Of a DNA stretch of 64,000 nucleotides, positions 1 through 64,000 are shown piece after piece. The position numbers and the translations under genes are program-made. How positions within the stretch are numbered: the first letter of the stretch is position 1; each line of letters opens with the position of its first letter. Below the pieces are notes generated by a model, which saw nothing but the letters and a program-made list of their open reading frames with translations, was not told the origin of the DNA and searched no databases. Source of the DNA: Halobacterium noricense. GTDB lineage: Archaea; Halobacteriota; Halobacteria; Halobacteriales; Halobacteriaceae. Location of the stretch: NCBI RefSeq assembly GCF_021233435.1, contig NZ_CP089468.1:434001-498000 (forward strand). Reading direction: 5' to 3'.

Positions 1-1548
1 GCGCGCGTACTCCTCCTGTGCCGCGGAGAGGTCGTCCTCGACGTCTTCGAGGTCGTCCTGGCGCTCGCGTTTCTCCTGCTTGAGGTCCTCGACGACCTCC
101 ACGATTTGCTCGCGGTTGCGCTTCGCCTTCGCGAGTTCGTCCTCGAGGTCGTCGAGCACCGCGTCCAGTTCCGGCAGGCGCTCGCGGGCCGCTTCGAGGT
201 CGGATTTGGCCTCGTCGACGGCCTCCGAGCGGCGCTTGGCCTCGTCCAGCAGGCGGTCCTGCTCGCGCTGGAGGTCGTTGCGCTCGCTCTTGGCGTCCTC
301 CAACTGCTCTTTCTTCTCGGCGAGTTCGGCTTTGAGTTCGTCGAACGCCGTGTCCACGGACTCGATTTCCGCTTCGACGTCCGCGAGGTCGGACTCGCGC
401 TGCTGGATGTCCGCCTTCACGGACGCCTTCTCGACTTTCAGGTCCTTGATGTCGCCTTCCAGCTCGTCGATTTGCTCCTGCTTGCGGTCGATTTCGACGA
501 ACGCCTGCCGGCGCTCGTTCTCCGCGGCCTCGATGCGCTCCTCGGCGGCCTCGACCTTGTCTTCGAGCCGCGAGATGTCGCCTTTGACTTCCTCCATCTC
601 GCGCTTGATGGCGAGCTGCTCGTCCTCGCCCTTCCGCTCGATTTCCGCGTTCAGGTCTTCGAGGTCTTCCTCCAAGCGGAGGACGACGCCGCGGCGCTCG
701 TCCAACTCTTCTTGGAGTTCGTCGAGTTCGTCCTCGCGCTCCGTGATGTCCGTGCGCGTGGCGTCGAGGTCGTCGTGCTTCTCTTCGAGCTCGGCGGCCT
801 TCGCGTAGCTCTCGTACTCCTGTTTTTCGTCGCGGAGGCCCTGGTACTCGAGCGCCGTCTCGCGCTCGTCTTCGAGCTGTTCGAGGCGCTCGCGCTTCTC
901 GTCGATGCGCAGGTCCGCCTCGTTGATGCGCTCCTCGACGACCTCCAGTTCCGCGTAGGCGTCCTCCTTCTTCGCGTCGAACTCCGCGACGCCCGCGATT
1001 TCGTCGACGATTTCGCGGCGCTCGCCCGGCGTCATGTTGATGATGCCCGTGACGTCGCCCTGCATCACGACGTTGTACCCCTCGGGCGCGACGCCCGCCT
1101 GCGCGAGCAGGTCGCGGATGTCCGAGAGGTTCACCGAGCGGCCGTTCAGGTAGTAGTAGGAGTAGTAGTTGTCGTCCGTGCGCTTCACGCGACGCTTGAC
1201 GGTGATGGTGTCCACGTCGCCGACCTTCTCCGAGCCCGCGGCGGCCTCCACCTGCGAGCGCGAGAGCGTCCCGTCGCCGTTGTTCAGCACGACCTCGACG
1301 CTGGCCTCCTTCGGACCGGCGGTCGCGTCGTCGCCCTCGTGGCTGGGGTTGTAGATGAGGTCCGTGAGCTTCTCCGCGCGCATCCCAGAGGTGCGCGCGA
1401 GCCCGAGCGCGAACAACACCGCGTCGATGATGTTCGACTTCCCGGAGCCGTTCGGCCCGCTAACCGTCGTGAAGTCCTCGTAGAACGGGATGCGCGTCGT
1501 CCCGGCGAAGCTCTTGAAGTTCTGGAGGACGATTTCGTCGATGTACAT
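1..1548 (-). CDS. smc: Chromosome partitioning ATPase SMC, N-terminal part (cut by window edge)
   Basis: SMC proteins form ring-shaped ATPases that organise and separate chromosomes, usually with a kleisin partner. The visible 516 codons hold the N-terminal ABC head, with Walker A GPNGSGKS at residues 31-38 and a Q-loop near VVMQGDVTG, followed from about residue 170 by a very long Glu/Lys/Arg-rich coiled coil. The hinge, second coiled coil and C-terminal head lie beyond the left edge. The ATG at 1546-1548 gives MYIDEIVLQNFKSF, the standard family start. It lies 18 nt downstream of a small coiled-coil gene on the same strand, so the two are probably co-transcribed. The identification is very secure. 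Confidence 0.97.
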   Translation of the reverse strand, partial: MYIDEIVLQNFKSFAGTTRIPFYEDFTTVSGPNGSGKSNIIDAVLFALGLARTSGMRAEKLTDLIYNPSHEGDDATAGPKEASVEVVLNNGDGTLSRSQVEAAAGSEKVGDVDTITVKRRVKRTDDNYYSYYYLNGRSVNLSDIRDLLAQAGVAPEGYNVVMQGDVTGIINMTPGERREIVDEIAGVAEFDAKKEDAYAELEVVEERINEADLRIDEKRERLEQLEDERETALEYQGLRDEKQEYESYAKAAELEEKHDDLDATRTDITEREDELDELQEELDERRGVVLRLEEDLEDLNAEIERKGEDEQLAIKREMEEVKGDISRLEDKVEAAEERIEAAENERRQAFVEIDRKQEQIDELEGDIKDLKVEKASVKADIQQRESDLADVEAEIESVDTAFDELKAELAEKKEQLEDAKSERNDLQREQDRLLDEAKRRSEAVDEAKSDLEAARERLPELDAVLDDLEDELAKAKRNREQIVEVVEDLKQEKRERQDDLEDVEDDLSAAQEEYAR

Positions 1549-1566
1549 GCTGGGGAGGGGAGCGGC

Positions 1567-1854
1567 CTACGCGACGATGATGTCGTCGAGGCCCGACTCC
1601 TCGTTGTCGTCAGCCTCGCCGTCCACAGGTTTAGTCGCTTCGTCTGCCCCGGTGTCGGGGTCGTTGTCGGGCTCGATGACGCCGCCCTCGCGGGATTCGC
1701 GGAGTTCCTCCGTGCTCGGCGTGCGGTCGAGTTCGGCTTCCAGCGTGCGGATGCGCTCGCTGGCGTCCACGAGTTCCTCGGTGAGGCCGCGGACGGTCGC
1801 CTCCAGTTCTTCGACGCGCTGTTCGAGTTCCTCGACGTCGGTGTCGTCAGTCAT
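1567..1854 (-). CDS. Small acidic coiled-coil protein preceding smc
   Basis: A 95-residue protein. Residues 5-45 form regular Leu/Val heptads (VEELEQRVEELEATV) predicted to be a coiled coil. The rest is an acidic, disordered tail ending in LDDIIVA. It lies directly upstream of smc on the same strand with an 18-nt gap, so an accessory role with SMC is a reasonable inference, but no enzyme motif is present. A TATA-like stretch (TATACTTAT on the minus strand, about 1879-1888) sits 27 nt before the start, so this is probably the leaderless first gene of the smc operon. I believe similar small proteins accompany smc in other haloarchaea. Confidence 0.8.
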   Translation of the reverse strand: MTDDTDVEELEQRVEELEATVRGLTEELVDASERIRTLEAELDRTPSTEELRESREGGVIEPDNDPDTGADEATKPVDGEADDNEESGLDDIIVA

Positions 1855-1985
1855 ACGTCCTGAACGGGACGCGAGACGGATAAGTATAGGTCGGACGAGC
1901 GTCAGACAATTTTGATTAGTGGCGCGGGGCCGGCCGCGTGGCCCCTTCGTTAGTCCTAAGCGGCCACCCCTCGAATCGTGGCGTA

Positions 1986-3461
1986 ATGAGTACGCAGGCC
2001 GCCACGCAGGACCTCGCCGCGGTCATCGGCCTGGAGGTCCACGTGCAACTGGAAACGGACACCAAAATCTTCTGTGGGTGTTCGACCGACACCGGCGACG
2101 CGGAGCCGAACACGCACACGTGTCCGGTGTGTCTCGGGCTGCCGGGCGCGCTCCCCGTGCTGAACGAGGGGGCCGTCGAGGCCGCCGTCAAACTCGGGAA
2201 GGCCATCGACGCGGACATCCCCGAGCGCACACGCTTCCACCGGAAGAACTACTTCTATCCCGACCTCCCGAAGGGGTTCCAGATTACGCAGTACGACGCC
2301 CCCATCTGTCAGGACGGCGAACTCGTGGTGACCGTCGAGGACGACCGCCGCGGAATCGGCATCGAGCGCGCGCACCTCGAAGAGGACCCGGGGAGCCTCC
2401 AGCACGTCGGCGGCAGCATCGACACCGCCGACTACACGCTCGTGGACTACAACCGCGCGGGCACGCCGCTGATGGAAATCGTCACGCGGCCGGACTTCCG
2501 GAGCGCCGACGAGGCGCGCGCGTTCCTGGCGAAGCTCACGGACGTCCTCGAGTATCTGGGCATCTTCGACGCGGAGCGCGACGGCAGCCTGCGCGTGGAC
2601 GCCAACATCTCGATGGTCGACGCCGAGAAACTGGCAGGCGGCATCAGCGACGAGGACCTCGAAGCCGCGAACCGCACCGAAGTGAAGAACATCTCCAGTC
2701 ACAAGGGCGCACAGAAGGCGCTCTCCTACGAGATTACGCGCCAGCGCAACCAGATTCAGCGCGGCCGCGAGGTCGAACAGGAGACCCGCCACTGGGACGA
2801 GTCCCGCGGCATCACGGTGTCGATGCGCTCGAAGGAGGAGGAGAAAGACTACCGCTACTTCCGGGAGGCGGACATCCCGCCGCTCGAAGTTTCGGACTGG
2901 AAGGAGCAGATTCCGATTCCGGAACTGCCGGACGCGCGCCGCGAGCGGTTTCGCGAGGAGTACGACCTCGGCGCGGAGACCGCCTCGAAGCTCACGTCGC
3001 GGAAGGCCGTCGCAGACCTCTTCGAGGAACTCGCCGAGGAGTACGAGCCCGGGCTGGCGGCGACGTGGGTCGCGGACAACGTGCTCGGCGAACTCAACTA
3101 CCGCGGCATGGAGGTCGGCGACATCGCCGACCGCATCGACGAGTTCGCGCGCCTCGTGGAACTCGTCGCCGAGGACGAGATTACCGCGAAGAACGCCGAC
3201 GAGGTCGTGCTGCGGGAGATGCTCGACGAGGGCCGCGAGCCCGACGAGGTCGTGGAAGCCGAGAATCTCGGGAAGACCACGGGCGGCGAGGTCGAGGCGG
3301 CGGTCGCGGAAGCAATCGACGAGAACCCCGACGCCGTCGAGGACTACGACGCGGGCGAGGGGGGCGCGCTGAACTTCCTCGTCGGCCAGGTGATGCAGAA
3401 GACCGGCGGGAGCGCCGACCCCGGCCAGGTGAACGAACTGCTGCGCGAGCAGTTAGATTAG
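1986..3461 (+). CDS. gatB: Asp-tRNA(Asn)/Glu-tRNA(Gln) amidotransferase subunit B
   Basis: GatB is the tRNA-binding kinase/transferase subunit of the GatCAB complex, which converts Glu-tRNA(Gln) or Asp-tRNA(Asn) to the amidated form. The 491-residue protein has the family N-terminus (VIGLEVHVQLETDTKIFCGC), the zinc-binding cysteines of the cradle domain (CGCS and CPVCLGLPG) and a C-terminal YqeY-like tail (NFLVGQVMQKTGG). The ATG at 1986 was chosen because it places the GLEVH motif near residue 16. The upstream in-frame ATG at 1938 would add 16 unlikely residues. Its stop codon overlaps that of the convergent small gene by 4 nt. GatA and GatC are not in the window. Confidence 0.96.
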   Translation: MSTQAATQDLAAVIGLEVHVQLETDTKIFCGCSTDTGDAEPNTHTCPVCLGLPGALPVLNEGAVEAAVKLGKAIDADIPERTRFHRKNYFYPDLPKGFQITQYDAPICQDGELVVTVEDDRRGIGIERAHLEEDPGSLQHVGGSIDTADYTLVDYNRAGTPLMEIVTRPDFRSADEARAFLAKLTDVLEYLGIFDAERDGSLRVDANISMVDAEKLAGGISDEDLEAANRTEVKNISSHKGAQKALSYEITRQRNQIQRGREVEQETRHWDESRGITVSMRSKEEEKDYRYFREADIPPLEVSDWKEQIPIPELPDARRERFREEYDLGAETASKLTSRKAVADLFEELAEEYEPGLAATWVADNVLGELNYRGMEVGDIADRIDEFARLVELVAEDEITAKNADEVVLREMLDEGREPDEVVEAENLGKTTGGEVEAAVAEAIDENPDAVEDYDAGEGGALNFLVGQVMQKTGGSADPGQVNELLREQLD

Positions 3462-3739
3462 TCCCGTAAGCCCCACGGGAGGTCGCCACCGTGCTCTCGG
3501 ATGTACGCTTTGGCGTCGCTGATACTCGTTAGGCGGACGTTGTCTCGACTGCCGCCGTAGCCCTGGAGTGGCGCGTCTGGTTCCCGAATCATCTCTCGTA
3601 TCAGCTCTTCGGCTCTCCCCTGCTCGTCGGTGGCAAACCAGTTCTTGACTGTCTCTACCTGCTTTTTGTGGTTACCGACGACCTTCTTCCGCGCTAGTTT
3701 CTTCACCACCTTGACTCGAATCGCTTCGTCATCGGCCAT
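3458..3739 (-). CDS. Small basic protein of unknown function
   Basis: A 93-residue protein I do not recognise. The first 45 residues are Lys/Arg-rich (KVVKKLARKKVVGNHKKQ) and probably helical, which is unusual in an acidic haloarchaeal proteome and suggests nucleic-acid or protein contact. The rest has no known motif. It runs tail to tail with gatB, the two genes sharing 4 nt at their stop codons. Its start lies about 130 nt from the divergent HTH regulator, so the two could share the AT-rich region between them. The reading frame is clean and the codon use normal. Confidence 0.6.
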   Translation of the reverse strand: MADDEAIRVKVVKKLARKKVVGNHKKQVETVKNWFATDEQGRAEELIREMIREPDAPLQGYGGSRDNVRLTSISDAKAYIREHGGDLPWGLRD

Positions 3740-3872
3740 CGATGGCCCTCACTCGCCCGCGTCAGCCCAAATAACTGTTGGAAAAATACTACAGCCTATA
3801 GTTTTATGAGTGGTTGTGGAATTTATTATTGCAACACTATTATCAACAGCCAACCCGAACAGGCTGGTAACG

Positions 3873-4190
3873 ATGGCCCAGTCCGAACCCGTAGAAGCTG
3901 CCGCGTCGGAAACCGTCCTCACTGACGTGCTCGGTGGGCACGCGAAAGTCCGGATCCTCACTGCGCTCCTCGGAGAGCCGGAACGTGACCTCAACGCGAC
4001 GGAAGTCGCTCGGCTCGCTGGCATCGACCGCAGTACGTTCTACGACCACATCGACGACCTGCTCGCCTACGACGTCGTGATGGAAACGCGAACAGTCGGG
4101 AACAGCACGATGTATCAGATAAATCGAGAGAGCGACGCGGCGGAGGACCTGGCACAACTGGAGTGGGATTTACTGGAACAAGTGGAGTAG
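3873..4190 (+). CDS. Winged helix-turn-helix transcriptional regulator
   Basis: A 105-residue DNA-binding protein of a type common in haloarchaea. Residues 20-90 fold as a winged helix: VLGGHAKVRILTALL opens the domain, NATEVARLAGIDRSTFYDHI is the helix-turn-helix with the recognition helix, and VGNSTMYQIN is the wing. No ligand-binding domain is present. The ATG at 3873 (MAQSEP) is preferred over the ATG at 3810 because upstream residues look non-coding. The upstream region 3770-3870 is unusually AT-rich and contains CTGTTG and CAACAG in opposite orientation, a possible autoregulatory operator. The neighbours are gatB and a broken acetyltransferase gene. Confidence 0.8.
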   Translation: MAQSEPVEAAASETVLTDVLGGHAKVRILTALLGEPERDLNATEVARLAGIDRSTFYDHIDDLLAYDVVMETRTVGNSTMYQINRESDAAEDLAQLEWDLLEQVE

Positions 4191-4249
4191 CGACGCGCGC
4201 TGTCGGCACCGACACGGCTTTCTTCTCGCTGTCGCCACTCCCGGTATGG

Positions 4250-4650
4250 CGTACGAACTCCGCGAACGTGAACCTGATGGCGGACGTGGAGGCAGTGTTC
4301 AGATAAGCAGACGAAAGTAGCGGAGACGACGTTGCCTTTTGAAAGCCCTCGGCAGTCTCGACTCCCGCGGCTCGCTGCGCGCGTTCGCTCCCGTTGGTCG
4401 CTCACGTGCTTACTTCGCCGGGGTTCGTCGAGACCACCTCGCCCTTTCAATCCGCCGGAAATCTCCGATTTCCGAGGCCTCGGGAGAGCGTTGCTCTCCC
4501 GGCGACCACCAGGGAACCGGCTGATTCGCCGGCTGAAGCTGCAGTCAGACCAATCCTTATCTGAACACCACCGACGTGGACGGCTTCTACGAGGAGTGGG
4601 GATTCGAGGAGACGCGGCCAGCGTCGAAAGGGATGTTCTGCCGGGCGTAG
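4250..4650 (+). pseudogene. GNAT acetyltransferase remnant interrupted by a miniature element
   Basis: Removing the 282-bp element at 4291-4572 and one copy of its 8-bp flanking repeat joins two pieces into a continuous reading ending in NLMADVDGFYEEWGFEETRP and, a few residues later, SKGMFCRA and a stop at 4648-4650. This matches the C-terminal acetyl-CoA-binding helix and last strands of GNAT acetyltransferases (the GFYE-GFE signature). Only about 45 residues survive; the N-terminal two thirds are absent, so the gene was already truncated or was lost after insertion. The element shifts the frame, so no product is expected. Confidence 0.7.
4291..4572. mobile_element. 282-bp non-autonomous element (MITE) with 8-bp target duplication
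   Basis: The ends are imperfect inverted repeats of 17 bp: GGCAGTGTTCAGATAAG at 4291-4307 and the complement of GGTGGTGTTCAGATAAG at 4556-4572, matching at 15 of 17 positions. Both sides carry the direct repeat GACGTGGA (4283-4290 and 4573-4580). Inverted repeats beginning GG with an 8-bp duplication suggest mobilisation by an IS6-type transposase; this is inference. The interior has no open frame but contains two tight hairpins, CGGAAATC/GATTTCCG (4456-4474) and CGGGAGAGC/GCTCTCCCG (4481-4501). It is inserted in the acetyltransferase remnant. Confidence 0.85.
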
Positions 4651-5007
4651 TTACGCGGTGTCGAAACTCTCGTGCTCGATGACGTAGAGCACGCCGATTG
4701 CTGCGAGCGTGAGGCCGCCGACAACGACGAGCGCGGCGTAGACGTAATCGCTGGTCTCGGCGCCGTCGAGCGTCGTGATGCCGGAGACGACCAGCGAGGC
4801 ACCGAGCGCGATATTCCCGACGCCCGCGAGCAGCGACCAGCGCACGCGGTCCGTCACGCCGGCCGCGACGAACAGCGCGCCGGCGGCCGCGAGCAACGCC
4901 ATCTGGACGCCGAGCAGCAGCGACGGCGGGAACATCAGTACGAAGCCGCCGACGCCGACGACCAGGAGGAACGCGCCGACCCAGCGGTTCACGCGTCGTT
5001 GGACCAT
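4651..5007 (-). CDS. Four-helix membrane protein
   Basis: A 118-residue integral membrane protein of unknown function. Four hydrophobic segments are clear: about residues 9-27 (WVGAFLLVVGVGGFVLMF), 31-50, 58-78 and 86-107. The N-terminus is basic (MVQRRVNR), which suggests it faces the cytoplasm, and the C-terminus ends in YVIEHESFDTA. No catalytic or transport motif is visible. Its stop codon abuts the acetyltransferase remnant on the other strand. It is separated from topA by 187 nt without recognisable genes and is divergent from it. Confidence 0.7.
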   Translation of the reverse strand: MVQRRVNRWVGAFLLVVGVGGFVLMFPPSLLLGVQMALLAAAGALFVAAGVTDRVRWSLLAGVGNIALGASLVVSGITTLDGAETSDYVYAALVVVGGLTLAAIGVLYVIEHESFDTA

Positions 5008-5194
5008 GCCGCTACTCGAACGGCGGCGGGGTTAGTCGTTGCGCGTGCTCGCACGCCGCGCGAGTACCCGCACTCGTGGGCAGGCGCGAGCGCGCCTTGT
5101 CCCGTCGCTTGCTTGCGGTTCTCGGTCCCGAAATCTTTACCCGCAGTAGCGGCGTATCCGTCTCCAAGACCACCCCGGCGGGTGGAGGTACACC

Positions 5195-7681
5195 GTGGAA
5201 CTCATCGTCACAGAGAAGAACAACGCCGCGCGACGCATCGCCGACATCCTCTCGGAGGGAGGGGCAACCACCGACACGACCGCGGGCGTCAACGTCTACG
5301 AGTGGGGGGGCCGCCGCTGCATCGGGCTCTCCGGCCACGTCGTCGGCGTCGACTTCCCGCCCGAGTACTCGGACTGGCGGGACGTCGAGCCCGCCGAACT
5401 CGTGCACGCCGACGTCGTCAAGGAGCCCACGCAGGAGGACATCGTGAACGCGCTCCAGCGCCTCGCCCGCGAGGCCGACAGCGTCGTCATCGCGACGGAC
5501 TACGACCGCGAGGGCGAACTCATCGGGAAGGAGGCCTACGAGCTCGTCCGCGAGGTCAACGAGGAGGCGCCCATCCAGCGCGTGCGCTTCTCCTCGATTA
5601 CGGACAACGAGGTCACGTCCGCGTTCGCGGACCCCGACGACGTGGACTTCGACCTCGCCGCGGCGGGCGAGGCCCGCCAAATCATCGACCTCGTGTGGGG
5701 GGCCGCGCTCACTCGGTTCCTCTCGTTGTCCGCCCGGCAGATGGGGGAGGACTTCATCTCGGTGGGCCGCGTGCAGTCCCCGACGCTGAAGCTCATCGTG
5801 GACAAGGAACGGGAAATTGAGGCGTTCGAGCCCGACGACTACTGGGAGCTGTTCGCTGACCTCGCCAAGGAGGACGTGGAGTTCGAGGCGCAGTACTTCT
5901 ACGAGGGCGAGGACGGTAACGAGGCCGAGCGCGTCTGGGACGAGGACGCCGCCGAGCGCGCGTTCTCGGTGCTCCGGGAGGCCGGCGAAGCGGTCGTGGA
6001 GTCGGTGTCCCGGCGCACCCGCAGCGACGACCCGCCCGCGCCGTTCAACACCACGCAGTACATCCGCGCTGCTGGCTCCCTCGGATACTCCGCGGGTCGC
6101 GCGATGAGCATCGCCGAGGACCTCTACACCGCGGGCTACATCACGTACCCGCGGACGGACAACACGGTCTACCCCGAGGACTTGGACGAGCGCGACCTGC
6201 TCTCGGAGTTCGAGCAGACGGTGTTCGGCGACGACGCCGAGACGCTGCTCGGACGGGACGACCTCTCGCCGACCGAGGGCGACGAGGAGACGACCGACCA
6301 CCCGCCGATTCACCCGACGCCGGACTTCCCCGACCGGAACAAGCTCTCCGAGGACGAGTGGGAGGTGTACGAGCTCGTCGTGCGGCGCTTCTTCGCGACG
6401 CTCGCCGAGCCCGCGGTCTGGCAGCACCTGCGCGTCGTCGCGGATGCGGACGGCGAGTCCCTCAAAGCGAACGGCAAGCGCCTCCTCGAAGAGGGCTACC
6501 ACGCGGTCTACCCGTACTTCAACACGACCGAGAACTACGTGCCGGACGTCGACGAGGGCGAGCACGTCGACCTCACTGACCCCCGGATGGAGGCCAAGCA
6601 GACCCAGCCGCCGCGCCGGTACGGCCAGAGCCGACTCATCGAGACCATGGAGGACCTCGGGGTCGGGACGAAATCGACTCGCCACAACGTGATTGAGAAG
6701 CTCTACGACCGCGGCTACATCGAGGGCGACCCGCCGCGCCCGACGACGCTGGCGAAGGCGGTCGTGGAGGCCACCGAGGAGTACGCCGACCTCGTGGTCA
6801 GCGAGCAGATGACCAGCGAACTGGAGGGCGACATGACCGCCATCGCCGAGGGCGAGAAGTCCCTCGACGAGGTCACCGCCGAATCCCGCGAGATTCTGGA
6901 CCGGGTCTTCGACGAACTCACTGACTCCCGCGAGGAAATCGGCGACCACCTCCGCGACTCCCTGAAGGCGGACAAGACGCTCGGGGAGTGCCCCGAGTGT
7001 GGTGACACGCTGCTCGTGCGGCGCTCGCGGACGGGCTCGTACTTCGTGGGGTGCGACGGCTACCCCGAGTGTCGGTTCACGCTCCCGCTGCCCTCCACGG
7101 GCGAACCGCTCGTCTTGGAGGAGACCTGCGAGGAGCACGGGCTCCACGAGGTGAAGATGCTCGCAGGCCGGGACACGTTCGTCCACGGCTGCCCGCTCTG
7201 TGCGGCGGAGGAAGCCGAGGAGAGCGAGGACCGCGTCATCGGCGCGTGTCCCGAGTGTGGTGCCGAGGAGGGGGGAGAACTCGCAATCAAACAACTCCAG
7301 ACCGGTAGCCGGCTCGTCGGCTGCACGCGCTACCCTGACTGCGACTACTCGCTCCCCCTGCCGCGTCGCGGCGACATCGAGATTACCGACACCTACTGCG
7401 ACGAGCACGACCTCCCCGAACTCGTCGTCCACGATGGCGACGACGACGAACCGTGGGAACTGGGTTGTCCCATCTGCAACTACGAGGAGTACCAGGAGCG
7501 CCAGCGCAAGCAGGGCGTCGAGGCGCTGGACGGCATCGGCCCTGCGACGGCGGAGAAACTCGAAGAAGCGGGTATCGAGGACGTCGGCGACCTGGCGAGC
7601 GCGGACGCCGACGAGCTCGCCGAGACGGTGTCGGGCGTCAGCGAGGAGAACGTCCGCGAGTGGCAGGCGCAGGCGGACTAG
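5195..7681 (+). CDS. topA: DNA topoisomerase I (type IA)
   Basis: Relaxes negatively supercoiled DNA by single-strand passage. The 828 residues show a Toprim domain (VTEKNNAARRIA at the start, acidic triad DYDREGE at residues 102-108), the catalytic tyrosine motif YITYPRTDNT near residue 318, and a C-terminal tail with three to four zinc ribbons (CPECGDTLL near 595, CPECGAEE near 685, CPIC near 760). A helix-hairpin-helix module ends the protein (VEALDGIGPATAEKLEEAGI). The start is GTG at 5195, placing MELIVTEKNN at the N-terminus as in the family. A small zinc protein gene follows on the opposite strand, 3 nt after the stop. Confidence 0.96.
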   Translation: MELIVTEKNNAARRIADILSEGGATTDTTAGVNVYEWGGRRCIGLSGHVVGVDFPPEYSDWRDVEPAELVHADVVKEPTQEDIVNALQRLAREADSVVIATDYDREGELIGKEAYELVREVNEEAPIQRVRFSSITDNEVTSAFADPDDVDFDLAAAGEARQIIDLVWGAALTRFLSLSARQMGEDFISVGRVQSPTLKLIVDKEREIEAFEPDDYWELFADLAKEDVEFEAQYFYEGEDGNEAERVWDEDAAERAFSVLREAGEAVVESVSRRTRSDDPPAPFNTTQYIRAAGSLGYSAGRAMSIAEDLYTAGYITYPRTDNTVYPEDLDERDLLSEFEQTVFGDDAETLLGRDDLSPTEGDEETTDHPPIHPTPDFPDRNKLSEDEWEVYELVVRRFFATLAEPAVWQHLRVVADADGESLKANGKRLLEEGYHAVYPYFNTTENYVPDVDEGEHVDLTDPRMEAKQTQPPRRYGQSRLIETMEDLGVGTKSTRHNVIEKLYDRGYIEGDPPRPTTLAKAVVEATEEYADLVVSEQMTSELEGDMTAIAEGEKSLDEVTAESREILDRVFDELTDSREEIGDHLRDSLKADKTLGECPECGDTLLVRRSRTGSYFVGCDGYPECRFTLPLPSTGEPLVLEETCEEHGLHEVKMLAGRDTFVHGCPLCAAEEAEESEDRVIGACPECGAEEGGELAIKQLQTGSRLVGCTRYPDCDYSLPLPRRGDIEITDTYCDEHDLPELVVHDGDDDEPWELGCPICNYEEYQERQRKQGVEALDGIGPATAEKLEEAGIEDVGDLASADADELAETVSGVSEENVREWQAQAD

Positions 7682-7684
7682 CGG

Positions 7685-7822
7685 TCAGGCTTCTCTGAAC
7701 TCGCCGCTCCCGCACGCGGGGCAGTTCAACCGCTGGCGCTCGTAGCGGGCCGCGCAAATCCCGCACTCGAATTCAGTGGGCGAGTCCTCCACGCGTTGCC
7801 GGAGCTGTTCCACGACGCTCAT
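7685..7822 (-). CDS. 45-residue zinc-ribbon microprotein
   Basis: A short gene with two CxxC knuckles (CGICAARYERQRLNCPACGS), so it very likely binds one zinc ion. Small two-knuckle proteins are common in haloarchaea and mostly lack assigned functions. The coding case rests on the clean frame, the paired cysteines and a promoter: TATTTATT on the minus strand at 7848-7855 lies 27-28 nt before the ATG, the spacing of a leaderless transcript. The stop is 3 nt from that of topA in convergent orientation. Confidence 0.75.
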   Translation of the reverse strand: MSVVEQLRQRVEDSPTEFECGICAARYERQRLNCPACGSGEFREA

Positions 7823-8042
7823 GTTACAAGTTACCACACAACGAAGGAATAAATAGATTTTGGCGACCGTTGGCTATTTTGGAATAGAGGAAGATGTATC
7901 GGTACGTATGTGGGTATTGTTGGTTGTATAGGTACTGTCTACACTATTCCCAAAACGTTTGATTACTACTTCTGTAGCAGAATGCGGGAGACTACGTGCG
8001 CGCGGCGAAGCGGGTAAGTGGACGCCCGCGCAAGTAGCAGGC

Positions 8043-9308
8043 GTGCGTCTCGACGACTACATCGAGGGACTCCAGCCCGACGAGTCCGCCCAGCGACGCC
8101 AGCTCGCCGAGGAGAAGTCCTACGAGGTGCTGGACTACCTCGACGACGTCGAATCCGGGTTCGAGTCCGCCGTACAGGGGGACACGCTCGTCGGCGCGAC
8201 CGCGCCGTCGGTGTTCGTCGGCAGGTCGTCGTATCCGAACGTCTCCGCGGGCATTCTCTCGCCGGTCGCGGGCGGCGCGGACCCCGAGGAGTACGCGACC
8301 AGCGGCGAGTGGTACCAGCAGGGCCTGGACATCGACAACGTGCTCCAGTACCGGACGGGCCTGCTGAACTCGCGGCGCTCCGCGAACGTCAACGTCCACG
8401 ACGTCTGGGACGGCTTCGTCGGCACGCAGCGCGAGGTCGCGATGGCCGATCGGCCGGTGGACGTCGAAATCGGGCTCTCCGACACGCCGGACTTCGACGC
8501 CAGCGAGTACACGAACCCCGCGGCGAACGCGCCCTCCGGCCCGAACGCGAGTGCGGAGTCCGCGGCGCTCACGGAGAACCCCCACGTGCCGCGGTACGTC
8601 GAGAAGACCCTGGAGGACGACGACTGGGCGGCGGAGGGCGCGATGACGTATCTCTACCGCCGCGGCTTCGACGTCTACGACATCAACCGCGTGCTCTCCG
8701 TGGGCGCGCTCGGGCAGGCCGACCACCGCCGGCTCGTCCCGACGCGGTGGTCGATTACGGCCGTCGACGACACGATTGGGCAGTTCCTCCGCGGGAAGAT
8801 TCGGGACAACCCCAGCGTGAACCGCGTCACCGTCCACGTCAACGAGTACATGGGGAACCGCTACTGGGTGGTGCTCGCGCCCGGCTCGTGGGAGTACGAG
8901 CTCGTGGAGATGAAGGCCCCGGGCAGCATCTGGAACCCGGACCCCGCGGGCGACATCTGGATGGCGTCCGCCAGCGAGGGCTACGAGGGTCGCTCGGGCT
9001 ACGTCGACGAGACCGCGGGCGCGTACTACGCGTCCCGCCTCGGCGTGCTCGAACACCTCGACAGCATCGGCCGGCAGGCGAAGGCGCTCGTGCTCCGCGA
9101 GGTCAGCGACGACTACTGGGCACCCGTCGGCGTCTGGCAGGTCCGGGAGAGCGTCCGCAACGCATTCGACACCGAGCCGGGCGAGAGCCAGTCGTTCCAC
9201 GGCGCCGTCCGGGAAGCCGTCGACCACCTCCCCGTCTCGCTGGGCGCGCTGCGCCGCAAGTCCAGCATGGTCGCGGGCGTCCAGAGCGACCTCTCGGAGT
9301 TCTCGTAG
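8043..9308 (+). CDS. nreA: DNA repair protein NreA
   Basis: NreA acts in archaeal repair of mitomycin-type damage together with UvrABC and PCNA, as known from Haloferax. The 421-residue protein matches the family throughout, including VGRSSYPNVSAGILSPV, VYDINRVLSVGALGQADHR and PGSWEYELVEMKAPGSIW. It ends in QSDLSEFS, which fits a PCNA-interacting peptide (Q-x-x-L-x-x-F). I chose the GTG at 8043, giving VRLDDYIEGL, because family members start there. The upstream TTG frame from 7959 would add 28 basic residues unlike the rest. The 220 nt between this gene and the zinc microprotein are AT-rich and hold the promoters of both. Confidence 0.93.
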   Translation: MRLDDYIEGLQPDESAQRRQLAEEKSYEVLDYLDDVESGFESAVQGDTLVGATAPSVFVGRSSYPNVSAGILSPVAGGADPEEYATSGEWYQQGLDIDNVLQYRTGLLNSRRSANVNVHDVWDGFVGTQREVAMADRPVDVEIGLSDTPDFDASEYTNPAANAPSGPNASAESAALTENPHVPRYVEKTLEDDDWAAEGAMTYLYRRGFDVYDINRVLSVGALGQADHRRLVPTRWSITAVDDTIGQFLRGKIRDNPSVNRVTVHVNEYMGNRYWVVLAPGSWEYELVEMKAPGSIWNPDPAGDIWMASASEGYEGRSGYVDETAGAYYASRLGVLEHLDSIGRQAKALVLREVSDDYWAPVGVWQVRESVRNAFDTEPGESQSFHGAVREAVDHLPVSLGALRRKSSMVAGVQSDLSEFS

Positions 9309-9357
9309 CCCGCGATTCGGGGGTTCGTTTATGCCGTTACCCGGCCAACAGCACCGC

Positions 9358-9576
9358 ATGGTCCCTGCATTCGTCGGCGGCCTCCCCGGTGGCATGGAGT
9401 TCGCGGTCATCTTCCTGATGCTGGTGTCGTTCGCAATCGCCGCGTTCGTGGTCGTCGCGGTCGGCAGAATGGCGTTCGGCGGCGGCAGCGACGACCAGCG
9501 CGTCGCAGAACTAGAGGCGCGGGTCGCGGAACTCGAAGCCGAGCTCGCCGAGGAGCGACAGGACGACGAGCAGTAG
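9358..9576 (+). CDS. Small membrane-anchored coiled-coil protein
   Basis: A 72-residue protein with one transmembrane helix (residues 14-37, FAVIFLMLVSFAIAAFVVVAV), a short Gly/Ser linker and a C-terminal heptad stretch (VAELEARVAELEAELAEE). This is the usual plan of small haloarchaeal membrane-tethered coiled coils; the function is unknown. The ATG at 9358 is preferred to the one at 9331 because TTTATG around 9329-9334 sits 27 nt upstream as a TATA-like box for a leaderless start. It follows nreA by 49 nt on the same strand. Confidence 0.7.
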   Translation: MVPAFVGGLPGGMEFAVIFLMLVSFAIAAFVVVAVGRMAFGGGSDDQRVAELEARVAELEAELAEERQDDEQ

Positions 9577-9637
9577 GTCGCCGCGCGTCGCTGCCGCAGT
9601 CACGGGTTTTTTCGCAGCCGGCCCCGAACCGCCAGCC

Positions 9638-10414
9638 ATGAGCGCTGTCTCTACTGGCCGCCCACGACTGCGCGCGGTCCTCGTCGCGTTCGGCGTCGCC
9701 CTCCTCGGTTTCGCGCTGGCGATTCCAGCAGGCCTCGTCGTCGGGAGCGTCTACACGGTCGCCACGGGCAACCAGATCGGTCCGGTGGCGAGTCTCGGCG
9801 TCTCGATGGTCTCGCTGCAGGGCATCGCGTTCCCGGCGGCCGCGTGGGTGTACGTCCGGCGGCGCGGGCTCTCGTGGGACTACGTGCCTGCCTCCGTCCC
9901 CGACCTCGACGACTTCAAGTACGTCGTCGGCGCGTACGTCGCCGCGTTCGCCGCGCTGTACGCCATCAGTGTCGTGCTCGCGCTCACCTCCACGGAAGCC
10001 GCGACGAACACGGGTGCGACGACCGCGCTCGAACACCCCGAAATCATTCCGTACCTGATTCCGCTCCAGTTGCTGCTCATCGGCCCGGGCGAGGAACTCC
10101 TCTTCCGCGGCATCATCCAGGGCCGGCTCCGCGAGCGCTTCGACGCGTGGCCCGCTATCGTCGTCGCATCGCTGGCGTTCGCGCCCGCACACATCCTCGC
10201 GCTCTCCGGCGGCCCGACGGCCGTCCTTGTCTCCATTAGCGTGCTGTTCGTGCCCAGCGTGCTGTTCGGGTACACGTACGAGAAGACCGGGAACATCGCC
10301 GTCCCCGCGCTCACGCACGGCCTCTACAACGCCACGCTGTTCACGCTGATGTACGTCGCGGTGACGTACGCGCCGGAAGCAACCGGCGAAGCGACATCGC
10401 TGCTCGCGTTCTAG
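9638..10414 (+). CDS. CPBP (CAAX-like) intramembrane metalloprotease
   Basis: A 258-residue membrane protein with about seven hydrophobic helices. It carries the three CPBP motifs: EELLFRGIIQGR near residue 152 (catalytic glutamates and Arg), a histidine-containing helix (FAPAHILALSGG) and LTHGLYNATLF with the third-motif His and Asn. Relatives include Ras/a-factor converting enzyme Rce1 and bacteriocin self-immunity proteins. The substrate here is unknown. The stop overlaps that of the convergent DUF302 gene in the sequence CTAG. Confidence 0.9.
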   Translation: MSAVSTGRPRLRAVLVAFGVALLGFALAIPAGLVVGSVYTVATGNQIGPVASLGVSMVSLQGIAFPAAAWVYVRRRGLSWDYVPASVPDLDDFKYVVGAYVAAFAALYAISVVLALTSTEAATNTGATTALEHPEIIPYLIPLQLLLIGPGEELLFRGIIQGRLRERFDAWPAIVVASLAFAPAHILALSGGPTAVLVSISVLFVPSVLFGYTYEKTGNIAVPALTHGLYNATLFTLMYVAVTYAPEATGEATSLLAF

Positions 10415-10905
10415 TCGGCGGTTTCGAGATTTGCGAACGCTTCGTCGACGTACTCGCCGGTCTCCGCGACGATTTCCGCCCACGTCTCGTCGTCGGGCGC
10501 CATCCCGAGCAGTCGCGCGATGCGCATGATGGAGACGTGGTAGACGCGCTGTTTGCCGGGTTCCTCCTGCCAGACCACGACGTTGCACGGGAACAGCGCG
10601 CCGATTTTGTTGTCGCTGGCGTCCAGCGCCCTATCCGCGACCTCGGGGTTGCACGCGCCCAGCACGTAGTAGGGGTCGCGGTCCGCGTCGTCGGACTGCG
10701 GCCGACTGCCTGAGGCGCTTTGCGCCTCTCTGTCGACTTTCTCGTTGAGGAGCTCCGAGGGCGAGAACTCCGCGGGGAACCCGAAGCCGGCCTCGGAGAA
10801 CGCCTCGCGGACGTGCTCGACGGCTTCCTCGTGGTCCATCGCCAGCACCGCCTGCTCCTCGCCGTACTCCTCGGGGTCGATGTCGCTGGGGTCATTCGGC
10901 AGCAT
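10411..10905 (-). CDS. DUF302 family protein carrying a 45-nt in-frame insertion
   Basis: A 164-residue cytosolic protein with the DUF302 signature (YYVLGACNPEVADRAL, IGALFPCNVVVWQEE); the biochemical role of this family is not established. I place the start at the ATG at 10905 (MLPNDPSDID). TTTAT at 10931-10935 on the coding strand then lies about 27 nt upstream, as in leaderless genes. Residues encoded by 10687-10731 (REAQSASGSRPQSDD) interrupt the otherwise family-like NEKVD-ADRDPYYV. They correspond to a two-hairpin insertion described separately. It is convergent with the CPBP protease gene. Confidence 0.85.
   Translation of the reverse strand: MLPNDPSDIDPEEYGEEQAVLAMDHEEAVEHVREAFSEAGFGFPAEFSPSELLNEKVDREAQSASGSRPQSDDADRDPYYVLGACNPEVADRALDASDNKIGALFPCNVVVWQEEPGKQRVYHVSIMRIARLLGMAPDDETWAEIVAETGEYVDEAFANLETAD
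10687..10731 (-). repeat. 45-nt double-hairpin element inside the DUF302 gene
   Basis: Read on the coding (minus) strand, this segment holds hairpin GAGGCGC-AAA-GCGCCTC (10712-10728), the linker AGGCA, and hairpin GTCGG/CCGAC (10690-10706). Removing exactly 45 nt restores a family-like protein, and CGAC occurs at both edges. The stretch AGAGGCG...CGCCTCAGGCAG is shared with the element in dapD. Confidence 0.75.
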
Positions 10906-10976
10906 ACCCGGTAGTCCGAGCGCCGCGAAGATAAAGCCCGGCAAGCCAGCAGCGCGCTCGCCCACACTCCGACCTG

Positions 10977-12725
10977 CTACTCGCCCCAGTCGAACGCCGC
11001 GCTCGGGCCGCCGTCGGTGGCGGCAGCACTCGTGCGTCCGTCGCTGTTCGCACCAGCATCCCCGTCTGTGCCCCCGCCGGCGTCCTCCAGCACCTCGAAC
11101 TCGCCGAGCAGCGCCGCGAGGTCTTCCGTGCGCTCCGCGAGCGCGGCCATCCGCTCGGCGACCTCGTCGGTCGCCGCGGTCTGCTCGTCGGCCGCCGCCG
11201 CGACCGTCTGTGCCTCAGCGGCGGTCTCTTCGCTGACGCTGCCGACCTCGTCGACCATCAGCGCGACGTCGCTGGTGGACTCGGCGCCCTGCTCGGTCGC
11301 CGCCGAAATCTCCTGCACGGCGGCGTTCACGTCCGTGACCTCGTCGACGATGGCGTCGAATTCGCGGAGCACGGTCTCGGCGTTCGCTATCTTCTCGTCG
11401 ACCTCGTCGTTGACGTCGTCGATGGCGGCCACCGCCTCGTCGGCCTGCTCCGTCACCTCCGTGACGAGCGCGGAGATGTCGCCCGCCTGGTCGCTGGTTT
11501 CCGCCGCGAGCGTCTTCACCTCGTCGGCGACGACGGCGAACCCGTCGCCCTCGGCGCCCGTGCGCGCGGCCTCGATGGACGCGTTCAGCGCGAGCACGTT
11601 CGTCTCTTCGGCGATGTCCTCGATAACGGCGGTGATGCCGTCGATGCGGTCGACGGCGTCCGCCAGCGACGCCACCGTCTCCGCGACTGCACGGCTCTGC
11701 TCGCGGAGGTCGTGGAGTTCCTCGATGGTTTCCTCGACCTGCTCGCGGCCGGCTTTCCCGCGGTCGGCCGCGGATTGGGCGGTCTCGGCCACGTCGTCCG
11801 CACTCGCCGCAATTTCCTCGACCGACGCCGACAGCGTGTCCATCTCCGCGGCGACGTCGTTCAGGCGGTCGGTCTGCTGGGCGGCGCCCGCCGCAATTTC
11901 GTCCACGGAACTGCTCACTTCCGCGCTGTGCTCGGCGACGTCCGCGACCCGGCGGTCGGTCTCCCGGGACGTTGCGAGCACGTCGTCGGCGAACGACTGG
12001 ATGTCCGCGACCGTGTCCCCCAGCGTCCCAACGAGCGCGTCGAAGTCCTCGACGACTTCGCGGTGCTCGGTGCCGACGTCAAGTCCCTCGGCGTCGATTG
12101 TCGCCGTCAGGTCGCCGCGCTGGGCAGCCTCCGTCGCCACCGACAGCGCGTCCACGAGCCGTTCGAGGCGCGCGGACTGCGCTTCGAGCTCGTCGGTCTT
12201 CGCCTCCAGCTCGCGCGTGTACGTCTCCATGCTGTCGGCCATCGCCGCGATGCTGTCCCCGAACTCGCCGGGCACCTCTTCGTCGAGCGCGGGGTCGTCG
12301 AACGCCTGTCGTGCGAGCGCGTCGGCCTGCCGGGACGCCGCCGCGAGGTTCGCCTGCATCTCCTCGAACGACCCCACGAGGTTCGCAATTTCGTCGCGGC
12401 GGTCGCTGTCCGGGACGTCGACGTCCTCGAACTCGCCCGCGGCAATCTCGGAGGCCGCCGCGTCGAGCGCGACCAGCGGCTCCACGAAGTCGCGCTTGGC
12501 GACGAGGTACGTGTTGTAGAACGCGACCGCCGACAGCACCAGCATCGCCGCGACGCCCGCGACCTGTACCGTTCCGCCCGCGAACAGGGCGAACGCCCCC
12601 ATCGCGACCGCGCTCGCGAACTGCAGGCCGACCGCGGTCAGCATCTTCCGCTCGACCGACCCGTCCGCGCCGGCCAGCGCTATCGACCGCCAGAGCAGCG
12701 ACTCGTACGTCCCCCGGAATGTCAT
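10977..12725 (-). CDS. Methyl-accepting chemotaxis-type transducer with two membrane helices
   Basis: A 582-residue signal transducer. Residues about 28-75 form two closely spaced transmembrane helices with almost no extracellular loop. A HAMP-like segment follows ([19 protein letters not shown]), then a long coiled coil and the conserved MCP hairpin tip ([33 protein letters not shown]). The lack of an external sensor domain resembles MpcT of Halobacterium, a transducer of membrane-potential changes, so sensing of membrane state or an internal cue is more likely than an external ligand. This is inference from architecture. It would signal through CheW/CheA, not seen here. The gene stands alone between DUF302 and a small conserved gene. 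Confidence 0.9.
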
Positions 12726-12788
12726 GCCCGCGGCTTCGCGGGGACTCGTAAAAGGCAGCGACGGTGATTCCCAGAATCTCGGAGCTCG

Positions 12789-13073
12789 CTACTCGGTCGG
12801 CACGGGGCCGGTGCCGACGACTTCCCGGACGGCGTCCTCGAACTCGCGGCGCGTCTCGAAGTACGTGATGTCGACGTCTTCGAGGAGCGCTTCGAGTTTC
12901 TGGGAGCCGTCGGGCGTCCGGACGACCGAATCGCCCTCCTTGCGGGCGACCTCGCTCTTCTGCTGGGCCCACGTCAGTCGGGACGCCACGCGCGACAGCG
13001 GCGCGCCCTCGACCGGCTCGCCCTCGCCGAGTTCGACGGCGGGTTCCTCGTCCTCGTCGGTCTCGTCAGCCAT
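12789..13073 (-). CDS. Small conserved haloarchaeal protein (DUF5789-like)
   Basis: A 94-residue acidic protein. The segment LSRVASRLTWAQQKSEV, followed by VRTPDGSQKLEALLEDVDIT and ending in REVVGTGPVPTE, is typical of small conserved haloarchaeal proteins I associate with DUF5789; the family assignment is from memory and uncertain. No catalytic residues can be pointed to. The ATG at 13071-13073 (MADETDEDEEP) was chosen because longer versions read into basic non-coding sequence. It follows the transducer gene's start region on the same strand, 63 nt away. Confidence 0.72.
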   Translation of the reverse strand: MADETDEDEEPAVELGEGEPVEGAPLSRVASRLTWAQQKSEVARKEGDSVVRTPDGSQKLEALLEDVDITYFETRREFEDAVREVVGTGPVPTE

Positions 13074-13280
13074 ACCCGGCGATTCGAGGGGGCGTGGATT
13101 CAACCTTTCGGAGCGTGGCCGAGCAACGCGAGGCCACGTTATGGCGAGCGGTGACCGCAGGGAACCGCGAGCAGCGTAGTCGAGAGTCACCGACCGACCC
13201 GCGAGCAGCGAGCCCTCCCGTCGCCCGCGCCGTCGAACGTCTGACGTACTGTTTTTACCCTGCACGTCTAACGGCCACGC

Positions 13281-14192
13281 ATGACCAGCCTGGGGGAGAC
13301 CTACGACCGGCGCGCGGGCGAGGCCAGCCAGCGACGCGTCTACCTCGGCACCGGCCTGTTCGCCGCGGGCGCGCTGCTCGTCGTCGGGGGGATTCTCGCC
13401 GGCGCGACGGGGCTCCTCATAAACAACGGCTTCGGGCAGTACGAGAGCCGGGAGATCGCGGGCATCCTCGCGGGATTGGGCGTCCCCGCGGTGTTCGTCG
13501 GCATCTTCACGGTGCTGCCCGCGAGCCGCGTCCAGCGCGCTGCCGCGGCCGTCGGTGCGGGCCTGACCGTCCTCGGCGTGATGTTGTTCCGGGCGACGTA
13601 CCCGTACCTCTACGTCCCGAACTCGGGCGGCGTCCCGTCGACGGCGACGCTGGCGTTCGTGCTCGTCTACGCGGCCGGCATCATCACGACGTTCTGGTGT
13701 CTGTTCACCGCGGTCGCGACGTTCAAGACGCGCAACGACCCGGGCGGCAGCGTCACGCTCACCGTCACGAAGGACGGCGAGACGCACACCGTCGAGGTGC
13801 CCGCCGACGACGTCGAGAGCGCCCGCGAGAAACTCGCGTCCGGGAGTTTCGGCGGCGTCGGCGTCTTCGGTGGCGTCGAGGACCCCGACGAGCGCACTCG
13901 CGCGAACGCGTCCGAACCGAAGCCGTCGTCCCCGTCCACGCAGACAGAGTCGACGCCTGGCGCGTCCCCCTCGGTCTCGGACGGCGGCGCGGCCACCGAC
14001 GACATCGCCTCGCCGCTCGACGACGCGGGCGACTCGCCCTCCGCGGGCGGCCCGACGCCGGACAAGTACTGCGGGAACTGCGCGCACTTCGAGTACGCCG
14101 GCAACGACGGCATGCAGCCGTACTGCGGGCTCTACGAGGAGGAGATGGCCGACATGGAAGCCTGCGAGTGGTGGGAGCGCAACGACCAGTAG
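13281..14192 (+). CDS. Four-helix membrane protein with a cysteine-rich C-terminal knuckle
   Basis: A 303-residue protein. Four transmembrane helices lie in residues 22-46, 60-82, 88-105 and 117-143. A soluble domain and a long Ser/Pro/Thr-rich acidic linker follow (residues 200-260). The end carries CGNCAHFEY...CGLY...ACEWW, a four-cysteine motif likely to bind a metal. I think it belongs to a haloarchaeal DUF family (possibly DUF7139) but cannot confirm it. A TATA-like TTTTTA at about 13251-13257 lies 27 nt before the start. Its stop abuts the stop of the convergent Mut7-C gene. Confidence 0.75.
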   Translation: MTSLGETYDRRAGEASQRRVYLGTGLFAAGALLVVGGILAGATGLLINNGFGQYESREIAGILAGLGVPAVFVGIFTVLPASRVQRAAAAVGAGLTVLGVMLFRATYPYLYVPNSGGVPSTATLAFVLVYAAGIITTFWCLFTAVATFKTRNDPGGSVTLTVTKDGETHTVEVPADDVESAREKLASGSFGGVGVFGGVEDPDERTRANASEPKPSSPSTQTESTPGASPSVSDGGAATDDIASPLDDAGDSPSAGGPTPDKYCGNCAHFEYAGNDGMQPYCGLYEEEMADMEACEWWERNDQ

Positions 14193-14633
14193 TTACAGTT
14201 CTTCGAGCCGCACTTCGACGTCGTCCCAGTGACTGCCCTCCCAGAAGTACTGCCCGCAGTCCTCGCACTGCCAGACGGGCGAAGCGTCGTCGGGGACGTA
14301 CTCCGGGAATTCGTTTCCTTCTCCATCGACTTCGTGGAGTTCGCCGTTGCACGCGCCGCAGCGCTCGCCCGGCGTCGGTGTCAGGTCCACGCCCGCGGCG
14401 GCGACTTCGCGGAGCTGGGCGTCGATGTCTTTGGACTCGACGAGGACGCTCTCGGGCGCTCGCTCGGCCAGTTTGCGGTCCCGCGTGACGAGCACGCAGT
14501 CCTCGCGGGCGGCGAGGTCACGAATCGCGTCGTCGTCCTCGACCCCCCGGTCCAGACAGTACGCGGCGTCGTGCCCGCACATCCGCAGAATGCGCGCGAG
14601 ACTGCCGAGCATCGCGTCGAGCAGTAGTTTCAC
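14193..14633 (-). CDS. Mut7-C RNase (PIN-like) domain protein
   Basis: A 146-residue protein of the Mut7-C family. The N-terminal PIN-like core has KLLLDAMLGSLARILRMCGHD, YCLDRGVEDDDAI and CVLVTRDRKLAER, supplying the acidic residues expected for metal-dependent RNA cleavage. The C-terminal half has a zinc ribbon (CGACNGEL and CEDCGQYF). The start is GTG at 14631-14633, and it overlaps the polX stop in the sequence GTGA, so the two genes are translationally coupled. Activity on RNA is inferred from the fold. Confidence 0.9.
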   Translation of the reverse strand: MKLLLDAMLGSLARILRMCGHDAAYCLDRGVEDDDAIRDLAAREDCVLVTRDRKLAERAPESVLVESKDIDAQLREVAAAGVDLTPTPGERCGACNGELHEVDGEGNEFPEYVPDDASPVWQCEDCGQYFWEGSHWDDVEVRLEEL

Positions 14634-16435
14634 GAGTCGAGGAATTCGCGGAGGCCGTCCGCGTCCCGGGCGTTCAGCACGTCGCTGGCTTCCGCCCAGC
14701 CGCGGCGCGCGGTGTGGACGCCGTACTCGATGTAGTCGTACTCGCTGGTGGAGTGGGCGTCCGTGTTGACTGATATCGTCGCGCCCGCGTCGACGGCTGT
14801 CTGGACGACGCTTCCCCAGAGGTCGAGGCGGTGCGGGTTGCTGTTGATTTCGAGTGCGGTGCCGGCCTCCGCGGCGGCCTCCGCGAGCGCATCGGGGTCG
14901 AACTCCATCGCTGGACGGTCGTTGATGAGCCGGCCCGATGGGTGGCCGAGAATGTCGACGTGCTCGTGTTCGACGGCCGCAATCAGGCGCTCGGTCTGGT
15001 CGCCGCCGTCCTCCCCGAGGCCGCTGTGGGGGCTCGCAATCACGACGTCGAGGTCCGCGAGCACGTCGTCGCTGATGTCGACGACGTTCCCGTCGGTGTC
15101 GACGTTCGCCTCGATGCCGTGGAAGACGGTGATGTCGGCGTCCTCGCGGGCGGCCTCGATTTCGTCGACCTGCTCGTGGATGTCCGCGTCGGAGAGCCCG
15201 CTGTCCCCGAACACGCCCGGGCCCTCCGCGTGGTCGGTGATAGCGACGTAGTCGTGGCCGAACTCCGCGGCCCCCTCGACCATCTCGCGGGCCGTGAGGT
15301 CGCCGTCCGACCACTCCGTGTGCGCGTGCACGTCGCCGCGTACGTCGCCTTCCTCGATTAAGTCCGGGAGGTCGCCGGCGGCCGCAGCGTCGACCTCGCC
15401 GCGGTCCTCGCGCATCTCCGGCGGAATCAACGGCAGGCCGAGCGCGTCGTAGACGGCGTCCTCGGTTTCGCTGGCGAGCCGCTCGCCCACGCGCTGCCTT
15501 CCGTCGGCCCGCTGGTCCGACGACGTTCGCGAACCGTCGGTTCCTTCACCCGCGTCCGGGTCCTCCACGTCCGAGACGTCGAAGACGCCGTACTCGTTGA
15601 CCTTCTTGTCCTGGTCGATGGCGTGGTTGCGCAGCGTGATGTTGTGGTCCTTGCTGCCCGTGAAGTACTGCAGCGCCGACCCGAACTCCTCGTCGACGAC
15701 GACGCGGAGGTCGATGCGGAGCTGGTTCGACCGCACGCTCGTCTTCGTCGGCCCCAAGTCGAGGGTTTCGTCCACGCGGTCCCACCCCGTCAGCGCCTCG
15801 CCGACCGTCTCGCCGGCGTCGCTGGCGACGAGCACGTCCACGTCGCCGATAGTCTCGCGCCACCGCCGCGTCGACCCCGCAACCTCGACGCGCCCGACGG
15901 CGTCGAGGTCCGCGAGGAACGACCGCACGTCCTCGGCGATGGGGCGGCCGTTCCCCAGGAGTTCGCGCTCCTGGGCCTGCCGCGCGAACCCGATGTGGTC
16001 GAGGATGTTCTGCTCGGTCTTCGGTCCGAACCCCTCGACGTCCTGAATCTCGCCCGCCCGCGCGGCGTCTTCGAGGTCGTCCAAGGTCTGCACGCCGAGC
16101 GCGTCGTAGAGCTTCTTGACGGTCTTCGGCCCGACCCCCTCGACGGAGGTCAACTGTTCGATGTCCACCGGGAGCTTCTCGCGCTCCGCCTCTACCTCCT
16201 CGATTTCGCCGGTCTCGACGTACTCCACGACCTTCGACGCGATGGCGTCGCCGACGCCCTCAATCTTCTGGACGGCGTCGCTACCCTCCGCCGCGAGGTC
16301 CTCGACGGCTTCGGGGTAGTCCCGGATATTCGACGCCGCGCGCCGGTACGTGTTCGGCTTGTAGCCGACGTCCTGGGCCTCCAGCAGGTCGGCGTACGCT
16401 TCGAGCACGCTCGCGACCTCGTTGTTCCGGCTCAT
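14630..16435 (-). CDS. polX: Family X DNA polymerase with PHP nuclease domain
   Basis: A 601-residue repair polymerase. The N-terminal 8-kDa-like and HhH region (IEGVGDAIASKVVEY, SVEGVGPKTVKKLYDALG) binds DNA. The palm carries GDVDVLV near residue 198 and the IDLRV strand, giving the catalytic aspartates. The C-terminal PHP domain starts at HAHTEWSDGD near residue 346 and supplies 3'-5' exonuclease or phosphodiesterase activity. Residues encoded by 15497-15547 look like an in-frame insertion between DPDAG and QRVGERL. The stop overlaps the downstream Mut7-C start, and the start overlaps the upstream gene's stop (ATGA), so three genes form one operon. Confidence 0.95.
   Translation of the reverse strand: MSRNNEVASVLEAYADLLEAQDVGYKPNTYRRAASNIRDYPEAVEDLAAEGSDAVQKIEGVGDAIASKVVEYVETGEIEEVEAEREKLPVDIEQLTSVEGVGPKTVKKLYDALGVQTLDDLEDAARAGEIQDVEGFGPKTEQNILDHIGFARQAQERELLGNGRPIAEDVRSFLADLDAVGRVEVAGSTRRWRETIGDVDVLVASDAGETVGEALTGWDRVDETLDLGPTKTSVRSNQLRIDLRVVVDEEFGSALQYFTGSKDHNITLRNHAIDQDKKVNEYGVFDVSDVEDPDAGEGTDGSRTSSDQRADGRQRVGERLASETEDAVYDALGLPLIPPEMREDRGEVDAAAAGDLPDLIEEGDVRGDVHAHTEWSDGDLTAREMVEGAAEFGHDYVAITDHAEGPGVFGDSGLSDADIHEQVDEIEAAREDADITVFHGIEANVDTDGNVVDISDDVLADLDVVIASPHSGLGEDGGDQTERLIAAVEHEHVDILGHPSGRLINDRPAMEFDPDALAEAAAEAGTALEINSNPHRLDLWGSVVQTAVDAGATISVNTDAHSTSEYDYIEYGVHTARRGWAEASDVLNARDADGLREFLDS
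15497..15547 (-). repeat. Possible 51-nt double-hairpin insertion in polX
   Basis: On the coding strand this holds a small hairpin GAACC-GAC-GGTTC, a linker GCGAACG (shared with the 57-nt element in the TnpB remnant) and a larger stem CGTCGG/CCGACG. Its translation (EGTDGSRTSSDQRADGR) breaks an otherwise expected DPDAG-QRVGERL. The edges are less clear than at the other sites, so it is tentative. Confidence 0.4.
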
Positions 16436-16866
16436 CGCTTGATGCCCTCCTCGTTGTCGTGGCCCAGCGCCTCCTTCAGGAACGAGAACCAGCGCTTCTT
16501 GTCCGCGCGCTCGCTGGCCTCGATTTCCGCCTCGATGCTCGTCGTCCCCAGCGATTCGAGCGCGTTCAGCGCCCGCTCGATGCCGATGATGGCGTTCACG
16601 AGTTCCTCGCCCTCCTCCCGCGTGATGTCCGCGTCTTCGAGGCGCTCGCGGCGCTGCAGCCGCTCCCGGCGCAGCAGCTTCTTCGCTTCCTGAATGTCCT
16701 CGCGGCGCTCGGCCGGCACCGTATCGAGTTTCTTCACCTCGAAGACGAACTCCCGTAACTCGAACTCCTCGCCCTGCACGTCGAGCGTGTCCGGAATCGA
16801 CGCTCCCACCGTCGCGGCCTCCCGGTCGACGCGTTCGAGGAGCTGCTTCCGCTCGAACTCGCGCAT
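16432..16866 (-). CDS. Conserved haloarchaeal protein (DUF5788-like), first gene of the polX operon
   Basis: A 144-residue, mainly helical protein rich in Arg and Glu (MREFERKQLLERVDREAATV, then KKLLRRERLQRRERLEDADI). I associate it with DUF5788, from memory. It has no enzyme motif. Charged amphipathic helices suggest a structural or binding role. It lies immediately upstream of polX with an ATGA stop/start overlap, so it is the leading gene of an operon that continues through polX to the Mut7-C gene. A role in DNA or RNA metabolism is therefore possible but unproven. Confidence 0.75.
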   Translation of the reverse strand: MREFERKQLLERVDREAATVGASIPDTLDVQGEEFELREFVFEVKKLDTVPAERREDIQEAKKLLRRERLQRRERLEDADITREEGEELVNAIIGIERALNALESLGTTSIEAEIEASERADKKRWFSFLKEALGHDNEEGIKR

Positions 16867-17044
16867 ACTCGTGTTACCGCCGGCTCCCGCAAAAGCCCCC
16901 CGGCTACTTCGACCCGAACTCGAACTATTCGGCTCTGGGTCTGCTTCCACCCGGGTATAGAAAGCCCCGAGGCTGTAGACTCGGTGCGCTCGCTGCGCGC
17001 GCTCCCTACGGTCGCGTGCTTGCTTCACGCGCCTTCGTCTACCG

Positions 17045-17092
17045 GGCGGTCGGCTCCGCCGACCGCCTCATGCCGTGGCGGCGAAGCCGCCA
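17045..17092. repeat. Intergenic double-hairpin module
   Basis: Stem 1 has 9 bp with loop CTCCG (17045-17067), stem 2 has 7 bp with loop GAA (17076-17092), and an 8-nt linker separates them. The layout matches that of the elements inserted in genes elsewhere in the window. Confidence 0.7.
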
Positions 17093-17101
17093 CTCGAGCC
17101 T

Positions 17102-17164
17102 CGCCCCTTTCAGTCCCACCCACTACCGGCTGACCAACCGGCGGCGGGTGGACTGAAAGGGGCG
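17102..17164. repeat. Long inverted repeat around CCCCTTTCAGTCC
   Basis: The left arm 17102-17121 and right arm 17146-17164 are complementary over 19 positions with one extra C on the left. The 24-nt spacer is GC-rich. It could form a large stem, acting as a terminator or a mobile-element end. Confidence 0.75.
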
Positions 17165-17344
17165 GCGAGCTCGCGCTTGCTTGGTCGTCTCGCGACGCAA
17201 GCACCGCAGGCACGAGCGTAGCGAGTGACGAGGAGCACAGCGAGCGAACGACCGCGAATGCGTGGCCGACCGGAGGGAGGCCACGGAAATCGCGAACGGA
17301 GAGCGTAGCGACCCGTGAGCGAGCCCGCCGGGGCTTTCGAGGTG

Positions 17345-17415
17345 TCGTAGGCAACGAGGCCGTAGCAGACAACGAAGCCGTCACAGGCAACGAAGCCGTG
17401 TAGGTATCGAAGCCG
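17345..17415. repeat. Degenerate tandem array of about 17-18 nt units
   Basis: Four imperfect units share the core CAACGAAGCCGT or a close variant (CAACGAGGCCGT, ATCGAAGCCGT). No spacer structure is present, so this is not a CRISPR. The function is unknown. Confidence 0.65.
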
Positions 17416-17487
17416 TCGCCCGCGAAACAATCCGTACGGAGGCCCGAGACCCAAAACGATAACCACGCGCCCACCCAACCGCCGGTA

Positions 17488-18444
17488 ATGGCGACGTGTG
17501 ACCGGTGTGGCGAGCAGGAGTCGATGCCGTACCAGTGTCGGCTCTGCGGCGGCACGTTCTGTTCGAACCACAGGCTCCCGGAGAACCACGACTGTCCGGG
17601 CCTCGACGAGTGGAACGACCCCGGCGGCGTCTTCGACAGCGGGTTCGACGACAGCGTAGGCCAGTCCCAGGACAGCGGCGGGTTCGCGGCGAAAGTCCCG
17701 TTCGACACGGGACCGGGCGGCGTGCTCGGCTACTTCCGCGGGAACGTCTCGTTCGCGCTGCTCGCGGTGATGTGGCTGACGTTCGTGCTGCAGTACGCGG
17801 TCGCCCCCGCGCTGGGCGTGGAGGCGTACAGCCCGCAGTGGTTCAATATTTTCACCATCAACACGACGGAGCCGCTGGCCGTCTGGACGTGGGTGACGTC
17901 GGTGTTCGCCCACGGCGGCTTCGGCCACATCGTGTTGAACAGCATCGTGCTGTACTTCTTCGGCCCCGTGGTCGAGAAGCGCATCGGCTCCGGGAAGCTC
18001 GTGGGGCTGTTCGTGGTCGCGGGCGCGCTCGCCGGCCTCGCGCAGGTCGGCGCGGCGCTCGTGATGAACCCCTCGTGGTACGGCCAGCAACTTACACAGT
18101 TTACCGGCTCCGCGGTGCTCGGCGCGAGCGGTGCCATCGCGGCGCTGATGGGCGTGCTCACGGTGCTGAACCCGAACCTCCGCATCTACCTCTACTTCAT
18201 CATCCCGATGCCGCTGTGGCTCGCGACGCTTTTGTTCGCGGGCTACTCCATCTTCGTCTCGACGGTCGGCGGCGGCATCGGTGCGGGCGGCGTGGCGCAG
18301 TTCGCGCACCTCGCCGGCCTCGGCATCGGCCTGCTGTACGGCGTGAAGCTCAAGCGCGAGGGCGAGCGGGCACCCAAGCAACTCCAGTTCGGCGGCCCCG
18401 GTGGGCCGGGCGGCCCGGGCGGCCCCGGCCGCCGGCGACCCTGA
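17488..18444 (+). CDS. Rhomboid family intramembrane serine protease with N-terminal AN1-type zinc finger
   Basis: A 318-residue protein. Residues 4-37 form a zinc finger (CDRCGEQE...CRLCGGTFCSNHRLPENHDC) of the AN1 type. Six transmembrane helices follow. The rhomboid catalytic pair is the serine in GASGAIAAL near residue 216 and the histidine in FAHLAGLGIGLLYG near residue 275; the HGGFGHIVLNSI segment near 152 supplies the oxyanion and loop-1 histidines. The tail has GGPGGP repeats. It cleaves membrane proteins within the bilayer; the substrate is unknown. Endonuclease V starts 1 nt after its stop, so they form an operon. Confidence 0.94.
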   Translation: MATCDRCGEQESMPYQCRLCGGTFCSNHRLPENHDCPGLDEWNDPGGVFDSGFDDSVGQSQDSGGFAAKVPFDTGPGGVLGYFRGNVSFALLAVMWLTFVLQYAVAPALGVEAYSPQWFNIFTINTTEPLAVWTWVTSVFAHGGFGHIVLNSIVLYFFGPVVEKRIGSGKLVGLFVVAGALAGLAQVGAALVMNPSWYGQQLTQFTGSAVLGASGAIAALMGVLTVLNPNLRIYLYFIIPMPLWLATLLFAGYSIFVSTVGGGIGAGGVAQFAHLAGLGIGLLYGVKLKREGERAPKQLQFGGPGGPGGPGGPGRRRP

Positions 18445-18445
18445 C

Positions 18446-19258
18446 ATGGAGGTCGTTCGCCCCGAGTTCCTCCCGGACCCGGACCGCTCCCACGAGGAGA
18501 TGGAAGCCCTCCAGCGCGAGATAGCGGCGACGGCGTCCTTCGAGGACGACTTCGACTTCGACGTCGCGGACATCGAACTGGACGAGTCGCCGACGGACGC
18601 GCCGACGGCGGCGGGGAGCGTCGGCGAACAGGTCACGCTCACCGACAGCGACGCGCCCGTGGTCGTCGGCGTCGACCAAGCGTTCGTCGGGGACGACTAC
18701 TCCGTGAGCGCCGCGGTCGCGATTCGAGACGGCCGCGTCGTCGAGCGCGCCGCGGGCCGCGCGGAACTGGAAGTGCCCTACATTCCCGGACTGTTGGCGT
18801 TCCGCGAGGGCGACGCCATCGTGGACGCGCTCGAATCGCTCTCCGTAGAGCCGGACGTGCTCGTGCTCGACGGGAGCGGCCGCATCCACTTCCGGCAGGC
18901 CGGCCTCGCGACGCACGTGGGCGTGCTCTTCGACGTTCCTGCCGTGGGCGTCGCGAAGAACCTGCTCTGCGGGACGCCCCGAGAGCCACTCGACGAACCG
19001 CTGCCGGAGGGCGCTCGCGTCGCCATCGAGGCCGACGACTCGATGGACGCACCCGAGGGGACCGTCGTCGGGTACGCCTACCAGTCCCGGCAGTACCCCA
19101 ACCCCGAGAAGCGCCACGTCAACCCGCTCATCGTGAGTCCCGGCCACCGCGTCAGCGCCGAGACCACCGTGGACGTCGTAGAGGCGACCTGCACGGGGTA
19201 CAAGCTCCCCGCGCCGACGCGGCTCGCGGACGCGTACGCCGACGACCTGAAGGACTGA
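18446..19258 (+). CDS. nfi: Endonuclease V
   Basis: Endonuclease V nicks DNA (or RNA) one base 3' of inosine. The 270-residue protein has the catalytic motifs VVGVDQAF near residue 76 (first Asp), YIPGLLAFREGDAIVDAL (Glu and substrate-binding region) and DGSGRIHFRQAGLATHVGV (Asp and His), followed by VGVAKNLL. The N-terminal 60 residues are an acidic extension typical of halophiles. The ATG at 18446 directly follows the rhomboid stop TGA at 18442-18444, so translation is probably coupled. The window also holds polX, nreA and topA, but they are not in one operon with it. Confidence 0.95.
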   Translation: MEVVRPEFLPDPDRSHEEMEALQREIAATASFEDDFDFDVADIELDESPTDAPTAAGSVGEQVTLTDSDAPVVVGVDQAFVGDDYSVSAAVAIRDGRVVERAAGRAELEVPYIPGLLAFREGDAIVDALESLSVEPDVLVLDGSGRIHFRQAGLATHVGVLFDVPAVGVAKNLLCGTPREPLDEPLPEGARVAIEADDSMDAPEGTVVGYAYQSRQYPNPEKRHVNPLIVSPGHRVSAETTVDVVEATCTGYKLPAPTRLADAYADDLKD

Positions 19259-19309
19259 CCACGCGCGGACTACTCAACTGTTAACTGCGGGGGCAACGAC
19301 CCACCGGGC

Positions 19310-20125
19310 ATGGAGAAGGTCGCACTCGTTACGGGGTGTTCGTCGGGCATCGGCGCGGCAACCGCCCGATCGCTGCTCGCCGAGGAGTGGACGGTCGTCG
19401 CGACCGCCCGGGACACCGACGACCTCGCGGCGCTCGCCGACGAGGGCTGTGAGACTGCCGAGCTCGACGTCACGAAGCCCGCGCAGTGCCGGAACGTCGT
19501 CGACGAGGTCGTCGCGGACCACGGCCGACTGGATTGTCTCGTGAACAACGCCGGCTACGCCCAACTCGGGCCGCTGGAGGACATCCCTACCAGAGAGCTC
19601 CACCGGCAGTTCGACGTGAACGTCTACGGCCCGCACCGCCTGATTCGCGCCGCGCTCCCACACATGCGCGAGCGCGAGGACGGCACCATCGTCAACGTCT
19701 CCAGCGTCTCCGGACGCGTCGCGACGCCGGGGATGGGCGCGTACAACGGCTCGAAGTTCGCGCTCGAAGGGATGAGCGACGCGCTCCGCGCGGAGGTCGC
19801 GCCCGACGACGTCGACGTCGCCATCGTCGAACCCGGACCGGTCGAAACCTCGTTCTCGGAGCGCGTCGAAGCGGAAATCGAGGGCCTGGACCGCAGCGGC
19901 GCCTACGAGAAGATCTACTCGTTCTTCGAGGACGCCAGCGCGGTCAACGGCGTCGGCGCGGTCCCGCCCGAGAAAGTCGCGGAAGTCATCACGGAGGCCG
20001 CGGTCAGCCCCGACCCGAAGTCGCGGTACCCCGTCGGGACGCCGGGTCGCGTCGGCGTGCTCGCACGCTTCCTCCCGGACCGCTGGTTGGACGCCGGCTA
20101 CCGGCTGCTCCACCGCTTCGCCTGA
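19310..20125 (+). CDS. Short-chain dehydrogenase/reductase
   Basis: A 271-residue classical SDR. TGCSSGIGAATA at residues 8-19 is the glycine-rich NAD(P)-binding loop, NNAG near residue 80 follows the fourth strand, and the catalytic set is Ser in VNVSSVSG near 130 with Tyr and Lys in YNGSKFALEG near 145-150. The ARDTDD segment after strand 2 suggests NADP preference through its Arg, though this is weak. The substrate cannot be named. It ends exactly where the convergent ArsA-type ATPase gene ends (TGA next to CTA at 20123-20128). Confidence 0.92.
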   Translation: MEKVALVTGCSSGIGAATARSLLAEEWTVVATARDTDDLAALADEGCETAELDVTKPAQCRNVVDEVVADHGRLDCLVNNAGYAQLGPLEDIPTRELHRQFDVNVYGPHRLIRAALPHMREREDGTIVNVSSVSGRVATPGMGAYNGSKFALEGMSDALRAEVAPDDVDVAIVEPGPVETSFSERVEAEIEGLDRSGAYEKIYSFFEDASAVNGVGAVPPEKVAEVITEAAVSPDPKSRYPVGTPGRVGVLARFLPDRWLDAGYRLLHRFA

Positions 20126-21160
20126 CTACTCGTCGAGACAGGCCGCGACGACGCGCAGCGGACGCTCGCCCCGCACTTCGTCGGCGAGCAGCGGGACGCG
20201 AGCCACGTCGTAGTTTCTGAACAGTTCCTGGGCGTCCGCGAGCGCGGCTTGCTGGACGTCCCAGCGGCGCGCGCAGAACTCACAGCCCTCGTGGTTCGGC
20301 GCGACGAACGCGTCGCCGGGGACGTCCGCGGCGTCTGCCAGCGGCTCCATCACGCGGTTGACGACGACGGTCCCCACGGGAACGCCGAACTCGTCGAGGC
20401 GGTCGGTGAGCCGTTGGGCTTCCAGCACGCTCATCTCCTCGGGCACGAGCACGACGCGGAAGTCGGTTCGTGCCGGGTCCGTGAGCACGTCACGGAGCCG
20501 TTCGACGCGCTCCTCGACGGCGTCGAGGTTCCCGAAGCCGGGCTGTTCGTCCTCGCCGTCGCCCTGTCCGAACATCCCCGTGAGGTCGTCCATCATCCCG
20601 CCGAAGCGGTCGCGCAGCTGCATCATGCGGCCGACCATCGAGTCCAACACCTCCGGGAGTTCCAGCAGTCGGAGCGTGTGGCCCGTGGGCGCGGTGTCGA
20701 CGACGACGCGGTCGAAGCGCTCGTCGTCCATGTATTCGAGGAGGAGTTGAACCGCGGCGGCCTCGTCTGCGCCGGGCATCATCGCGCCGTCGTCGCCAGC
20801 GCCGCCCGCGCCGCCGAGCAATTCGTCGAGACCGCCCGTGAATCCGCCGTCCTGCCCGAACATGCCGGCCTGCGAGAGCGCGTCGTCGGGGTCGATTTCG
20901 ACCGCCCACAGCGGGCTGTCCTCGCGCACCTTCGCGGGCCGGCTCGGCACGTCGAACTCCAGCGTGTCCGACAGCGAGTGCGCGGGGTCCGTCGACACCA
21001 CGAGCGTGGCGGTGCCGTCGTTCGCGCTCGCCAGCGCGGTCGCCGCCGCCATCGTCGTCTTCCCCACGCCACCCTTTCCGCCGTACAGCACGTACTCGGC
21101 GGTGTCGCTGACTACCCCGGGGTCGAGGGAGTCGACCGCCTCGACCTCGATTTCGTCCAT
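20126..21160 (-). CDS. Get3/ArsA family ATPase
   Basis: A 344-residue ATPase of the TRC40/Get3/ArsA group, whose archaeal members are thought to deliver tail-anchored membrane proteins. It has the deviant P-loop GGKGGVGKTT near residue 24, switch I STDPAHSLSDTLEF, the switch II VVVDTAPTGHTLRLLELP and an A-loop PNHEGCEFCARRW whose CxxC could bind zinc at a dimer interface. A Gly/Met-rich segment (GGAGGAGDDGAMMPG and MMDDLTGMFG) could form the hydrophobic client groove. The ATG at 21158-21160 was chosen since the 51 extra upstream residues look non-coding. No arsR or other ars genes are nearby, so arsenite export is unlikely. Confidence 0.9.
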   Translation of the reverse strand: MDEIEVEAVDSLDPGVVSDTAEYVLYGGKGGVGKTTMAAATALASANDGTATLVVSTDPAHSLSDTLEFDVPSRPAKVREDSPLWAVEIDPDDALSQAGMFGQDGGFTGGLDELLGGAGGAGDDGAMMPGADEAAAVQLLLEYMDDERFDRVVVDTAPTGHTLRLLELPEVLDSMVGRMMQLRDRFGGMMDDLTGMFGQGDGEDEQPGFGNLDAVEERVERLRDVLTDPARTDFRVVLVPEEMSVLEAQRLTDRLDEFGVPVGTVVVNRVMEPLADAADVPGDAFVAPNHEGCEFCARRWDVQQAALADAQELFRNYDVARVPLLADEVRGERPLRVVAACLDE

Positions 21161-21272
21161 ACACGGAGTGGACGACCCAGCGGGGTCAATCCGTCGGTCG
21201 CGGTCCTCACGGGCAGCGTCCCGAACGTCTTGGCCGGAGCAGTTTTCCGCGCAGAGCGTGACACTAGCCCGC

Positions 21273-21467
21273 ATGGAGGGCGTACTGAACGAGCGCACGG
21301 CGACCGTGCACAAGAAGGGGGTGGAGAACCCCTACAGCCGGACGAAGTGTGGCGCGACCAACGACGTGGGCCACGACGACATCCGGACGGTCGCCGTCGA
21401 GCGCGCGCTCGACGACTTCGACGCCTGCCGCTGCGGGCGGTGTTTCTCGGACGCGGGCGGCTACTGA
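21273..21467 (+). CDS. 64-residue cysteine-containing protein
   Basis: A small protein (MEGVLNERTATVHKKGVE...) with one Cys in TKCGATND and a CRCGRC cluster near the C-terminus, together able to bind a metal ion. Basic in the first third, acidic after. I cannot name the family. The ATG at 21273 gives a normal start and the frame is clean to the stop at 21467. It is divergent from the ArsA-type ATPase across a 112-nt gap and ends 2 nt before the stop of the convergent aminotransferase gene. Confidence 0.65.
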   Translation: MEGVLNERTATVHKKGVENPYSRTKCGATNDVGHDDIRTVAVERALDDFDACRCGRCFSDAGGY

Positions 21468-21468
21468 G

Positions 21469-22575
21469 CTACCGGTCCGCGAAGTAGGCCGCGAGCCGGT
21501 CGGCCGCTTCCTCGGCGCGTGGTGTGACGAGCGCGAACCGCAGCCACTCCTCGCGCGCGGTCCCGAACTCGGAGCCGGGCATCCCCGCGACGCCGGCCTC
21601 GTCGATGAGCTCGAACGTGTTCTCCAGCGTGCCGGGGAACTCCGGGAAGCGCGCGAGCACGTAGAAACTGCCGTCGGGCTCGGTGTACTCCGCGCCCGCG
21701 TCGTCCAGCGCCGACGTGAACGTGTCCACGCGCTCTCGCAGCGTCTCCCGGGTCTGCTCGTAGTACTCCGGCTCGGTCTCGCGGAGCGCGTGCAGGACGG
21801 CGGCTTGCCCCGGGCGCGTCGTTGCCACGTTCGTCAGCATGTGCCGGGACTTCATCGGCTCGACGTGGCGCTCGGGCACGATGCAGTACCCCACCCGGAA
21901 CCCCGTGATGGCCAGCGACTTCGAGAACGCGTTCACGACGATGCGGTGCTCCGACTCGAATTCCAGCGCGGAGGTGAACCGCCCGGAGAAGTCGAAGTGG
22001 TCGTACACCTCGTCGCTGACGAGGATGGCGTCGTACTCCTCGGCGACGGCGACGAGTTCGCGCATCGTCTCCTCGCTGTACACCGCACCTGTGGGGTTGT
22101 TCGGCGTCGTCGCCATGATGCACGCCGTGTCCTCGCTGGCGGCGGCGCGCACGTCAGCGGGGTCGAGGCTCCCGTCTTCGGCCGTTTCGACGAACACCTG
22201 CTCGCCGCCGAGCATGTTCGTCTTCCCCGGGTAGTAGGGGTAGACCGGGTCGGTCATCACGACTTCGTCGCCCGCGCCGCGTTCGAGCGCGCGCCCCATC
22301 CCGAGGTAGTTCGCCTCGCCCGCGCCGTTCGTGACGATGACCTGCTCGACGGGGACCTGTCGGCGCGCCGCGATTTCCTCGCGGAGCTCCCGGAGCCCCT
22401 CGCTGGGCGGGTACTGGAACTGGCGGCCGCCCGTGTCGGCGTACTCGTGGAGGCCCTCCGCGAGCGCAGGCGGCGACCCCCAGTCGGGGTTCCCCGAGAC
22501 CATGTTCACCACGTCGGTGTCTGACTTCACCGCGTACTCCATCACGCGGAAGAACAGCGGCTCCTCGTACTCCAT
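21469..22575 (-). CDS. Class I/II pyridoxal-phosphate aminotransferase
   Basis: A 368-residue PLP enzyme of fold type I. SGNPDWGSPP opens the protein; the sequence has TNGAGEANYLGMG (phosphate cup), TTPNNPTGAVYSEE near residue 165 (Asn contacting PLP), SDEVYDHFDF with the Asp that pairs the ring nitrogen, and NAFSKSLAITGFRVGY near 235 with the Schiff-base lysine. A C-terminal Arg (EEWLRFAL) binds the substrate carboxylate. The amino donor and acceptor cannot be told from sequence; aspartate- or alanine-type transamination is likely. One possibility is supplying the missing transamination step of lysine synthesis, but nothing here proves it. Confidence 0.9.
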   Translation of the reverse strand: MEYEEPLFFRVMEYAVKSDTDVVNMVSGNPDWGSPPALAEGLHEYADTGGRQFQYPPSEGLRELREEIAARRQVPVEQVIVTNGAGEANYLGMGRALERGAGDEVVMTDPVYPYYPGKTNMLGGEQVFVETAEDGSLDPADVRAAASEDTACIMATTPNNPTGAVYSEETMRELVAVAEEYDAILVSDEVYDHFDFSGRFTSALEFESEHRIVVNAFSKSLAITGFRVGYCIVPERHVEPMKSRHMLTNVATTRPGQAAVLHALRETEPEYYEQTRETLRERVDTFTSALDDAGAEYTEPDGSFYVLARFPEFPGTLENTFELIDEAGVAGMPGSEFGTAREEWLRFALVTPRAEEAADRLAAYFADR

Positions 22576-22678
22576 ACACCAGCGTCTCCGTCCCGCCACG
22601 TGGCTCTTTCGCCCGCGGAAACGGGCGGCAGTTGCCGGTACTGTGCGGTTGATTCGCCGGCCGGCCGTCGGTCCATCC

Positions 22679-23029
22679 ATGACCGACTACACTGCACGCG
22701 TCCGCGAGTACTACGACGCCGTGGACGCCGACCGCATCGACGACCTTCTCGCCCTGTTCGACGACGACGTCGTCTACGACCGGCCGGGGCAGCCGCCAAT
22801 CGAGGGCAAGGCCGACCTCGAAGCGTTCTACCGCGAGGGCCGCCCGCTCGAAGACGGCAGTCACACCGTCCACGACGTGCTCGTGGACGGGTCTCGTGCG
22901 GCCGTCCGTGGGACGTTCTCGGGCGTGCAGGACGGCGAGCCGGTCGAGTTCGGCTTCGCGGACGTCCACGTCTTCGAGAACGGTCGCATCGCACAGCGTT
23001 ACACGTACACCGACCGCGACACCGTCTAA
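22679..23029 (+). CDS. SnoaL/NTF2-like fold protein
   Basis: A 116-residue cone-shaped alpha+beta barrel protein. The pattern VREYYDAVDADRIDDLLALFDDDVVYDRPGQPP (read in short pieces) is the typical start of SnoaL-like proteins, with a following YREG helix and strands ending in FADVHVFENGRIAQRYTYTD. Family members are small-molecule isomerases, hydrolases or binding proteins. No specific function can be given. It is divergent from the aminotransferase gene across a 103-nt gap and is followed after 40 nt by a CinA-like gene on the same strand. Confidence 0.85.
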   Translation: MTDYTARVREYYDAVDADRIDDLLALFDDDVVYDRPGQPPIEGKADLEAFYREGRPLEDGSHTVHDVLVDGSRAAVRGTFSGVQDGEPVEFGFADVHVFENGRIAQRYTYTDRDTV

Positions 23030-23069
23030 CGCCACCACCTTCTTGCTCGCCGGCGCGGTAGCCCCGAGC

Positions 23070-23588
23070 ATGCGCGAGTACGCCGCCGACCCGCCGATAG
23101 AGGAGGAACTCAACGACGTGCTCCCGGAGGCCGGCCACACCGTCGCGACCGCCGAATCCTGTACCGGGGGGCTCATCGGGTCGCTGCTGACCGACGTATC
23201 GGGGTCCAGCGACTACTTCGACCGCGCGCTGGTGACGTACACGTACGACGCCAAACTCGACACCGGGGTCTCCCGCGAGGCGCTGGACGAACACGGCGCC
23301 GTCAGCGAGCCCGTCGCCCGACAGATGGCGCAGGCGACCCGCGACGCCGCCGGCACGAGGTGGGGCGTCTCCACGACCGGCATCGCCGGCCCGACCGGCG
23401 GAAGCGAGGCCAAGCCCGTCGGAACCGTCTACATCGGCGTCGCGTACGCCGGCGAGTGGGGCACGCAGTCCAGCTACACGGCCGTCGAGCGCCGGGAGTT
23501 CGACGGCACGCGCACCGAAATCAAAGAACAGGTTGCGCGGCGCGCGCTCCGCAAACTCCGCGAGGAAGTCGAGGAAGTCCGCAGGTAG
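23070..23588 (+). CDS. CinA-like nicotinamide-nucleotide amidohydrolase domain protein
   Basis: A 172-residue stand-alone CinA C-terminal domain, the PncC type that deamidates NMN to nicotinate mononucleotide. Signature stretches are TVATAESCTGGLIGSLLTDVSGSS (active-site Ser and Cys-Thr region, given here in family context), FDRALVTYTYDAK, and GVSTTGIAGPTGGSEAKPVGTVYIG (given in parts). The length and motifs are those of the family. It probably follows the SnoaL-like gene in one transcript. Pyridine nucleotide salvage is known for the family and inferred here. Confidence 0.92.
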   Translation: MREYAADPPIEEELNDVLPEAGHTVATAESCTGGLIGSLLTDVSGSSDYFDRALVTYTYDAKLDTGVSREALDEHGAVSEPVARQMAQATRDAAGTRWGVSTTGIAGPTGGSEAKPVGTVYIGVAYAGEWGTQSSYTAVERREFDGTRTEIKEQVARRALRKLREEVEEVRR

Positions 23589-23637
23589 CGGCCGCGTGCC
23601 GAAACGGTCACGTGGCCGCGTGCTCTCGACCCCGATA

Positions 23638-24120
23638 ATGAACAAGGGCGACCACATCCTCAACGGCATCCTGCTCGCCATCGGGCTGGGTTACGTGCTC
23701 TATCCGTCGGGTGGCGTCGAGACGCTGCGCACCATCGCCGCCGTGCTCATTCCCGTCGTGCTGGGCGCGCTGTTCCCGGACGTCGACACCGACTTCGGGA
23801 AACACCGCAAGACCCTCCACAACATCCCGGTGCTGGCGCTCTTGTACGTCTTCCCGATGTACTTCGGGAACCTCCAGTACGTCTGGATTGGCGTCGCCAC
23901 GCACTACGTGCTCGACGTCGTCGGGAGCAAGCGCGGCATCGCGCTGTTCTACCCGCTCTCCGACCAGGAGTACGGGCTGCCGGTCGGCGTCACCACGGTC
24001 TCGAAGTACGCCAGCACGGTCACCGTCGTCATCACGCTCGTCGAACTCGCGGCCATCGCGGTCGTCGTCCACGTCGCCCCGCAGTACGTTCCGACCGACG
24101 CCGTCAGCGGCCTGCTCTAG
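23638..24120 (+). CDS. Membrane-bound metal-dependent hydrolase-like protein (DUF457/YdjM type)
   Basis: A 160-residue membrane protein. After MNKGDHILNGILLAIGLGYV come four further hydrophobic segments. The motif LGALFPDVDTDFGKHRKTLHN supplies the Asp and His residues that define the family; THYVLDVVGS adds a second His/Asp pair. Relatives are annotated as inner-membrane metal-dependent hydrolases, but their substrate is unknown. Its stop shares the sequence CTAG (24117-24120) with the convergent PHP gene. Confidence 0.85.
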   Translation: MNKGDHILNGILLAIGLGYVLYPSGGVETLRTIAAVLIPVVLGALFPDVDTDFGKHRKTLHNIPVLALLYVFPMYFGNLQYVWIGVATHYVLDVVGSKRGIALFYPLSDQEYGLPVGVTTVSKYASTVTVVITLVELAAIAVVVHVAPQYVPTDAVSGLL

Positions 24121-24872
24121 TAGACGGCGACGTCGTCGAACTCGCCGCCGTACGCGATGTGACGGGGGTGAGTGGGCTCCATGCCCGAGAGGAGGAGGCG
24201 GTCGACCTTCTCCCAGGTGTTCTCGTACGCGAGGTGGGCCTTCTCCACCAGTTCGCGCGCCCGGAACCGCGGATTCCGCTGGTGGTAGGTCCGCCGCGCC
24301 ACGCCCGATGTGAGCGCGTCTACGAGGTCCGCTTCCGACTGGATGTCGGCGTCGAACTCCGTCCAGACGCCGCCCACGGTCGCCGCGCGGTGGGCGTACG
24401 AGGACGCGAACGCGGGGATGTCGTAGCCGTCAGCGAGCGCTCGCGCGCGGTCGTTGTCCCACGGGAAGTGCTTCGGGTTGTACGTCTCCACGGCGTCGAC
24501 GTCCTCGCGGAACCGCTCGATTTCCGTGGCCGTCAGACTCACCGTCAGGTACTCCGGGTGAGGGGCGAGCACGGCGGCGTCTTGCTCGCGGAATGCCGCG
24601 AACGCGCCGTCCAGCGTCACGAAGTCCGGCACCGGGTCGTCGAGGCCGACCGCGAGCACGTGCTTGCGGTCCCGCCACGACCCCGTGAACACCTCGCGGC
24701 CGGGCACCACCAGTAGCTCCTCGTCCGAGTACTCGGCCGCGCGCTCGCGGGCGTCCGGCAGCCGCGTGAAGTGCGGGGCGTACACCAGCACGTCGATGCC
24801 GGCGGCCTTCGCGCGGCGGACCGCGTCGTCGTCGAGCACCTTCGCGTGGAGGTCGACCCGTGTCGTCGGCAC
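24117..24872 (-). CDS. PHP domain metal-dependent phosphoesterase
   Basis: A 251-residue PHP-fold protein. It begins TTRVDLHAKVLDD (a variant of the usual DLHxHS motif, with the second His replaced), then YAPHFTRLPD, VVPGREVFTG, LAPHPEYL and ETYNPKHFPWDN, giving a His/Asp/Glu set able to hold metal ions. Related proteins hydrolyse phosphate esters. The changed first motif (HAK in place of HxH) may affect one metal site. It is a single-gene unit, convergent with the membrane hydrolase and divergent from a 31-residue reading frame. Confidence 0.82.
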   Translation of the reverse strand: MPTTRVDLHAKVLDDDAVRRAKAAGIDVLVYAPHFTRLPDARERAAEYSDEELLVVPGREVFTGSWRDRKHVLAVGLDDPVPDFVTLDGAFAAFREQDAAVLAPHPEYLTVSLTATEIERFREDVDAVETYNPKHFPWDNDRARALADGYDIPAFASSYAHRAATVGGVWTEFDADIQSEADLVDALTSGVARRTYHQRNPRFRARELVEKAHLAYENTWEKVDRLLLSGMEPTHPRHIAYGGEFDDVAVY

Positions 24873-24984
24873 GTGCCCGGATTCGTCAGCCGAGGATTAG
24901 CGGCTTACGGTTCCGGCCGATAAACTCCGCGCCCGCTGTTGGGCGTTCGCGGCCGTTTATGCCCGTGGCGACCCAACTGCCGGT

Positions 24985-25080
24985 ATGAGTCTGCATCTAC
25001 TCTCCGAGGACCTCGTGCCCGAGCACGCGCTCGACGTCAATCGCGACGCCCGGGACTTCGCCGAGAAATTCGGTAGATGA
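24985..25080 (+). CDS. Possible 31-residue microprotein or truncated gene start
   Basis: The frame MSLHLLSEDLVPEHALDVNR continues for 11 residues to a stop at 25078-25080. TTTAT at 24956-24960 is 27 nt before the ATG, the spacing of a leaderless haloarchaeal promoter, and the peptide has normal haloarchaeal composition. It could be a real microprotein, or the first codons of a larger gene whose rest was deleted. I do not recognise the peptide. Confidence 0.4.
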   Translation: MSLHLLSEDLVPEHALDVNRDARDFAEKFGR

Positions 25081-25118
25081 GCGTTAATACCCGACTAAAC
25101 GGCGTCTCACTGGCGATA

Positions 25119-25144
25119 ATTTGTCTGACAGGGCGCAGACAAAT
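25119..25144. promoter_or_regulatory. Perfect 9-bp inverted repeat
   Basis: ATTTGTCTG (25119-25127) and CAGACAAAT (25136-25144) are exact reverse complements around an 8-nt centre. It lies about 40 nt before the TATA-like TTTATTT (25187-25193) of the zinc-finger gene, so it could be a regulator-binding operator. A terminator for the short upstream frame is the alternative. Confidence 0.5.
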
Positions 25145-25216
25145 AGCGGACGGAGCGGGTTCAGTGGTCGAGAAAGCGACACAAGGTTTATTTGCGCGCT
25201 CAGGTTACAGAGAGCT

Positions 25217-25558
25217 ATGTCTGCGTGGGAGTGCGCGATTGTCGGTTGTGGGTCGACGTTCGGGAGCGTCGAGGCGCTGTTGGCCCATCAGGTCGCGGAC
25301 CACGACGCTCACGAGTGCGAAATCTGCGGGGAGACGGTCCCCGAGGGCTTCTTCGCCATCAAACACGGGCTCCGCGAGCACACGCGCGCCGAGTACGTCC
25401 GATTCTACGACGGCGACGCCGAAGCCATCCGCGAGCGCGAGCGCGTGCTCGACGACGTCGCCGAGGAACTCGACCCGTCGGTGCTCGAAGACCTTCTGAG
25501 CGACGAACCCGTCGACGTCGGCGAGGCCACCGACGCCGCGCACGCCACCACGAGCTAG
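25217..25558 (+). CDS. C2H2-type zinc finger protein
   Basis: A 113-residue protein. Residues 6-30 (CAIVGCGSTFGSVEALLAHQ then VADH) form a C2H2-like finger. A second knuckle, CEICGETVPEGFFAIKHGLREH, gives Cys-x2-Cys and His ligands. The C-terminal half is acidic and helical. Zinc-finger proteins of this layout are frequent in haloarchaea and are presumed DNA- or protein-binding. TTTATTT at 25187-25193 lies 27 nt upstream of the ATG, indicating a leaderless transcript. A 9-bp inverted repeat further upstream may bind a regulator. Confidence 0.82.
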   Translation: MSAWECAIVGCGSTFGSVEALLAHQVADHDAHECEICGETVPEGFFAIKHGLREHTRAEYVRFYDGDAEAIRERERVLDDVAEELDPSVLEDLLSDEPVDVGEATDAAHATTS

Positions 25559-25610
25559 CTTCTCTGGCCGCGTTCGTAAGCAATTTGCCGCGCCTCCGTG
25601 ACGTCCAGCC

Positions 25611-26333
25611 ATGCGACTCGCACGACTCCGGACCGACGACGGCCTCGTCGAGGGCGAGTACCGCGACGGCGTCGTCGCCACCGAGGATACCGAGTACGTC
25701 GTCGGCGAAGATGGCACGCTTGCGCCGCCCTGTGACCCGTCGGCGCTGTACTGCGTCGGGCGCAACTACGCCGAGACGCTCGACCAGATGGACTACGAGC
25801 GCCCCGAGCAGCCCGACTTCTTCATCAAGCCGCCGGTCTCCGTGGTCGGCCACGGCGACGACGTGCCCTACCCGACGTTCACGGACGAATTGACGTACGC
25901 GGGCGAACTCGCGGCCGTCGTCGGCGAGCGCTGCCACCGCGTCGACGAGAGCGACGTGCCGGACGTGCTCCGCGGGTTCACCGTGATGAACGACCTCGAC
26001 GCGCTCGACCAGCCCGGACGCACCGCGCGCAAGGCCTTCGACGGCTCCGGGCCGCTCGGGCCGTGGATCGAGACCGACGTCGACCCGCGCGGCATCGACA
26101 TGCACACCGACGTCGCGGGCGAGCGCCGTCAGGAAGCCAACACCGAACTCATGCTGTTCGACCCTTACGAGGTCGTCTCGTTCCTCTCCGAGCGGTTCAC
26201 GTTCCAGCCCGGGGACGTCGTCGCGTTCGGCAGCCCCGCGAATCCGGGACTCGTCGAACCCGGCGACACCGTCGAAATCACCTACGAGGGCGTCGGCACG
26301 CTCGAAAACACCATCGTCGAATCGCAGAACTGA
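25611..26333 (+). CDS. Fumarylacetoacetate hydrolase family protein
   Basis: A 240-residue FAH-fold enzyme. It carries YCVGRNYAETLDQM, DFFIKPPVSVVGHGDDV, ELTYAGELAAVVG (the metal-binding glutamates), FTVMNDLDALD and GDVVAFGSPANPG. FAH proteins hydrolyse or decarboxylate 2-oxo acids and 3-oxo acid derivatives using a divalent metal, often in aromatic degradation. No catabolic genes flank it, so the substrate stays open. The lysine in FIKPP is the conserved catalytic or structural residue. It is followed by a repeat-rich gap shared with the end of spt5. Confidence 0.92.
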   Translation: MRLARLRTDDGLVEGEYRDGVVATEDTEYVVGEDGTLAPPCDPSALYCVGRNYAETLDQMDYERPEQPDFFIKPPVSVVGHGDDVPYPTFTDELTYAGELAAVVGERCHRVDESDVPDVLRGFTVMNDLDALDQPGRTARKAFDGSGPLGPWIETDVDPRGIDMHTDVAGERRQEANTELMLFDPYEVVSFLSERFTFQPGDVVAFGSPANPGLVEPGDTVEITYEGVGTLENTIVESQN

Positions 26334-26344
26334 GCCGCGACCGC

Positions 26345-26507
26345 TACCGTTCTTCGGAATACGCTCGCGGCTACGCCGCTCGCGCTGCTTGAGGAGCGCT
26401 TTTAGCGCTCCTCACTGGTTTCGTGAGCGACAGCGAACGAGACGTCGAAGAACGCGTTACCGTTCTTCGGAATCCAGCACGCGAATCTGGTCGCCACGGA
26501 CCGTCAC
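26345..26507 (+). repeat. 163-bp direct repeat, copy 1 (contains a duplicated spt5 3' end)
   Basis: Identical to 26633-26795 except at one position (G at 26349, A at 26637). It is offset by 288 bp. The right 50 nt duplicate the last codons of spt5 ([16 protein letters not shown]) and its stop. The 16-mer TACCGTTCTTCGGAAT also occurs twice within each copy, 113 bp apart, so recombination between short repeats could have produced the duplication. Confidence 0.92.
26391..26413. terminator. 10-bp hairpin with TTT loop, repeated at 26679-26701
   Basis: GAGGAGCGCT and AGCGCTCCTC pair perfectly around TTT. The copy at 26679-26701 lies about 45 nt past the spt5 stop on the minus strand, the copy at 26391-26413 about 60 nt past the FAH gene stop. 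A transcription-end or RNA-stabilising role is plausible for both. Confidence 0.5.
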
Positions 26508-26632
26508 GCGCCCACTTTTTGCTTCGTCGGATCGCCGGAGGCGACCACTCCTTGCAAAAACGTGGTGAAAAACGACCTGCTCGCGCCCGCCGGACGCGAG
26601 CAGTGAACCCCCTCGCTCTGCTCGGCGGACGT

Positions 26633-26795
26633 TACCATTCTTCGGAATACGCTCGCGGCTACGCCGCTCGCGCTGCTTGAGGAGCGCTTTTAGCGCTCCT
26701 CACTGGTTTCGTGAGCGACAGCGAACGAGACGTCGAAGAACGCGTTACCGTTCTTCGGAATCCAGCACGCGAATCTGGTCGCCACGGACCGTCAC
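26633..26795 (+). repeat. 163-bp direct repeat, copy 2 (overlaps the true spt5 3' end)
   Basis: Second copy of the duplication. Its right 51 nt are the genuine last codons of spt5 on the minus strand; the left 112 nt are the gene's downstream flank including a strong hairpin. Confidence 0.92.
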
Positions 26796-27182
26796 CGGAA
26801 TCGGGACGGTGGCCTCGTACAGTTCGACGGTGACCTGGTCTTTGCTCTCGTCGATGCGCTGGACTTGGGCCTTCTCGCCCTTGAACGGGCCGGCGATGAG
26901 TTCGACGATGTCGCCCTCCGCGATGCCCTCGACGTCGGGCTTCGGGGAGAGGAAGTGCTCGACCTCGCTGATGCCGGATTCGCCGGGGACGAGGCTGCGG
27001 GCGTGAGGAATCTCCTCCATCACGCGCTCGATGATGTTGTGGTCGTCTGCTTCGACCATCACGTAGCTGGTGAGCGCGTCCGGTGCCAGCACCGCGTGAA
27101 TCTCGTCGGCTTCGCGGTTGGCAATCATACTGGCGACGGTCTGCTCCTGGCTCGCGGTGGTCTTGACGGCGTACACGCCCAT
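26745..27182 (-). CDS. spt5: Transcription elongation factor Spt5 (NusG homologue)
   Basis: Archaeal Spt5 binds the RNA polymerase clamp with its NGN domain and raises processivity. The 145 residues contain the NGN domain ([37 protein letters not shown]) and a C-terminal KOW domain ([20 protein letters not shown], then [16 protein letters not shown]). It lies 1 nt downstream of secE, the conserved secE-spt5 arrangement of archaea. Its 3' end and downstream flank have been duplicated (163-bp repeat). That does not change the protein. Confidence 0.97.
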
Positions 27183-27183
27183 C

Positions 27184-27357
27184 TTATATCACCGACGTGA
27201 CTGCTTCCATCACCAGGAAGATGACGAAGCCGAGCAGGCCGACCAGCAGGATGCCGGCACCGGCGATTTTCGAAATCTGGGAGAACTCCTCCCACGACGG
27301 CGTGCTCGCCAGCCGGAGCACGCGCGTATACGCGGAAAGCTCTAGGGGAACGTCCAT
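27184..27357 (-). CDS. secE: Protein translocase SecE/Sec61-gamma subunit
   Basis: A 57-residue single-helix membrane protein of the Sec61/SecYEG channel. The amphipathic N-terminal helix ([20 protein letters not shown]) leads into one transmembrane segment ([20 protein letters not shown]), the usual SecE plan. The ATG is at 27355-27357 and the stop at 27184-27186, 1 nt before the spt5 start, so the two are co-translated. On the minus strand a TATA-like ATCTTTTAT complement near 27381-27390 sits about 28 nt upstream. In many haloarchaea ftsZ1 directly precedes secE; here an opposite-strand gene lies between. Confidence 0.95.
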
Positions 27358-27452
27358 ACACGTGTAGAGTCGGCGGGCGCTCTTTTATCTATTGATGCCG
27401 CGCGAGGGGCGGCCCGCTCGTTTATCGGTGCGGGCGACGTACATCCACTGGT

Positions 27453-27737
27453 ATGCCAGAAGAAATCCTCTTCGAGTCCGAGAGCGACCGTAGTCGCGAG
27501 GAAATCGCCACGTACCTCCGCACCGTCGCGGACAATCTCGAATCCGGCGGCGCAATCACGTTGAAAGCGAGCGGCGACGAGGTCACCCTCGACCCGCCGA
27601 GTCGCCCGACGTTCGAGGTCAAAGCCGAACGCGAGGGACCGGCCGACGGCCCGAAAGAACTGAGCGTCGAGTTCGAATTCGAGTGGCCCGAGGACGGCGA
27701 GGCAGCCGGCGAGAGCGGCGAACTCGAAATCGAGTAG
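27453..27737 (+). CDS. Amphi-Trp domain protein
   Basis: A 94-residue acidic protein with the amphi-Trp domain pattern: EILFESESDRSREEIATYLR, LESGGAITLKASGDEVTLDP and a final strand ending FEFEWPE with the tryptophan that names the domain. The function of these small domains is unknown. TTTATC at 27421-27426 lies 27 nt before the ATG, a leaderless promoter. It is divergent from secE and separates secE-spt5 from ftsZ1, which suggests a later insertion of this gene into a conserved cluster. Confidence 0.9.
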   Translation: MPEEILFESESDRSREEIATYLRTVADNLESGGAITLKASGDEVTLDPPSRPTFEVKAEREGPADGPKELSVEFEFEWPEDGEAAGESGELEIE

Positions 27738-27898
27738 TCGTAGCGGTGCGGGATGGCTGTACGGAGCGGGAGCATCAGCGCGCGTAGCGCGCTGTTCGCT
27801 GCGCGAACGGAGTGAGCGCAGGACGTTTTTAGCGTAGCTTTTTGCGAGGAGCGGTGCGCGAGCGAAGCGAGCGCACCCGACGAAGTAAAAAGGTCCTT
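27738..27898. repeat. Hairpin-rich convergent gap
   Basis: Between the amphi-Trp gene and ftsZ1, both ending here. It holds AGCGCGC-GTA-GCGCGCT, GTTCGC-TGC-GCGAAC and a TGCGC/GCGCA stem. The stretch 27799-27837 reappears in inverse orientation at 50504-50542. Terminator roles are plausible. Confidence 0.7.
27799..27837 (+). repeat. 39-nt dispersed repeat, copy 1
   Basis: Exact reverse complement of 50504-50542. It contains CGTTTTTAGCGTAG at its right end. Both copies lie directly after genes, next to other hairpins. Confidence 0.9.
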
Positions 27899-29062
27899 CT
27901 ACTCGACGTAGTCGATGTCGTCGATTTCGCTGTCGCCGCCGTCGGGCTCGGGTTCGGGCTCGGGCTCGGGGGCGTCGTTGCGGCCGTAAATCTGCGGGGA
28001 GGCGACGCCGGTGACGACGACCATGGTGCGCATTTCGCCGTCGAGGTCTTCGTCGATGCTGGTCCCCCAGATGATGCGGGCGTCGGGGTCGATGCGGTCG
28101 TAGAGCTGCTCGACGACGCCTTCGGCCTCTTCGATGCTCATGTCCGGTCCACCAGTCACGTTGACGAGCGCGGAGTTCGCAGAGGAGATGTCGACGTCGA
28201 GCAGTGGGGAGCGTAGCGCGCTCTTGACGGAGTCCGCAGCCTTCGCGTCGGAGTCGGCTTCACCGAGGCCGATCATGGCGACGCCGCCCTTCTCCATGAC
28301 GGTGCGAACGTCGGCGAAGTCGAGGTTGACGAGGCCGGGCTTGGTGATGAGTTCCGTGATGCCCTTCACGGAGCGCATGAGGACTTCGTCCGATACTTTG
28401 AACGCTTCCCGGACGGGGAGCTTGCCGACGGAGTCCAGGAGGCGGTCGTTGGGGACGACGATGACGGTGTCGGCAACGTCGCGGAGGCGTTCGAGGCCGG
28501 CTTCGGCGTTCGTGCGGCGGACCTCGCCCTCGGCGGTGAACGGCGTAGTGACGATGGCGATGGTGAGCGCGCCGGCTTCGCGGGCGGCCTTCGCGACGAC
28601 GGGCGCGGAGCCAGTACCGGTGCCGCCGCCGAGACCGGCGGTGACGAACACCATGTCCGAGCCCTCGATGGAGTCCCGAATTTCGTCCTGAGATTCGAGA
28701 GCGGCTTCCTCGCCGACCTGCGGGAGCGAGCCGGCACCTCGGCCCTGGGTCTTCTGTTGGCCCATGAGAATCTTGGTGTCGGCCTCGATTTCGACGAGGT
28801 GCTGGACGTCGGTGTTGGCGGCGACCAGCGATGCGCCGTGGATGCCCTCCTCGAACATTCGGTCGATAGTGTTCGAGCCCGCCCCGCCACAGCCCACGAC
28901 CGTGATGCTCGTCTGGAGCTCTTGGAGGACGTCCTCGAGTTCGTCGTCAGTCATCTCGCCGGTGGGGACGCTGGCAGTCGACCCCTCCGATGGGACGTCA
29001 CCTGCCTCCGAAGCCGAGTCCTCCTCGGCTTCGTCGATGGCGTCCTGCACAATCGAATCCAT
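27899..29062 (-). CDS. ftsZ1: Cell division GTPase FtsZ1
   Basis: Tubulin-like GTPase that forms the division ring in haloarchaea, where FtsZ1 and FtsZ2 act together. The 387 residues include [16 protein letters not shown], the tubulin signature [15 protein letters not shown] near residue 140, NDRLLDSVG and the synergy loop with [12 protein letters not shown] (T7 loop). The acidic N-terminal tail (about 50 residues) and the Glu-Pro repeat before a C-terminal [13 protein letters not shown] are typical of the FtsZ1 type next to secE-spt5. On the minus strand TTAATTA near 29083-29092 is placed as its TATA box, overlapping the end of dtdA. Confidence 0.96.
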
Positions 29063-29088
29063 GTTGCGTAACGGGTAGCGTGTGAGGC

Positions 29089-30444
29089 TTAATTACCTTT
29101 CCCCTCCGCGTCGGACGGGCGTCGCACGCGCTCACGCGTCCGCTCGCGGAATCCGACCGAAACGGTGGTCGTCTCGGTGCGGGTGACGTCTGCAGGTCGG
29201 ATTTCCGCGTCGTCGACGGCCACGGGTTCACCGGCGGCGAGTGTCCCGAACTTCGGGCCTTCGGGAACGCCGAGTTCGCTGGCAGCGGCGGGGTCGAACG
29301 CGTCTCGCGTCGCGGCCAGCGTGGCGTCCTCGCGGGTCACGTCGTAGTCGCGTTCCAGAATGGCTGCGACGCTGTCGAGGAACGCGTCGTAGGCCTCGTC
29401 GTCCGCGAGCGCGGCGGGGCCGGCGAGTCGGTTGCCGTTCTCGTCGGTGGCGTAGGCGAGCGCGGTCTCGGCGGCGGCGTCGACGGCCGCCTCGGGGTCG
29501 GTCGCGTGGACGGTGTCGAGCAGGTCGGCAGGCAGGTCGACGACCGCGTAGCCGCCCTCGTAGCCCACAGCAGGCGTGCCGAAGCGGAGGCCGTCGTCGA
29601 CTGTGCCAACGCGTTCTTCGACGCTGTCCACGAGGTCGAGGGGGACGTCGTCGGTTTCCCGGACCCACGTCTCGCTGACGACGCGGTAGCCCAACTCCGA
29701 AACGACGCGCTCGACGGCGGGTTTGTCCCCGTCCACGACGGCGTGCTCCGCGCCGCTCGCCTCGAACATCCGCTCGATGACGTCTCGGTGGTCCTCAGGG
29801 TCGCCGAGGTCGTCGAGACACCAGTCGGCGGCGACGTGGCCGACGCCCCAGTCGGTCTCTCTGACGATGCGGGTGGGGCGAGGCGCGTAGTGGCCGCCGC
29901 CGAACGCGACGAGCGCGCGGTCCGAGCGCGCATCGATGCCACGGAGGTCGAGGACAGCCTGCGCGACTGCTCGCGCTCCGTCCGGGTCGTCCCACTGCGC
30001 CTCGTCGCTGCCGAGTTCCACGAACATCGACGGCGCGCTCACCTCGGTCGGGCCGTGGTGCGTGCACTCCATGCCGACCTCGTAGCCGTCGGGAGCGTGC
30101 TCGCGGAGCGCGTCGACGACCTCGCGGTGGGCGTTCGGGCAGGCGTCCGCGAGTGCGCGGTCCTCGCCGCCGTACTCCGCGCCTCCGAAGTTCCCGGTGT
30201 GGTGGGCGGTCAGCAGTGCGCCGGTGTCGCCGGCGTGCCGGGAGACGACCACCACGTAGTCGGGGTCGTCGAAGGCCGCCGCGGGATCCTCGAGGTCGAT
30301 GTGGAGGTCGTCGAACTCCCGGAGCTCGAACCCCTCCGCGCGGTAGACGCCGTCCCCGGTCTGCTCGAAGCCGCCGAGCGCCAGCAGCTGCTCGCCGATG
30401 TGTTCGGACGCGCTGTCGGCCCGGCTCACGACGATTCCAATCAC
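29089..30444 (-). CDS. dtdA: D-aminoacyl-tRNA deacylase (archaeal DtdA/DTD2 type)
   Basis: Removes D-amino acids wrongly attached to tRNA. The 451-residue protein begins with [20 protein letters not shown] and has the family motifs [20 protein letters not shown] (in parts), [20 protein letters not shown] (the GMECTHHGP core), and [11 protein letters not shown]. The C-terminal half is a haloarchaeal extension with [17 protein letters not shown]. The start is GTG at 30442-30444 (VIGIVVS); the long frame upstream is a shadow of the antiporter gene. It precedes ftsZ1 by 26 nt on the same strand. Confidence 0.94.
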
Positions 30445-30512
30445 GGCCCGCGGTACGCGGCGGCCCGTAAAACGACTGCCGTTCCCCGACGAACTGGCCG
30501 CGTCCCGCGTCG

Positions 30513-31838
30513 CTACTCGAACGCCGAGCGAGCGCCGCGTGCGGTAACTCGGAGGAGCCGGGCGACGGACTCGCGGCGGCGAACGAGCAACACCGCGGCG
30601 AGTGCGAGGTAGACGACAGTGTAGGCGTACAGCACGAGGATGCTGAGTTCGGTCGCCCGGGGTTCGGCGACCAGCCGGATGATGCCGAACTCCACGAACA
30701 CCTGCGTGAGGAACAACCCAAGGAGCGTGACGCCCTCCCAGACAGCGATGTTGAGGTTCGCGAGGATGGCGATGGCGAAGAGGCTCTGGGCGGCGGTAAT
30801 CCAGATTTCGGCGGCCTGCTTCTCGTCGAACGGGAGCGTGGCGATGCCACCGTACGCGATGCTGTAGACGACCGCCAGTGTCCCGATGAGTAGCGTCCAC
30901 TGGTTGAGCTTCGAGGAGATGAGTGCGTTGAACCCGGCCGTCGAGCGCGCCTTGTTCACGAGGTAGATGACGACGATGAGCTCGGGTGCCTCGGAGGCCA
31001 GCGGCGCAATCCACTGAATCATGAAAAACGGTGGGATGCCGGCCCCCTCGCCGAGCACTTCGAGGCCGTGCGCGAACGGGTGGACGGCGGTGTAGATGAC
31101 CGCGCCGGAGAACGCGAACAGCACGAGCACGGTGAGGACGCGAATCGGCCGCCGGAACTCCTGGAGGTACGCGGGGACGCCGACGTGTTCGGTGTCGTGG
31201 GAGACGTCGCCGCGGATGATGATGGCGATGTAGGCCGTGAACAGTCCCACGAGCACCACCGTGTCGACGATGTCGATGCCGCCCCGGAGCGGCACGAGGA
31301 AGGCGTACGCGGTCGCCGCGAGCAGGAACGTGATTTCGGTGGCGATGGCGGGGTCGAGGTTGACGACGCTGCGGAGGCCGCCGCGCTGCTCGACCGCGGG
31401 GTCGTTCGAGGAGCGGGCCTTGTAGACGGTGAACAGCGCGACGCCGGACCACCCGAGCCCGATGAGGATGCGGTTCGCGCCGGTCATGTTCGCCACCGCG
31501 AGGTTCGCGGCTTCGATGCCGCGCGCGGTCCCGGCGTTCGCGCCGGCGGTCCACGCGTACAGCGCGTCGACGGCGTACTCTGGGGCGACTGCGAGCACCG
31601 CGAGCACGGCGATGGCGAATGCGGGCGGTACGTCCTTCTCGGCGGTCTCGGCACCCCACGCCAGCAGGAACGCCGCGCCGAGCACGGCGATACCGCTGAC
31701 CGCGACGGTCGTGGCTTCGCCGAATCCGTACGCGTCGGGGCCGCCGGTGAGGAAGACGCCGACCCACGGCGCGGTCAGCAGCGTCGCGAGCGCCAGCGCC
31801 GTCAGTGGGTGTCGCAACTGCGCTCGAACCATACCCAC
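30513..31838 (-). CDS. Sodium/calcium exchanger superfamily membrane protein
   Basis: A 441-residue, roughly eleven-helix membrane protein of the cation/Ca2+ antiporter type. The two alpha repeats are divergent: [15 protein letters not shown] with [19 protein letters not shown] in the first half, and [21 protein letters not shown] in the second, providing the acidic residues for ion binding. It therefore probably exchanges Na+ (or H+) for Ca2+ or another divalent cation. It is adjacent to a second, canonical exchanger on the same strand with a 51-nt gap, which suggests related roles in ion balance. Confidence 0.85.
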
Positions 31839-31889
31839 ACTGTCCGCGAAGCGCTTCCTAACGCTTGCGGTTGGGCGACGAATTCCGGG

Positions 31890-32846
31890 TTACGGCAGCA
31901 GGAAGTAGACGAAGCCGACGTAGCCGACGACCAAGCCAGCGCCCTCGACGCGCGTGATGCGGTCGCCGAACGCCATGATGGCGAGCGCGGCGACGGTGAA
32001 CGCCAACATCACGGGGAACTCGTAGCCAATCGTCGACCCGGACACCGAGATGGGGACGACGACGGCGACGACGCCGATGACCGCGAGCACGTTGTAGATG
32101 TTCGACCCGACGACGTTCCCGATGGAGAACTCGGCCTCGCCGCGAATCGCGCTCACCAGCGACGTCGCCAGTTCGGGGACGGAGGTTCCGAACGCGATGA
32201 TGGTGAGGCCGATGAAGAGGTCGTCGAAGCCCCACGCCATGAGGACGCCGCGCCCGCCGTCGATGAGCGCGCGGGAGCCAGCCAGCAGGAGAACGATTGC
32301 ACCGACGAGCGTAACGTACTCGCGGAGTCCGGCGGTTGTGGCGTCTTCGTCCATCTCGACCTCCTCGGGGAGCGCGATGTCGTCCTCCTGCTGGGACTTG
32401 TAGTAGAGGAAGCCGGTGAAGCCGGCCAGCAGCGCGAGGAGGACGACGCCGTCCAGCGTACCGATGCTGCCGTCGAGCCCGAGGCCGACGAGCGCGACGG
32501 CGGCCGTGAACATGAACGGGCCGTGCTGGTAGAGCGTCTTGTCGTCGACTTCCATCGGGCGGACGAGCGCGGACGCGCCGAGCACGAGCCCGATGTTGGC
32601 GATGTTCGACCCCACGATGTTGCCGAGCGCGATGCTGTCGGAGGCGGTCAGCGCGCCGGTGGCGCTGACGAACAGCTCGGGCGCGGTGGTGGCGAACGCG
32701 ACGATGGTGACGCCGACCGTCGCCGCCTTCACGCCGTGGGAGAGCGCGAGGGCGGACGCCGCGGCGACGAGGAACTCGGCACCGACGTAGAGCAGCAGGA
32801 TGCCGACGAGCAGTATCGCGCCGTCGGCGAGGAGTGTGCCGGCCAT
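31890..32846 (-). CDS. Calcium/sodium antiporter (CaCA family)
   Basis: A 318-residue antiporter with about ten helices and two clear alpha repeats: [20 protein letters not shown] with [18 protein letters not shown], and [20 protein letters not shown] with [16 protein letters not shown]. The Glu in each APEL/VPEL and the Asn/Ser in GSN line the Ca2+ and Na+ sites. A cytoplasmic acidic loop ([15 protein letters not shown]) lies between the halves. The length matches the bacterial YrbG type. It probably exports Ca2+ using the Na+ gradient, which is strong in halophiles. The neighbour downstream is another member of the superfamily. Confidence 0.95.
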
Positions 32847-32895
32847 ACGCCGGGAAACTGGCTCGCGGGCAAAAACCGTTCGGAGTGGGTATCAG

Positions 32896-32902
32896 TTATA
32901 AA
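32896..32902 (+). promoter_or_regulatory. TATA box of aroE
   Basis: TTATAAA lies 26 nt before the GTG at 32925, the distance expected for a leaderless transcript. With the ATG at 32913 the distance would be only 14 nt, so this box decides the start. Confidence 0.7.
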
Positions 32903-32924
32903 CGGGCGGCGAATGGGTCGACGC

Positions 32925-33728
32925 GTGCAGGTATTCGGACTCGTCGGGAACCCGGTCGAACACTCGCTGTCGCCGCCGATGCACGAAGCCGCCTACGACG
33001 AACTCGGGCTGGACGCCCGCTACGTCACCTTCGAGCCGGCACGCAAGGACGTCGAGGCTGCAATCGAGGGCGCGGACGCGCTCGGCGTCGCCGGCTTGAA
33101 CGTCACCATCCCGTTCAAGCAGGCGGTCCTCGACGTCGTCGACCCGGACGACCTCGCGGCCCGCATCGGCGCGGTCAACACCGTCGACTTCTCCGGGAAC
33201 ACCGTCACCGGCCACAACACGGACGCGGAGGGCGTGCGTCGCTCGTTCGCCCACCACGACGTCGAACTGGACGGCCGCGACGCGGTCGTCGTTGGTGCGG
33301 GCGGCGCGGGCCGCGCGGCGGCATTCGCGCTCGCCGACGCCGGTGTGACCGTCAGCATCGCCAACCGAACCGTCGAAACCGCGGAGCTACTGGCCGACGA
33401 CGTCGGCGACGCCGTGTCCGCCCACGGCCTCGACGCGCTCCCCGAACTGCTCGCGGACGCCGACGTGCTCGTGAACGCGACGAGCGTCGGGATGGAGGCG
33501 GACGAATCGCCCGTTCCGGCGGCCGCGCTCCACGCCGACCTCGCGGTGCTGGACGCGGTGTACGCGCCGCTGGAGACGCGGCTGCTCCGGGACGCCGACG
33601 CCGCGGGCGCGACGACCATCGACGGCGCGTGGATGCTCCTGTTCCAGGGCGTCGCGGCGTTCGAACTGTGGACGGGTCGAGACGCGCCGATAGCCGCGAT
33701 GAACGACGCGCTGCGCGCGAAACTCTGA
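32925..33728 (+). CDS. aroE: Shikimate dehydrogenase
   Basis: Reduces 3-dehydroshikimate to shikimate with NADPH in aromatic amino acid synthesis. The 267 residues start with the substrate-binding [20 protein letters not shown], then [12 protein letters not shown] with the catalytic Lys, [12 protein letters not shown] with the Asp partner, the nucleotide loop [28 protein letters not shown] and [15 protein letters not shown]. The GTG at 32925 is chosen because of the well placed TATA box; the ATG at 32913 would add four residues. Its product leads to chorismate, the substrate of the pab-like enzymes 600 nt downstream. Confidence 0.95.
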
Positions 33729-33773
33729 CCGTCGGGCACGGGTTTAAGTGCAGTCGGGGGATATAGCCAGCTA

Positions 33774-34283
33774 ATGGGACTGCTCTCGACACTCAAATCG
33801 CTGCTCGGAATGGAGGAAGAGGGCCGCTCCACCGGGAGTGGCGTTGACGTGACCGTCGAACACGAGCCGTCAGCGGAATCCGAGCGAGCGGTCAAGGAAT
33901 CGGACGCGGAGCACGAAGCCGAAGCTGAAACCGAAGCGGAAGACGAGGCGGAAGGCGTCGACGAGCCGGTCGCGACGGAGACCGACGCGGCCGCCTCCAC
34001 GGAGTCGCTGGTCGACGACGAGCACACCGACGACCCGACGCGGGCCGCCGAGCCCGCCGAGGCCGCGAGCCCCGGCGAAGAGGAGACGCCGACGTCGGTC
34101 GACGGCGAGCCTGTCACCGTCCTGAAGGGCATCGGGCCGGCGTACGCCGACCGCCTCGAAGACGCGGGCACCGAGACCGTCGCGGACCTCGCCGCGGCCG
34201 ACTCCGAGGAGCTCGCCGAGCGCGTCGACCTCTCCGCAAAGCGCGTCGGTCGCTGGGTGGACACCGCCCAAGACTACGAGTGA
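33774..34283 (+). CDS. Acidic protein with C-terminal helix-hairpin-helix
   Basis: A 169-residue protein. An N-terminal amphipathic helix (MGLLSTLKSLLGMEEEG) is followed by about 90 residues of Glu/Ala/Asp-rich disordered sequence. The end is a helix-hairpin-helix domain (VTVLKGIGPAYADRLEDAGT, then VADLAAADSEELAERVDLSA) of the kind found at the C-termini of topoisomerase and polymerase proteins, so DNA contact is likely. TTTAAG at 33743-33748 sits 28 nt before the ATG. It lies between aroE and the chorismate-using genes, probably by chance. Confidence 0.8.
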   Translation: MGLLSTLKSLLGMEEEGRSTGSGVDVTVEHEPSAESERAVKESDAEHEAEAETEAEDEAEGVDEPVATETDAAASTESLVDDEHTDDPTRAAEPAEAASPGEEETPTSVDGEPVTVLKGIGPAYADRLEDAGTETVADLAAADSEELAERVDLSAKRVGRWVDTAQDYE

Positions 34284-34328
34284 TGGCGGTCTCGGGACGA
34301 CTCTCAGTCGCCCGCAACCGACCGACGC

Positions 34329-35807
34329 ATGGGTGAGCCGGCGACCGTCGTCACCGACCGCGTGGACGTTCGAGCCGCCGCAGCGGACGCGTCGACTGAC
34401 GCGCGCGTCGTCGTGGAAGCCCGCGTTCCGGTCGACGACCCCTTCGAGGCGTACCGGCGCGCTCGCGGGGACGACCCCGAATTCTACTACGAGACCACGG
34501 GTGGGAGCGACGGCTGGGGGTACTTCGGCGTCGCGCCTGACGAGCTGTTGACCGTCGGGGCCGGCGAATCCGGCGCGCTCGACGTGCTCGCGGACCGCAC
34601 TGGTGTCCCGGTCCTGTGCGGCGACTGCGAGGTGCCCCACCCCGGCGGCCTGTTCGGCTGGCTCTCCTACGACGTCGCCCGCGACCTCGAAGCCCTCCCC
34701 AGAGACGCCGTCGACGACCGCGAACTCCCTCGCCTGCAGTTCGGCGTCTATCCAGTCGTCGCCGCCTGGCGCGAGCCCTTCGCGTCCGACGACCCGCTCC
34801 GGCTCGTCGCCACCGTCCCGCTGGACGGCGACGCGGACGCTGCTTTCGACGCCGGCGTCGAGCGCGTGCAGGCGCTCGCCGCCCGAGTCCGCGACGGTGA
34901 CCCCGGCGTCGGACCGCCGCCGACCGACGACCGCGGGGGCTTCGAGAGCGCGTGCGGCCGTGCCGCCTACGAGGACCGCGTCCGCACCGTCAAGGAGCAC
35001 GTCCGGGACGGCGACACGTTTCAGGCGAACGTCAGCCAGCGCCTCGAAGCCCCGGCGAGCGTCCATCCGGTCGCGGTGTACGCCGCGCTGCGCGACACCA
35101 ACCCCGCGCCGTACTCCGGGCTCGTGGAGTTCCCGGGCATCGACCTCGTGTCCGCCAGCCCCGAACTCCTGCTGGCGAAGCGCGGCCGCGACCTCGTCAC
35201 CGAACCCATCGCCGGCACCCGACCCCGCGGAGACACCGACGAGGCGGACGCCGCCCTCGAAGCCGACCTCCGGCGCGACGAGAAGGAGCGCGCCGAGCAC
35301 GCGATGCTCGTGGACCTCGAACGCAACGACCTCGGGAAGGTCGCCGACTACGGCAGCATCGAGGTCGACGAATACCGCCGCGTGGACAAGTACAGCGAGG
35401 TGATGCACCTCGTCAGCGAGGTTCGGGGCCATCTCCGCGAGGAGTGCACGCTCGCGGACGCCGTCGCCGCGGTGTTTCCCGGGGGAACTATCACCGGCGC
35501 GCCCAAGCCCCGGACGATGGAGTTACTCGACGAGGTGGAAGCCACTCGCCGCGGCCCCTACACCGGGAGCATGGCGGCCGTCGGGTTCGACGGCGACGCC
35601 ACGCTCAACATCGTCATCCGCACGCTCGTCCGATTCCGCGACGAGTACCACCTGCGCGTCGGCGCAGGAATCGTCCACGACTCGGACCCGAGCGCGGAGT
35701 ACGACGAGACCCTCGACAAGGCTCGCGCGCTCGTGACCGCCATCGACGACGCGCTCGACCGCACCGGCGACGCGTTCGCGCTCCGCGAGGAGGAGGGCGA
35801 GCAGTGA
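34329..35807 (+). CDS. pabB: Chorismate-utilising enzyme, PabB/TrpE family
   Basis: A 492-residue enzyme that aminates chorismate, either to 4-amino-4-deoxychorismate (PabB) or to anthranilate (TrpE). Motifs include [70 protein letters not shown] and [17 protein letters not shown]. The neighbours (glutaminase subunit and class IV aminotransferase) favour PabB and folate. However, the motif reads PIAGT, the TrpE form, where typical PabB has Lys (PIKGT), so the product assigned here is uncertain. Its stop overlaps the start of the glutaminase gene (GTGA). Confidence 0.88.
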
Positions 35808-36388
35808 CCGTCCTCGTCGTGGACAACTACGACTCGTTCGCGTACAACCTCGTCCAGTACGTCGGCGAACACGCCGACAGCGTGGTCGTCCGCCGTAACG
35901 ACGAAATCGACGTCGAGGCCATCCGCGACCTCGACCCGGACGGCATCGTCGTCTCGCCCGGCCCTGGCACGCCCGACGACGCCGGCGTCTCGATTCCCGT
36001 CTTCCGCGACCTCGACTACCCGACGCTGGGCGTCTGCCTCGGCCACCAGGCGCTCTGTGCGGCCAACGGCGCGCCCGTCGAGCACGCGCCGTCGGTCGTC
36101 CACGGGAAGTCCTCGGTCGTCCGCCACGACGGCCGCGGCATCTTCGCGGGGCTCCCGGAGCGCGTCGAGACCGGCCGCTATCACTCGCTGTCCGTGCCCG
36201 AGGCCGGACTCCCCGACGACCTCGTGCCGACCGCGTGGACCGTCGACGAGCACGCCGACGGCATGGTGATGGCGGTCCGCCACCGCGAGCGACCCCACGC
36301 GGGCGTCCAGTTCCACCCCGAGAGCATCCTCACGCCGACCGGCGAGCACCTAATCTGTGGCTTCGTAGAGACGTGTACTACCACGTAG
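35804..36388 (+). CDS. pabA: Glutamine amidotransferase subunit, PabA/TrpG type
   Basis: A 194-residue class I glutaminase providing ammonia to the chorismate-binding subunit. It starts [20 protein letters not shown] and carries the catalytic cysteine in GVCLGHQAL near residue 76, plus the His-Glu pair in [12 protein letters not shown] near 175. [13 protein letters not shown] forms the oxyanion-region loop. The start GTG at 35804 overlaps the preceding stop codon, and its own end overlaps the next gene by 16 nt, so the three proteins are made together. PabA and TrpG cannot be told apart by sequence. Confidence 0.93.
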
Positions 36389-37227
36389 ACGGCGAGGTCG
36401 TGGCCGCCGAGGACGCCACGGTGAGCGTCCGCGACCGCGGGTTCCAGTACGGCGACGCCGCCTTCGAGACGTTGCGCGCGTACGGCGGCCAGGTGTTCGC
36501 GTGGGACGCCCACGCCAGCCGCCTCCAGGCGACCTGCGACGCGCTCGGTATCGACCACGGGCTCGCGGACCGCGACCTCCGCGGCCGTATCCACGCCACG
36601 CTCGCCGCCAACGACCTCACCGAGGCCTACGTCCGTCTCACCGTCTCCCGAGGCGTCCAGTCCGGGCGGCTCACACCTGACGAGGACACCGACCCGACGG
36701 TCGTCGTCGTCGCCGAGGAACTCCCGCGCGGCGGCGTCGACGGCGAACGCGTCTGGAACGAACCCGCGACGGTCGCCACTGCCGCAGTCGAACGCGTTCC
36801 CGACGACGCGCTCCCCGCAGTCGCGAAGACCCACAACTATCTCAACGGCGTCCTCGCGCGCATCGACGCCGACAGCGCCGACGAAGCCATCCTCCTCGAC
36901 GCCGACGACCGCGTCACCGAGGGTGCCACGAGCAACGTCTTCTTCGTCGACGATGGTACGCTCCACACGCCCAGCCTCGACCTCCCGGTCCTCCCCGGCG
37001 TCACGCGCTGGGCGGTCCTCGAACTCGCCGAGGACCTCGGCGTCTCCGTCGAGGAAGGCCACTACACGCCCCGCGACTTGCGCGCCGCCGACGAACTGTT
37101 CCTCACGAACACCACGTGGGAAGTCCGGCCCGTCGCCGCCTACGACGACACTACCTACACCACGTGCAAGGTCGGCGCGCGCCTCGCCCGCGCGTTCGCC
37201 GAGGAAATCGAGCAGAGACATTACTAA
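36373..37227 (+). CDS. pabC: Class IV aminotransferase, aminodeoxychorismate lyase-like
   Basis: A 284-residue PLP enzyme of fold type IV. It has VSVRDRGFQYGDAAFETLRA, YVRLTVSRG, the Schiff-base lysine in VAKTHNYLNGVLARIDA near residue 152, EAILLDADDRVTEGATSNVF and the final ELFLTNTTWEVRPV. In the PabC role it splits 4-amino-4-deoxychorismate into p-aminobenzoate and pyruvate; D-amino acid and branched-chain aminotransferases share the fold. The position directly after PabB/PabA-like genes supports PabC. The start GTG at 36373 lies inside the end of the glutaminase gene. Confidence 0.85.
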   Translation: MYYHVDGEVVAAEDATVSVRDRGFQYGDAAFETLRAYGGQVFAWDAHASRLQATCDALGIDHGLADRDLRGRIHATLAANDLTEAYVRLTVSRGVQSGRLTPDEDTDPTVVVVAEELPRGGVDGERVWNEPATVATAAVERVPDDALPAVAKTHNYLNGVLARIDADSADEAILLDADDRVTEGATSNVFFVDDGTLHTPSLDLPVLPGVTRWAVLELAEDLGVSVEEGHYTPRDLRAADELFLTNTTWEVRPVAAYDDTTYTTCKVGARLARAFAEEIEQRHY

Positions 37228-37459
37228 CGCACTTTTTGCGCTGCGTGAGGTGCGCTCCGCGCACCTCACTCGGCAAAAACTTGCGGAAAAAGCACTCCTC
37301 CTTCACTTCGCGCCTACGGCGCTCCGTTCAGTCGTCGGCCCGAGCGCTCACTACGTTCGCGCTCGGTGAACCGCTCGCGCCGTTCGGCGCGAGCGGATGC
37401 TCGAGGAACGCCGGCCGCTTCCGGTATCCTAAAACCAATTGGGTCGATAGCCGGAGTCG
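37228..37459. repeat. Hairpin-rich gap after the pab operon
   Basis: No gene. It contains GTGAGGTGCG-CTCCG-CGCACCTCAC at about 37240-37265, CGAGCG/CGCTCG arms at about 37341-37365 and CGCTCGCGCC-GTTC-GGCGCGAGCG at about 37372-37395. Similar A-rich stretches (GGCAAAAACTTGCGG) occur in the spacer at 26508-26632. This is probably the pab operon end plus repeat debris. CCTAAAAC near 37428 may be the Rieske gene's promoter. Confidence 0.65.
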
Positions 37460-37879
37460 ATGGGAGACGAGCGCATCGCTGCGGTCGAGGAGGTGCCGGC
37501 CGAGGGAACGCTGCTGTACACGCTCGCCGACGGCGGCGACGAGCGCGAGGCCATCCTGCTGAAACTCTCAGACGGCACCGTCACATCGTTTTTGAACTAC
37601 TGCATGCACTGGACGGACGTGAAACTCGACACGGGTGACGGCGCGCCCGTGCGGAACGGCGACGTGGTCTGTCGCAAGCACGCCGCGACCTTCGAGAAGG
37701 ACTCCGGAGTCTGCACGCACGGCCCCTGCGAGGGCGCACACCTCGACCCCGTCGCGGTCGAGGTCCGGGACGGCGACGTCTTCCTCGCGGCCGACGACTA
37801 CGAGTTCGTGCGGGCGGGCGTCGAGAATGACGACCCCGCCGACCTCTCGACGTCCCCTGGCGCGCGCCTCGGCTTCTAA
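37460..37879 (+). CDS. Rieske [2Fe-2S] protein
   Basis: A 139-residue soluble Rieske domain. The cluster ligands are CMHW (Cys-x-His) near residue 49 and CRKH (Cys-x2-His) near residue 72. GTLLYTLADG and LKLSDGTV form the first sheet. Free-standing Rieske proteins serve as electron carriers for oxygenases or other redox enzymes; the partner here is unknown. There is no transmembrane anchor, unlike the Rieske subunit of a bc complex. The stop overlaps that of the convergent HTH gene by 4 nt (CTAA). Confidence 0.92.
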   Translation: MGDERIAAVEEVPAEGTLLYTLADGGDEREAILLKLSDGTVTSFLNYCMHWTDVKLDTGDGAPVRNGDVVCRKHAATFEKDSGVCTHGPCEGAHLDPVAVEVRDGDVFLAADDYEFVRAGVENDDPADLSTSPGARLGF

Positions 37880-38166
37880 TCGTCCTCGACGACGAACGCG
37901 GGCTCCTCGATGCTCTCGCTCTTGCACTCGGGGCACCGCGACGGCACGTTCACGGGGTCGTCGAAGCCGTCGAACCCGCAATCCCGGCACTCCGGCGGCT
38001 TCACGAGCAGTTCCTCGTCGGTCCCTTCCAGCGTCTTCGAGAGGTGACGGACGTGGGTCAGCACCGTGCCGCGCGAGACGCCGAACTCCTCGGCGAGGCC
38101 GCTGGGCGTGTCGGGGCGCTCGCGGAGTGCGTCGCGGATGCGTTCACGGGTGGTCTGGTCGTCCAT
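37876..38166 (-). CDS. HTH regulator with zinc ribbon
   Basis: A 96-residue predicted regulator. Residues 5-45 form a winged helix (TTRERIRDALRERPDTPSGL, then AEEFGVSRGTVLTHVRHL). The C-terminal half is a zinc ribbon with CRDCGFDGF and CPECKSESI. This combination is typical of a conserved archaeal family of predicted transcription regulators. Target genes are unknown; the divergent nucleotidyltransferase gene starts 58 nt away and is a candidate. Confidence 0.85.
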   Translation of the reverse strand: MDDQTTRERIRDALRERPDTPSGLAEEFGVSRGTVLTHVRHLSKTLEGTDEELLVKPPECRDCGFDGFDDPVNVPSRCPECKSESIEEPAFVVEDD

Positions 38167-38224
38167 GCCCGGACAGGGCGGCTGGATGAAAAAGGACTTA
38201 TCGGACGCACGGCACGGTCGGGGT

Positions 38225-39193
38225 ATGAAAGCCGTCGTCCTCGCCGGCGGGTACGCGACCCGGTTGTGGCCCATCACGAAGCACCGGCCGAAGATGTTCC
38301 TCCCGGTCGGCGACTCGACAGTCATCGACGAGATTTTCGCGGACCTCGAAGCCGACGACCGCATCGAGGAGGTGTTCGTCTCCACGAACGAGCGCTTCGC
38401 GGAGGACTTCCGCGAGTACCTCGCCGACAGCGACTTCCAGAAGCCGACGCTCACCGTCGAAGACACCTCCGAGGAGGACGAGAAGTTCGGCGTCGTCGGC
38501 GCGCTCGCCCAGCTCGTCAACCGCGAAAACGTCGACGACGACCTCGTCGTGGTCGCCGGGGACAACCTCATCAGCTTCGACATCGCGGAGTTCGTGGACT
38601 TCTTCGAGGCGAAGGGGACGCCCGCGCTGGCCGCCTACGACGTCGGTAGCCTCGAACGCGCGAAGTCCTACGGGCTCGTGGACCTCGACGGCGACGAGGT
38701 CGTCGACTTCCAGGAGAAACCCGAACACCCCAAGAGCACGCTCGTCTCCATCGCGTGCTACGCGTTCCCCCGTGAGACGCTGCCCGACCTCCAGACGTAC
38801 CTCGAAGAGGGCGAGAACCCCGACGAGCCCGGCTGGTTCCTCCAGTGGCTGCAGGCCCGCCAATCCGTCCACGCGTTCACCTTCGAGGGCGCGTGGTTCG
38901 ACATCGGCACGCCGGAGTCGTACCTCGACGCCGCGCGCTGGAAGCTCGACGGCGACAACCTCGTCAGCGACGACGCCGTCGTGGAGAACACCACCATCGG
39001 CGAGAACGTCCACGTGATGGCCGACGCCGAACTCCGCAACTCCAGCGTCGACAACTCCGTCATCTTCCCGGACGCGACGCTGCACGACTGCGACGTCCGC
39101 GACTCCATCATCGACGAGCAGACCCACCTCGAAAACATCGACTTCGCGGGCGCGCTCATCGGCGCGCACACCACGATTTCCAACGGCGAATAA
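38225..39193 (+). CDS. Sugar-phosphate nucleotidyltransferase
   Basis: A 322-residue nucleotidyltransferase of the glucose-1-phosphate thymidylyl/uridylyltransferase type, making an NDP-sugar for glycosylation. It begins MKAVVLAGGYATRLWPITKH with the nucleotide loop (GGYATRL...RPKMFLPV), has VVVAGDNL with the metal-binding Asp, YGLVDLDGDEVVDFQEKP, and FDIGTPESYLDA. The C-terminal 75 residues form a left-handed beta helix of hexapeptide-like repeats (VVENTTIGENVHV). Which nucleotide and sugar it uses cannot be told. CTTATC at 38197-38202 sits 26 nt upstream. It stands alone rather than in a glycosylation cluster. Confidence 0.9.
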   Translation: MKAVVLAGGYATRLWPITKHRPKMFLPVGDSTVIDEIFADLEADDRIEEVFVSTNERFAEDFREYLADSDFQKPTLTVEDTSEEDEKFGVVGALAQLVNRENVDDDLVVVAGDNLISFDIAEFVDFFEAKGTPALAAYDVGSLERAKSYGLVDLDGDEVVDFQEKPEHPKSTLVSIACYAFPRETLPDLQTYLEEGENPDEPGWFLQWLQARQSVHAFTFEGAWFDIGTPESYLDAARWKLDGDNLVSDDAVVENTTIGENVHVMADAELRNSSVDNSVIFPDATLHDCDVRDSIIDEQTHLENIDFAGALIGAHTTISNGE

Positions 39194-39817
39194 TCAACAG
39201 ACGGATTTGGCGTTCACGCCCATCGATTCGAGCGCCTCGACGTACTCTTCGTAGGCGACGTTCACGACCTCGACAGCCGCCGCTCTCGCGCGCTCGATAT
39301 CCGCTTCGTCTTCTGCTACGTTCGCGAGCAGGGAGAGCGCAGCCTCGGTGTCCGCGTCGGTGTCGGCGCGCAGTTCCCGAAACAGGTCCGCGCGTGCTTC
39401 GTCGGCGCTGTTCACGAAGTAACTCACGAACTGCGCGAGCGTGCGCTCCGCGACGAGGCCGCGGCCGACGACGCCGCCCGCGCGCTCGACGGTGTCGTCG
39501 AGGTCGCGGAGGTAGTCGTGGACTGCGCCGGATTCGGCAGCCACGTCGTCGCCGAGTTCCGCGGCGACGCGCTCGTAGTGGTCGCGCTCGCGCTCCGCAA
39601 ACGCGGCGAACGTCTCGGCGGCGTCACCAGTTTCGTCCGCCGCCCACGCCGCGAACACGTCGGCTGCGGCGGCCTCGCTGGCGGCGGCCGCGCGCAACAC
39701 CGTCTCGTCGTCGAGGCTCGCGTCCGTGAGCGCGACGAGGCGCTTCGAGGAGCCGAGGCGGTCGAGTTCGGTCTCCACGGCGGCCGCGACGTCGTCGCGG
39801 AAGTCGTCGGCGTTCAT
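39194..39817 (-). CDS. Helical ferritin-like protein
   Basis: A 207-residue, almost entirely helical, acidic protein. Helices carry EAAAADVFAAWAADETGDAA, FAERERDHYERVAAELGD and AEDEADIERARAAAVEV, spaced like the metal-binding Glu and His residues of the ferritin/rubrerythrin fold (E...ERDHYE...E...). Similar haloarchaeal proteins are sometimes labelled rubrerythrin family or, confusingly, antitermination protein. A di-metal site is possible but not proven. Its stop abuts that of the nucleotidyltransferase gene. Confidence 0.65.
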   Translation of the reverse strand: MNADDFRDDVAAAVETELDRLGSSKRLVALTDASLDDETVLRAAAASEAAAADVFAAWAADETGDAAETFAAFAERERDHYERVAAELGDDVAAESGAVHDYLRDLDDTVERAGGVVGRGLVAERTLAQFVSYFVNSADEARADLFRELRADTDADTEAALSLLANVAEDEADIERARAAAVEVVNVAYEEYVEALESMGVNAKSVC

Positions 39818-39877
39818 ACCGCTCGATTCGCGCGCCGTGCACGTGAGCTTTTGCCACTCCCGACCCTACGTCCGGCT

Positions 39878-40999
39878 GTGACTTCGCCAGCCATCACGCC
39901 ACGCGACCTCTACGACCGCATCCGGAGCGGCTCGGTCTCCGTGCTGGACGTCCGCGACCGCGACGAGTTCGAGGCGTGGCACGTCGACGGCCCCGACGTG
40001 ACCGCCGCCCACGTCCCCTACATGCAGTTCGTCTCGGCGCAGGTCTCGGGCGACACGGCCGACCTCGTCCCGGACGAACTGGACGAGCCAATCGTCGTCG
40101 TGTGTGGGGTCGGCGAAGCCAGCGACGAGGTCGCGGCGGTCCTCCGCGAGGAGGGCGTCGACGCTGTGAACCTCGACGGCGGGATGGAGGCGTGGGCGGA
40201 CCTCGTGGTCGAGCACGACCTCGGCGAAGGTGTCGTGCAGTACGAGCGGCCGTCCTCCGGTTGCCTCTCCTACCTGCTTGCGGACGGCGACGAAGCAGTG
40301 GTCGTCGACCCACTGGCGGCCGCGAGCGAGCGGTACGCCGACGACGCGGCCGAGCGCGGCCTCGACCTCCGGTGGGCCGTCGACACGCACGTCCACGCGG
40401 ACCACTTCTCGGGAGTCCGTGCGGTCGCCGCGAAGACGGACGCCGAGCGCGTCCTCCCCGCGGGGGCGACGGAGCGCGGCCTCGACTACGACGCGACGCT
40501 GCTCGCGGACGGGGATTCGCTCCAAGTCGGCGACCGCGAACTCGTGGCGCGGCACGCGCCCGGCCACACCACCGAACTCGTCGTGCTGGAGTGGGGTGAC
40601 GCGTTGCTCACCGCGGACTGCCTGTTCCTCGACGGCGTGGGTCGCCCCGACCTCGAGGACGCCGACCGCGCCCGCAAACTCGCCGCGCGGCAGTACGACA
40701 CGCTCCACGACCTGATTTTCGCGTACCCGGACGACACCCGTGTGCTCCCCGGGCACGTCGAGGCGACGACACCGCTGGCGGACGACGGTTTCGCTCGGAG
40801 TCTCGGCGCAGTTCGGGAGTCGCTGGACGTCGCGGACCTGTCGCGCGAGGCGTTCGTGGACGCGCTCACGACGGACCTGCCGCCGCGGCCGGCGAACTAC
40901 GAGACAATCGTCGTGACGAACCTCGGCCAGCGAGAACTCGACGCGGAGACGCTAGAACTGGAGCGCGGGCCGAACAACTGCGCGGTGTCCTCGACGTGA
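39878..40999 (+). CDS. Rhodanese/metallo-beta-lactamase fusion (persulfide dioxygenase-like)
   Basis: A 373-residue fusion. Residues 8-105 form a rhodanese domain (VSVLDVRDRDEFEAWHVDGP) whose active-site loop reads VVVCGVGEASDEVA, with the catalytic Cys present. The second part is a metallo-beta-lactamase domain with THVHADHFSG, HAPGHTTEL, LLTADCLFLDG and LPGHVEATT as metal ligands. This layout is that of ETHE1-like persulfide dioxygenases, in reverse domain order to many bacterial fusions, and implies sulfur handling. The start is GTG at 39878. The last 60 residues (RPANYETIVVTNLG) match the family tail. Confidence 0.88.
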   Translation: MTSPAITPRDLYDRIRSGSVSVLDVRDRDEFEAWHVDGPDVTAAHVPYMQFVSAQVSGDTADLVPDELDEPIVVVCGVGEASDEVAAVLREEGVDAVNLDGGMEAWADLVVEHDLGEGVVQYERPSSGCLSYLLADGDEAVVVDPLAAASERYADDAAERGLDLRWAVDTHVHADHFSGVRAVAAKTDAERVLPAGATERGLDYDATLLADGDSLQVGDRELVARHAPGHTTELVVLEWGDALLTADCLFLDGVGRPDLEDADRARKLAARQYDTLHDLIFAYPDDTRVLPGHVEATTPLADDGFARSLGAVRESLDVADLSREAFVDALTTDLPPRPANYETIVVTNLGQRELDAETLELERGPNNCAVSST

Positions 41000-41000
41000 C

Positions 41001-41327
41001 TCAGTCGTCGTCCGCTGCGGCCGCCCCCGCGGCGGCGTCTTCCTCGATGCTCGGCGGGTACTTCCCGCGGTCGAGTTTCAGGTCCGACTGCGGGCGCGCC
41101 ATGCACGTCAGCGCGTAGTTCTGTGCTTCCGCCTCGGTGAGCCCGCGGACGGCGGGCTGGGTGACGTCGCCCTCCTCGATTTTCGCGGAGCACGCCAGGC
41201 ACATCCCGACGCGGCAGGAGTACTCCTGGGCGATGCCCGCTTCCAGGCAGGCCGACAGCACGGTCTCCTTGTCGGAGACCTGAATCTCCTCGCCGGTTCC
41301 GACGAACTCGACGGTGTACTCGGTCAT
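41001..41327 (-). CDS. Plant-type [2Fe-2S] ferredoxin
   Basis: A 108-residue electron carrier. The cluster loop CRVGMCLACSA (Cys-x4-Cys-x2-Cys) begins near residue 38, with the fourth Cys in YALTCMARPQ near 75. VEFVGTGEEIQVSDKETVLS is the beta-grasp start, and the tail is Ala/Asp-rich. It is divergent from the geranylgeranyl reductase gene, and the two promoters carry the same 10-mer AAAGAGTTTT at equal distances from their starts. The protein could be the reductase's electron donor, which is known for archaeal relatives and inferred here. Confidence 0.92.
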   Translation of the reverse strand: MTEYTVEFVGTGEEIQVSDKETVLSACLEAGIAQEYSCRVGMCLACSAKIEEGDVTQPAVRGLTEAEAQNYALTCMARPQSDLKLDRGKYPPSIEEDAAAGAAAADDD

Positions 41328-41352
41328 AGCTGGCGGTTGCAGGAGAACGGGT

Positions 41353-41410
41353 AAAACTCTTTGTTCGTCCGTGTCCGCGCCGGAAGGACAGATTGTACGT
41401 AAAGAGTTTT
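41353..41410. promoter_or_regulatory. Mirror-image divergent promoter region
   Basis: AAAACTCTTT (41353-41362) and AAAGAGTTTT (41401-41410) are perfect inverted copies, 38 nt apart. Each is centred 30 nt before its own start codon (ferredoxin 41327, reductase 41436). They are either two identical core promoters or a shared operator. Confidence 0.7.
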
Positions 41411-41435
41411 CCTCGCGGGCGCGAACCCGAAGAGT

Positions 41436-42851
41436 ATGACCACCCACGAGTCCGAGACCGACTCGCACAGCGAGTCGACTCCCCAGACGTGGTCTGGGGA
41501 TGTAGTCGTCGTCGGGGCCGGCACTGCGGGCTGTTACACGGCCGCGACGGTGGCGAAGGCCGGCTACGACGTCGCCGTCGTCGAGCGAAAGTCCGAGGCG
41601 GAAGCCGGACACATCGCCTGCGGCGACGCCCTGAAGGGCGCGGACGCGTTCCCGGAAGCCATCCCGAAAGAGCGACTGGAGCCCGCGTTCACGAACACGG
41701 GCGTCGACCACGGGCGCTTCGAGATTCCTCAAGAGGACACCGTCCTCGAAATCCCCGTCCCCGGCGAATTGGCAGTCATCGACCGGTGGGAGTACGGCCG
41801 CCGCATCATCGAGGCGACCGAGGACGCGGGCGCGGACTTCTACTACGACGTCGTCGTGCAGGACGTGCTCCAGGACGACGACGGCACCGTCACCGGCGTG
41901 AAGGGCACGCGCCGCGGCGGCGTCCACGAGTTCGACGCCGACGTCGTCGTCGACGCGGCGGGCGCGCTCTCCATCCTTCAGGACAAGACCGACTTCTCGA
42001 ACGCGACCTTCGACACGAACGTCTCCTACTCGCAGTTCTGCTCGGCGTACCGCGAAATCGTCGAAGTCCCCGAGGAGGTCGAGTGGGACGACGCGCTCGT
42101 GTTCAAGCCCACGGAGCGCGCCGCGGGCTACCTCTGGTACTTCCCGCGGACGAGCACCGAAATCAACGCGGGGCTGGGCTTCCAGATGAACGAGGAGCCC
42201 ATGGAACTGGTCGACGACCTGAAGCAGGACCTCCGCCAGCGCGAGGAGTTCGAGGGCGGCGAGGTCACGGACAAGCTCGGCGCGGCGCTGCCGACGCGGC
42301 GGCCGTACGACTCCGCGACCGCGCCCGGCTACATGGCCGTCGGCGACGCCGCGGCGCACGTCAACCCGACGACCGGCGGCGGCATCGCAGGCGCCGCGTA
42401 CGCCGGCAAGTACGCCGCCGAGGCAGCCATCGACGCCATCGAGGCCGGCGACGTCTCCGAGGCGATGCTCTGGGAGTACAACGAGCGCGTGATGGACCAC
42501 TACGGCGCGCGCTACGCCGCGCTCGACGTCTACAACATCCTCTCGACGGCGGTCGACGTCGACGACCTGATGGGGCTGCTCGCGTCGCTCCCCGGCGAGA
42601 AGCTCGCGGAAGCGCTCTACGGCGGCAGCACGGAGTTCAGCCTCCAGTTGAAGGTCGTCACCGCGCTGAAGTCCTTCGGCTACTGGTCGAACATCTGGGA
42701 GTTCTACAAGACCAAACAGCAGGCCGACCGCCTCCTGGAGCACTACGAGAACTACCCCTCCAGCCCGGACGCGCTCGCCGACTGGCAGACCCAGCGAGAC
42801 GACATCATGGACGACGTCTACGAAGTCACTGGCGCGGACCCGAAGTACTGA
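41436..42851 (+). CDS. Geranylgeranyl reductase family flavoprotein
   Basis: A 471-residue FAD enzyme. VVVVGAGTAGCYTAATVAKAG is the FAD-binding loop (starting near residue 22), AGHIACGDALKGADAFPE is the family segment, LWYFPRTSTEINAGLGF the substrate wall and GYMAVGDAAAHVNPTTGGGI (in parts) the second FAD motif. The archaeal enzymes saturate the geranylgeranyl chains of membrane lipids or related isoprenoids. The divergent ferredoxin gene supports an electron-donor link. There are several paralogues in haloarchaea, so which isoprenoid is used is not certain. Confidence 0.92.
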   Translation: MTTHESETDSHSESTPQTWSGDVVVVGAGTAGCYTAATVAKAGYDVAVVERKSEAEAGHIACGDALKGADAFPEAIPKERLEPAFTNTGVDHGRFEIPQEDTVLEIPVPGELAVIDRWEYGRRIIEATEDAGADFYYDVVVQDVLQDDDGTVTGVKGTRRGGVHEFDADVVVDAAGALSILQDKTDFSNATFDTNVSYSQFCSAYREIVEVPEEVEWDDALVFKPTERAAGYLWYFPRTSTEINAGLGFQMNEEPMELVDDLKQDLRQREEFEGGEVTDKLGAALPTRRPYDSATAPGYMAVGDAAAHVNPTTGGGIAGAAYAGKYAAEAAIDAIEAGDVSEAMLWEYNERVMDHYGARYAALDVYNILSTAVDVDDLMGLLASLPGEKLAEALYGGSTEFSLQLKVVTALKSFGYWSNIWEFYKTKQQADRLLEHYENYPSSPDALADWQTQRDDIMDDVYEVTGADPKY

Positions 42852-44189
42852 CTACGGCTGCTCGCGGGCCACCCGCAGAATCGCTTCTGTGAGACTCTCC
42901 ACGCCGATACTAATCGACCGCTCGTCCACGTCGAACGTGGACGTGTGGTGGCCGCCGGGGTGGTCGGTACCGACGCAGACGTAACACGCCAAGCCACCCT
43001 GTTCCTGCACGCGTTTCATGAGGAAGGTGGCGTCCTCGCTGCCGCCGAGGTCGTCGCGGTCCAGAACAGAATCGACGCCCGCCACGTCCGCGGCTTCCGC
43101 ACCGAAGACGTCGCGGAGTTCGTCGTCGCTGGTGGCGCTCGGTGCTTCGCCCTTCGTGGAGAGTTCGACCTCGCAGTCGTGCATCTCCGCGGCCGAGTGC
43201 AGCACGCGGTCGGCTTTCTCCTTCATGTAGCGCATCAGCTCGGTGGTCTCGCCGCGGACCTCGCCCTCGACGAAGGCGTCCTCGGGGATGATGTTCGTCG
43301 CGGTGCCGCCGCCCGCGCGCCCGGCGTTCACGCGCGTCGCGCCGCCGTCGTGGCGCGGAATCGCGTAGAGGTTCTGGATGGCAGTCGCCATCGCCTGCAC
43401 CGCGTTCCGGCCCTGTTCGGGGTGGGCTCCGGCGTGCGCGGGTTCGCCGTCGAACTCCGCGAGCAGGTGGCTGACCGCGAGGAAGCCGTCGATGCCCGCG
43501 ACCACCTCCCCCGTGGGGTAGTCGAGGCCGAGGTGGACCGCGTAGAGGTAGTCCACGTCGTCGAGGTGACCGCTCTCCGCGACGGCCTTCCCGCCGCCGA
43601 CGCGCTCCTCCGCGGGCTGGAAGACGACTTTGAACGTGCCCGCGAAGTCGCTGGCTGCGATTGCTTCGAGGACGCCGACGCCGATGGCAGCGTGGCCGTC
43701 GTGCCCGCAGGCGTGCATCTGCCCCTCGTGCTCGGAGCGGAACCCCTCGCTCGCGGGATGGTGGTTGCCGCTCTCGGACTCGGTGATGTGGAGCGCGTCG
43801 ATGTCCACCCGTAGCGCGACGGTCGGCCCCTCGCCGCGTTCGAGCATCGCGACGGCACCCGTGTGGCCGCCCTCCAGTCGTTCGAGAATCTCTGGGTCCG
43901 CACCCTCGTCGCGGGCGCGCTCGAACCAGTCCGCGAGTTCGTCGTCCTCGGGCACCGCCATTCGCGCCTCCGGGTCGATTGCGTCGCGGCCGACGTGGAG
44001 TGTGTCCACGCCCCCAGAACTCGGAGAGTTTTGGTGTGCAGACGAATCGCGTTGCGATTCGTCGACGCCGATTCGTCGGCACGCCTCGACGATGCGCGCG
44101 GTCGTGTAGAACTCACACCACGCCGGCTCCGGGTGGCGGTGGAGGTCCCGGCGCAGGGCCACCAGCCGCTCGGCCGTGTCAGCGCTCAT
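42852..44189 (-). CDS. M20-family amidohydrolase with a 57-nt in-frame insertion
   Basis: A 445-residue zinc-type peptidase/aminoacylase. It has HACGHDGHAAIGVGVL with the metal-binding His and Asp, FQPAEERVGGGKAV with the catalytic Glu, AVHLGLDYPTGEV, HAGAHPEQGRNAVQAM (dimerisation domain) and GTDHPGGHHTSTFDVDE. The nearest relatives hydrolyse N-acyl amino acids or related amides. Residues encoded by 44011-44067 (SQRDSSAHQNSPSSGGVD) are a two-hairpin insertion near the N-terminus, away from the metal site, and the frame remains open. The stop directly abuts that of the reductase gene. Confidence 0.92.
   Translation of the reverse strand: MSADTAERLVALRRDLHRHPEPAWCEFYTTARIVEACRRIGVDESQRDSSAHQNSPSSGGVDTLHVGRDAIDPEARMAVPEDDELADWFERARDEGADPEILERLEGGHTGAVAMLERGEGPTVALRVDIDALHITESESGNHHPASEGFRSEHEGQMHACGHDGHAAIGVGVLEAIAASDFAGTFKVVFQPAEERVGGGKAVAESGHLDDVDYLYAVHLGLDYPTGEVVAGIDGFLAVSHLLAEFDGEPAHAGAHPEQGRNAVQAMATAIQNLYAIPRHDGGATRVNAGRAGGGTATNIIPEDAFVEGEVRGETTELMRYMKEKADRVLHSAAEMHDCEVELSTKGEAPSATSDDELRDVFGAEAADVAGVDSVLDRDDLGGSEDATFLMKRVQEQGGLACYVCVGTDHPGGHHTSTFDVDERSISIGVESLTEAILRVAREQP
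44011..44067 (+). repeat. 57-nt double-hairpin element inside the M20 gene
   Basis: Stem 1 is CCAGAACTC/GAGTTTTGG (one G-T pair), stem 2 GACGAATC/GATTCGTC, and the linker is TGTGCA. It is 44 of 57 identical to 53146-53202, with two paired changes that keep base pairing. ACG stands at the left flank and at the right end. Confidence 0.85.
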
Positions 44190-44242
44190 GTCTCCGGGGA
44201 GGCGCGGCTACCACATAAACCGTCACGTCCCACGATGTAGGT

Positions 44243-44250
44243 TTTTAATA
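44243..44250 (+). promoter_or_regulatory. TATA box of the NhaC gene
   Basis: TTTTAATA lies about 30 nt before the ATG at 44277 and is preceded by no ribosome-binding site, consistent with a leaderless transcript. Confidence 0.6.
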
Positions 44251-44276
44251 CGTGCGGCGAAGTGAGGGAAACACGT

Positions 44277-45833
44277 ATGGCAACCGACGACAGCGACGTA
44301 GCGGACGAATTACACGATTCCGGCGAAGGCGGCGGCCACGACATCGAGTTCTACGGTGGCCGCATCGCGAGCGCGATGCCGCTCGTGCTTTTCGTCGCGT
44401 GGGCCATCTTCCAGAGCGGCGTCTTGCAGGTCAGCGACACGACCGGCCTCGTCATCGGCATGCTCGCGGCGCTCGTCGTGGGCATGTTCTTCACGAAGGG
44501 GTCGTGGGCGTCGTACGCCAACACCATCTTCGAAGGGATGACCCAGCGGGTCGCAGCCACCGCCATCGTCGCGTGGCTGTGGGCCGGCATGTTCGCACAA
44601 CTGCTCCAGGACGGCGGCTTCGTGCAGGGACTCGTCTGGGCCGCGGACGTGGCCAGCGTCTCCGGGCCGCTGTTCCCCGCAGTCACGTTCCTGCTCGCCG
44701 CGCTGTTCACCACCGGTATCGGTACCGGGTACGGCGGGACTATCGCGTTCACGGGGCTGTTCTACCCCGCGGGCGTGTTGCTCGGCGCGAACCCCGTGTT
44801 GCTGTTCGGTGCCATCCTCTCCGGGGCCGTCTTCGGCGACAACCTCGCCCCGGTCAGCGACACCACCATCGTCTCCGCGGTCACGCAGGACGCCGACATC
44901 GGCGGCGTCGTCGCGTCGCGGTTCAAGTACGCCATCCTCGCCGCGGTGATTGCGTTCGCCGGCTACGTCGTCGCCGGCCAGGTGATGCCGGGCTCGGACG
45001 TCGCCACGAGCGCGAGCGCGTCCCTCGACGGCCAGCCGCTCGGACTCGTCCACGTGCTATCGATGCTGACGGTCATCGGCCTCGCGGTCGCCGGCCGCCA
45101 CATCGTCGAAGCCATCTCGTGGGGCATCATCGTCGCGCTCGTGTTCAACGTCGGCTCCACCCTCCTCGCGTCGTGGGGCGTCATCGAGAGCGGGCTCCAG
45201 ACCGCGCCCGCGCTGCTGTTCCGCGCGCCCGCCAGCTCCGGGCTGGCGCAGTCCCTCGACTGGCTGCCGTTCGTGCTCACCGTCGAGGAAGGCACGGGCG
45301 TCGTGGGCAGCCTCTACGGCGGCGCGTCCGGGTTCTTCCCGCTCATCGTGCTCACGCTGCTCATCGTCGCCGGTGCCCGCATCATGATTCAGGGCGGCGG
45401 CTTCGAGGCGATTCAGGCGTTCCTCCTGAACCGCGTCGCGACGAACGTCCGCCGCGCCGAGACCACGATGGTTCTCGGCACCGCGACCGTCAACGCGATG
45501 ATTACCATCAACACCGCCGCGGAGATTGCCATCGCGCCGTACATCGCGCGCATCGGCGAGCGGTTCAACATCAACGGCTACCGGCGCGCGAACATCCTCG
45601 ACGCCAACACCAGCGCGCTCGGCTACATCTTCCCGTGGGGTGGCGGCGTGCTCGCCGGCTACGGGGCGATGCGCGGGCTCGGCGAGAACATTCCCGTGGT
45701 CAACCCCATCGACGTCTGGCCGTTCGTCTTCCACGGCTGGCTGCTCTTTTTCGTCTTCCTGGCGGCCGCCGTCACGGGGTACGGCCTGGAGTACGTTAGC
45801 GACCGCGAATCCGAGGAGGTGAGTCGCGCATGA
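44277..45833 (+). CDS. nhaC: NhaC-type Na+/H+ antiporter
   Basis: A 518-residue antiporter with about twelve helices. Characteristic stretches are TTGIGTGYGGTIAFTGLF, FGAILSGAVFGDNLAPVSDT (the acidic ion-binding helix), GGGFEAIQAFLLNRV, and the long C-terminal ALGYIFPWGGGVLAGYG. It probably exports Na+ in exchange for H+ (or exchanges a small organic anion, as some NhaC relatives do), in keeping with life in brine. A small downstream gene overlaps its stop by 4 nt (ATGA), so the two are coupled. Confidence 0.93.
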   Translation: MATDDSDVADELHDSGEGGGHDIEFYGGRIASAMPLVLFVAWAIFQSGVLQVSDTTGLVIGMLAALVVGMFFTKGSWASYANTIFEGMTQRVAATAIVAWLWAGMFAQLLQDGGFVQGLVWAADVASVSGPLFPAVTFLLAALFTTGIGTGYGGTIAFTGLFYPAGVLLGANPVLLFGAILSGAVFGDNLAPVSDTTIVSAVTQDADIGGVVASRFKYAILAAVIAFAGYVVAGQVMPGSDVATSASASLDGQPLGLVHVLSMLTVIGLAVAGRHIVEAISWGIIVALVFNVGSTLLASWGVIESGLQTAPALLFRAPASSGLAQSLDWLPFVLTVEEGTGVVGSLYGGASGFFPLIVLTLLIVAGARIMIQGGGFEAIQAFLLNRVATNVRRAETTMVLGTATVNAMITINTAAEIAIAPYIARIGERFNINGYRRANILDANTSALGYIFPWGGGVLAGYGAMRGLGENIPVVNPIDVWPFVFHGWLLFFVFLAAAVTGYGLEYVSDRESEEVSRA

Positions 45834-46093
45834 CGCTCGGCTCGTTCCTCGCGGGCGTCGGCTTCCGCACGAACACGCCGGCGTTCGAGGCCGGCGAGGA
45901 GATTACGGCGTTCGTTACCGGCGTCGAGGACGGGACGGCCGTCGCGCGCGTCGGCGACTCGAAGCTCCGCATCTCGAACGCGCCCGCCGACCCCGTCGAC
46001 ACGCTCGTGCGCCTGCGCGTCGAGGGATTCAACGAGGACACGCACGTCGGGCAGGCGGAGTACCTCGAAACCGTCGGCGAGAGCTCGTTCTAG
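45830..46093 (+). CDS. Small OB/TRAM-like beta-barrel protein
   Basis: An 87-residue protein made of short strands (AGEEITAFVTGVEDGTAVAR, VGDSKLRISNAPADPVDTLV and VRLRVEGFNE), reading like a TRAM or OB fold, which generally binds nucleic acid. I associate it with a small haloarchaeal DUF family (possibly DUF7513) without certainty. Its ATG overlaps the nhaC stop codon. A direct link to antiporter function is not apparent; the coupling could simply set its expression. Confidence 0.7.
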   Translation: MTLGSFLAGVGFRTNTPAFEAGEEITAFVTGVEDGTAVARVGDSKLRISNAPADPVDTLVRLRVEGFNEDTHVGQAEYLETVGESSF

Positions 46094-46155
46094 CTCGCCG
46101 GCGCCGTCGCTATCGCTTCTCGACGTCGTCCAGGAGAGTTAGAGAGAAATCCCAG

Positions 46156-46488
46156 CTACGAGGAACCCAGCGGCTTCACTTGCTCCAGTTCGGCCTCGAC
46201 GTGGACGCTGTCCGGGAAATTCCGCTCCATGATGTCGCGGGCGAGGTCGTCGTGGCCGTACAGTTCGATGCGGCGGCGGTAGACCGTGTAGTGCCACGCG
46301 CCGGTCTTCTCGTCGTCGCGGCCGCCGAGGCAGCTGTACAGCGGGACGGACTGCTCGTCCGGGCTGTCCGAGTGCGGGCCTTTCATTTCCGCGCCCTTTC
46401 GACGGCACGTCGCCTTGATGTCGGCGACGACGCCGTCGAGGGCGGCTCGGTCGCCGCTCTTCAGCGAGAGTTTTGTGACGAAGGTCAT
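46156..46488 (-). CDS. uS10/mL48-family protein
   Basis: A 110-residue protein that resembles ribosomal protein uS10 (TFVTKLSLKSGDRAALDGVV, VYRRRIELYGHDDLARDIME). It is a paralogue rather than the ribosomal uS10 itself, because the central region (RRKGAEMKGPHSDSPDEQSV) is different and it is not in a ribosomal operon. Such paralogues are found in haloarchaea and are of unknown role; RNA binding is likely. The ATG is at 46486-46488. Confidence 0.8.
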   Translation of the reverse strand: MTFVTKLSLKSGDRAALDGVVADIKATCRRKGAEMKGPHSDSPDEQSVPLYSCLGGRDDEKTGAWHYTVYRRRIELYGHDDLARDIMERNFPDSVHVEAELEQVKPLGSS

Positions 46489-46613
46489 AGCTGGGGGTGC
46501 TGTACGAACGCACACGCTCCACCGTGAAAAAGCGTGTGTTTAGCGGGCTGGCGCGTGCCAGTCACCCACCCACTCCGACATTCTCTTAACTGGTCGTCCA
46601 CTACTTCGTGTTA

Positions 46614-47045
46614 ATGACGGTCGAAGCGACCAGCGCCGGAGCCATCTTGTTCCGCGACACGCGGGACCGGCGCGAATACCTCCTCCTGAAGAGCCGGCCC
46701 GGGGACTGGGAGTTCCCGAAGGGCGGCGTGGAGGGGGACGAAGAGCTCCAGCAGACGGCTATCAGAGAGGTACAGGAGGAAGCCGGCATCGAGGATTTCC
46801 GGCTCTTGGACGGCTTCCGAGACGACTACGACTACGTGTTCGAGGCAAACGGCACTCGCATCCACAAGACGGTCCACCTGTTCGTCGCGAAGTCCTTCGA
46901 GGCGAGCGCCGAACTGTCGAACGAACACTCGGACCTGCAGTGGCGCGACTACGAGCAGGCCATTAACACGATTACGCAGGACGGCCCGCGGGACATCCTC
47001 CGGGACGCCCACGAGTTCATCGACCAGCAACTCGAAGAAGCCTGA
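46614..47045 (+). CDS. NUDIX hydrolase (diadenosine tetraphosphatase type)
   Basis: A 143-residue NUDIX protein. The catalytic box GGVEGDEELQQTAIREVQEE, followed by AGI, fits the GX5EX7REUXEEXGU pattern. SAGAILFRDTRDRREYLLL and RPGDWEFPKGG are typical of asymmetric Ap4A hydrolases, which remove toxic or signalling dinucleotides. CTTAAC at about 46585-46590 sits 27 nt before the ATG at 46614. An upstream ATG at 46608 is possible but does not fit the promoter as well. Confidence 0.92.
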   Translation: MTVEATSAGAILFRDTRDRREYLLLKSRPGDWEFPKGGVEGDEELQQTAIREVQEEAGIEDFRLLDGFRDDYDYVFEANGTRIHKTVHLFVAKSFEASAELSNEHSDLQWRDYEQAINTITQDGPRDILRDAHEFIDQQLEEA

Positions 47046-47145
47046 CCGGTCTCCCACCGGTCGCTATTTTACTGCCCCGTAGCGGTGCTTCTCTCCCGAC
47101 GGGATCAGCGAAAGACGTAGGAGGACGAGCGGCCTCACCCCTCTC

Positions 47146-48162
47146 GTGGTCGACTCCGAGTTCGCGTTCGAACTCCGCGTCTGCGCGTGGGCCGAACACC
47201 ACTGGCACCCCGACGGCGAGCGCCCCTGCATCGTCGCGCGCCAGCTCGGCACGAAGCGGCGGCGCTGGGACACCGTCGTCGTGGAGGTCGACCCCGAAGC
47301 GCTGGCGGCGCGCGCGAACTTCGGCACCGACCGACTCGACTCGGACCTCCTGCACGTCGTCCGGAACGCACCCGAGGACTGGCAGTACTACCGGGACGCG
47401 CTCCCGCACCCCGGCTACCCGTGGCGCTACGTCCGCGAGGCAATCCACGAGGCCGCCGACCGCGGCGTCGTGGAGACGCGGCGGAACGGGAACAAGATAG
47501 AACTCAAGCGGAAGTGGCCGTACCCCGACTGGGTCGAGCGCATCGTCGCAATCGAGAACAAGCCCGACCTCGACGCCGCCGCGGCGGACGCGCTCGCCGA
47601 CCAACTGGAGCGCGACGTGGCGCTCGGACTCGCCGACGAGGTGTGGCTGGCGACCGAGTCCAGCGACGAGCGCGGCACCGAGCGCGCGCTGTTCGCGGAG
47701 ATGCCAGTCGAAGCTGGCGTCCTCACGTTCGCGGACGGCGAGGCGTCGGTTGCGTGGCACCCGCGGTCGCTCTCTCCCGACGGCGTCGGCACCAGAATCA
47801 CCGAGCGGCCCGCCGGCAGCGAGTTCGACCAGTCGCCCGCGAGCTTCGAGTACGTCGACGCCGACTGGAAGGCCGACAAGCGACTCGCTATCGCCGAACG
47901 CGCGTACGAACGGGGCTGGCGGTCGTACCTCGACACGATGCGGCCGGACTGCCGGCACTTCGCGGTCCAGCGAGACGCACATGGTTACGTGCCGTACTGC
48001 GCAGCGAAGGGCCGCGAACAGACGGCCGCGGAGTGCTCGGGATCGTGTCCCGAGTACGAGCCCGAGCCACCCACGTGGCGACAGGGCGGGTGGCCAATCG
48101 AGGGTGGGCCGGGCGCGACGATTCGGCGCATCCTCGACGAACGCCGGCAGCGAGAGCGGTAG
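47146..48162 (+). CDS. DUF5787-like protein, possible nuclease fold
   Basis: A 338-residue protein of a haloarchaeal family I associate with DUF5787. The N-terminus SEFAFELRVCAWAEHHW and a later VERIVAIENKPDLDAA with separated acidic residues and a lysine resemble the core of PD-(D/E)xK nucleases; this is a weak inference. The C-terminus has four cysteines (DCRHFAV...YC...CSGSCPEYEP) likely to bind a metal. The start is GTG at 47146 (MVDSEFAF). It is a single-gene unit after the NUDIX gene, 100 nt apart. Confidence 0.72.
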   Translation: MVDSEFAFELRVCAWAEHHWHPDGERPCIVARQLGTKRRRWDTVVVEVDPEALAARANFGTDRLDSDLLHVVRNAPEDWQYYRDALPHPGYPWRYVREAIHEAADRGVVETRRNGNKIELKRKWPYPDWVERIVAIENKPDLDAAAADALADQLERDVALGLADEVWLATESSDERGTERALFAEMPVEAGVLTFADGEASVAWHPRSLSPDGVGTRITERPAGSEFDQSPASFEYVDADWKADKRLAIAERAYERGWRSYLDTMRPDCRHFAVQRDAHGYVPYCAAKGREQTAAECSGSCPEYEPEPPTWRQGGWPIEGGPGATIRRILDERRQRER

Positions 48163-48195
48163 CTGGTCGGGTTCGTCTCGGACGTCGGAGGGGCG

Positions 48196-48333
48196 CTACT
48201 GGACGAGTTCGAACTCGATGACGTGTTCGTCGCCGTACGTCGCCTGGTGTTCGTCGCGGAATTCGAAGACGTCGTCTAACGCCTCCATCTCGCGCGTGAA
48301 ACTACACAGTGTGCAGGTCACCGTGTAGGGCAT
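48196..48333 (-). CDS. 45-residue CxxC microprotein
   Basis: A short frame MPYTVTCTLCSFTREMEALD with a single CxxC followed by a helix and ending in EHVIEFELVQ. The composition is that of haloarchaeal proteins, and an alpha-helical His (DEHQ, DEHV) could complete a metal site. It lies convergent with the DUF5787-like gene, 33 nt past its stop. No promoter is obvious. Confidence 0.6.
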   Translation of the reverse strand: MPYTVTCTLCSFTREMEALDDVFEFRDEHQATYGDEHVIEFELVQ

Positions 48334-48429
48334 GGAAAACCACTACTCGAAGATACGGTCTCCAGATGGATAGTGTCCCACATTTACCACATAATCAACA
48401 GCGACAGTCGGCACGAGCGGCCGGCAGCG

Positions 48430-48942
48430 TCAGGCTTCCGAGGCGGCGGACTGCTCGTCGTCGCGCTCCGCGATGTTCACGTCCTCGCGCGGGACCGCGA
48501 GCTTGTACGTCGGGACGGTGCGGTGTTCGACGGTCACGATGCCCTTGCGCTTGAGCGTCTGGAGCGCGCGCCGAACGTCCGCCGATTCGAGGTCGGGCAC
48601 GTCGAACTCGTCGCGGACCGCGTGCAGCACCGAGACGACGCTCTCGGCGCGCTCGTCCGGGCCGGCGATGACCGCGAACACGCGGCGCTCGTTCTCGGAC
48701 ATGTGGACGGCGGGTGCCTCGCCGCTCTCGGGCGCTTTCCCGACGAGTTCGGCGGCCTCCGCGGTCGCGCGAATCAGGCTGTTCTCGTCGCGGTAGTAGT
48801 AGTCCCGCAGCTCCGACTCGAGGTACTGGTGGACGTCGCTGCCGCTTTCCACGTCCCAGCGGTCCTGGAGCACGCCGTTTTTCGTCGGCTGGAGTTCCAC
48901 GATGTCCGCCAGCCGCTCGCGGTCCTCCTCGGAGAGGGTCAT
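48430..48942 (-). CDS. DUF5797-like winged-helix protein
   Basis: A 170-residue protein. The N-terminal LADIVELQPTKNGVLQDRW and SDVHQYLESELRDYYYRDEN match a conserved haloarchaeal family I associate with DUF5797. Residues 85-150 look like a winged helix (MSENERRVFAVIAGP, ADVRRALQTLKRKGIVTVEH). A role in transcription is plausible. Its ATG is at 48940-48942, 79 nt from the divergent enoyl-CoA hydratase gene, which it could regulate. Confidence 0.78.
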   Translation of the reverse strand: MTLSEEDRERLADIVELQPTKNGVLQDRWDVESGSDVHQYLESELRDYYYRDENSLIRATAEAAELVGKAPESGEAPAVHMSENERRVFAVIAGPDERAESVVSVLHAVRDEFDVPDLESADVRRALQTLKRKGIVTVEHRTVPTYKLAVPREDVNIAERDDEQSAASEA

Positions 48943-49021
48943 GGAAGTCGGTACTCAGCGCCAGTATTTCGGGCTTGCGAAGACCCCGGCCATTATTTGC
49001 GCCGTCCACGTCCACACGCGC

Positions 49022-49792
49022 ATGGCAGACACAGTCCGCTCCGAGTTCGAGGACGGCGTCGCGACCGTCACCGTCGACCGCCCCGAGAGCCTGAACGCGC
49101 TCAACGTCGAGACGCTGCACGCACTCCACGACGCCGTCGAGGAGGCCGAACGGCGGGACGCTCGCGTGCTCGTGCTCACGGGTGCCGGCGACGACGCGTT
49201 CGTCGCGGGCGCGGACATCGCCCACATGGCCGAGATGGACTCTCAGGAAGCCCACGAGTACGCCGAACTCGGTCACGACCTCGCGGACGCCATCGAGTCG
49301 TTCCCCGTGCCGGTCGTCGCCGCCATCAACGGCTACGCGTTCGGCGGCGGGATGGAGCTCGCGCTCGCCTGCGACCTCCGCGTCGCCAGCGAGACCGCCG
49401 TGCTGGGGCAGACCGAAATCGACCTCGGCATCATCCCGGGCTGGGGCGCGACCCAGCGGCTGCCCCAGCTCGTCGGCGACGAGACCGCGCGCCGCCTCGT
49501 CTACTTCGGCGACCGTCTCGACGCCACCGACGCCTACGAGGAAGGCCTCGTCGGCGAAGTCGTCGCACACGACGAGCTCGACGACCACGTCGCCGAGCTC
49601 GCGGCCGACCTCGCGACCAAGTCACAGACGGCGCTCAGCGCCGCCAAGGACGCTATCAACCAGAGCCACGAGACGCCACTCGACGCCGGGCTGGAGTACG
49701 AACGCCGGACGTGGGCGAGCCTGTTCGGGAGCCACGACCAGCGCGAAGGCATGCAAGCGTTCCTCGACGACCGCGAACCGGACTTCGAGTAG
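49022..49792 (+). CDS. Enoyl-CoA hydratase/isomerase family protein
   Basis: A 256-residue crotonase-fold enzyme. FVAGADIAHMAEMD supplies the first oxyanion-hole residues, AINGYAFGGGMELALACDLR the second, and TEIDLGIIPGWGATQRLPQL (in parts) holds the catalytic glutamate. The overall length and the C-terminal LFGSHDQREGMQAFLDDRE are those of enoyl-CoA hydratases (crotonases) acting on 3-hydroxyacyl or enoyl thioesters. No beta-oxidation partners lie nearby, so its pathway is not fixed. Confidence 0.93.
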   Translation: MADTVRSEFEDGVATVTVDRPESLNALNVETLHALHDAVEEAERRDARVLVLTGAGDDAFVAGADIAHMAEMDSQEAHEYAELGHDLADAIESFPVPVVAAINGYAFGGGMELALACDLRVASETAVLGQTEIDLGIIPGWGATQRLPQLVGDETARRLVYFGDRLDATDAYEEGLVGEVVAHDELDDHVAELAADLATKSQTALSAAKDAINQSHETPLDAGLEYERRTWASLFGSHDQREGMQAFLDDREPDFE

Positions 49793-49841
49793 TCCAATTA
49801 GAGGGGCAACAGTTAGGGACGTATGCCTGGTACGGTCCAGC

Positions 49842-50099
49842 ATGGCACCCGACGTGAAACTCAACGAGCTCCGGGCGGAACTCGACTCGCTCACCTACCC
49901 CGCGACCCGCGAGGACGTCCTCGCGGAGTTCGACGACGTTGTGTTGCGGTACGCGGACGGCGAAGAACGCCTCGGGGACGTCGTCGGCCGCGTCACCGAG
50001 GACGTGTTCGTCAGCCCCGACGACCTCGAAGCCGCCCTCTACAACAACCTCCCGACGGAAGCCGTCGGCGAATCCGGCCAATCGGAGGGCGACGGGTGA
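49842..50099 (+). CDS. Small DUF5789-type protein
   Basis: An 85-residue acidic protein (MAPDVKLNELRAELDSLTYP) with two predicted helices and a final region DDLEAALYNNLPTEAVGES. This resembles the haloarchaeal family I associate with DUF5789 (compare LRAELDSLTYPATREDVL with other members). Function unknown. It precedes the transcription factor S gene by 38 nt on the same strand, but tfs has its own promoter. Confidence 0.7.
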   Translation: MAPDVKLNELRAELDSLTYPATREDVLAEFDDVVLRYADGEERLGDVVGRVTEDVFVSPDDLEAALYNNLPTEAVGESGQSEGDG

Positions 50100-50137
50100 A
50101 ACAAGGGGCTTAACTTACACGACGGCGTTCACGTCGT

Positions 50138-50452
50138 ATGGAGTTCTGCGACGAGTGCGGCTCGATGATGAAAGCGGAGGACGGCCTCTGGGTCTGCGGC
50201 GGCTGCGGGAACAAACAGCCCAAAGACCCCGACGCCTCCTTCGTCGTCACCGAAGGGCAGGAAGAGACCGAAATCGTCGACGTCAGCGACGCCCAGGACC
50301 GTGGGCTCCCGACGACGGAAGTGGTCTGCCCGAACTGTGAGAACGACACCGCTCACTGGTACATGCAGCAGATTCGGTCCGCCGACGAATCCGAGACGCG
50401 TTTCTTCATCTGCACGGAGTGCGAGCAGCGCTGGCGCGAAGACGACAACTAG
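50138..50452 (+). CDS. tfs: Transcription factor S (TFIIS-like RNA cleavage factor)
   Basis: A 104-residue factor that rescues arrested RNA polymerase by stimulating cleavage of the transcript. The N-terminal zinc ribbon is FCDECGSMMKAEDGLWVCGGCG; the C-terminal ribbon has CPNCENDTAHWYMQQIRSADE (in parts), with the acidic DE pair that reaches the active site, then FFICTECEQRWRED. Both knuckles are intact. CTTAAC near 50108 lies 27 nt before the ATG, so transcription is leaderless. A strong hairpin follows the gene. Confidence 0.96.
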   Translation: MEFCDECGSMMKAEDGLWVCGGCGNKQPKDPDASFVVTEGQEETEIVDVSDAQDRGLPTTEVVCPNCENDTAHWYMQQIRSADESETRFFICTECEQRWREDDN

Positions 50453-50464
50453 AACGTACCTTTT

Positions 50465-50510
50465 TACTATGGGGGTGCGCCTGGGCACCCCCATAGTAAA
50501 AATCTACGCT
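50465..50510 (+). terminator. 17-bp stem after tfs
   Basis: TTTTTACTATGGGGGTG and CACCCCCATAGTAAAAA pair perfectly around CGCCTGGG, and the stem begins and ends with T/A runs, the most terminator-like structure in the window. It starts about 10 nt past the tfs stop. Edges are accurate to a few nt. Confidence 0.75.
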
Positions 50511-50542
50511 AAAAACGTCCTGCGCTCACTCCGTTCGCGCAG
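50504..50542 (-). repeat. 39-nt dispersed repeat, copy 2
   Basis: Exact reverse complement of 27799-27837. The gap 50453-50683 also has CGCGCGGC-GGA-GCCGCGCG near 50548-50566. Nothing in the gap looks coding. Confidence 0.9.
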
Positions 50543-50683
50543 TGAAACGCGCGGCGGAGCCGCGCGTATGCTCGCTAATTTTAAATACCGAAGCGCGACC
50601 AGCGACGGCCATGCAGTAATCGAGCGCGGGACGGTGGATGCAGCGAGGCGGCGAGCCGTCCCCGAGAACGAGCCGCCGGACAG

Positions 50684-51403
50684 CTACGGATTCCGCGCGA
50701 ACGTCAAGTAGCCGGTGTGGCCGACGCCCGCCGTCGATGGCCGCGAGCCGCGCTCGTCGAGGTCCATCTCCCGCTGAATCGTCTCTATCGTCTCCACGTT
50801 CGCCAGGCCTGCGTCCTCGGCGGCGAGGTTGACCTCGCGTGCGTCCTCCACGAACGGCGAGTAGACGGCGGCGTAGCCGCCCGAGACCAGCAGGTCGTCC
50901 GCGCGCTCGACGACCGTCGGCGCGTTCGCGGTGTCCAAGGTCAGCAGGTCGAACGCCGCGAGGTCGTCGAGGTGGTCGGTCACGTCGCCCGTGCGAACGT
51001 CGACCGTGTCCGCGACTTCCGCGAGTTCCATGTTCTCCCGCGCGACCTCCGCGAACTCCGGGTCGCGCTCGTAGGTCACGACGTCCGCACCCAGTCGTCC
51101 GAGGTAGGCGGCGAGCACCCCGGTGCCGGTGCCGGCGTCGAGCACACGGTCGCCCCGCGACGCGCCCGTGTGGCCGACGACCAGCCCGATGTCCTTGGGC
51201 ATCATCGGTGCGCCCGTCCGGTCGAGGTGGTTGAACAGGTCCGGGCCGCGAAGCTCCCGGACGGTGAACGGCTCGCCGAGATGCGTCTCCACCGTCTCAC
51301 CGGGTTCGACGCTCTCGGGGACGTCGATGACGCCGAGGTCGGTGTGGACTTCGTCGCCCGGTGCAGCGAGGAACTCTCTGTCCTCCCGAACGAGCAGAAT
51401 CAC
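50684..51403 (-). CDS. trmI: tRNA (adenine-N1)-methyltransferase TrmI type
   Basis: A 239-residue SAM-dependent methyltransferase that forms m1A in the T-loop (or at position 57/58) of tRNA. It has a small N-terminal beta domain ([19 protein letters not shown]), [18 protein letters not shown], the SAM-binding loop [16 protein letters not shown] and [16 protein letters not shown], then [13 protein letters not shown]. The end ([12 protein letters not shown]) is that of the family. Its start overlaps the NAC gene stop by 4 nt, so both are translated from one message. Confidence 0.93.
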
Positions 51404-51786
51404 TCCAGCCGGGAGATAGCCGCGGCGAGGTCGCCGTCGGTCGCCTCCAGCGCCGCGCGCGCGTCGGCCTCGGTGGCGCCGGTCCGCTGGACGACCAGCT
51501 CGATGTCGTCTTCGGGAATGCCGCCGTCGCTACCGCCTTCGTCGGCGGCTTCGTCGGCGGCTTCGACCTCGCCCGCGCTCTCGACGGTCTCGGGCTCGCC
51601 GATAATCTGGTAGGTCTCCTGCCCGCGAGCGTCCATCTTCGTGACGTCCGGGTTGTCGAAGACGAGCTGGTCGCCGTCGGTTCGCTTGATGACGACCTCG
51701 GTGGCATCGATTTCGTCGACGTCGATGCCCATCTGTTTCATCATCTGTTGCATCTTCTGGGGGTTCATGCCGCCTCCGCCAAACAT
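51400..51786 (-). CDS. nac: Nascent polypeptide-associated complex protein (archaeal NAC)
   Basis: A 128-residue chaperone that binds new chains at the ribosome. After [20 protein letters not shown] (basic, Met-rich ribosome-binding start) comes the NAC beta-barrel ([39 protein letters not shown]) and, after an acidic linker, a UBA domain ([20 protein letters not shown]). The upstream 57 residues in the long frame are rejected as non-coding. It lies in a PUA-NAC-TrmI gene order known from other haloarchaea. Confidence 0.95.
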
Positions 51787-52004
51787 GCCCGAAGCGTCGC
51801 GTCGCGGTGTGAAAAGGATGACGAACGACCTTTTGCTGCACTCGGTCGCTGCGCTCCCCCGTTTGCAAAATCTCGGCCAAAAGCCAGCGTCATCGTTCGA
51901 AAGACGGCTCCGCCGTCCTTCGTGATGACGAAAGGCACGAAGCGCCTTTCGAACCACTCCCTACAGTCGCTCCTCGGCCCGGACTCGCTTCGCTCGTCCG
52001 GTGA
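51787..52004. repeat. Hairpin-rich gap between the PUA gene and nac
   Basis: Holds GACGGC-TCC-GCCGTC (51903-51917), a linker and CGAAAGGC/GCCTTTCG (51929-51951), then CCGGAC/GTCCGG near 51978-52000. This double-hairpin layout resembles the elements inserted in genes. It is unusual as spacer within an expected operon. Confidence 0.7.
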
Positions 52005-52475
52005 TTACTTCTGGACGCTGTCCCGCACCATCACCGCCATTCCCGTGTCGAAGTCGAGCATCGAGCCGGCGTCGAGTTCCGCGCGGCCGACCGCGAGCAG
52101 CGCGCCGCGCTCGTGGACGACAGCGACCTCGTCGCCGGCGCGGACGTCCGGATCGACCGTCTGGACGAACTTCGAGAAGACGTTCTTCCCCTCGCGGACG
52201 AACGGCTCGCTGTCGTCGCCGACGACCACGCGCGCCGCGGGATGCGCGAGGTTGTCGACGAGCCGGCGGCCACCCGCAGCGCCGAGCGTGAAGCGGCCGT
52301 CCATCCCGACGGAGACGAGGCGCGCGCCGTCGTCGCGGGCGACCTGTTGGGGGCGGCCGGTGGTCGAGCGCTGCACCTCGAAGCGTTCCTCCGGCGGGAA
52401 CAGCGCCGCGCCCGCGCCGGCTCCGAACTGGTAGTCGGCGACGGTCCGCAGCGATTTCACGTCCGCGTCCTGCAT
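52005..52475 (-). CDS. PUA domain RNA-binding protein
   Basis: A 156-residue protein whose last 80 residues are a PUA domain (FVQTVDPDVRAGDEVAVVHE, LLAVGRAELDAGSMLDFDTG), found in many tRNA- and rRNA-modifying enzymes. The first part (LRTVADYQFGAGAGAALFPP) is the pre-PUA region of an archaeal conserved family. RNA binding is likely; no catalytic domain is present. It is upstream of nac and trmI on the same strand, though a hairpin-rich 218-nt gap separates it from nac. The start is the ATG at 52475. Confidence 0.9.
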   Translation of the reverse strand: MQDADVKSLRTVADYQFGAGAGAALFPPEERFEVQRSTTGRPQQVARDDGARLVSVGMDGRFTLGAAGGRRLVDNLAHPAARVVVGDDSEPFVREGKNVFSKFVQTVDPDVRAGDEVAVVHERGALLAVGRAELDAGSMLDFDTGMAVMVRDSVQK

Positions 52476-52576
52476 GCGTCGAGGGTCGGCTGGCGGGCGT
52501 AAAGCCACTTCGGGTCGCCGTCGTGGGCGTCCGGAAAGTGGATGCGTTTATGTGGTGTGGGCCGCAACCCGGAGGC

Positions 52577-52765
52577 ATGAACGAGACCGCGAAAATCGGG
52601 ATTGCGGCGGTGCTGCTCGCTGTCGGTGCCGCGATGTTGGTGTGGGCGAGCTTCGACCCCTCGGGGACGACGCTGCTGCTGGTCGTGGCGGCTGTCGCGA
52701 CGACGCTGCTGGCGGCCGGGTCGCTGTTGATGGGGTCGACCGGCACCGACGGCCGGATGGTTTAG
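52577..52765 (+). CDS. Two-helix small membrane protein
   Basis: A 62-residue protein with two transmembrane helices (IGIAAVLLAVGAAMLVWASF and TLLLVVAAVATTLLAAGSLL), a short loop FDPSGT and a polar C-terminus. Small double-helix proteins like this are plentiful in haloarchaea and mostly unstudied. GTTTATG around 52547-52553 lies about 27 nt upstream of the ATG at 52577. A TnpB-element remnant begins directly after its stop. Confidence 0.7.
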   Translation: MNETAKIGIAAVLLAVGAAMLVWASFDPSGTTLLLVVAAVATTLLAAGSLLMGSTGTDGRMV

Positions 52766-52920
52766 CTGAAAGTAGGCGCTAAGCCCCCTTCCTCAGCGAG
52801 CGCCGACCGAAGGGAAGGCGCGAGCAGGGAGGGGATACAGCGCCGCACGATTCGGTGGCAGGCCCACAGGCCCACGCAATCGCAATATTTTTGCATTAGG
52901 TACCGTACTACAGGACGAAC

Positions 52921-53313
52921 CCAATAGAGTACGACCTCGACTCGGGGGTGCACTTCGTGGCGGTCAACCCGAGAGGGACGACCAAGGAGTGCGCGTCCTG
53001 CGGCGTCTCGACGGAGAAGCCGTTGTGGGTCCGTGAACACTCCTGTCCCGCCTGCGGGTTTGAGGCGGACAGGGACGCGAACGCGGCGTGGAACATTCTT
53101 TCTCGCGGCCTCGAAGATGTAGGAGTGGGATACTCCGAATCAACGTCCCCAGAAATCGAAGATTTCTGGTGTGCGAACGAATCGCAGAGTGATTCGTTAA
53201 CGCCTGTGGAGACTGCGCTCCCTACGGGAACCACTACGGTTCCTGCAAAGCGCGTCGTGGAAGCAGGAAGCCCTACCCCCAAGGAGCGAACGGCGTCAGC
53301 CGTGAGCGAGTAG
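52921..53313 (+). pseudogene. tnpB: TnpB C-terminal remnant
   Basis: The frame reads FVAVNPRGTTKECASCGVST, HSCPACGFEADRDANAAWNI and ends with TPVETALP...VVEAGSP, the C-terminal quarter of IS1341-type TnpB. The zinc finger (CASC, CPAC) and the last RuvC aspartate (in DRDANAA) remain; the N-terminal and first two RuvC motifs are gone, so no RNA-guided nuclease activity is possible. Between SEST and TPVET, 19 residues (beginning SPEIEDFWCANESQ) come from the 57-nt insertion at 53146-53202. Confidence 0.88.
53146..53202 (+). repeat. 57-nt double-hairpin element inside the TnpB remnant
   Basis: CCAGAAATC-GAA-GATTTCTGG (9 bp), linker TGTGCG, AACGAATC/GATTCGTT (8 bp). Removing exactly 57 nt restores the usual GYSESTPVETALP. 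AACG stands at both edges. The best related copy is at 44011-44067. Confidence 0.9.
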
Positions 53314-53324
53314 GGTAGGGTAGT

Positions 53325-53822
53325 TCACAGCAGGAACGTCTCTTCTCGCTCGCTGAGGTCGACGAACGCGTCCGCGACGTCCACGAGTTCCTCCGCTGTG
53401 GACTCCTCGAAGGCCATCACTTCCACGCGCACGCCCTCGTGACGGAGGTGATTGCAGAGCCGCGAGAAGTCGCCGTCGCCCGTACAGAGCACGACGGTGT
53501 CGACGTGGTCGGCGAGCGTCACCGCGTCGAGGCTCATGCCGACGTCCCAGTCGGCCTTCTTCGAGCCGTCGCCGAACGTCTTGATGTCCTTGATTTTCGT
53601 CTCGAAGCCGATGTCCCGCAGCGCGTCGAAGAAGCTGTCTTCGTCCTCGGACTGGGCGCGGATGACGTACGCGATGGCGCGCGTCAGCTCGCGGTCCTGG
53701 ACGGCCTTTTCGAGGAGCGAGGAGTAGTCGATGTTCCGAGAGTAGACGCTCTGCGCGGAGTGATAGAGGTTCTGCGAGTCGGCCAGCACGGCGACTCGCT
53801 GCCCCGGTTGGATTGGAGCCAT
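53325..53822 (-). CDS. NYN domain (LabA-like PIN-fold) protein
   Basis: A 165-residue protein of the NYN/LabA family, metal-dependent RNases by fold. The motifs are VAVLADSQNLYHSAQS (first Asp, Asn), DWDVGMSLDAVTLADHVD and TVVLCTGDGDFSRLCNHLRHEG (in parts), with four acidic residues positioned as in PIN nucleases. The C-terminus (EELVDVADAFVDLSE) is the usual end. The ATG at 53820-53822 gives MAPIQPGQRVAVLAD. Targets are unknown. It is convergent with the TnpB remnant. Confidence 0.88.
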   Translation of the reverse strand: MAPIQPGQRVAVLADSQNLYHSAQSVYSRNIDYSSLLEKAVQDRELTRAIAYVIRAQSEDEDSFFDALRDIGFETKIKDIKTFGDGSKKADWDVGMSLDAVTLADHVDTVVLCTGDGDFSRLCNHLRHEGVRVEVMAFEESTAEELVDVADAFVDLSEREETFLL

Positions 53823-53870
53823 ACGGACCGTACGCGCTGGTGCCGTAAAGAAGGTGCGCGACCCGCCGGG

Positions 53871-54512
53871 TCAGGCGGGCGGCGTGTCGTGACGCGTCAG
53901 CGACAGCGATTCGGCGTCGAGTTCGTAGTACGAGTCCCACGCGGGAGCCAGCGAGACCACGTGCGTGGGGCCGAACTCGCTCTCGGCGTGCTCGTGGTGG
54001 TGGCCGACCAGACAGAGGTCGGGTTCGAGAGTTTCGAGGACGTCGTCGATGTGCTTGCAGCCGACGTCGTACTCCTCGGTGACGGGGAGCCCATGGGGGG
54101 CTTCGTGCGCGAGGAAGATGTCGACGTCGTCGAGCTGTTTGGCCCGCTCGACGTCGTCGCGCACGAAGTGGCGGCGGCGGTCGTCGTAGAGCTGTTCGCG
54201 GGACTTCTCGAACTGTGTGGGCGCGTAGTTCCCGGAGAGGCCGGCGACGCGCAGCCCGTCGACGGTCTCGGCGGTACTGTGGAGGAGGTGGGTGTTCGAG
54301 ACGTCGTCGCTCTCGATGCGGCCGTGGCGCAGCGCTTCGACGACGTCGAAGTCCTCGTTGTTGCCGCCGATGAAGTGGGTCGGTATCGGGAGGTCGTAGT
54401 ACATGAGGTCCCCGGCCTGGAGCGCGACGTCGGCGTCGGCCGCGCGGTACGCGGCAAACAGCGACTGCCGTCGGTCGGGCGTGCTCGCGTGTGCGTCCCC
54501 GAGGACTAGCAT
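53871..54512 (-). CDS. Calcineurin-like metallophosphoesterase
   Basis: A 213-residue phosphoesterase. It begins MLVLGDAHASTPDRRQ with the first metal-binding GDxH motif, then LQAGDLMYYD, IGGNNEDFD (the GNNE motif with catalytic His replaced by Glu-Asp context), FLAHEAPHG and VGHHHEHAESEFG. This set is typical of small archaeal MPP proteins hydrolysing phosphodiesters. The substrate is unknown. The gene is next to the NYN gene on the same strand with a 48-nt gap, so a joint role in RNA turnover is possible but speculative. Confidence 0.88.
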   Translation of the reverse strand: MLVLGDAHASTPDRRQSLFAAYRAADADVALQAGDLMYYDLPIPTHFIGGNNEDFDVVEALRHGRIESDDVSNTHLLHSTAETVDGLRVAGLSGNYAPTQFEKSREQLYDDRRRHFVRDDVERAKQLDDVDIFLAHEAPHGLPVTEEYDVGCKHIDDVLETLEPDLCLVGHHHEHAESEFGPTHVVSLAPAWDSYYELDAESLSLTRHDTPPA

Positions 54513-54625
54513 CTACACGGACCTGCGACCAGACGCGGCAAAAACCTCCCGGTGCGCGCTTCCCGGGCCGGCAGTCCTTGCGCGCGGCGACAACTCTTTA
54601 CTCCCGGACGCCCACGCTTGAGCGT

Positions 54626-54733
54626 ATGAGTGGTGCTCTCGGGACACGGTTCGTCGCCGTCGAGAGTGCCGTCTCCTTCTCGGGTAAACGCAAACGCAGC
54701 ACAGTCGACACGCACGGCTCGCTGCGGGCGTAG
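54626..54733 (+). CDS. Possible 35-residue leader peptide upstream of dapA
   Basis: The frame MSGALGTRFVAVESAVSFSG continues for 15 residues, several of them basic (KRKRST), to a stop at 54731-54733. CTTTACTC at 54596-54603 lies 27 nt before its ATG, while no such box precedes the dapA ATG at 54803. The dap mRNA therefore probably starts here and is translated from this frame first. Stems CACGG/CCGTG and GGGCCG/CGGCCC follow between its end and dapA. A leader-peptide control is possible but unproven. Confidence 0.45.
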   Translation: MSGALGTRFVAVESAVSFSGKRKRSTVDTHGSLRA

Positions 54734-54802
54734 CGCTCCCGTGCCGGGCCGCCGACGGACGCACGGCCCGCACACCGACTCCGACGCGACACCCAAACCC
54801 AG

Positions 54803-55708
54803 ATGGACCACACAACATTCGTGAACGGCGTCTTCCCGGCGATGACGACGCCGTTCGCGGCCGACGGCAGTATCGATTTCGACCGACTGCGAGCGCACGC
54901 GCGACGCCTCGTCGACAGCGGCGTCGACGGCCTCGTGCCCGTGGGTTCGACCGGCGAGAGCGCGACGCTCACCCACGACGAGCACGTCGAGGTCGTGGAG
55001 GCCGTCGTCGCCGAGGCCGGCGACGAAGTCCCGATTATCGCGGGCGCGGGCAGCAACTCGACGCACGAGGCGCTGGGGCTCTCCCAGCGCTCGGTGGACG
55101 CGGGCGCGGACGCCCTGCTGCTCATCTCGCCGTACTACAACAAGCCCGAGCCGGAGGGCATGGAGGCCCACTACCGGGAAATCGCTGACCGCGTGGACGC
55201 CCCCCAGATTATCTACAACGTGCCCTCGCGGACCGGCCGCAACATCGCCGTGGAGACCGCCGAGGCGCTCGCGAGCCACGAGAACGTCGTCGGCTACAAG
55301 GCCGCCAGCGGCGACGTCGGCCGCGTCAGCGAGGTCGTCGAGCGCACGCGCGAGGAGGACTTCGGCGTGCTCTCCGGCGACGACGGCCTGACGCTGCCCG
55401 TCCTCTCGGTCGGCGGCACCGGGACCATCAGCGTCACCGGGAACGTCGAACCCGAGCGCGTCAGCGACCTCGTCTGGTCGGCCCACGACGGCGACTACGA
55501 GACCGCGCGCCAGCGCCACCAGGAACTCGAACCGCTGAACCGCGCGCTGTTCGCGGAGACGAACCCGATTCCCGTCAAGGCCGCCCAGGAGATTCTGGGC
55601 CACGGCCCCGCGAACTACCGCTCGCCGCTCACTGACGCCTCCGAGGAGACGCGCGAACGGCTCCGCGAGGCCCTGGACGCGCTCGACGACGCGGAGGTAC
55701 CCGCATGA
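54803..55708 (+). CDS. dapA: 4-hydroxy-tetrahydrodipicolinate synthase
   Basis: Condenses pyruvate with aspartate semialdehyde, the first dedicated step of diaminopimelate/lysine synthesis. The 301-residue TIM-barrel protein has GVFPAMTTPFAADGSIDFDR, VPVGSTGESATLTHDEHV (in parts), PYYNKPEPEGMEAHYREIAD, the catalytic tyrosine in IIYNVPSRTG and the Schiff-base lysine in VVGYKAASGD near residue 164. It is the first of six lysine genes packed with overlapping stops and starts. Its stop overlaps the dapB start (ATGA). Confidence 0.95.
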   Translation: MDHTTFVNGVFPAMTTPFAADGSIDFDRLRAHARRLVDSGVDGLVPVGSTGESATLTHDEHVEVVEAVVAEAGDEVPIIAGAGSNSTHEALGLSQRSVDAGADALLLISPYYNKPEPEGMEAHYREIADRVDAPQIIYNVPSRTGRNIAVETAEALASHENVVGYKAASGDVGRVSEVVERTREEDFGVLSGDDGLTLPVLSVGGTGTISVTGNVEPERVSDLVWSAHDGDYETARQRHQELEPLNRALFAETNPIPVKAAQEILGHGPANYRSPLTDASEETRERLREALDALDDAEVPA

Positions 55709-56502
55709 GAATCGGGGTTACTGGTGCGACCGGGCGGATGGGCCGCGAGGTCCGCGAGGAGGCCGCCGAGCGCGGCGTCGAGGTGGCGTTCGCGACGACC
55801 CGCAACCCCGGCAGCGACCTCGACCCGGCCAGTGAGTTCGCGTCGCTGGTGGCGGCCGAGAATCCTGACGCGGTCGTGGACTTTACCGTGCCGGAGGCGA
55901 GCGTGGAGTACGTGACCGCCTGCGCGGCCGCCGGCGTCCCCATCGTCGTCGGCACCACCGGCTTCGACGACAACCAACTGGACGCGCTCCGGGACGCGGG
56001 CAGCGACGCGCCCGTGCTGCTCGGCGCGAACTTCTCGCGGGGCATCCAAGCCCTCCTGGACGTCGTCGAGCAGGCAGTCGGGTCGCTCCCCGAGTACGAC
56101 GTCGAGGTCACCGAGACCCACCACAACGGGAAGCGCGACGCACCCAGCGGCACGGCGAACGTGCTGCTGGACCGTATCGAGCGCGCGGCCGAGCGCAGTG
56201 AGGCCGCGGAACGAGGAGCCGGGAGCGCGGCGACCGGCGATAGCGGCGAGTCCGAGCGCGTCCACGGACGCGTGGGCGACCAGCCCCGCGAGGACGGCGA
56301 AATCGGCGTGCACGCGCGCCGCGCCGGCGACGTCACCGGCGAGCACGAGGCGCTGCTCGCCGGGAACGACGAAGTGCTGGAACTCACACACCGCGCGGGC
56401 GACCGGTCGGTGTTCGCGGCGGGCGCGCTCGACGCCGCCGCGTGGCTCGCCGACCAGCCCGCCCAGTTCTACCGATTCGAGGAGGTTGCTTCCGAACTAT
56501 GA
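55705..56502 (+). CDS. dapB: 4-hydroxy-tetrahydrodipicolinate reductase
   Basis: Reduces the DapA product with NAD(P)H. The 265 residues open with IGVTGATGRMGREVREEA (nucleotide-binding loop), then VVDFTVPEASVEYV, VVGTTGFDDNQLDAL, LLGANFSRGIQALL and the family signature ETHHNGKRDAPSGTANVLLD with catalytic His and Lys. A 20-25-residue Ala/Glu/Ser-rich segment (after RIERAAERSEA) before HGRVGDQPREDG is longer than I expect, but shows no clear hairpins. It overlaps dapA and dapD at both ends. Confidence 0.95.
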   Translation: MRIGVTGATGRMGREVREEAAERGVEVAFATTRNPGSDLDPASEFASLVAAENPDAVVDFTVPEASVEYVTACAAAGVPIVVGTTGFDDNQLDALRDAGSDAPVLLGANFSRGIQALLDVVEQAVGSLPEYDVEVTETHHNGKRDAPSGTANVLLDRIERAAERSEAAERGAGSAATGDSGESERVHGRVGDQPREDGEIGVHARRAGDVTGEHEALLAGNDEVLELTHRAGDRSVFAAGALDAAAWLADQPAQFYRFEEVASEL

Positions 56503-57377
56503 GTCTGGAATCTGACGTACGAGACCTGTGGCAACGACACGAAGACGGAGAGGCGTCGAAGACGCCTCAGGCAGACGGCGAAGCCGTCGACGGCGACCTG
56601 ACCGCGGAGACCGCGAGTGCCGACGACGCGGACACGCTCGAAGCGTTCCTCGACGCGCTCGAAGCCGGGGACGTGCGCGCCGCCGAGCAGTCCGGTGGCG
56701 AGTGGGAGGCCGTCGAGTGGGTCAAGCGCGGCGTCCTCCTGAACTTCGCGCTCCGGGAGACCGAGCCCCGCGAGTACGGCGACGTCACCTACCACGACGT
56801 GCTCCCGCTGCGCGACACCAACGACCTCTACGAGCGGGGCACGCGGAACACGCCCGACGGCACGGTGCTCCGTCGCGGCGCGCACCTCGGCTCGGACTGC
56901 ATCGTGATGTCCCCGGCGTTCGTGAACATCGGCGCGCACGTCGGCGACGGCACGCTCGTCGACTCCTGTGACACCGTCGGCTCGTGCGCACAAATCGGCG
57001 AGGACGTGAAGCTCGGCGCGAACACGCTCATCGGCGGCGTGCTCGAACCCGTCGAGAGCGCGCCCGTCGTCGTCGAGGACGGCGTCTCGCTGGGCGCGGG
57101 CTGCCGGGTCACGTCCGGGTTCGTCGTCGGCGAGGACTCCGTGGTCGGCGAGAACACGCTGCTGACGCCGCGCATCCCCGTCTACGACCTCGTCGAGGAA
57201 GAGATTCTGTACGGCGAACTGCCGCCCGAGCGGCGCGCATTCACGCGCTACGTGGAGTCCAGCGTCGGCGACCACGACCTCTTCGACGGCGGCGCGTTCA
57301 AGCCCGCGGTCGTCGCGATGGACCTCGAAGCGGAGACGCTCGACGCGACCCAGCGCGAGGAGGTTCTCCGGTCGTGA
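56499..57377 (+). CDS. dapD: Tetrahydrodipicolinate N-succinyltransferase with a 45-nt in-frame insertion
   Basis: Transfers succinyl from succinyl-CoA to tetrahydrodipicolinate, defining the succinylase branch. The 292-residue protein has a helical N-terminus (SLESDVRDLWQRH) and a left-handed beta helix of hexapeptide repeats (VNIGAHVGDGTLVDSCDTVG, CAQIGEDVKLGANTLIGGVL). Between HEDG and DLTAE, 15 residues (EASKTPQADGEAVDG region) are encoded by a two-hairpin insertion at 56548-56592. It lies in the variable N-terminal domain away from the active site. The start ATG at 56499 overlaps the dapB stop. Confidence 0.94.
   Translation: MSLESDVRDLWQRHEDGEASKTPQADGEAVDGDLTAETASADDADTLEAFLDALEAGDVRAAEQSGGEWEAVEWVKRGVLLNFALRETEPREYGDVTYHDVLPLRDTNDLYERGTRNTPDGTVLRRGAHLGSDCIVMSPAFVNIGAHVGDGTLVDSCDTVGSCAQIGEDVKLGANTLIGGVLEPVESAPVVVEDGVSLGAGCRVTSGFVVGEDSVVGENTLLTPRIPVYDLVEEEILYGELPPERRAFTRYVESSVGDHDLFDGGAFKPAVVAMDLEAETLDATQREEVLRS
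56548..56592 (+). repeat. 45-nt double-hairpin element inside dapD
   Basis: GAGGCGTC-GAA-GACGCCTC (8 bp), linker AGGCA, GACGGC-GAA-GCCGTC (6 bp). GACG stands at both edges. The first stem and linker match the element in the DUF302 gene (AGAGGCG...CGCCTCAGGCAG). Confidence 0.85.
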
Positions 57378-58606
57378 CGCGCGTCGAGGCCCCCGCCGTG
57401 CGGCGGCTCGCGGACTGGTCGGCGGCCGACCTCCGCGACCTCGCAGCCGAGTACGGCACGCCGCTGTACGTGCAGGACCTCGACCGCGTCGGGGAGAACT
57501 ACGACCGGCTCTCGGCCGCGTTCCCGGACGCGGACGTCCACTACGCCGTGAAGGCCAACGCCGGCCGTGCGGTCCTCGAAGCGCTCCGGGACGCGGGCGC
57601 TGGCGCGGAGTGCGCGTCCGCCGGCGAAGTGTACCGCGCGCTCGACGCCGGCTACGAGCCCGACGAGATTCACTACACGGCAGTCAATCCGCCCGCCCGC
57701 GACCTCGACTACGTGCTCGACGCGGCACCCGAGGCGACGTTCGTCGTGGGTGCGCGCGACACAATCGACCGCCTCGAAGAGCGCGGCTTCGACGGCCGGC
57801 TGGCGGTCCGCGTCCATCCCGGCGTCGGTGCCGGCCACAGCGACGAGGTGGCGACCGGTGCGGACGCCAAGTTCGGCATCTCCCACGACCGCGCGGCGGA
57901 CGTGCTGCGCGAGGCCGACGCCCGCGGCTTCGACGTGATCGGGATTCACGCCCACGTCGGCAGCGGGATGCTCTCCGAATCGGACGTCGACGCCCACCGC
58001 GAGGTCGTCGAACGCCTCGCCGCGGTCGCACGCGACGCGCCCGTGGACCTGGAGTTCGTGGACGTCGGCGGCGGTTTCGGCGTTCCGTACCGCCCAGAGG
58101 AAGACCCGCTTGACCTCGACGCAGTCGCGGACGCGACCCGGGACGCGCTCGCGGACGTGGACGCCGAACTAGTCGTCGAACCCGGGCGCTTCCTCGTCGC
58201 GGATGCGGGCGTCCTGCTCGCGGAAGTGAACACCGTCAAGCGCACCGACGGCCCGACGCTCGCGGGCGTCGACGCCGGCATGACGACGCTCTTGCGGCCC
58301 GCGCTCTACGACGCCCACCACGAAGCGCGCACGCTGACCCGCGACAGCCACGACCGCCCAGACCGTACAGTTACGGTCGTCGGGCCCATTTGTGAGAGCA
58401 CAGACGTACTCGCACAGCGCCGCCGGCTCCCACGACCGGAGCGCGGCGACCTGCTCGCAGTCGGGAACGCGGGCGCGTACGGCGTCGAGATGGCGTCCCA
58501 GTACAACTCCCGACCGCGACCTGCCGTCGTCGCCGTGGAGGGCGGCGACCACCGGCTCGCCCGCGAACGCGACTCGCTATCCGACCTCACCACCCCAGAA
58601 CGATGA
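57374..58606 (+). CDS. lysA: Diaminopimelate decarboxylase
   Basis: Last enzyme of lysine synthesis: decarboxylates meso-diaminopimelate using PLP. The 410-residue protein is a fold type III decarboxylase: YGTPLYVQDLDRV, the PLP lysine in VHYAVKANAGRAVLEAL, HAHVGSGMLSESD, EFVDVGGGFGVPYRPEEDPL (in parts), VEPGRFLVADAGVLL and the partner-site Cys in GPICESTDVLAQ. The start is GTG at 57374, overlapping the dapD stop (GTGA). In this operon it comes before dapF and dapE rather than last. Confidence 0.95.
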   Translation: MTRVEAPAVRRLADWSAADLRDLAAEYGTPLYVQDLDRVGENYDRLSAAFPDADVHYAVKANAGRAVLEALRDAGAGAECASAGEVYRALDAGYEPDEIHYTAVNPPARDLDYVLDAAPEATFVVGARDTIDRLEERGFDGRLAVRVHPGVGAGHSDEVATGADAKFGISHDRAADVLREADARGFDVIGIHAHVGSGMLSESDVDAHREVVERLAAVARDAPVDLEFVDVGGGFGVPYRPEEDPLDLDAVADATRDALADVDAELVVEPGRFLVADAGVLLAEVNTVKRTDGPTLAGVDAGMTTLLRPALYDAHHEARTLTRDSHDRPDRTVTVVGPICESTDVLAQRRRLPRPERGDLLAVGNAGAYGVEMASQYNSRPRPAVVAVEGGDHRLARERDSLSDLTTPER

Positions 58607-58628
58607 CCTCTGTACTCGCCCCACAACG

Positions 58629-59447
58629 ATGATTCCCTACGAACGATACCACGGCACCGGCAACGACTTCGCAATCGTCGACGCGTCGAACTACGTCCCC
58701 GACCGCGGGGCGTTCGCCGAACGGCTCTGCGCCGATCTCGGCATCGACGGCATCCTGTTCCTCGCGCTGGAGGACCGCTACACGCCGCCGCGTGCGGTGA
58801 TGACGCTGCGCCAGCCCGACGGCTCCACCGCCGACATGTGCGGGAACGGCGCGCGCTGTGCGGCCCGCTGGGTCGCCGAGCAGACCGGTGCCGACGCCGT
58901 CATGCTGGACACGCAGGCAGGGACGCGGCGCGCGGACCTCGACGGCGCCGAAGTCACCGTCGAAATGGGCGAGCCGTCGTTCGCGCCCCGCGACGTGCCG
59001 GCGTTCCGCGACGAGCCGATGGACCGCGAGGAACTCGCGGGCTACGAGGTCACCGCCGTGAACACGGGCGTGCCACACGCCGTCGTGTTCGTCGACGACG
59101 TCGACGACGTGGACATCGAGGCGGCCGCCCCTGACATCCGCCACCACGAGGCGTTCCCGGACGGCGCGAACGTCACGTTCGCGTCCCCGGACGGCGAGGA
59201 CGCGTTCCGCCAGCGCACGTTCGAGCGCGGCGTCGAGGGCGAGACCGACTCCTGTGGCACGGGCGCGGTCGCGGTCGCCGCCGTCGCGCGCCGCGAGGGC
59301 CGCTGCGGGGACCGGGTCGCGGTCCGGCCGCCGGGCGGCGAACTCCGCGTCGACCTCTCGGGCACCACCGCGATGCTGCGGGGCCCGACCGAGCACGAAC
59401 TCGACGGCGAAGCCGAGGTCGTCTCCGCGCGCCAGCTCGATGCCTGA
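58629..59447 (+). CDS. dapF: Diaminopimelate epimerase
   Basis: Converts LL- to meso-diaminopimelate with two cysteines as acid and base. The 272 residues include YHGTGNDFAIVDAS, the first catalytic cysteine in DMCGNGARCAARWV near residue 62, VNTGVPHAVVFVDDVDD, and the second in DSCGTGAVAVAAVA near residue 207. The ATG at 58629 is used; the 22-nt gap after lysA is short, so it remains in the operon. It overlaps dapE by 8 nt. Confidence 0.95.
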   Translation: MIPYERYHGTGNDFAIVDASNYVPDRGAFAERLCADLGIDGILFLALEDRYTPPRAVMTLRQPDGSTADMCGNGARCAARWVAEQTGADAVMLDTQAGTRRADLDGAEVTVEMGEPSFAPRDVPAFRDEPMDREELAGYEVTAVNTGVPHAVVFVDDVDDVDIEAAAPDIRHHEAFPDGANVTFASPDGEDAFRQRTFERGVEGETDSCGTGAVAVAAVARREGRCGDRVAVRPPGGELRVDLSGTTAMLRGPTEHELDGEAEVVSARQLDA

Positions 59448-60510
59448 CTCGTTCTCCGTTCTGGACTTCCACGAGCGCGCAGTCCGCACGCCCTCCCACG
59501 AGGACGTCGAGGAGATGCGCGAGTTGCTCGTCGAAACGCTGCGCGAGCGCGGCCACGACCCCGAGGTCGACGACGCCGGGAACGTCCTCGCGTCGAAAGG
59601 ACGTGGGGAGCCCCACGTCGTCCTGAACACGCACATCGACACCGTGCCGCCGCACGTCGAGTTCGCGCGGGACGGCGACGTCGTCGAGGGGCGGGGCGCC
59701 TGCGACGCGAAGGGGCCGCTGGCCGCGCTGCTCGCGGCGTTCTTCGCCGTCGACGCCGACGAGGGGAAGGTGACGCTCGCGATTACGCCCGACGAGGAGA
59801 CGGACTCGATGGGCGCGGCCGCCCTCGACCTCGACGCGGACGGCTTCATCGTGGGCGAGCCGACGGACCTCGACGCGTGCACGAGCGCCCGCGGCCGCTT
59901 CCAGGGCACCGTCGAACTCGCGGGTGAGGGTGCGCACGCCGCCGAACCCGAGACGGGCGCGAACGCGGTCGCCGCGGCCGAGCACGCGCTCGAAGCGGTG
60001 CGGACGTACGACGCGTCCCGTGGCGCTGCCGAGCACCCGGAACTCGGGCCGCCGACGCTCACGCCCACGCGCATCGCAGGCGGGGACGCCGCGAACCGCG
60101 TGCCCGACGACTGCACCATCGTCTTCGACCGGCGGACCGTCCCGCCGGAGACGCAGACGGAGTTCTTCGACAGTTTCGCGGCGCACGTCCGGGACGCGGT
60201 CCCCGAGCACGTCGTCGTCGCGGTCGGGCCGGCCGAGCGGGAGACGCCGTTCCTCGAAGCGTTCGACACGGCCGACGACAGCGCCGTCGTCGAAGCGCTC
60301 GTGGACGCGGGCGCTGGCAGCCCGCGGCCGTTCGGCGCTGCGACGGAAGCCTCCTACTTCGCCGTGGACGCACCCACGGTCGTCTTCGGGCCGGGCGTGC
60401 TCGCCGACGACGAGGGGCCGGTCGCACACGCCCAGCGCGAGTACGTCAATCGGTCGGATGTCGAGCGCGCCGCCGAAATCGTCACGGCCGCGCTGGACTC
60501 GGTGGTCTAA
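59440..60510 (+). CDS. dapE: Succinyl-diaminopimelate desuccinylase
   Basis: A 356-residue M20 zinc peptidase that removes succinate from N-succinyl-LL-diaminopimelate. Metal ligands and motifs are LNTHIDTVPPHVEF near residue 65, GRGACDAKGPLAALL, TPDEETDSMGAA with the catalytic Glu, VGEPTDLDACTSARG and GPGVLADDEGPVAHAQREYV. With DapD in the same operon, the desuccinylase role is well supported over related M20 peptidases. A separate N-succinyl-diaminopimelate aminotransferase is not in the operon. It is the last gene; a broken zinc-ribbon gene overlaps its end on the other strand. Confidence 0.92.
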   Translation: MPDSFSVLDFHERAVRTPSHEDVEEMRELLVETLRERGHDPEVDDAGNVLASKGRGEPHVVLNTHIDTVPPHVEFARDGDVVEGRGACDAKGPLAALLAAFFAVDADEGKVTLAITPDEETDSMGAAALDLDADGFIVGEPTDLDACTSARGRFQGTVELAGEGAHAAEPETGANAVAAAEHALEAVRTYDASRGAAEHPELGPPTLTPTRIAGGDAANRVPDDCTIVFDRRTVPPETQTEFFDSFAAHVRDAVPEHVVVAVGPAERETPFLEAFDTADDSAVVEALVDAGAGSPRPFGAATEASYFAVDAPTVVFGPGVLADDEGPVAHAQREYVNRSDVERAAEIVTAALDSVV

Positions 60511-60720
60511 CGAAGAAGACGTCCGCGAGGTCGGTGCCGCGCGAGGCGACGTCCGCGAGGTCGGTGCCGCGTGAGGCGACGTCCGCGTACAGTTCGGTGT
60601 ACCCGCAGGACGTGCAGGCCACCGTCTGGATGTCGCAGCTTGGAGAGCCCGGAGCCAGTCGCCGAGATGGAGCCGGCGTCGCCTACCAGTTGTCGGTAAT
60701 ACGATTTCTTTATGCAGCCC
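60482..60720 (-). pseudogene. Broken zinc-ribbon protein gene
   Basis: On the minus strand one frame reads ...SISATGSGLSKL and a second, starting at about 60636, reads CDIQTVACTSCGYTELYADV. Haloarchaeal zinc-ribbon proteins contain the two joined as GLSKLFDIQ...CTxCGYTELY; here two nucleotides are missing at 60635/60636, shifting the frame. The first CxxC at the N-terminus is also absent. The 3' part holds a 30-nt tandem duplication (DVASRGTDLA twice). The gene therefore appears inactive. Confidence 0.75.
60518..60587. repeat. 30-bp tandem duplication
   Basis: GACGTCCGCGAGGTCGGTGC followed by a 10-nt variable tail, at 60518-60547 and 60548-60577, with a third partial unit GACGTCCGCG at 60578-60587. 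The two full units differ at one or two positions. It duplicates ten codons of the broken zinc-ribbon gene. Confidence 0.9.
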
Positions 60721-60823
60721 CATCGCTGTATCTTTCTCGCCCGATTCATCCTGAATCTGGTGTTCTATTGGTGGCCTGTTAGTCGTTACTTCTCTGATTA
60801 CTGATACTGTTCGCCGAGGGGCT

Positions 60824-61309
60824 TCAGCCGCAGTTTTCCGAAGCCGTATCGGGAGTGTGAGCGACCCGCTGGAGGCCGTTCTTCGCGGTCTCCACCGGGC
60901 GGTCGCCGAAGTACTTCACCCGGTCGCTTCCCAACTCACCTTCGCCCACAGCAGGCCCGTCGATTCGGTCGGGCACGTTGTCGCTGGTGTCCATCTCGTA
61001 GTTCCACGCGTCGGGGTTTTCCGCCCGCCACCGCTTCGTGTCGCGGGCGGCCTCGATGAGCCATCGCCCGAGCAGTTCGGCGCGGTCAACATCGAGGGAG
61101 ATGGACGTTTCAACGTCCCCTTTCCTGATTTTCAGGCTAATGCCCATTCCCCACTGGAGCGCGTACTGGTAGAACTCCAGCTCCGTGACGTCGCCGAAGT
61201 CCTCGGACTCGGCCCGCGTCGATCTGCTCCAGGTCTCCGAGGCGTAGATCCCGGTGAGTGCGTGACCGGTGCCATCCTTCATCCGGCGCGTGTTCGGGTA
61301 GTCGTTCAT
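60824..61309 (-). CDS. Accessory protein of unknown function
   Basis: A 161-residue soluble protein I cannot assign. It starts MNDYPNTRRMKDGTGHALTG and contains ELEFYQYALQWGMGISLKIR and a helix RAELLGRWLIEAARDTKRWR, with a disordered acidic tail. It is likely part of the mobile/accessory patch: the surrounding genes are a small HTH, a toxin-antitoxin pair and a degraded gene. The ATG at 61307-61309 was chosen because upstream sequence in the long frame is a shadow of other genes. It is divergent from the HTH gene, 17 nt apart, so the two probably share a control region. Confidence 0.65.
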   Translation of the reverse strand: MNDYPNTRRMKDGTGHALTGIYASETWSRSTRAESEDFGDVTELEFYQYALQWGMGISLKIRKGDVETSISLDVDRAELLGRWLIEAARDTKRWRAENPDAWNYEMDTSDNVPDRIDGPAVGEGELGSDRVKYFGDRPVETAKNGLQRVAHTPDTASENCG

Positions 61310-61326
61310 ACGTGGGAGCAACAAAG

Positions 61327-61536
61327 ATGGAAGCGGACGAGTTGATAGAGAGTGACCGAGAGATACTCGATGAACTCCAGAAAGGGAGGTGTACGCCTGC
61401 TGTTCTTGTGGATTGTACTGGTCTGTCGAAACAGACCATCCACAACCGTCTGAATGTTCTTGTAGTTGGTGGACATGTCGAAAAGGTTCACGAGAGTGGC
61501 CTCTACGAACTGGTTGATGATCCCCGCAACGACTGA
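61327..61536 (+). CDS. Small winged-helix DNA-binding protein
   Basis: A 69-residue protein that is essentially one winged helix: ESDREILDELQKGRCTPAVL, VDCTGLSKQTIHNRLNVLVV (recognition helix) and a wing HVEKVHESGLYELVDD. It resembles small MarR/ArsR-like regulators found in haloarchaeal viruses and integrated elements. It is divergent from the 161-residue accessory gene and might repress it and itself across the 17-nt gap. Confidence 0.78.
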   Translation: MEADELIESDREILDELQKGRCTPAVLVDCTGLSKQTIHNRLNVLVVGGHVEKVHESGLYELVDDPRND

Positions 61537-61574
61537 GCGACAGTTCTTTGAGTACCACTCGCGTACCACGACGT

Positions 61575-61847
61575 ATGAGCACGGGCGCGGACGACAACGG
61601 CGACGGGGACATGGTGAAGTTGAACGTGAAGGTCCCGAAGCGGCTTCTCGAAGAGATCGACGAACTGGCCGAGGAACTGGAGTACACCAACCGCTCGGAG
61701 TTCATTCGTGAGGTGCTACGCGACACCACGGAGCCAATTCTGACGCCCGGAGCGCAGGAGGGCGTCTCGGAGGGCTACGCGGACGTCGCGGCGGGACGGA
61801 CGATGTCCACGGACGAGGCCCGCGAACGCCTCGGTATCGACGACTGA
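61575..61847 (+). CDS. Ribbon-helix-helix antitoxin
   Basis: A 90-residue CopG/RHH-type protein: MVKLNVKVPKRLLEEIDELA gives the beta strand and first helix, YTNRSEFIREVLRD the second helix. An extended C-terminal part (DEARERLGIDD) is the likely toxin-binding tail. Start at the ATG at 61575. It is followed after 10 nt by a RelE-like toxin gene, the classical order of a type II toxin-antitoxin pair, and probably represses its own promoter. Confidence 0.88.
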   Translation: MSTGADDNGDGDMVKLNVKVPKRLLEEIDELAEELEYTNRSEFIREVLRDTTEPILTPGAQEGVSEGYADVAAGRTMSTDEARERLGIDD

Positions 61848-61857
61848 GGGCTGAGCG

Positions 61858-62154
61858 GTGGCTCACGAGGTCGTTCTGACGGAGACGTTGGTCGAAACGC
61901 TGGAGCAGTTCGAAACAGAGGACGCTGAACGGATCATCAACAAGCTGGGGGACATCGGCGACTTCCCGGACCACTTCCTTGACCGGTTGAAGAACCACCC
62001 TGGCTACAAGCTTCGTGTCGGTGACTTCCGCGTCCTGATCGATTGGGACAAGGACAACGAGGTAATCTACGGCATCGACGCCTTTGAGCGGAAGAAGGAG
62101 TACCGCGAACTCGGCAAGTATCGGGAGGTATGGGGGTCGTGGCGTGATGAGTAG
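61858..62154 (+). CDS. RelE/ParE family toxin
   Basis: A 98-residue small basic-core protein with the RelE/ParE plan: LTETLVETLEQFETEDAERI (two helices), FLDRLKNHPGYKLRVGDFRV (strands with Lys/Arg) and LIDWDKDNEVIYGIDAFERK, ending in KKEYREL. RelE-type toxins cleave mRNA at the ribosome and ParE-type poison gyrase; this one cannot be placed further, though the PGYKLRVGDFRVLID pattern is RelE-like. The start is GTG at 61858. It is neutralised by the upstream RHH antitoxin. Confidence 0.87.
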   Translation: MAHEVVLTETLVETLEQFETEDAERIINKLGDIGDFPDHFLDRLKNHPGYKLRVGDFRVLIDWDKDNEVIYGIDAFERKKEYRELGKYREVWGSWRDE

Positions 62155-62169
62155 GTGGTGAAAGGCCGT

Positions 62170-62804
62170 GGCGAAGGAGAAAGATGACGACGCCGACCGC
62201 GATTCCGAATCGAAGGGGGAAATCCACGAGCGGTGGCAGGAGAAGGCGGAGATATCGAAACGATACACCGAGCCAAGAGCAAGCTGCCAGACGACCCGCG
62301 GACAGATCCGTGGGCGTACACGGCACTCCTGAGCCGAAACCCGGCCAAGAACATCACGCCGCCGCTGTGGGAATCCATCAAATCACGCGCCTACCGCGTC
62401 CATCGGCGGGCGGAAAGACGGAACCGGCCAGACGCACCGGAGACGCCCGAAAACCGGCTTGCAGAGGCTCTCGGGAACGTCCAGATTCGTCCCTACTACT
62501 GGTCGCAAGGGACAACGAGAACCTCACCGAGAATCTGGACGGCGAGGACGCAACGCGGCTGTATCTGTTCTTCGACCGCTCGACACTCAACCAGTCGGGT
62601 GTGGCGCGTGCCATCAACGACACTGAAATCCGGGACTCGTTGGGCATCGAGAGCTCGATGAATCAGCCGACGCTGAACCGAATACCGGGCCGGATGGACG
62701 AAGACGACCGGCACTACTACGCGAGTGAGACCGAAACGCTGGTCCGCCAGTTGCAGGATAGAAGCTCGAACACTGGTTTCGAGATTCGACGCCGGACACA
62801 ATAG
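62170..62804 (+). pseudogene. Degraded gene in three frames, possibly transposase-derived
   Basis: Three frames each carry protein-like sequence in succession: AKEKDDDADRDSESKGEIHE from a GTG at about 62170, then PWAYTALLSRNPAKNITPPL up to about 62500, then RLYLFFDRSTLNQSGVARAI to the stop at 62802-62804. One ancestral gene broken by two frameshifts explains this. The last part (NQPTLNRIPGRMDE) faintly resembles the N-terminal region of some haloarchaeal transposases, but I cannot name the family. Sequencing error is an alternative. Confidence 0.5.
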
Positions 62805-62831
62805 AATGACCGTGTTTTCAACAACTGGTAG

Positions 62832-64000
62832 TCAGGCGTCCCGCGCGAGGTCACCGGCGACGCCGGTGTACGAGGCGGGCGTGAGCGCGCGTAGTTCCTC
62901 GCGCACCGACGCCTCGACGTCCAGGTTCGTGAAGAGGTCGTGGAAATCGTCGAGGGTGACGCGCTCGCCGCGCGTGAGTTCCTTCACGCGCTCGTAGGCG
63001 TCGCCGTGGCCCTCGCGGCGGAGAATCGTCTGGACGGCCTCCCCGACGACTTCGGGGTTGGCTTCGAGGTCCTCGCGCATGACTTGCTCGTTGGGCGTGA
63101 CCTTCGCGAGCCCGTTCTGGAGTTTCGTGTACGCGAGCAGGCAGTACGCAAGCGACGCGCCGATGTTGCGCTTGACCGTCGAGTCCGAGAGGTCGCGCTG
63201 GAGACGGCTCGTCGCGAGGTACTCCGAGAGGAAGTCGAGGTCGCTGTCGGCCTTCGAGAGGTTGCCCTCGGCGTTCTCGAAGTCGATGGGGTTGACCTTG
63301 TGCGGCATCGTCGAGGACCCCGTTTCGGACTTGGCGGCGTCCTGTCCGAGGTAGCGCTGGGAGACGTACAGCCAGACGTCACGCGAGAGGTCCAGAAGCA
63401 CGCCGTTGACGCCCGTGAACGCGTCGAACAGTGCGCCGAGGTCGTCGCTCGGATTCACCTGTGTAGTTGGTTCGACGTACGCCAGCCCGAGCCCTTCCAC
63501 GAACTCGCGGGAGAACGCGCGCCAGTCGACCTCGGGGAACGCGGCGTGGTGGGCGGCCCACGTGCCGGACGCGCCCGCGAGCTTCCCCGCGAGGTCGCCG
63601 CTGGCGGCCTCGACGCGCGCGATTGCGCGGCCGAGGCGGGCGGCGTAGACGGCCATCTCCTTGCCGAACGTCGTCGGCGTCGCGGGCTGGCCGTGGGTGC
63701 GTGCGAGCATCGGGAGGTCGGCGTAGTCGTGCGCGAACTCCACGAGCGCGTCCCGGACCTCGCGGAGCTCCGGCACGAGCACGTCCTCGACGGCGGGCTT
63801 GACGAGCAGGCGGTGCGCGAGGTTGTTGACGTCCTCGCTGGTGAGCGCGAAGTGAATCCACGGGTGCGCGCGCTCGGGGGCGTGCTCGCGGACGAAGTAC
63901 TCGACGGCCTTCACGTCGTGGTTGGTGGCGTCGTAGCCGCGCGCGCCCTCGGTCTCGATTGCCTTCACGAGCGCCGCGTCCTCGTCGTCGAACGCGTCGT
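62832..64000 (-). CDS. purB: Adenylosuccinate lyase (5' end beyond window)
   Basis: Catalyses two steps of purine synthesis: release of fumarate from SAICAR and from adenylosuccinate. The visible 389 codons include HFALTSEDVNNLAHRLLV, the segment MLARTHGQPATPTTFGKEMA (in parts) with the catalytic His, and the signature loop GSSTMPHKVNPIDFENAEGN, which carries the catalytic Ser. The frame stays open to the right edge (DAFDDEDAALVKAIE), so only about the first 70 residues are missing. It is a stable marker gene at the edge of the accessory patch. Confidence 0.96.
   Translation of the reverse strand, partial: DAFDDEDAALVKAIETEGARGYDATNHDVKAVEYFVREHAPERAHPWIHFALTSEDVNNLAHRLLVKPAVEDVLVPELREVRDALVEFAHDYADLPMLARTHGQPATPTTFGKEMAVYAARLGRAIARVEAASGDLAGKLAGASGTWAAHHAAFPEVDWRAFSREFVEGLGLAYVEPTTQVNPSDDLGALFDAFTGVNGVLLDLSRDVWLYVSQRYLGQDAAKSETGSSTMPHKVNPIDFENAEGNLSKADSDLDFLSEYLATSRLQRDLSDSTVKRNIGASLAYCLLAYTKLQNGLAKVTPNEQVMREDLEANPEVVGEAVQTILRREGHGDAYERVKELTRGERVTLDDFHDLFTNLDVEASVREELRALTPASYTGVAGDLARDA

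Follow-up and report, generated by a model that had tools for sequence, protein, structure and literature searches.

Two families of very probably mobile palindromic elements inserted in protein-coding genes across an order of haloarchaea

Here, we identify two families of short double-hairpin repeats in haloarchaea, R1 and R2, that are very probably non-autonomous palindromic mobile elements, with R1 copies in genes lying in frame and, by presumed translation, supplying peptide linkers to their host proteins. Both families are spread across the order, have been inserted precisely and repeatedly, and follow a target rule. Translated mobile DNA within conserved proteins is described for Rickettsia and other bacteria, in the parts of those accounts drawn on here (PMC10969869, PMC3733652), and an order-wide archaeal counterpart would show that the phenomenon is peculiar neither to bacteria nor to reduced parasites. 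It would also account for some lineage-specific 15- or 19-residue insertions in haloarchaeal alignments. The proteins that carry inserts, essential ones among them, include PheS, lipoamide dehydrogenase, ribonucleotide reductase and, in a relative, uL2, and haloarchaea are tractable hosts in which one could measure how the elements insert and what the added peptide costs.

Two families in the window and across the order

The window is a stretch of 64,000 nucleotides from the genome of Halobacterium noricense (the source genome), for which an initial annotation had proposed Rickettsia-like palindromic miniature elements inserted in frame in four protein genes. This proposal is borne out by empty sites, copies in unrelated genes, a frame constraint and covariation. 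The four elements are real and lie where they were placed, as judged by pattern homology and model matches, except that the one in dapD starts at 56547, one base earlier than given, with its target GAC left outside. They form two families, R1 (45 nt; DUF302 gene and dapD) and R2 (57 nt; M20 hydrolase gene and tnpB remnant), and the multiple-of-three lengths reported for them agree with the lengths set by empty sites (45 nt in the DUF302 gene, 45 nt in dapD, 57 nt in the M20 gene). The features of the window are:

10687..10731, minus strand: R1 element, 45 nt, in frame in a DUF302 gene (10411-10965, minus strand; Pfam DUF302); R1 model match G000:C1:444687-444734, E 3.6e-13
56547..56591, plus strand: R1 element, 45 nt, in frame close to the start of dapD (gene 56499-57377); R1 model, E 7.3e-18
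44011..44067, plus strand in model orientation: R2 element, 57 nt, in an M20 hydrolase gene (42852-44189, minus strand; Pfam Peptidase_M20), the translated reading being the minus strand; E 2.5e-20
53146..53202, plus strand: R2 element, 57 nt, within the C-terminal portion of a tnpB remnant (ORF 52948-53313); R2 model, E 1.2e-20
52838..52846, plus strand: unoccupied R2 target site, CAGCG^CCGC, near the left end of the IS605 remnant to which this tnpB belongs (its left-end region), filled in the IS605 copies L255 and L257
4298..4565, no strand assigned: shortened derivative of a roughly 600-bp composite repeat with ends TTCAGATAAG / CTTATCTGAA, from a nine-locus alignment

The two 57-nt elements are homologous, their joint pattern giving two matches in the window and none in 100 shuffles, and a pattern scan against shuffles likewise unites the DUF302 element (minus strand) with that in dapD. 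Double hairpins as such are modestly enriched, with eight in the window and 0, 3, 0 and 1 in four resampled sequences. Hairpins are indeed present at two further places where the same layout had been noted (17045-17093 and 51898-51951), but these are absent from the source-genome matches of both models at E<=1. A third, noted at 4456-4501 for its similar layout, does no more than overlap window positions 4417-4482, which match R2 weakly (E=0.06), so that none of the three is supported as an R1 or R2 member. This last double hairpin is the only one in the composite-repeat derivative, and full-length copies of that repeat elsewhere in the source genome contain an R1 copy. A search of the window repeat (about 4290-4570) against a phage collection gave no match.

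With models built from seven (R1) and four (R2) copies, the source genome yields about 20 confident copies of each family; R1 is present in 39 of 78 genomes and R2 in 33 of 40, across the order. An identical R1 sequence of 45 nt occurs in thioredoxin, lipoamide dehydrogenase and ribonucleotide reductase genes, and the dapD copy differs from it by one base.

Comparison with host orthologues, suggested at the outset, revealed gaps of element length: clean empty sites are found in sister species for all 14 host genes compared. The pheS site is empty in 12 of 12 sister species, the 11 full-length orthologues measuring 1506 nt versus 1551 nt with the element; in the twelfth (G009) the gene is split, yet it too is empty. 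The 57-nt menD site is likewise empty in all 12. In another 12 host genes, a clean gap (45, 30, 57, 60 or 114 nt) appears at 36 of 40 sister loci and four are filled, the loci having been hand-picked among the matches listed, some of them known beforehand as filled. Among the window's genes, exactly 45 nt are missing from all three sister loci fetched for the DUF302 gene and exactly 57 nt from all three for the M20 hydrolase, and four of the five fetched for dapD are empty by 45 nt, the remaining one (G010) being filled. Two other genera supply three IS605 stretches that match the sequence to the left and right of the tnpB element but lack the element itself, and alignment of its flanks to intact copies leaves about 57-59 nt unmatched. 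When host proteins are aligned to solved homologues, a gap opens at the insert in lipoamide dehydrogenase, PheS and MenD, and in ribosomal protein uL2 of a relative.

Target sites, possible mobilisation and repeated insertion

R1 is inserted after RAC and R2 after NCG, in both cases without target duplication. The R1 target is a short motif, in most cases GAC, AAC or AGC, immediately 5' of the insert, and at its right end the element has a GAC (R1) or ACG (R2) of its own. Short flank copies had been reported at both edges; the triplets are there, but the left one is the variable target and the right one belongs to the element. The GAC...GAC edges would suggest a target duplication; we rejected this, since the triplet on the left differs between copies whereas that on the right is almost always GAC.

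Some copies lie in palindromes or genes of IS605-type transposons. Thirteen of 62 non-genic R1 copies, from six genomes, lie inside a palindrome like that beside the tnpB of L254 and L262, with AAC or AGC as the left triplet and, in 10, GAC on the right. In the IS605 copies tested, R2 is inserted into tnpB or the left-end region, and copies with and without it exist; at 52838..52846 the window runs uninterrupted in its alignment with L255, with an additional 13-nt difference a few bases on. The position of R2 beside Y1 genes had suggested that it is an IS605 end, which the aligned copies with and without R2 rule out: wherever an R2 copy beside a Y1 gene was aligned, it proved to be inserted into an IS605 element. 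The suggested kinship with IS605 ends needs to be revised accordingly, for R2 by these insertions and for R1 by the location of those 13 copies.

REPINs are hairpins that are moved in trans by a Y1-type transposase (RAYT). More weakly than the translation of the inserts, we infer that an HUH-type (IS200/IS605 Y1) transposase may move R1 and R2 in trans as single-stranded DNA; REPIN-like catalysis by IS200/IS605 enzymes acting on the hairpins seems to us an evenly balanced proposition. It fits the lack of target duplication, the short target directly 5', the hairpin near each end and the insertions found in IS605-type elements, and near-identical R1 copies occur in the source genome alongside Y1 genes. 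Across 40 genomes the numbers of R2 copies and of Y1 transposases are moderately correlated (rho 0.42, p 0.007), although this correlation may simply reflect R2 copies inside IS605 elements. Against it, the numbers of R1 copies and of Y1 transposases are uncorrelated across 78 genomes (rho -0.05, p 0.69), and we rejected Y1 transposase as its explanation; moreover, the R1-rich genomes G029, G066, G043 and G056 (22, 26, 14 and 13 copies; G043 is 63% complete) have no Y1 match, nor does G017 with 23 R2 copies.

For a few genes (a HerA-like helicase, a heavy-metal ATPase and a class-I W/Y tRNA synthetase), distant orthologues carry the segment at the same place, an outcome that the initial annotation had named as telling against insertion; the nearer relatives of the helicase and the ATPase are nevertheless empty. 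Because of these empty relatives, and because the helicase copies are of two subtypes, the same-site copies in these two genes probably reflect mainly repeated use of one target. One ancient insertion, precisely lost in many lineages or exchanged between them, is an unlikely account of same-site copies in different lineages, though the source genome shares nearly identical dapD and HerA copies with G010 and the host genes separate the lineages only weakly. What weighs against it is that the lipoamide dehydrogenase elements of the source genome and G009 differ by a single missing base, with 87% identity in their flanks, and that the nearer G004 (92%) is empty. Moreover, other families have two HerA copies, of which one (L082) is of another subtype and the other (L103), of the source subtype, differs in sequence.

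Reading frame, presumed translation and hairpin structure

R1 lengths, taken as model-match lengths that overrun the insert for two truncated copies (L042, L092), are divisible by three in 36 of 37 genic copies versus 12 of 62 others (Fisher p 2e-15); lengths of 49 and 47 nt account for 44 of the 62. These counts come from a sample of 104 copies: 15 of the 20 in the source genome, the 29 best copies of relatives and 60 hand-picked from the matches listed. Five of ten source-genome composite-repeat copies were left out, and five others fall in neither group. The genic set combines 31 automatic calls with six copies near gene ends assigned by hand. This first classification favours in-frame copies because it demanded an open frame through the element, and a coding-signal test serves as its control: 55 of the 62 non-genic copies have no coding signal on either side, and the 37 genic copies show one frame on both sides (27), signal on one side (6), different strands (3) or another frame (1). 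Among the automatic calls, 27 were scored on the sense strand and four on the opposite strand, for which Pfam supports the sense reading in L085, L100 and L279 and not clearly in L319. On reading, three of the 62 non-genic copies (L096, L313, L314) look genic and in frame and one (L264) genic with a broken frame; two genic copies in the draft genome G009 (L079, L264) are 44 nt long and break the frame.

Of 1157 GAC/GTC triplets in coding flanks, no more than 452 have GAC in sense phase 0, and the phase common to the R1 copies is therefore not accounted for by the target alone. A pattern scan for one R1 subtype over the genomes of 84,980 species gave seven loci, all haloarchaeal by title and all in open frames in the same phase, two of which (both in G009) lose the frame past the element. 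For R2, nine of 58 classified copies are genic, all on one strand and in three phases (6, 2, 1); three of the nine are truncated or off length, and the tnpB copy of the window reads on the opposite strand. The frame constraint is thus clear for R1 and weak for R2.

Read in one frame, genic R1 would encode a hydrophilic linker of about 15 residues with the consensus DREASKTPQADGEAVD, and R2 copies with known empty sites would add 19 or 20 residues; nearly the same short peptide would thus recur within unrelated proteins. We infer that the insert is translated and that the host proteins are functional, a protein with its insert presumably continuing to work. Ribosomes hop over mitochondrial byps elements, and hairpins flanked by matching GAC codons would fit such hopping: GAC bounds genic R1 at 29 of 37 left and 31 of 37 right edges, and strong hairpins are kept in the genic copies. 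Removal after transcription, by ribosome hopping or RNA splicing, is nonetheless very improbable, since it would release length from the rule of three, as expected of a bypass element, yet 36 of 37 genic copies obey that rule. The automatically called copies also have no in-frame stop, a condition of the call itself.

In our reading, R1 and R2 are small mobile DNAs, each with a linker of about 6 nt between its two hairpins. Hairpin covariation is strong: in an alignment of 64 distinct rows 98.7% of cells are paired, and 184 double changes were counted, compared with 55.8 after shuffling and no more than 15 after sliding; alignment A3 holds 61 of the loci, fitted to the model. Chance hairpins in GC-rich genes combined with ordinary indels of variable loops can be dismissed, for while a few double hairpins do occur in resampled sequence, the clean empty sites refute this reading, and identical 45-mers in unrelated genes and model E-values down to 1e-20 stand against it as well.

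Relation to known short mobile repeats

One joint reading, which we put forward tentatively, is that R1 and R2 are protein-invading elements of haloarchaea, independent of bacterial REP and RPE elements. Duplication-free insertion at RAC^GG would coincide with Asp-Gly turns, so that the target rule steers copies in frame into permissive surface loops and the same loop is hit again in different lineages, and the enzyme, at least for R1, would be one other than the known Y1 transposase. New linkers would then keep arising from such elements, with genes for ribosomal proteins and tRNA synthetases no exception. We found no archaeal precedent in the literature searched, which was in part the top-ranked share of larger result sets.

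We read R1 and R2 as working like Rickettsia RPEs and intragenic REP dimers and as resembling the short mobile repeats of Haloquadratum, with some defining feature of each system missing; the comparisons rest on the parts of the cited papers that were available. RPEs are families of palindromes of about 150 bp that have entered unrelated genes in frame and encode a conserved peptide (PMC10969869). R1 and R2 are likewise palindromic and in frame in unrelated protein genes (empty sites in 14 host genes; frame constraint for R1), but are haloarchaeal double hairpins of 45-60 nt. GTAG and CGTC REPs are short hairpins, often dimers, that encode 20-30 residues inside ORFs, the phyla named there being bacterial; CGTC REPs have no dedicated transposase, and their families show AT-first stems, 4-5-nt loops and CCA tails (PMC3733652). 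Short hairpins within ORFs are common to both, but R1 has neither tag, and the stem, loop and tail rules are not followed. CGTC does occur at one edge of R2, but we take its CG as target, and R2 stems begin with C-G pairs and close in 3-nt loops.

SMR-A of Haloquadratum walsbyi, about 110 bp long with prominent inverted terminal repeats and no transposase, shows no target duplication and is inserted in near-terminal palindromes of IS605-type transposons (PMC3119063). R1 is similarly haloarchaeal, free of target duplication and, in the 13 non-genic copies above, found in IS605-type palindromes; its non-genic matches, however, span 43-53 nt, and its ends are, by inspection, not inverted repeats of each other. 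In-frame insertion of SMR-A into host genes was not found in the available parts of that paper. PATEs, as described in the same source, have palindromes near their ends that resemble IS605 ends, no target duplication and no transposase. R1 and R2 share the palindromes near the ends and both absences, but R2 and part of R1 are inserted into IS605-type elements, and the ends of R2 are not IS605 ends.

Two families of double hairpins and their host genes

The initial annotation proposed that palindromic elements, similar to those of Rickettsia, lie in frame within protein genes of the window, and this central interpretation stands. The double hairpins it placed in four genes are borne out, and they form two pairs with shared patterns, a 45-nt family (R1) and a 57-nt family (R2).

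R1 and R2 elements in the window
10687-10731, minus strand: R1 copy in a DUF302 gene; pattern common to the dapD copy
44011-44067: R2 copy in an M20 hydrolase gene; pattern common to 53146-53202
53146-53202: R2 copy in a remnant of the IS605-type transposon gene tnpB; pattern common to 44011-44067
56547-56591: R1 copy in dapD; pattern common to the DUF302-gene copy

The R2 pattern matches the window only at 44011-44067 and 53146-53202, and gives no match in 100 shuffles. The other layouts described in the initial annotation do contain hairpins, with no meaningful match to the search model of either family. Double hairpins at 17045-17093 and 51898-51951, with stems of 8-11 bp and matching neither R1 nor R2, are possibly further families with the same architecture. 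Among 64 distinct aligned R1 copies, standard pairs occupy 98.7% of pair cells, and 184 cells are changed on both sides (versus 55.8 when shuffled and at most 15 with the partner slid), in an alignment fitted to the model in a way that favors the pairing score. These two-sided changes affect 7 of 8 pairs in helix 1 and 3 of 6 in helix 2.

The 3.3 Mb haloarchaeal genome that holds the window has 20 confident matches to model R1 (E≤2.3e-6) and three weak ones. Ten of the confident copies lie within a composite repeat of ~600 bp; the remaining ten are genic, and in 10/10 the best-scoring frame corresponds to one strand and one phase. Pfam identifies their hosts as thioredoxin, a lipoamide-dehydrogenase-like enzyme, dapD, ribonucleotide reductase, CobN, DUF302, a HerA-like helicase, an M20 peptidase and a heavy-metal P-type ATPase, and solved homologues identify the tenth as PheS. 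Three R1 copies are identical along 45 nt, with a single base change in the dapD copy. Model R2 gives 59 matches at E≤1 in the same genome, 20 of them at 1e-5, with genic hosts that include menD, a fibrillarin-like gene, an FAD protein (two copies) and another protein (two copies). The copies in the FAD protein (loci L059/L067) are adjacent, spanning 114 nt jointly, and are absent in 2/2 sister loci; those in the other protein (L066) lie ~40 residues apart.

The composite repeat, aligned from nine loci of this genome, has the ends TTCAGATAAG...CTTATCTGAA and many hairpins (for example at loci L028, L029, L030, L038 and L039), and looks like a MITE that has gathered small elements. Positions 4298-4565 of the window hold a short derivative of it.

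Empty sites in related genomes

Empty sites, which the initial annotation suggested seeking in relatives, were found for every host gene compared. The pheS gene is 1551 nt in this genome and 1506 nt in 11 full-length sister orthologues, and the site is likewise empty in the split pheS of the related genome G009; in menD, 57 nt are absent from 12/12 sister orthologues. For 12 more host genes, a joined-flank query returned orthologues among the matches listed, and among 40 sister loci picked by hand from these, a single clean gap (45, 30, 57, 60 or 114 nt) is present in 36. The four filled loci are thioredoxin, dapD and HerA in genome G010 and lipoamide dehydrogenase in G009. Net gains at the five R2 hosts whose empty sites were identified are 57 nt in menD and M20, 60 nt in the fibrillarin-like gene, 114 nt in the FAD protein (two copies) and about 57-59 nt in tnpB. 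Solved homologues provide an independent view of empty sites: alignments of lipoamide dehydrogenase with 1ebd, PheS with 8s8b and 3l4g, and MenD with 2x7j all have a gap at the insert. The structure alignments of ribonucleotide reductase and of the fibrillarin-like protein did not extend across it. In genome G027 (locus L280), comparison with a chain of 1s72 places a 16-codon R1 insert between Asp and Gly of ribosomal protein uL2.

R1 occupies the same place in different families in the HerA-like helicase, P-type ATPase and W/Y tRNA synthetase genes. In lipoamide dehydrogenase, our R1 copy and that of G009 are equal except for one missing base, with flanks 87% identical; in the nearer genome G004 (92%), the site is empty. 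We favor repeated insertion at a preferred site over precise loss or gene exchange, a less favored reading that applies most to dapD and HerA, whose filled sites are common to our genome and G010.

Shortened R1 copies (L042 1501-1554; L092) keep hairpin 1 and end at GACGGCGA, which is also found within hairpin 2 and to the right of some R1 insertions; deletion between direct repeats of this type would explain the 30-nt R1 version.

Reading frame and proposed translation

We classified the contexts of 104 R1 copies, assigning 37 as genic (31 automatically, by a coding test on both sides, and six by hand) and keeping five composite-repeat copies out of both the genic and the other group. The model-match length is divisible by three in 36/37 genic copies (33 are 45 nt) versus 12/62 others, 44 of which are 49 or 47 nt (Fisher p 2e-15); the automatic test is biased towards in-frame copies, and our control was a search for genes broken off-frame. 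This control found no coding signal on either side of 55/62 other copies. Among the seven left over are L314, L096 and L313, whose contexts look genic and in frame, and L264, whose gene looks broken. The clear exceptions to the frame rule are two 44-nt copies in the draft genome G009 (L079 and L264), which share the same 1-nt deletion and a broken host frame, reflecting either spread of a frame-breaking variant or assembly errors.

Codon phase is uniform in 31/31 automatic genic calls, 27 on the sense strand and four scored opposite, with Pfam backing the sense reading for three of the four. In coding flanks, 452 of 1157 GAC or GTC triplets have GAC in sense phase 0, so the target alone is insufficient to account for the uniform phase. 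From these sequence patterns, we infer that genic R1 copies are under selection to encode a hydrophilic peptide that is translated; the patterns also argue against removal of the segment by splicing or ribosome hopping. The case for frame is weaker for R2: of 58 copies classified, 9 met the genic test, on a single strand throughout, with six in one phase, two in a second and one in a third.

Target, distribution and similar known elements

GAC lies to the left of 29/37 genic R1 copies, and GAC, AAC or AGC to the left of 44/62 others; at the right end, 31/37 and 56/62, respectively, have GAC. The empty orthologue continues with GG at six of the ten R1 sites in our genome. Thirteen of the 62 other copies, from six genomes, lie in a palindrome resembling one beside tnpB of L254 and L262, and are preceded by AAC (10) or AGC (3) with GAC at the right end in 10; the target is therefore not duplicated. 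R2 sites in IS605 elements lie in the left-end region and in the C-terminal part of tnpB, at CAGCG^CCGC. The IS605 remnant in the window carries R2 in tnpB and none in its left-end region, where a distinct 13-nt difference lies close by; another IS605 copy in the genome has a tnpB without R2.

R1 number does not track the number of Y1 (IS200/IS605-type, HUH) transposases across 78 genomes (rho -0.05, p 0.69), and no Y1 match was obtained in G029, G066, G056 and G043, all rich in R1. R2 number tracks Y1 moderately (rho 0.42, p 0.007, 40 genomes), a correlation that may simply reflect R2 copies within IS605 elements.

A search of sampled haloarchaeal genomes with the two models, along the lines suggested in the initial annotation, found further copies of both families: R1 in 39/78 genomes and 18/33 genera at E≤1e-3 (order sample, our genome included), and R2 in 33/40 genomes and 19/23 genera at E≤1e-5. 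Other R1 hosts by Pfam are molybdopterin oxidoreductase, ABC transporter, flavin amine oxidoreductase, S9 peptidase, nitrite/sulphite reductase, cupin, class-I W/Y tRNA synthetases and DUF309. A one-subtype R1 pattern scanned against genomes of 84,980 species matched seven loci, whose record titles are all haloarchaeal (Haloglomus, Halostella, two in Halobacterium, a Natrialbaceae MAG, Haloarcula and Halorientalis). Each of them is within an open frame and in the usual phase, but the frame is lost after the element in the two Halobacterium loci, L079 and L264.

Rickettsia elements of ~150 bp are described in a review as in-frame insertions in many genes (PMC10969869). Bacterial GTAG and CGTC REPs also occur inside ORFs, over half of them in dimers or groups that encode 20-30 residues, and the CGTC REPs have no dedicated transposase (PMC3733652). 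Haloquadratum short mobile repeats of ~110 bp are inserted in IS605 palindromes without target duplication, by a mode of movement that the source gives as not known (PMC3119063). A search of the open-access literature, partly confined to the best-ranked papers, yielded no archaeal report of palindromic elements lying in frame. R1 and R2 belong with known intragenic palindromic elements and, as far as searched, are new for archaea.

Tandem R1 copies are frequent in one genus (L285, L287, L288 and L289 in G066, L299 in G029 and L304 in G045), where neighbors share GAC and the surrounding stretches lack coding signal.
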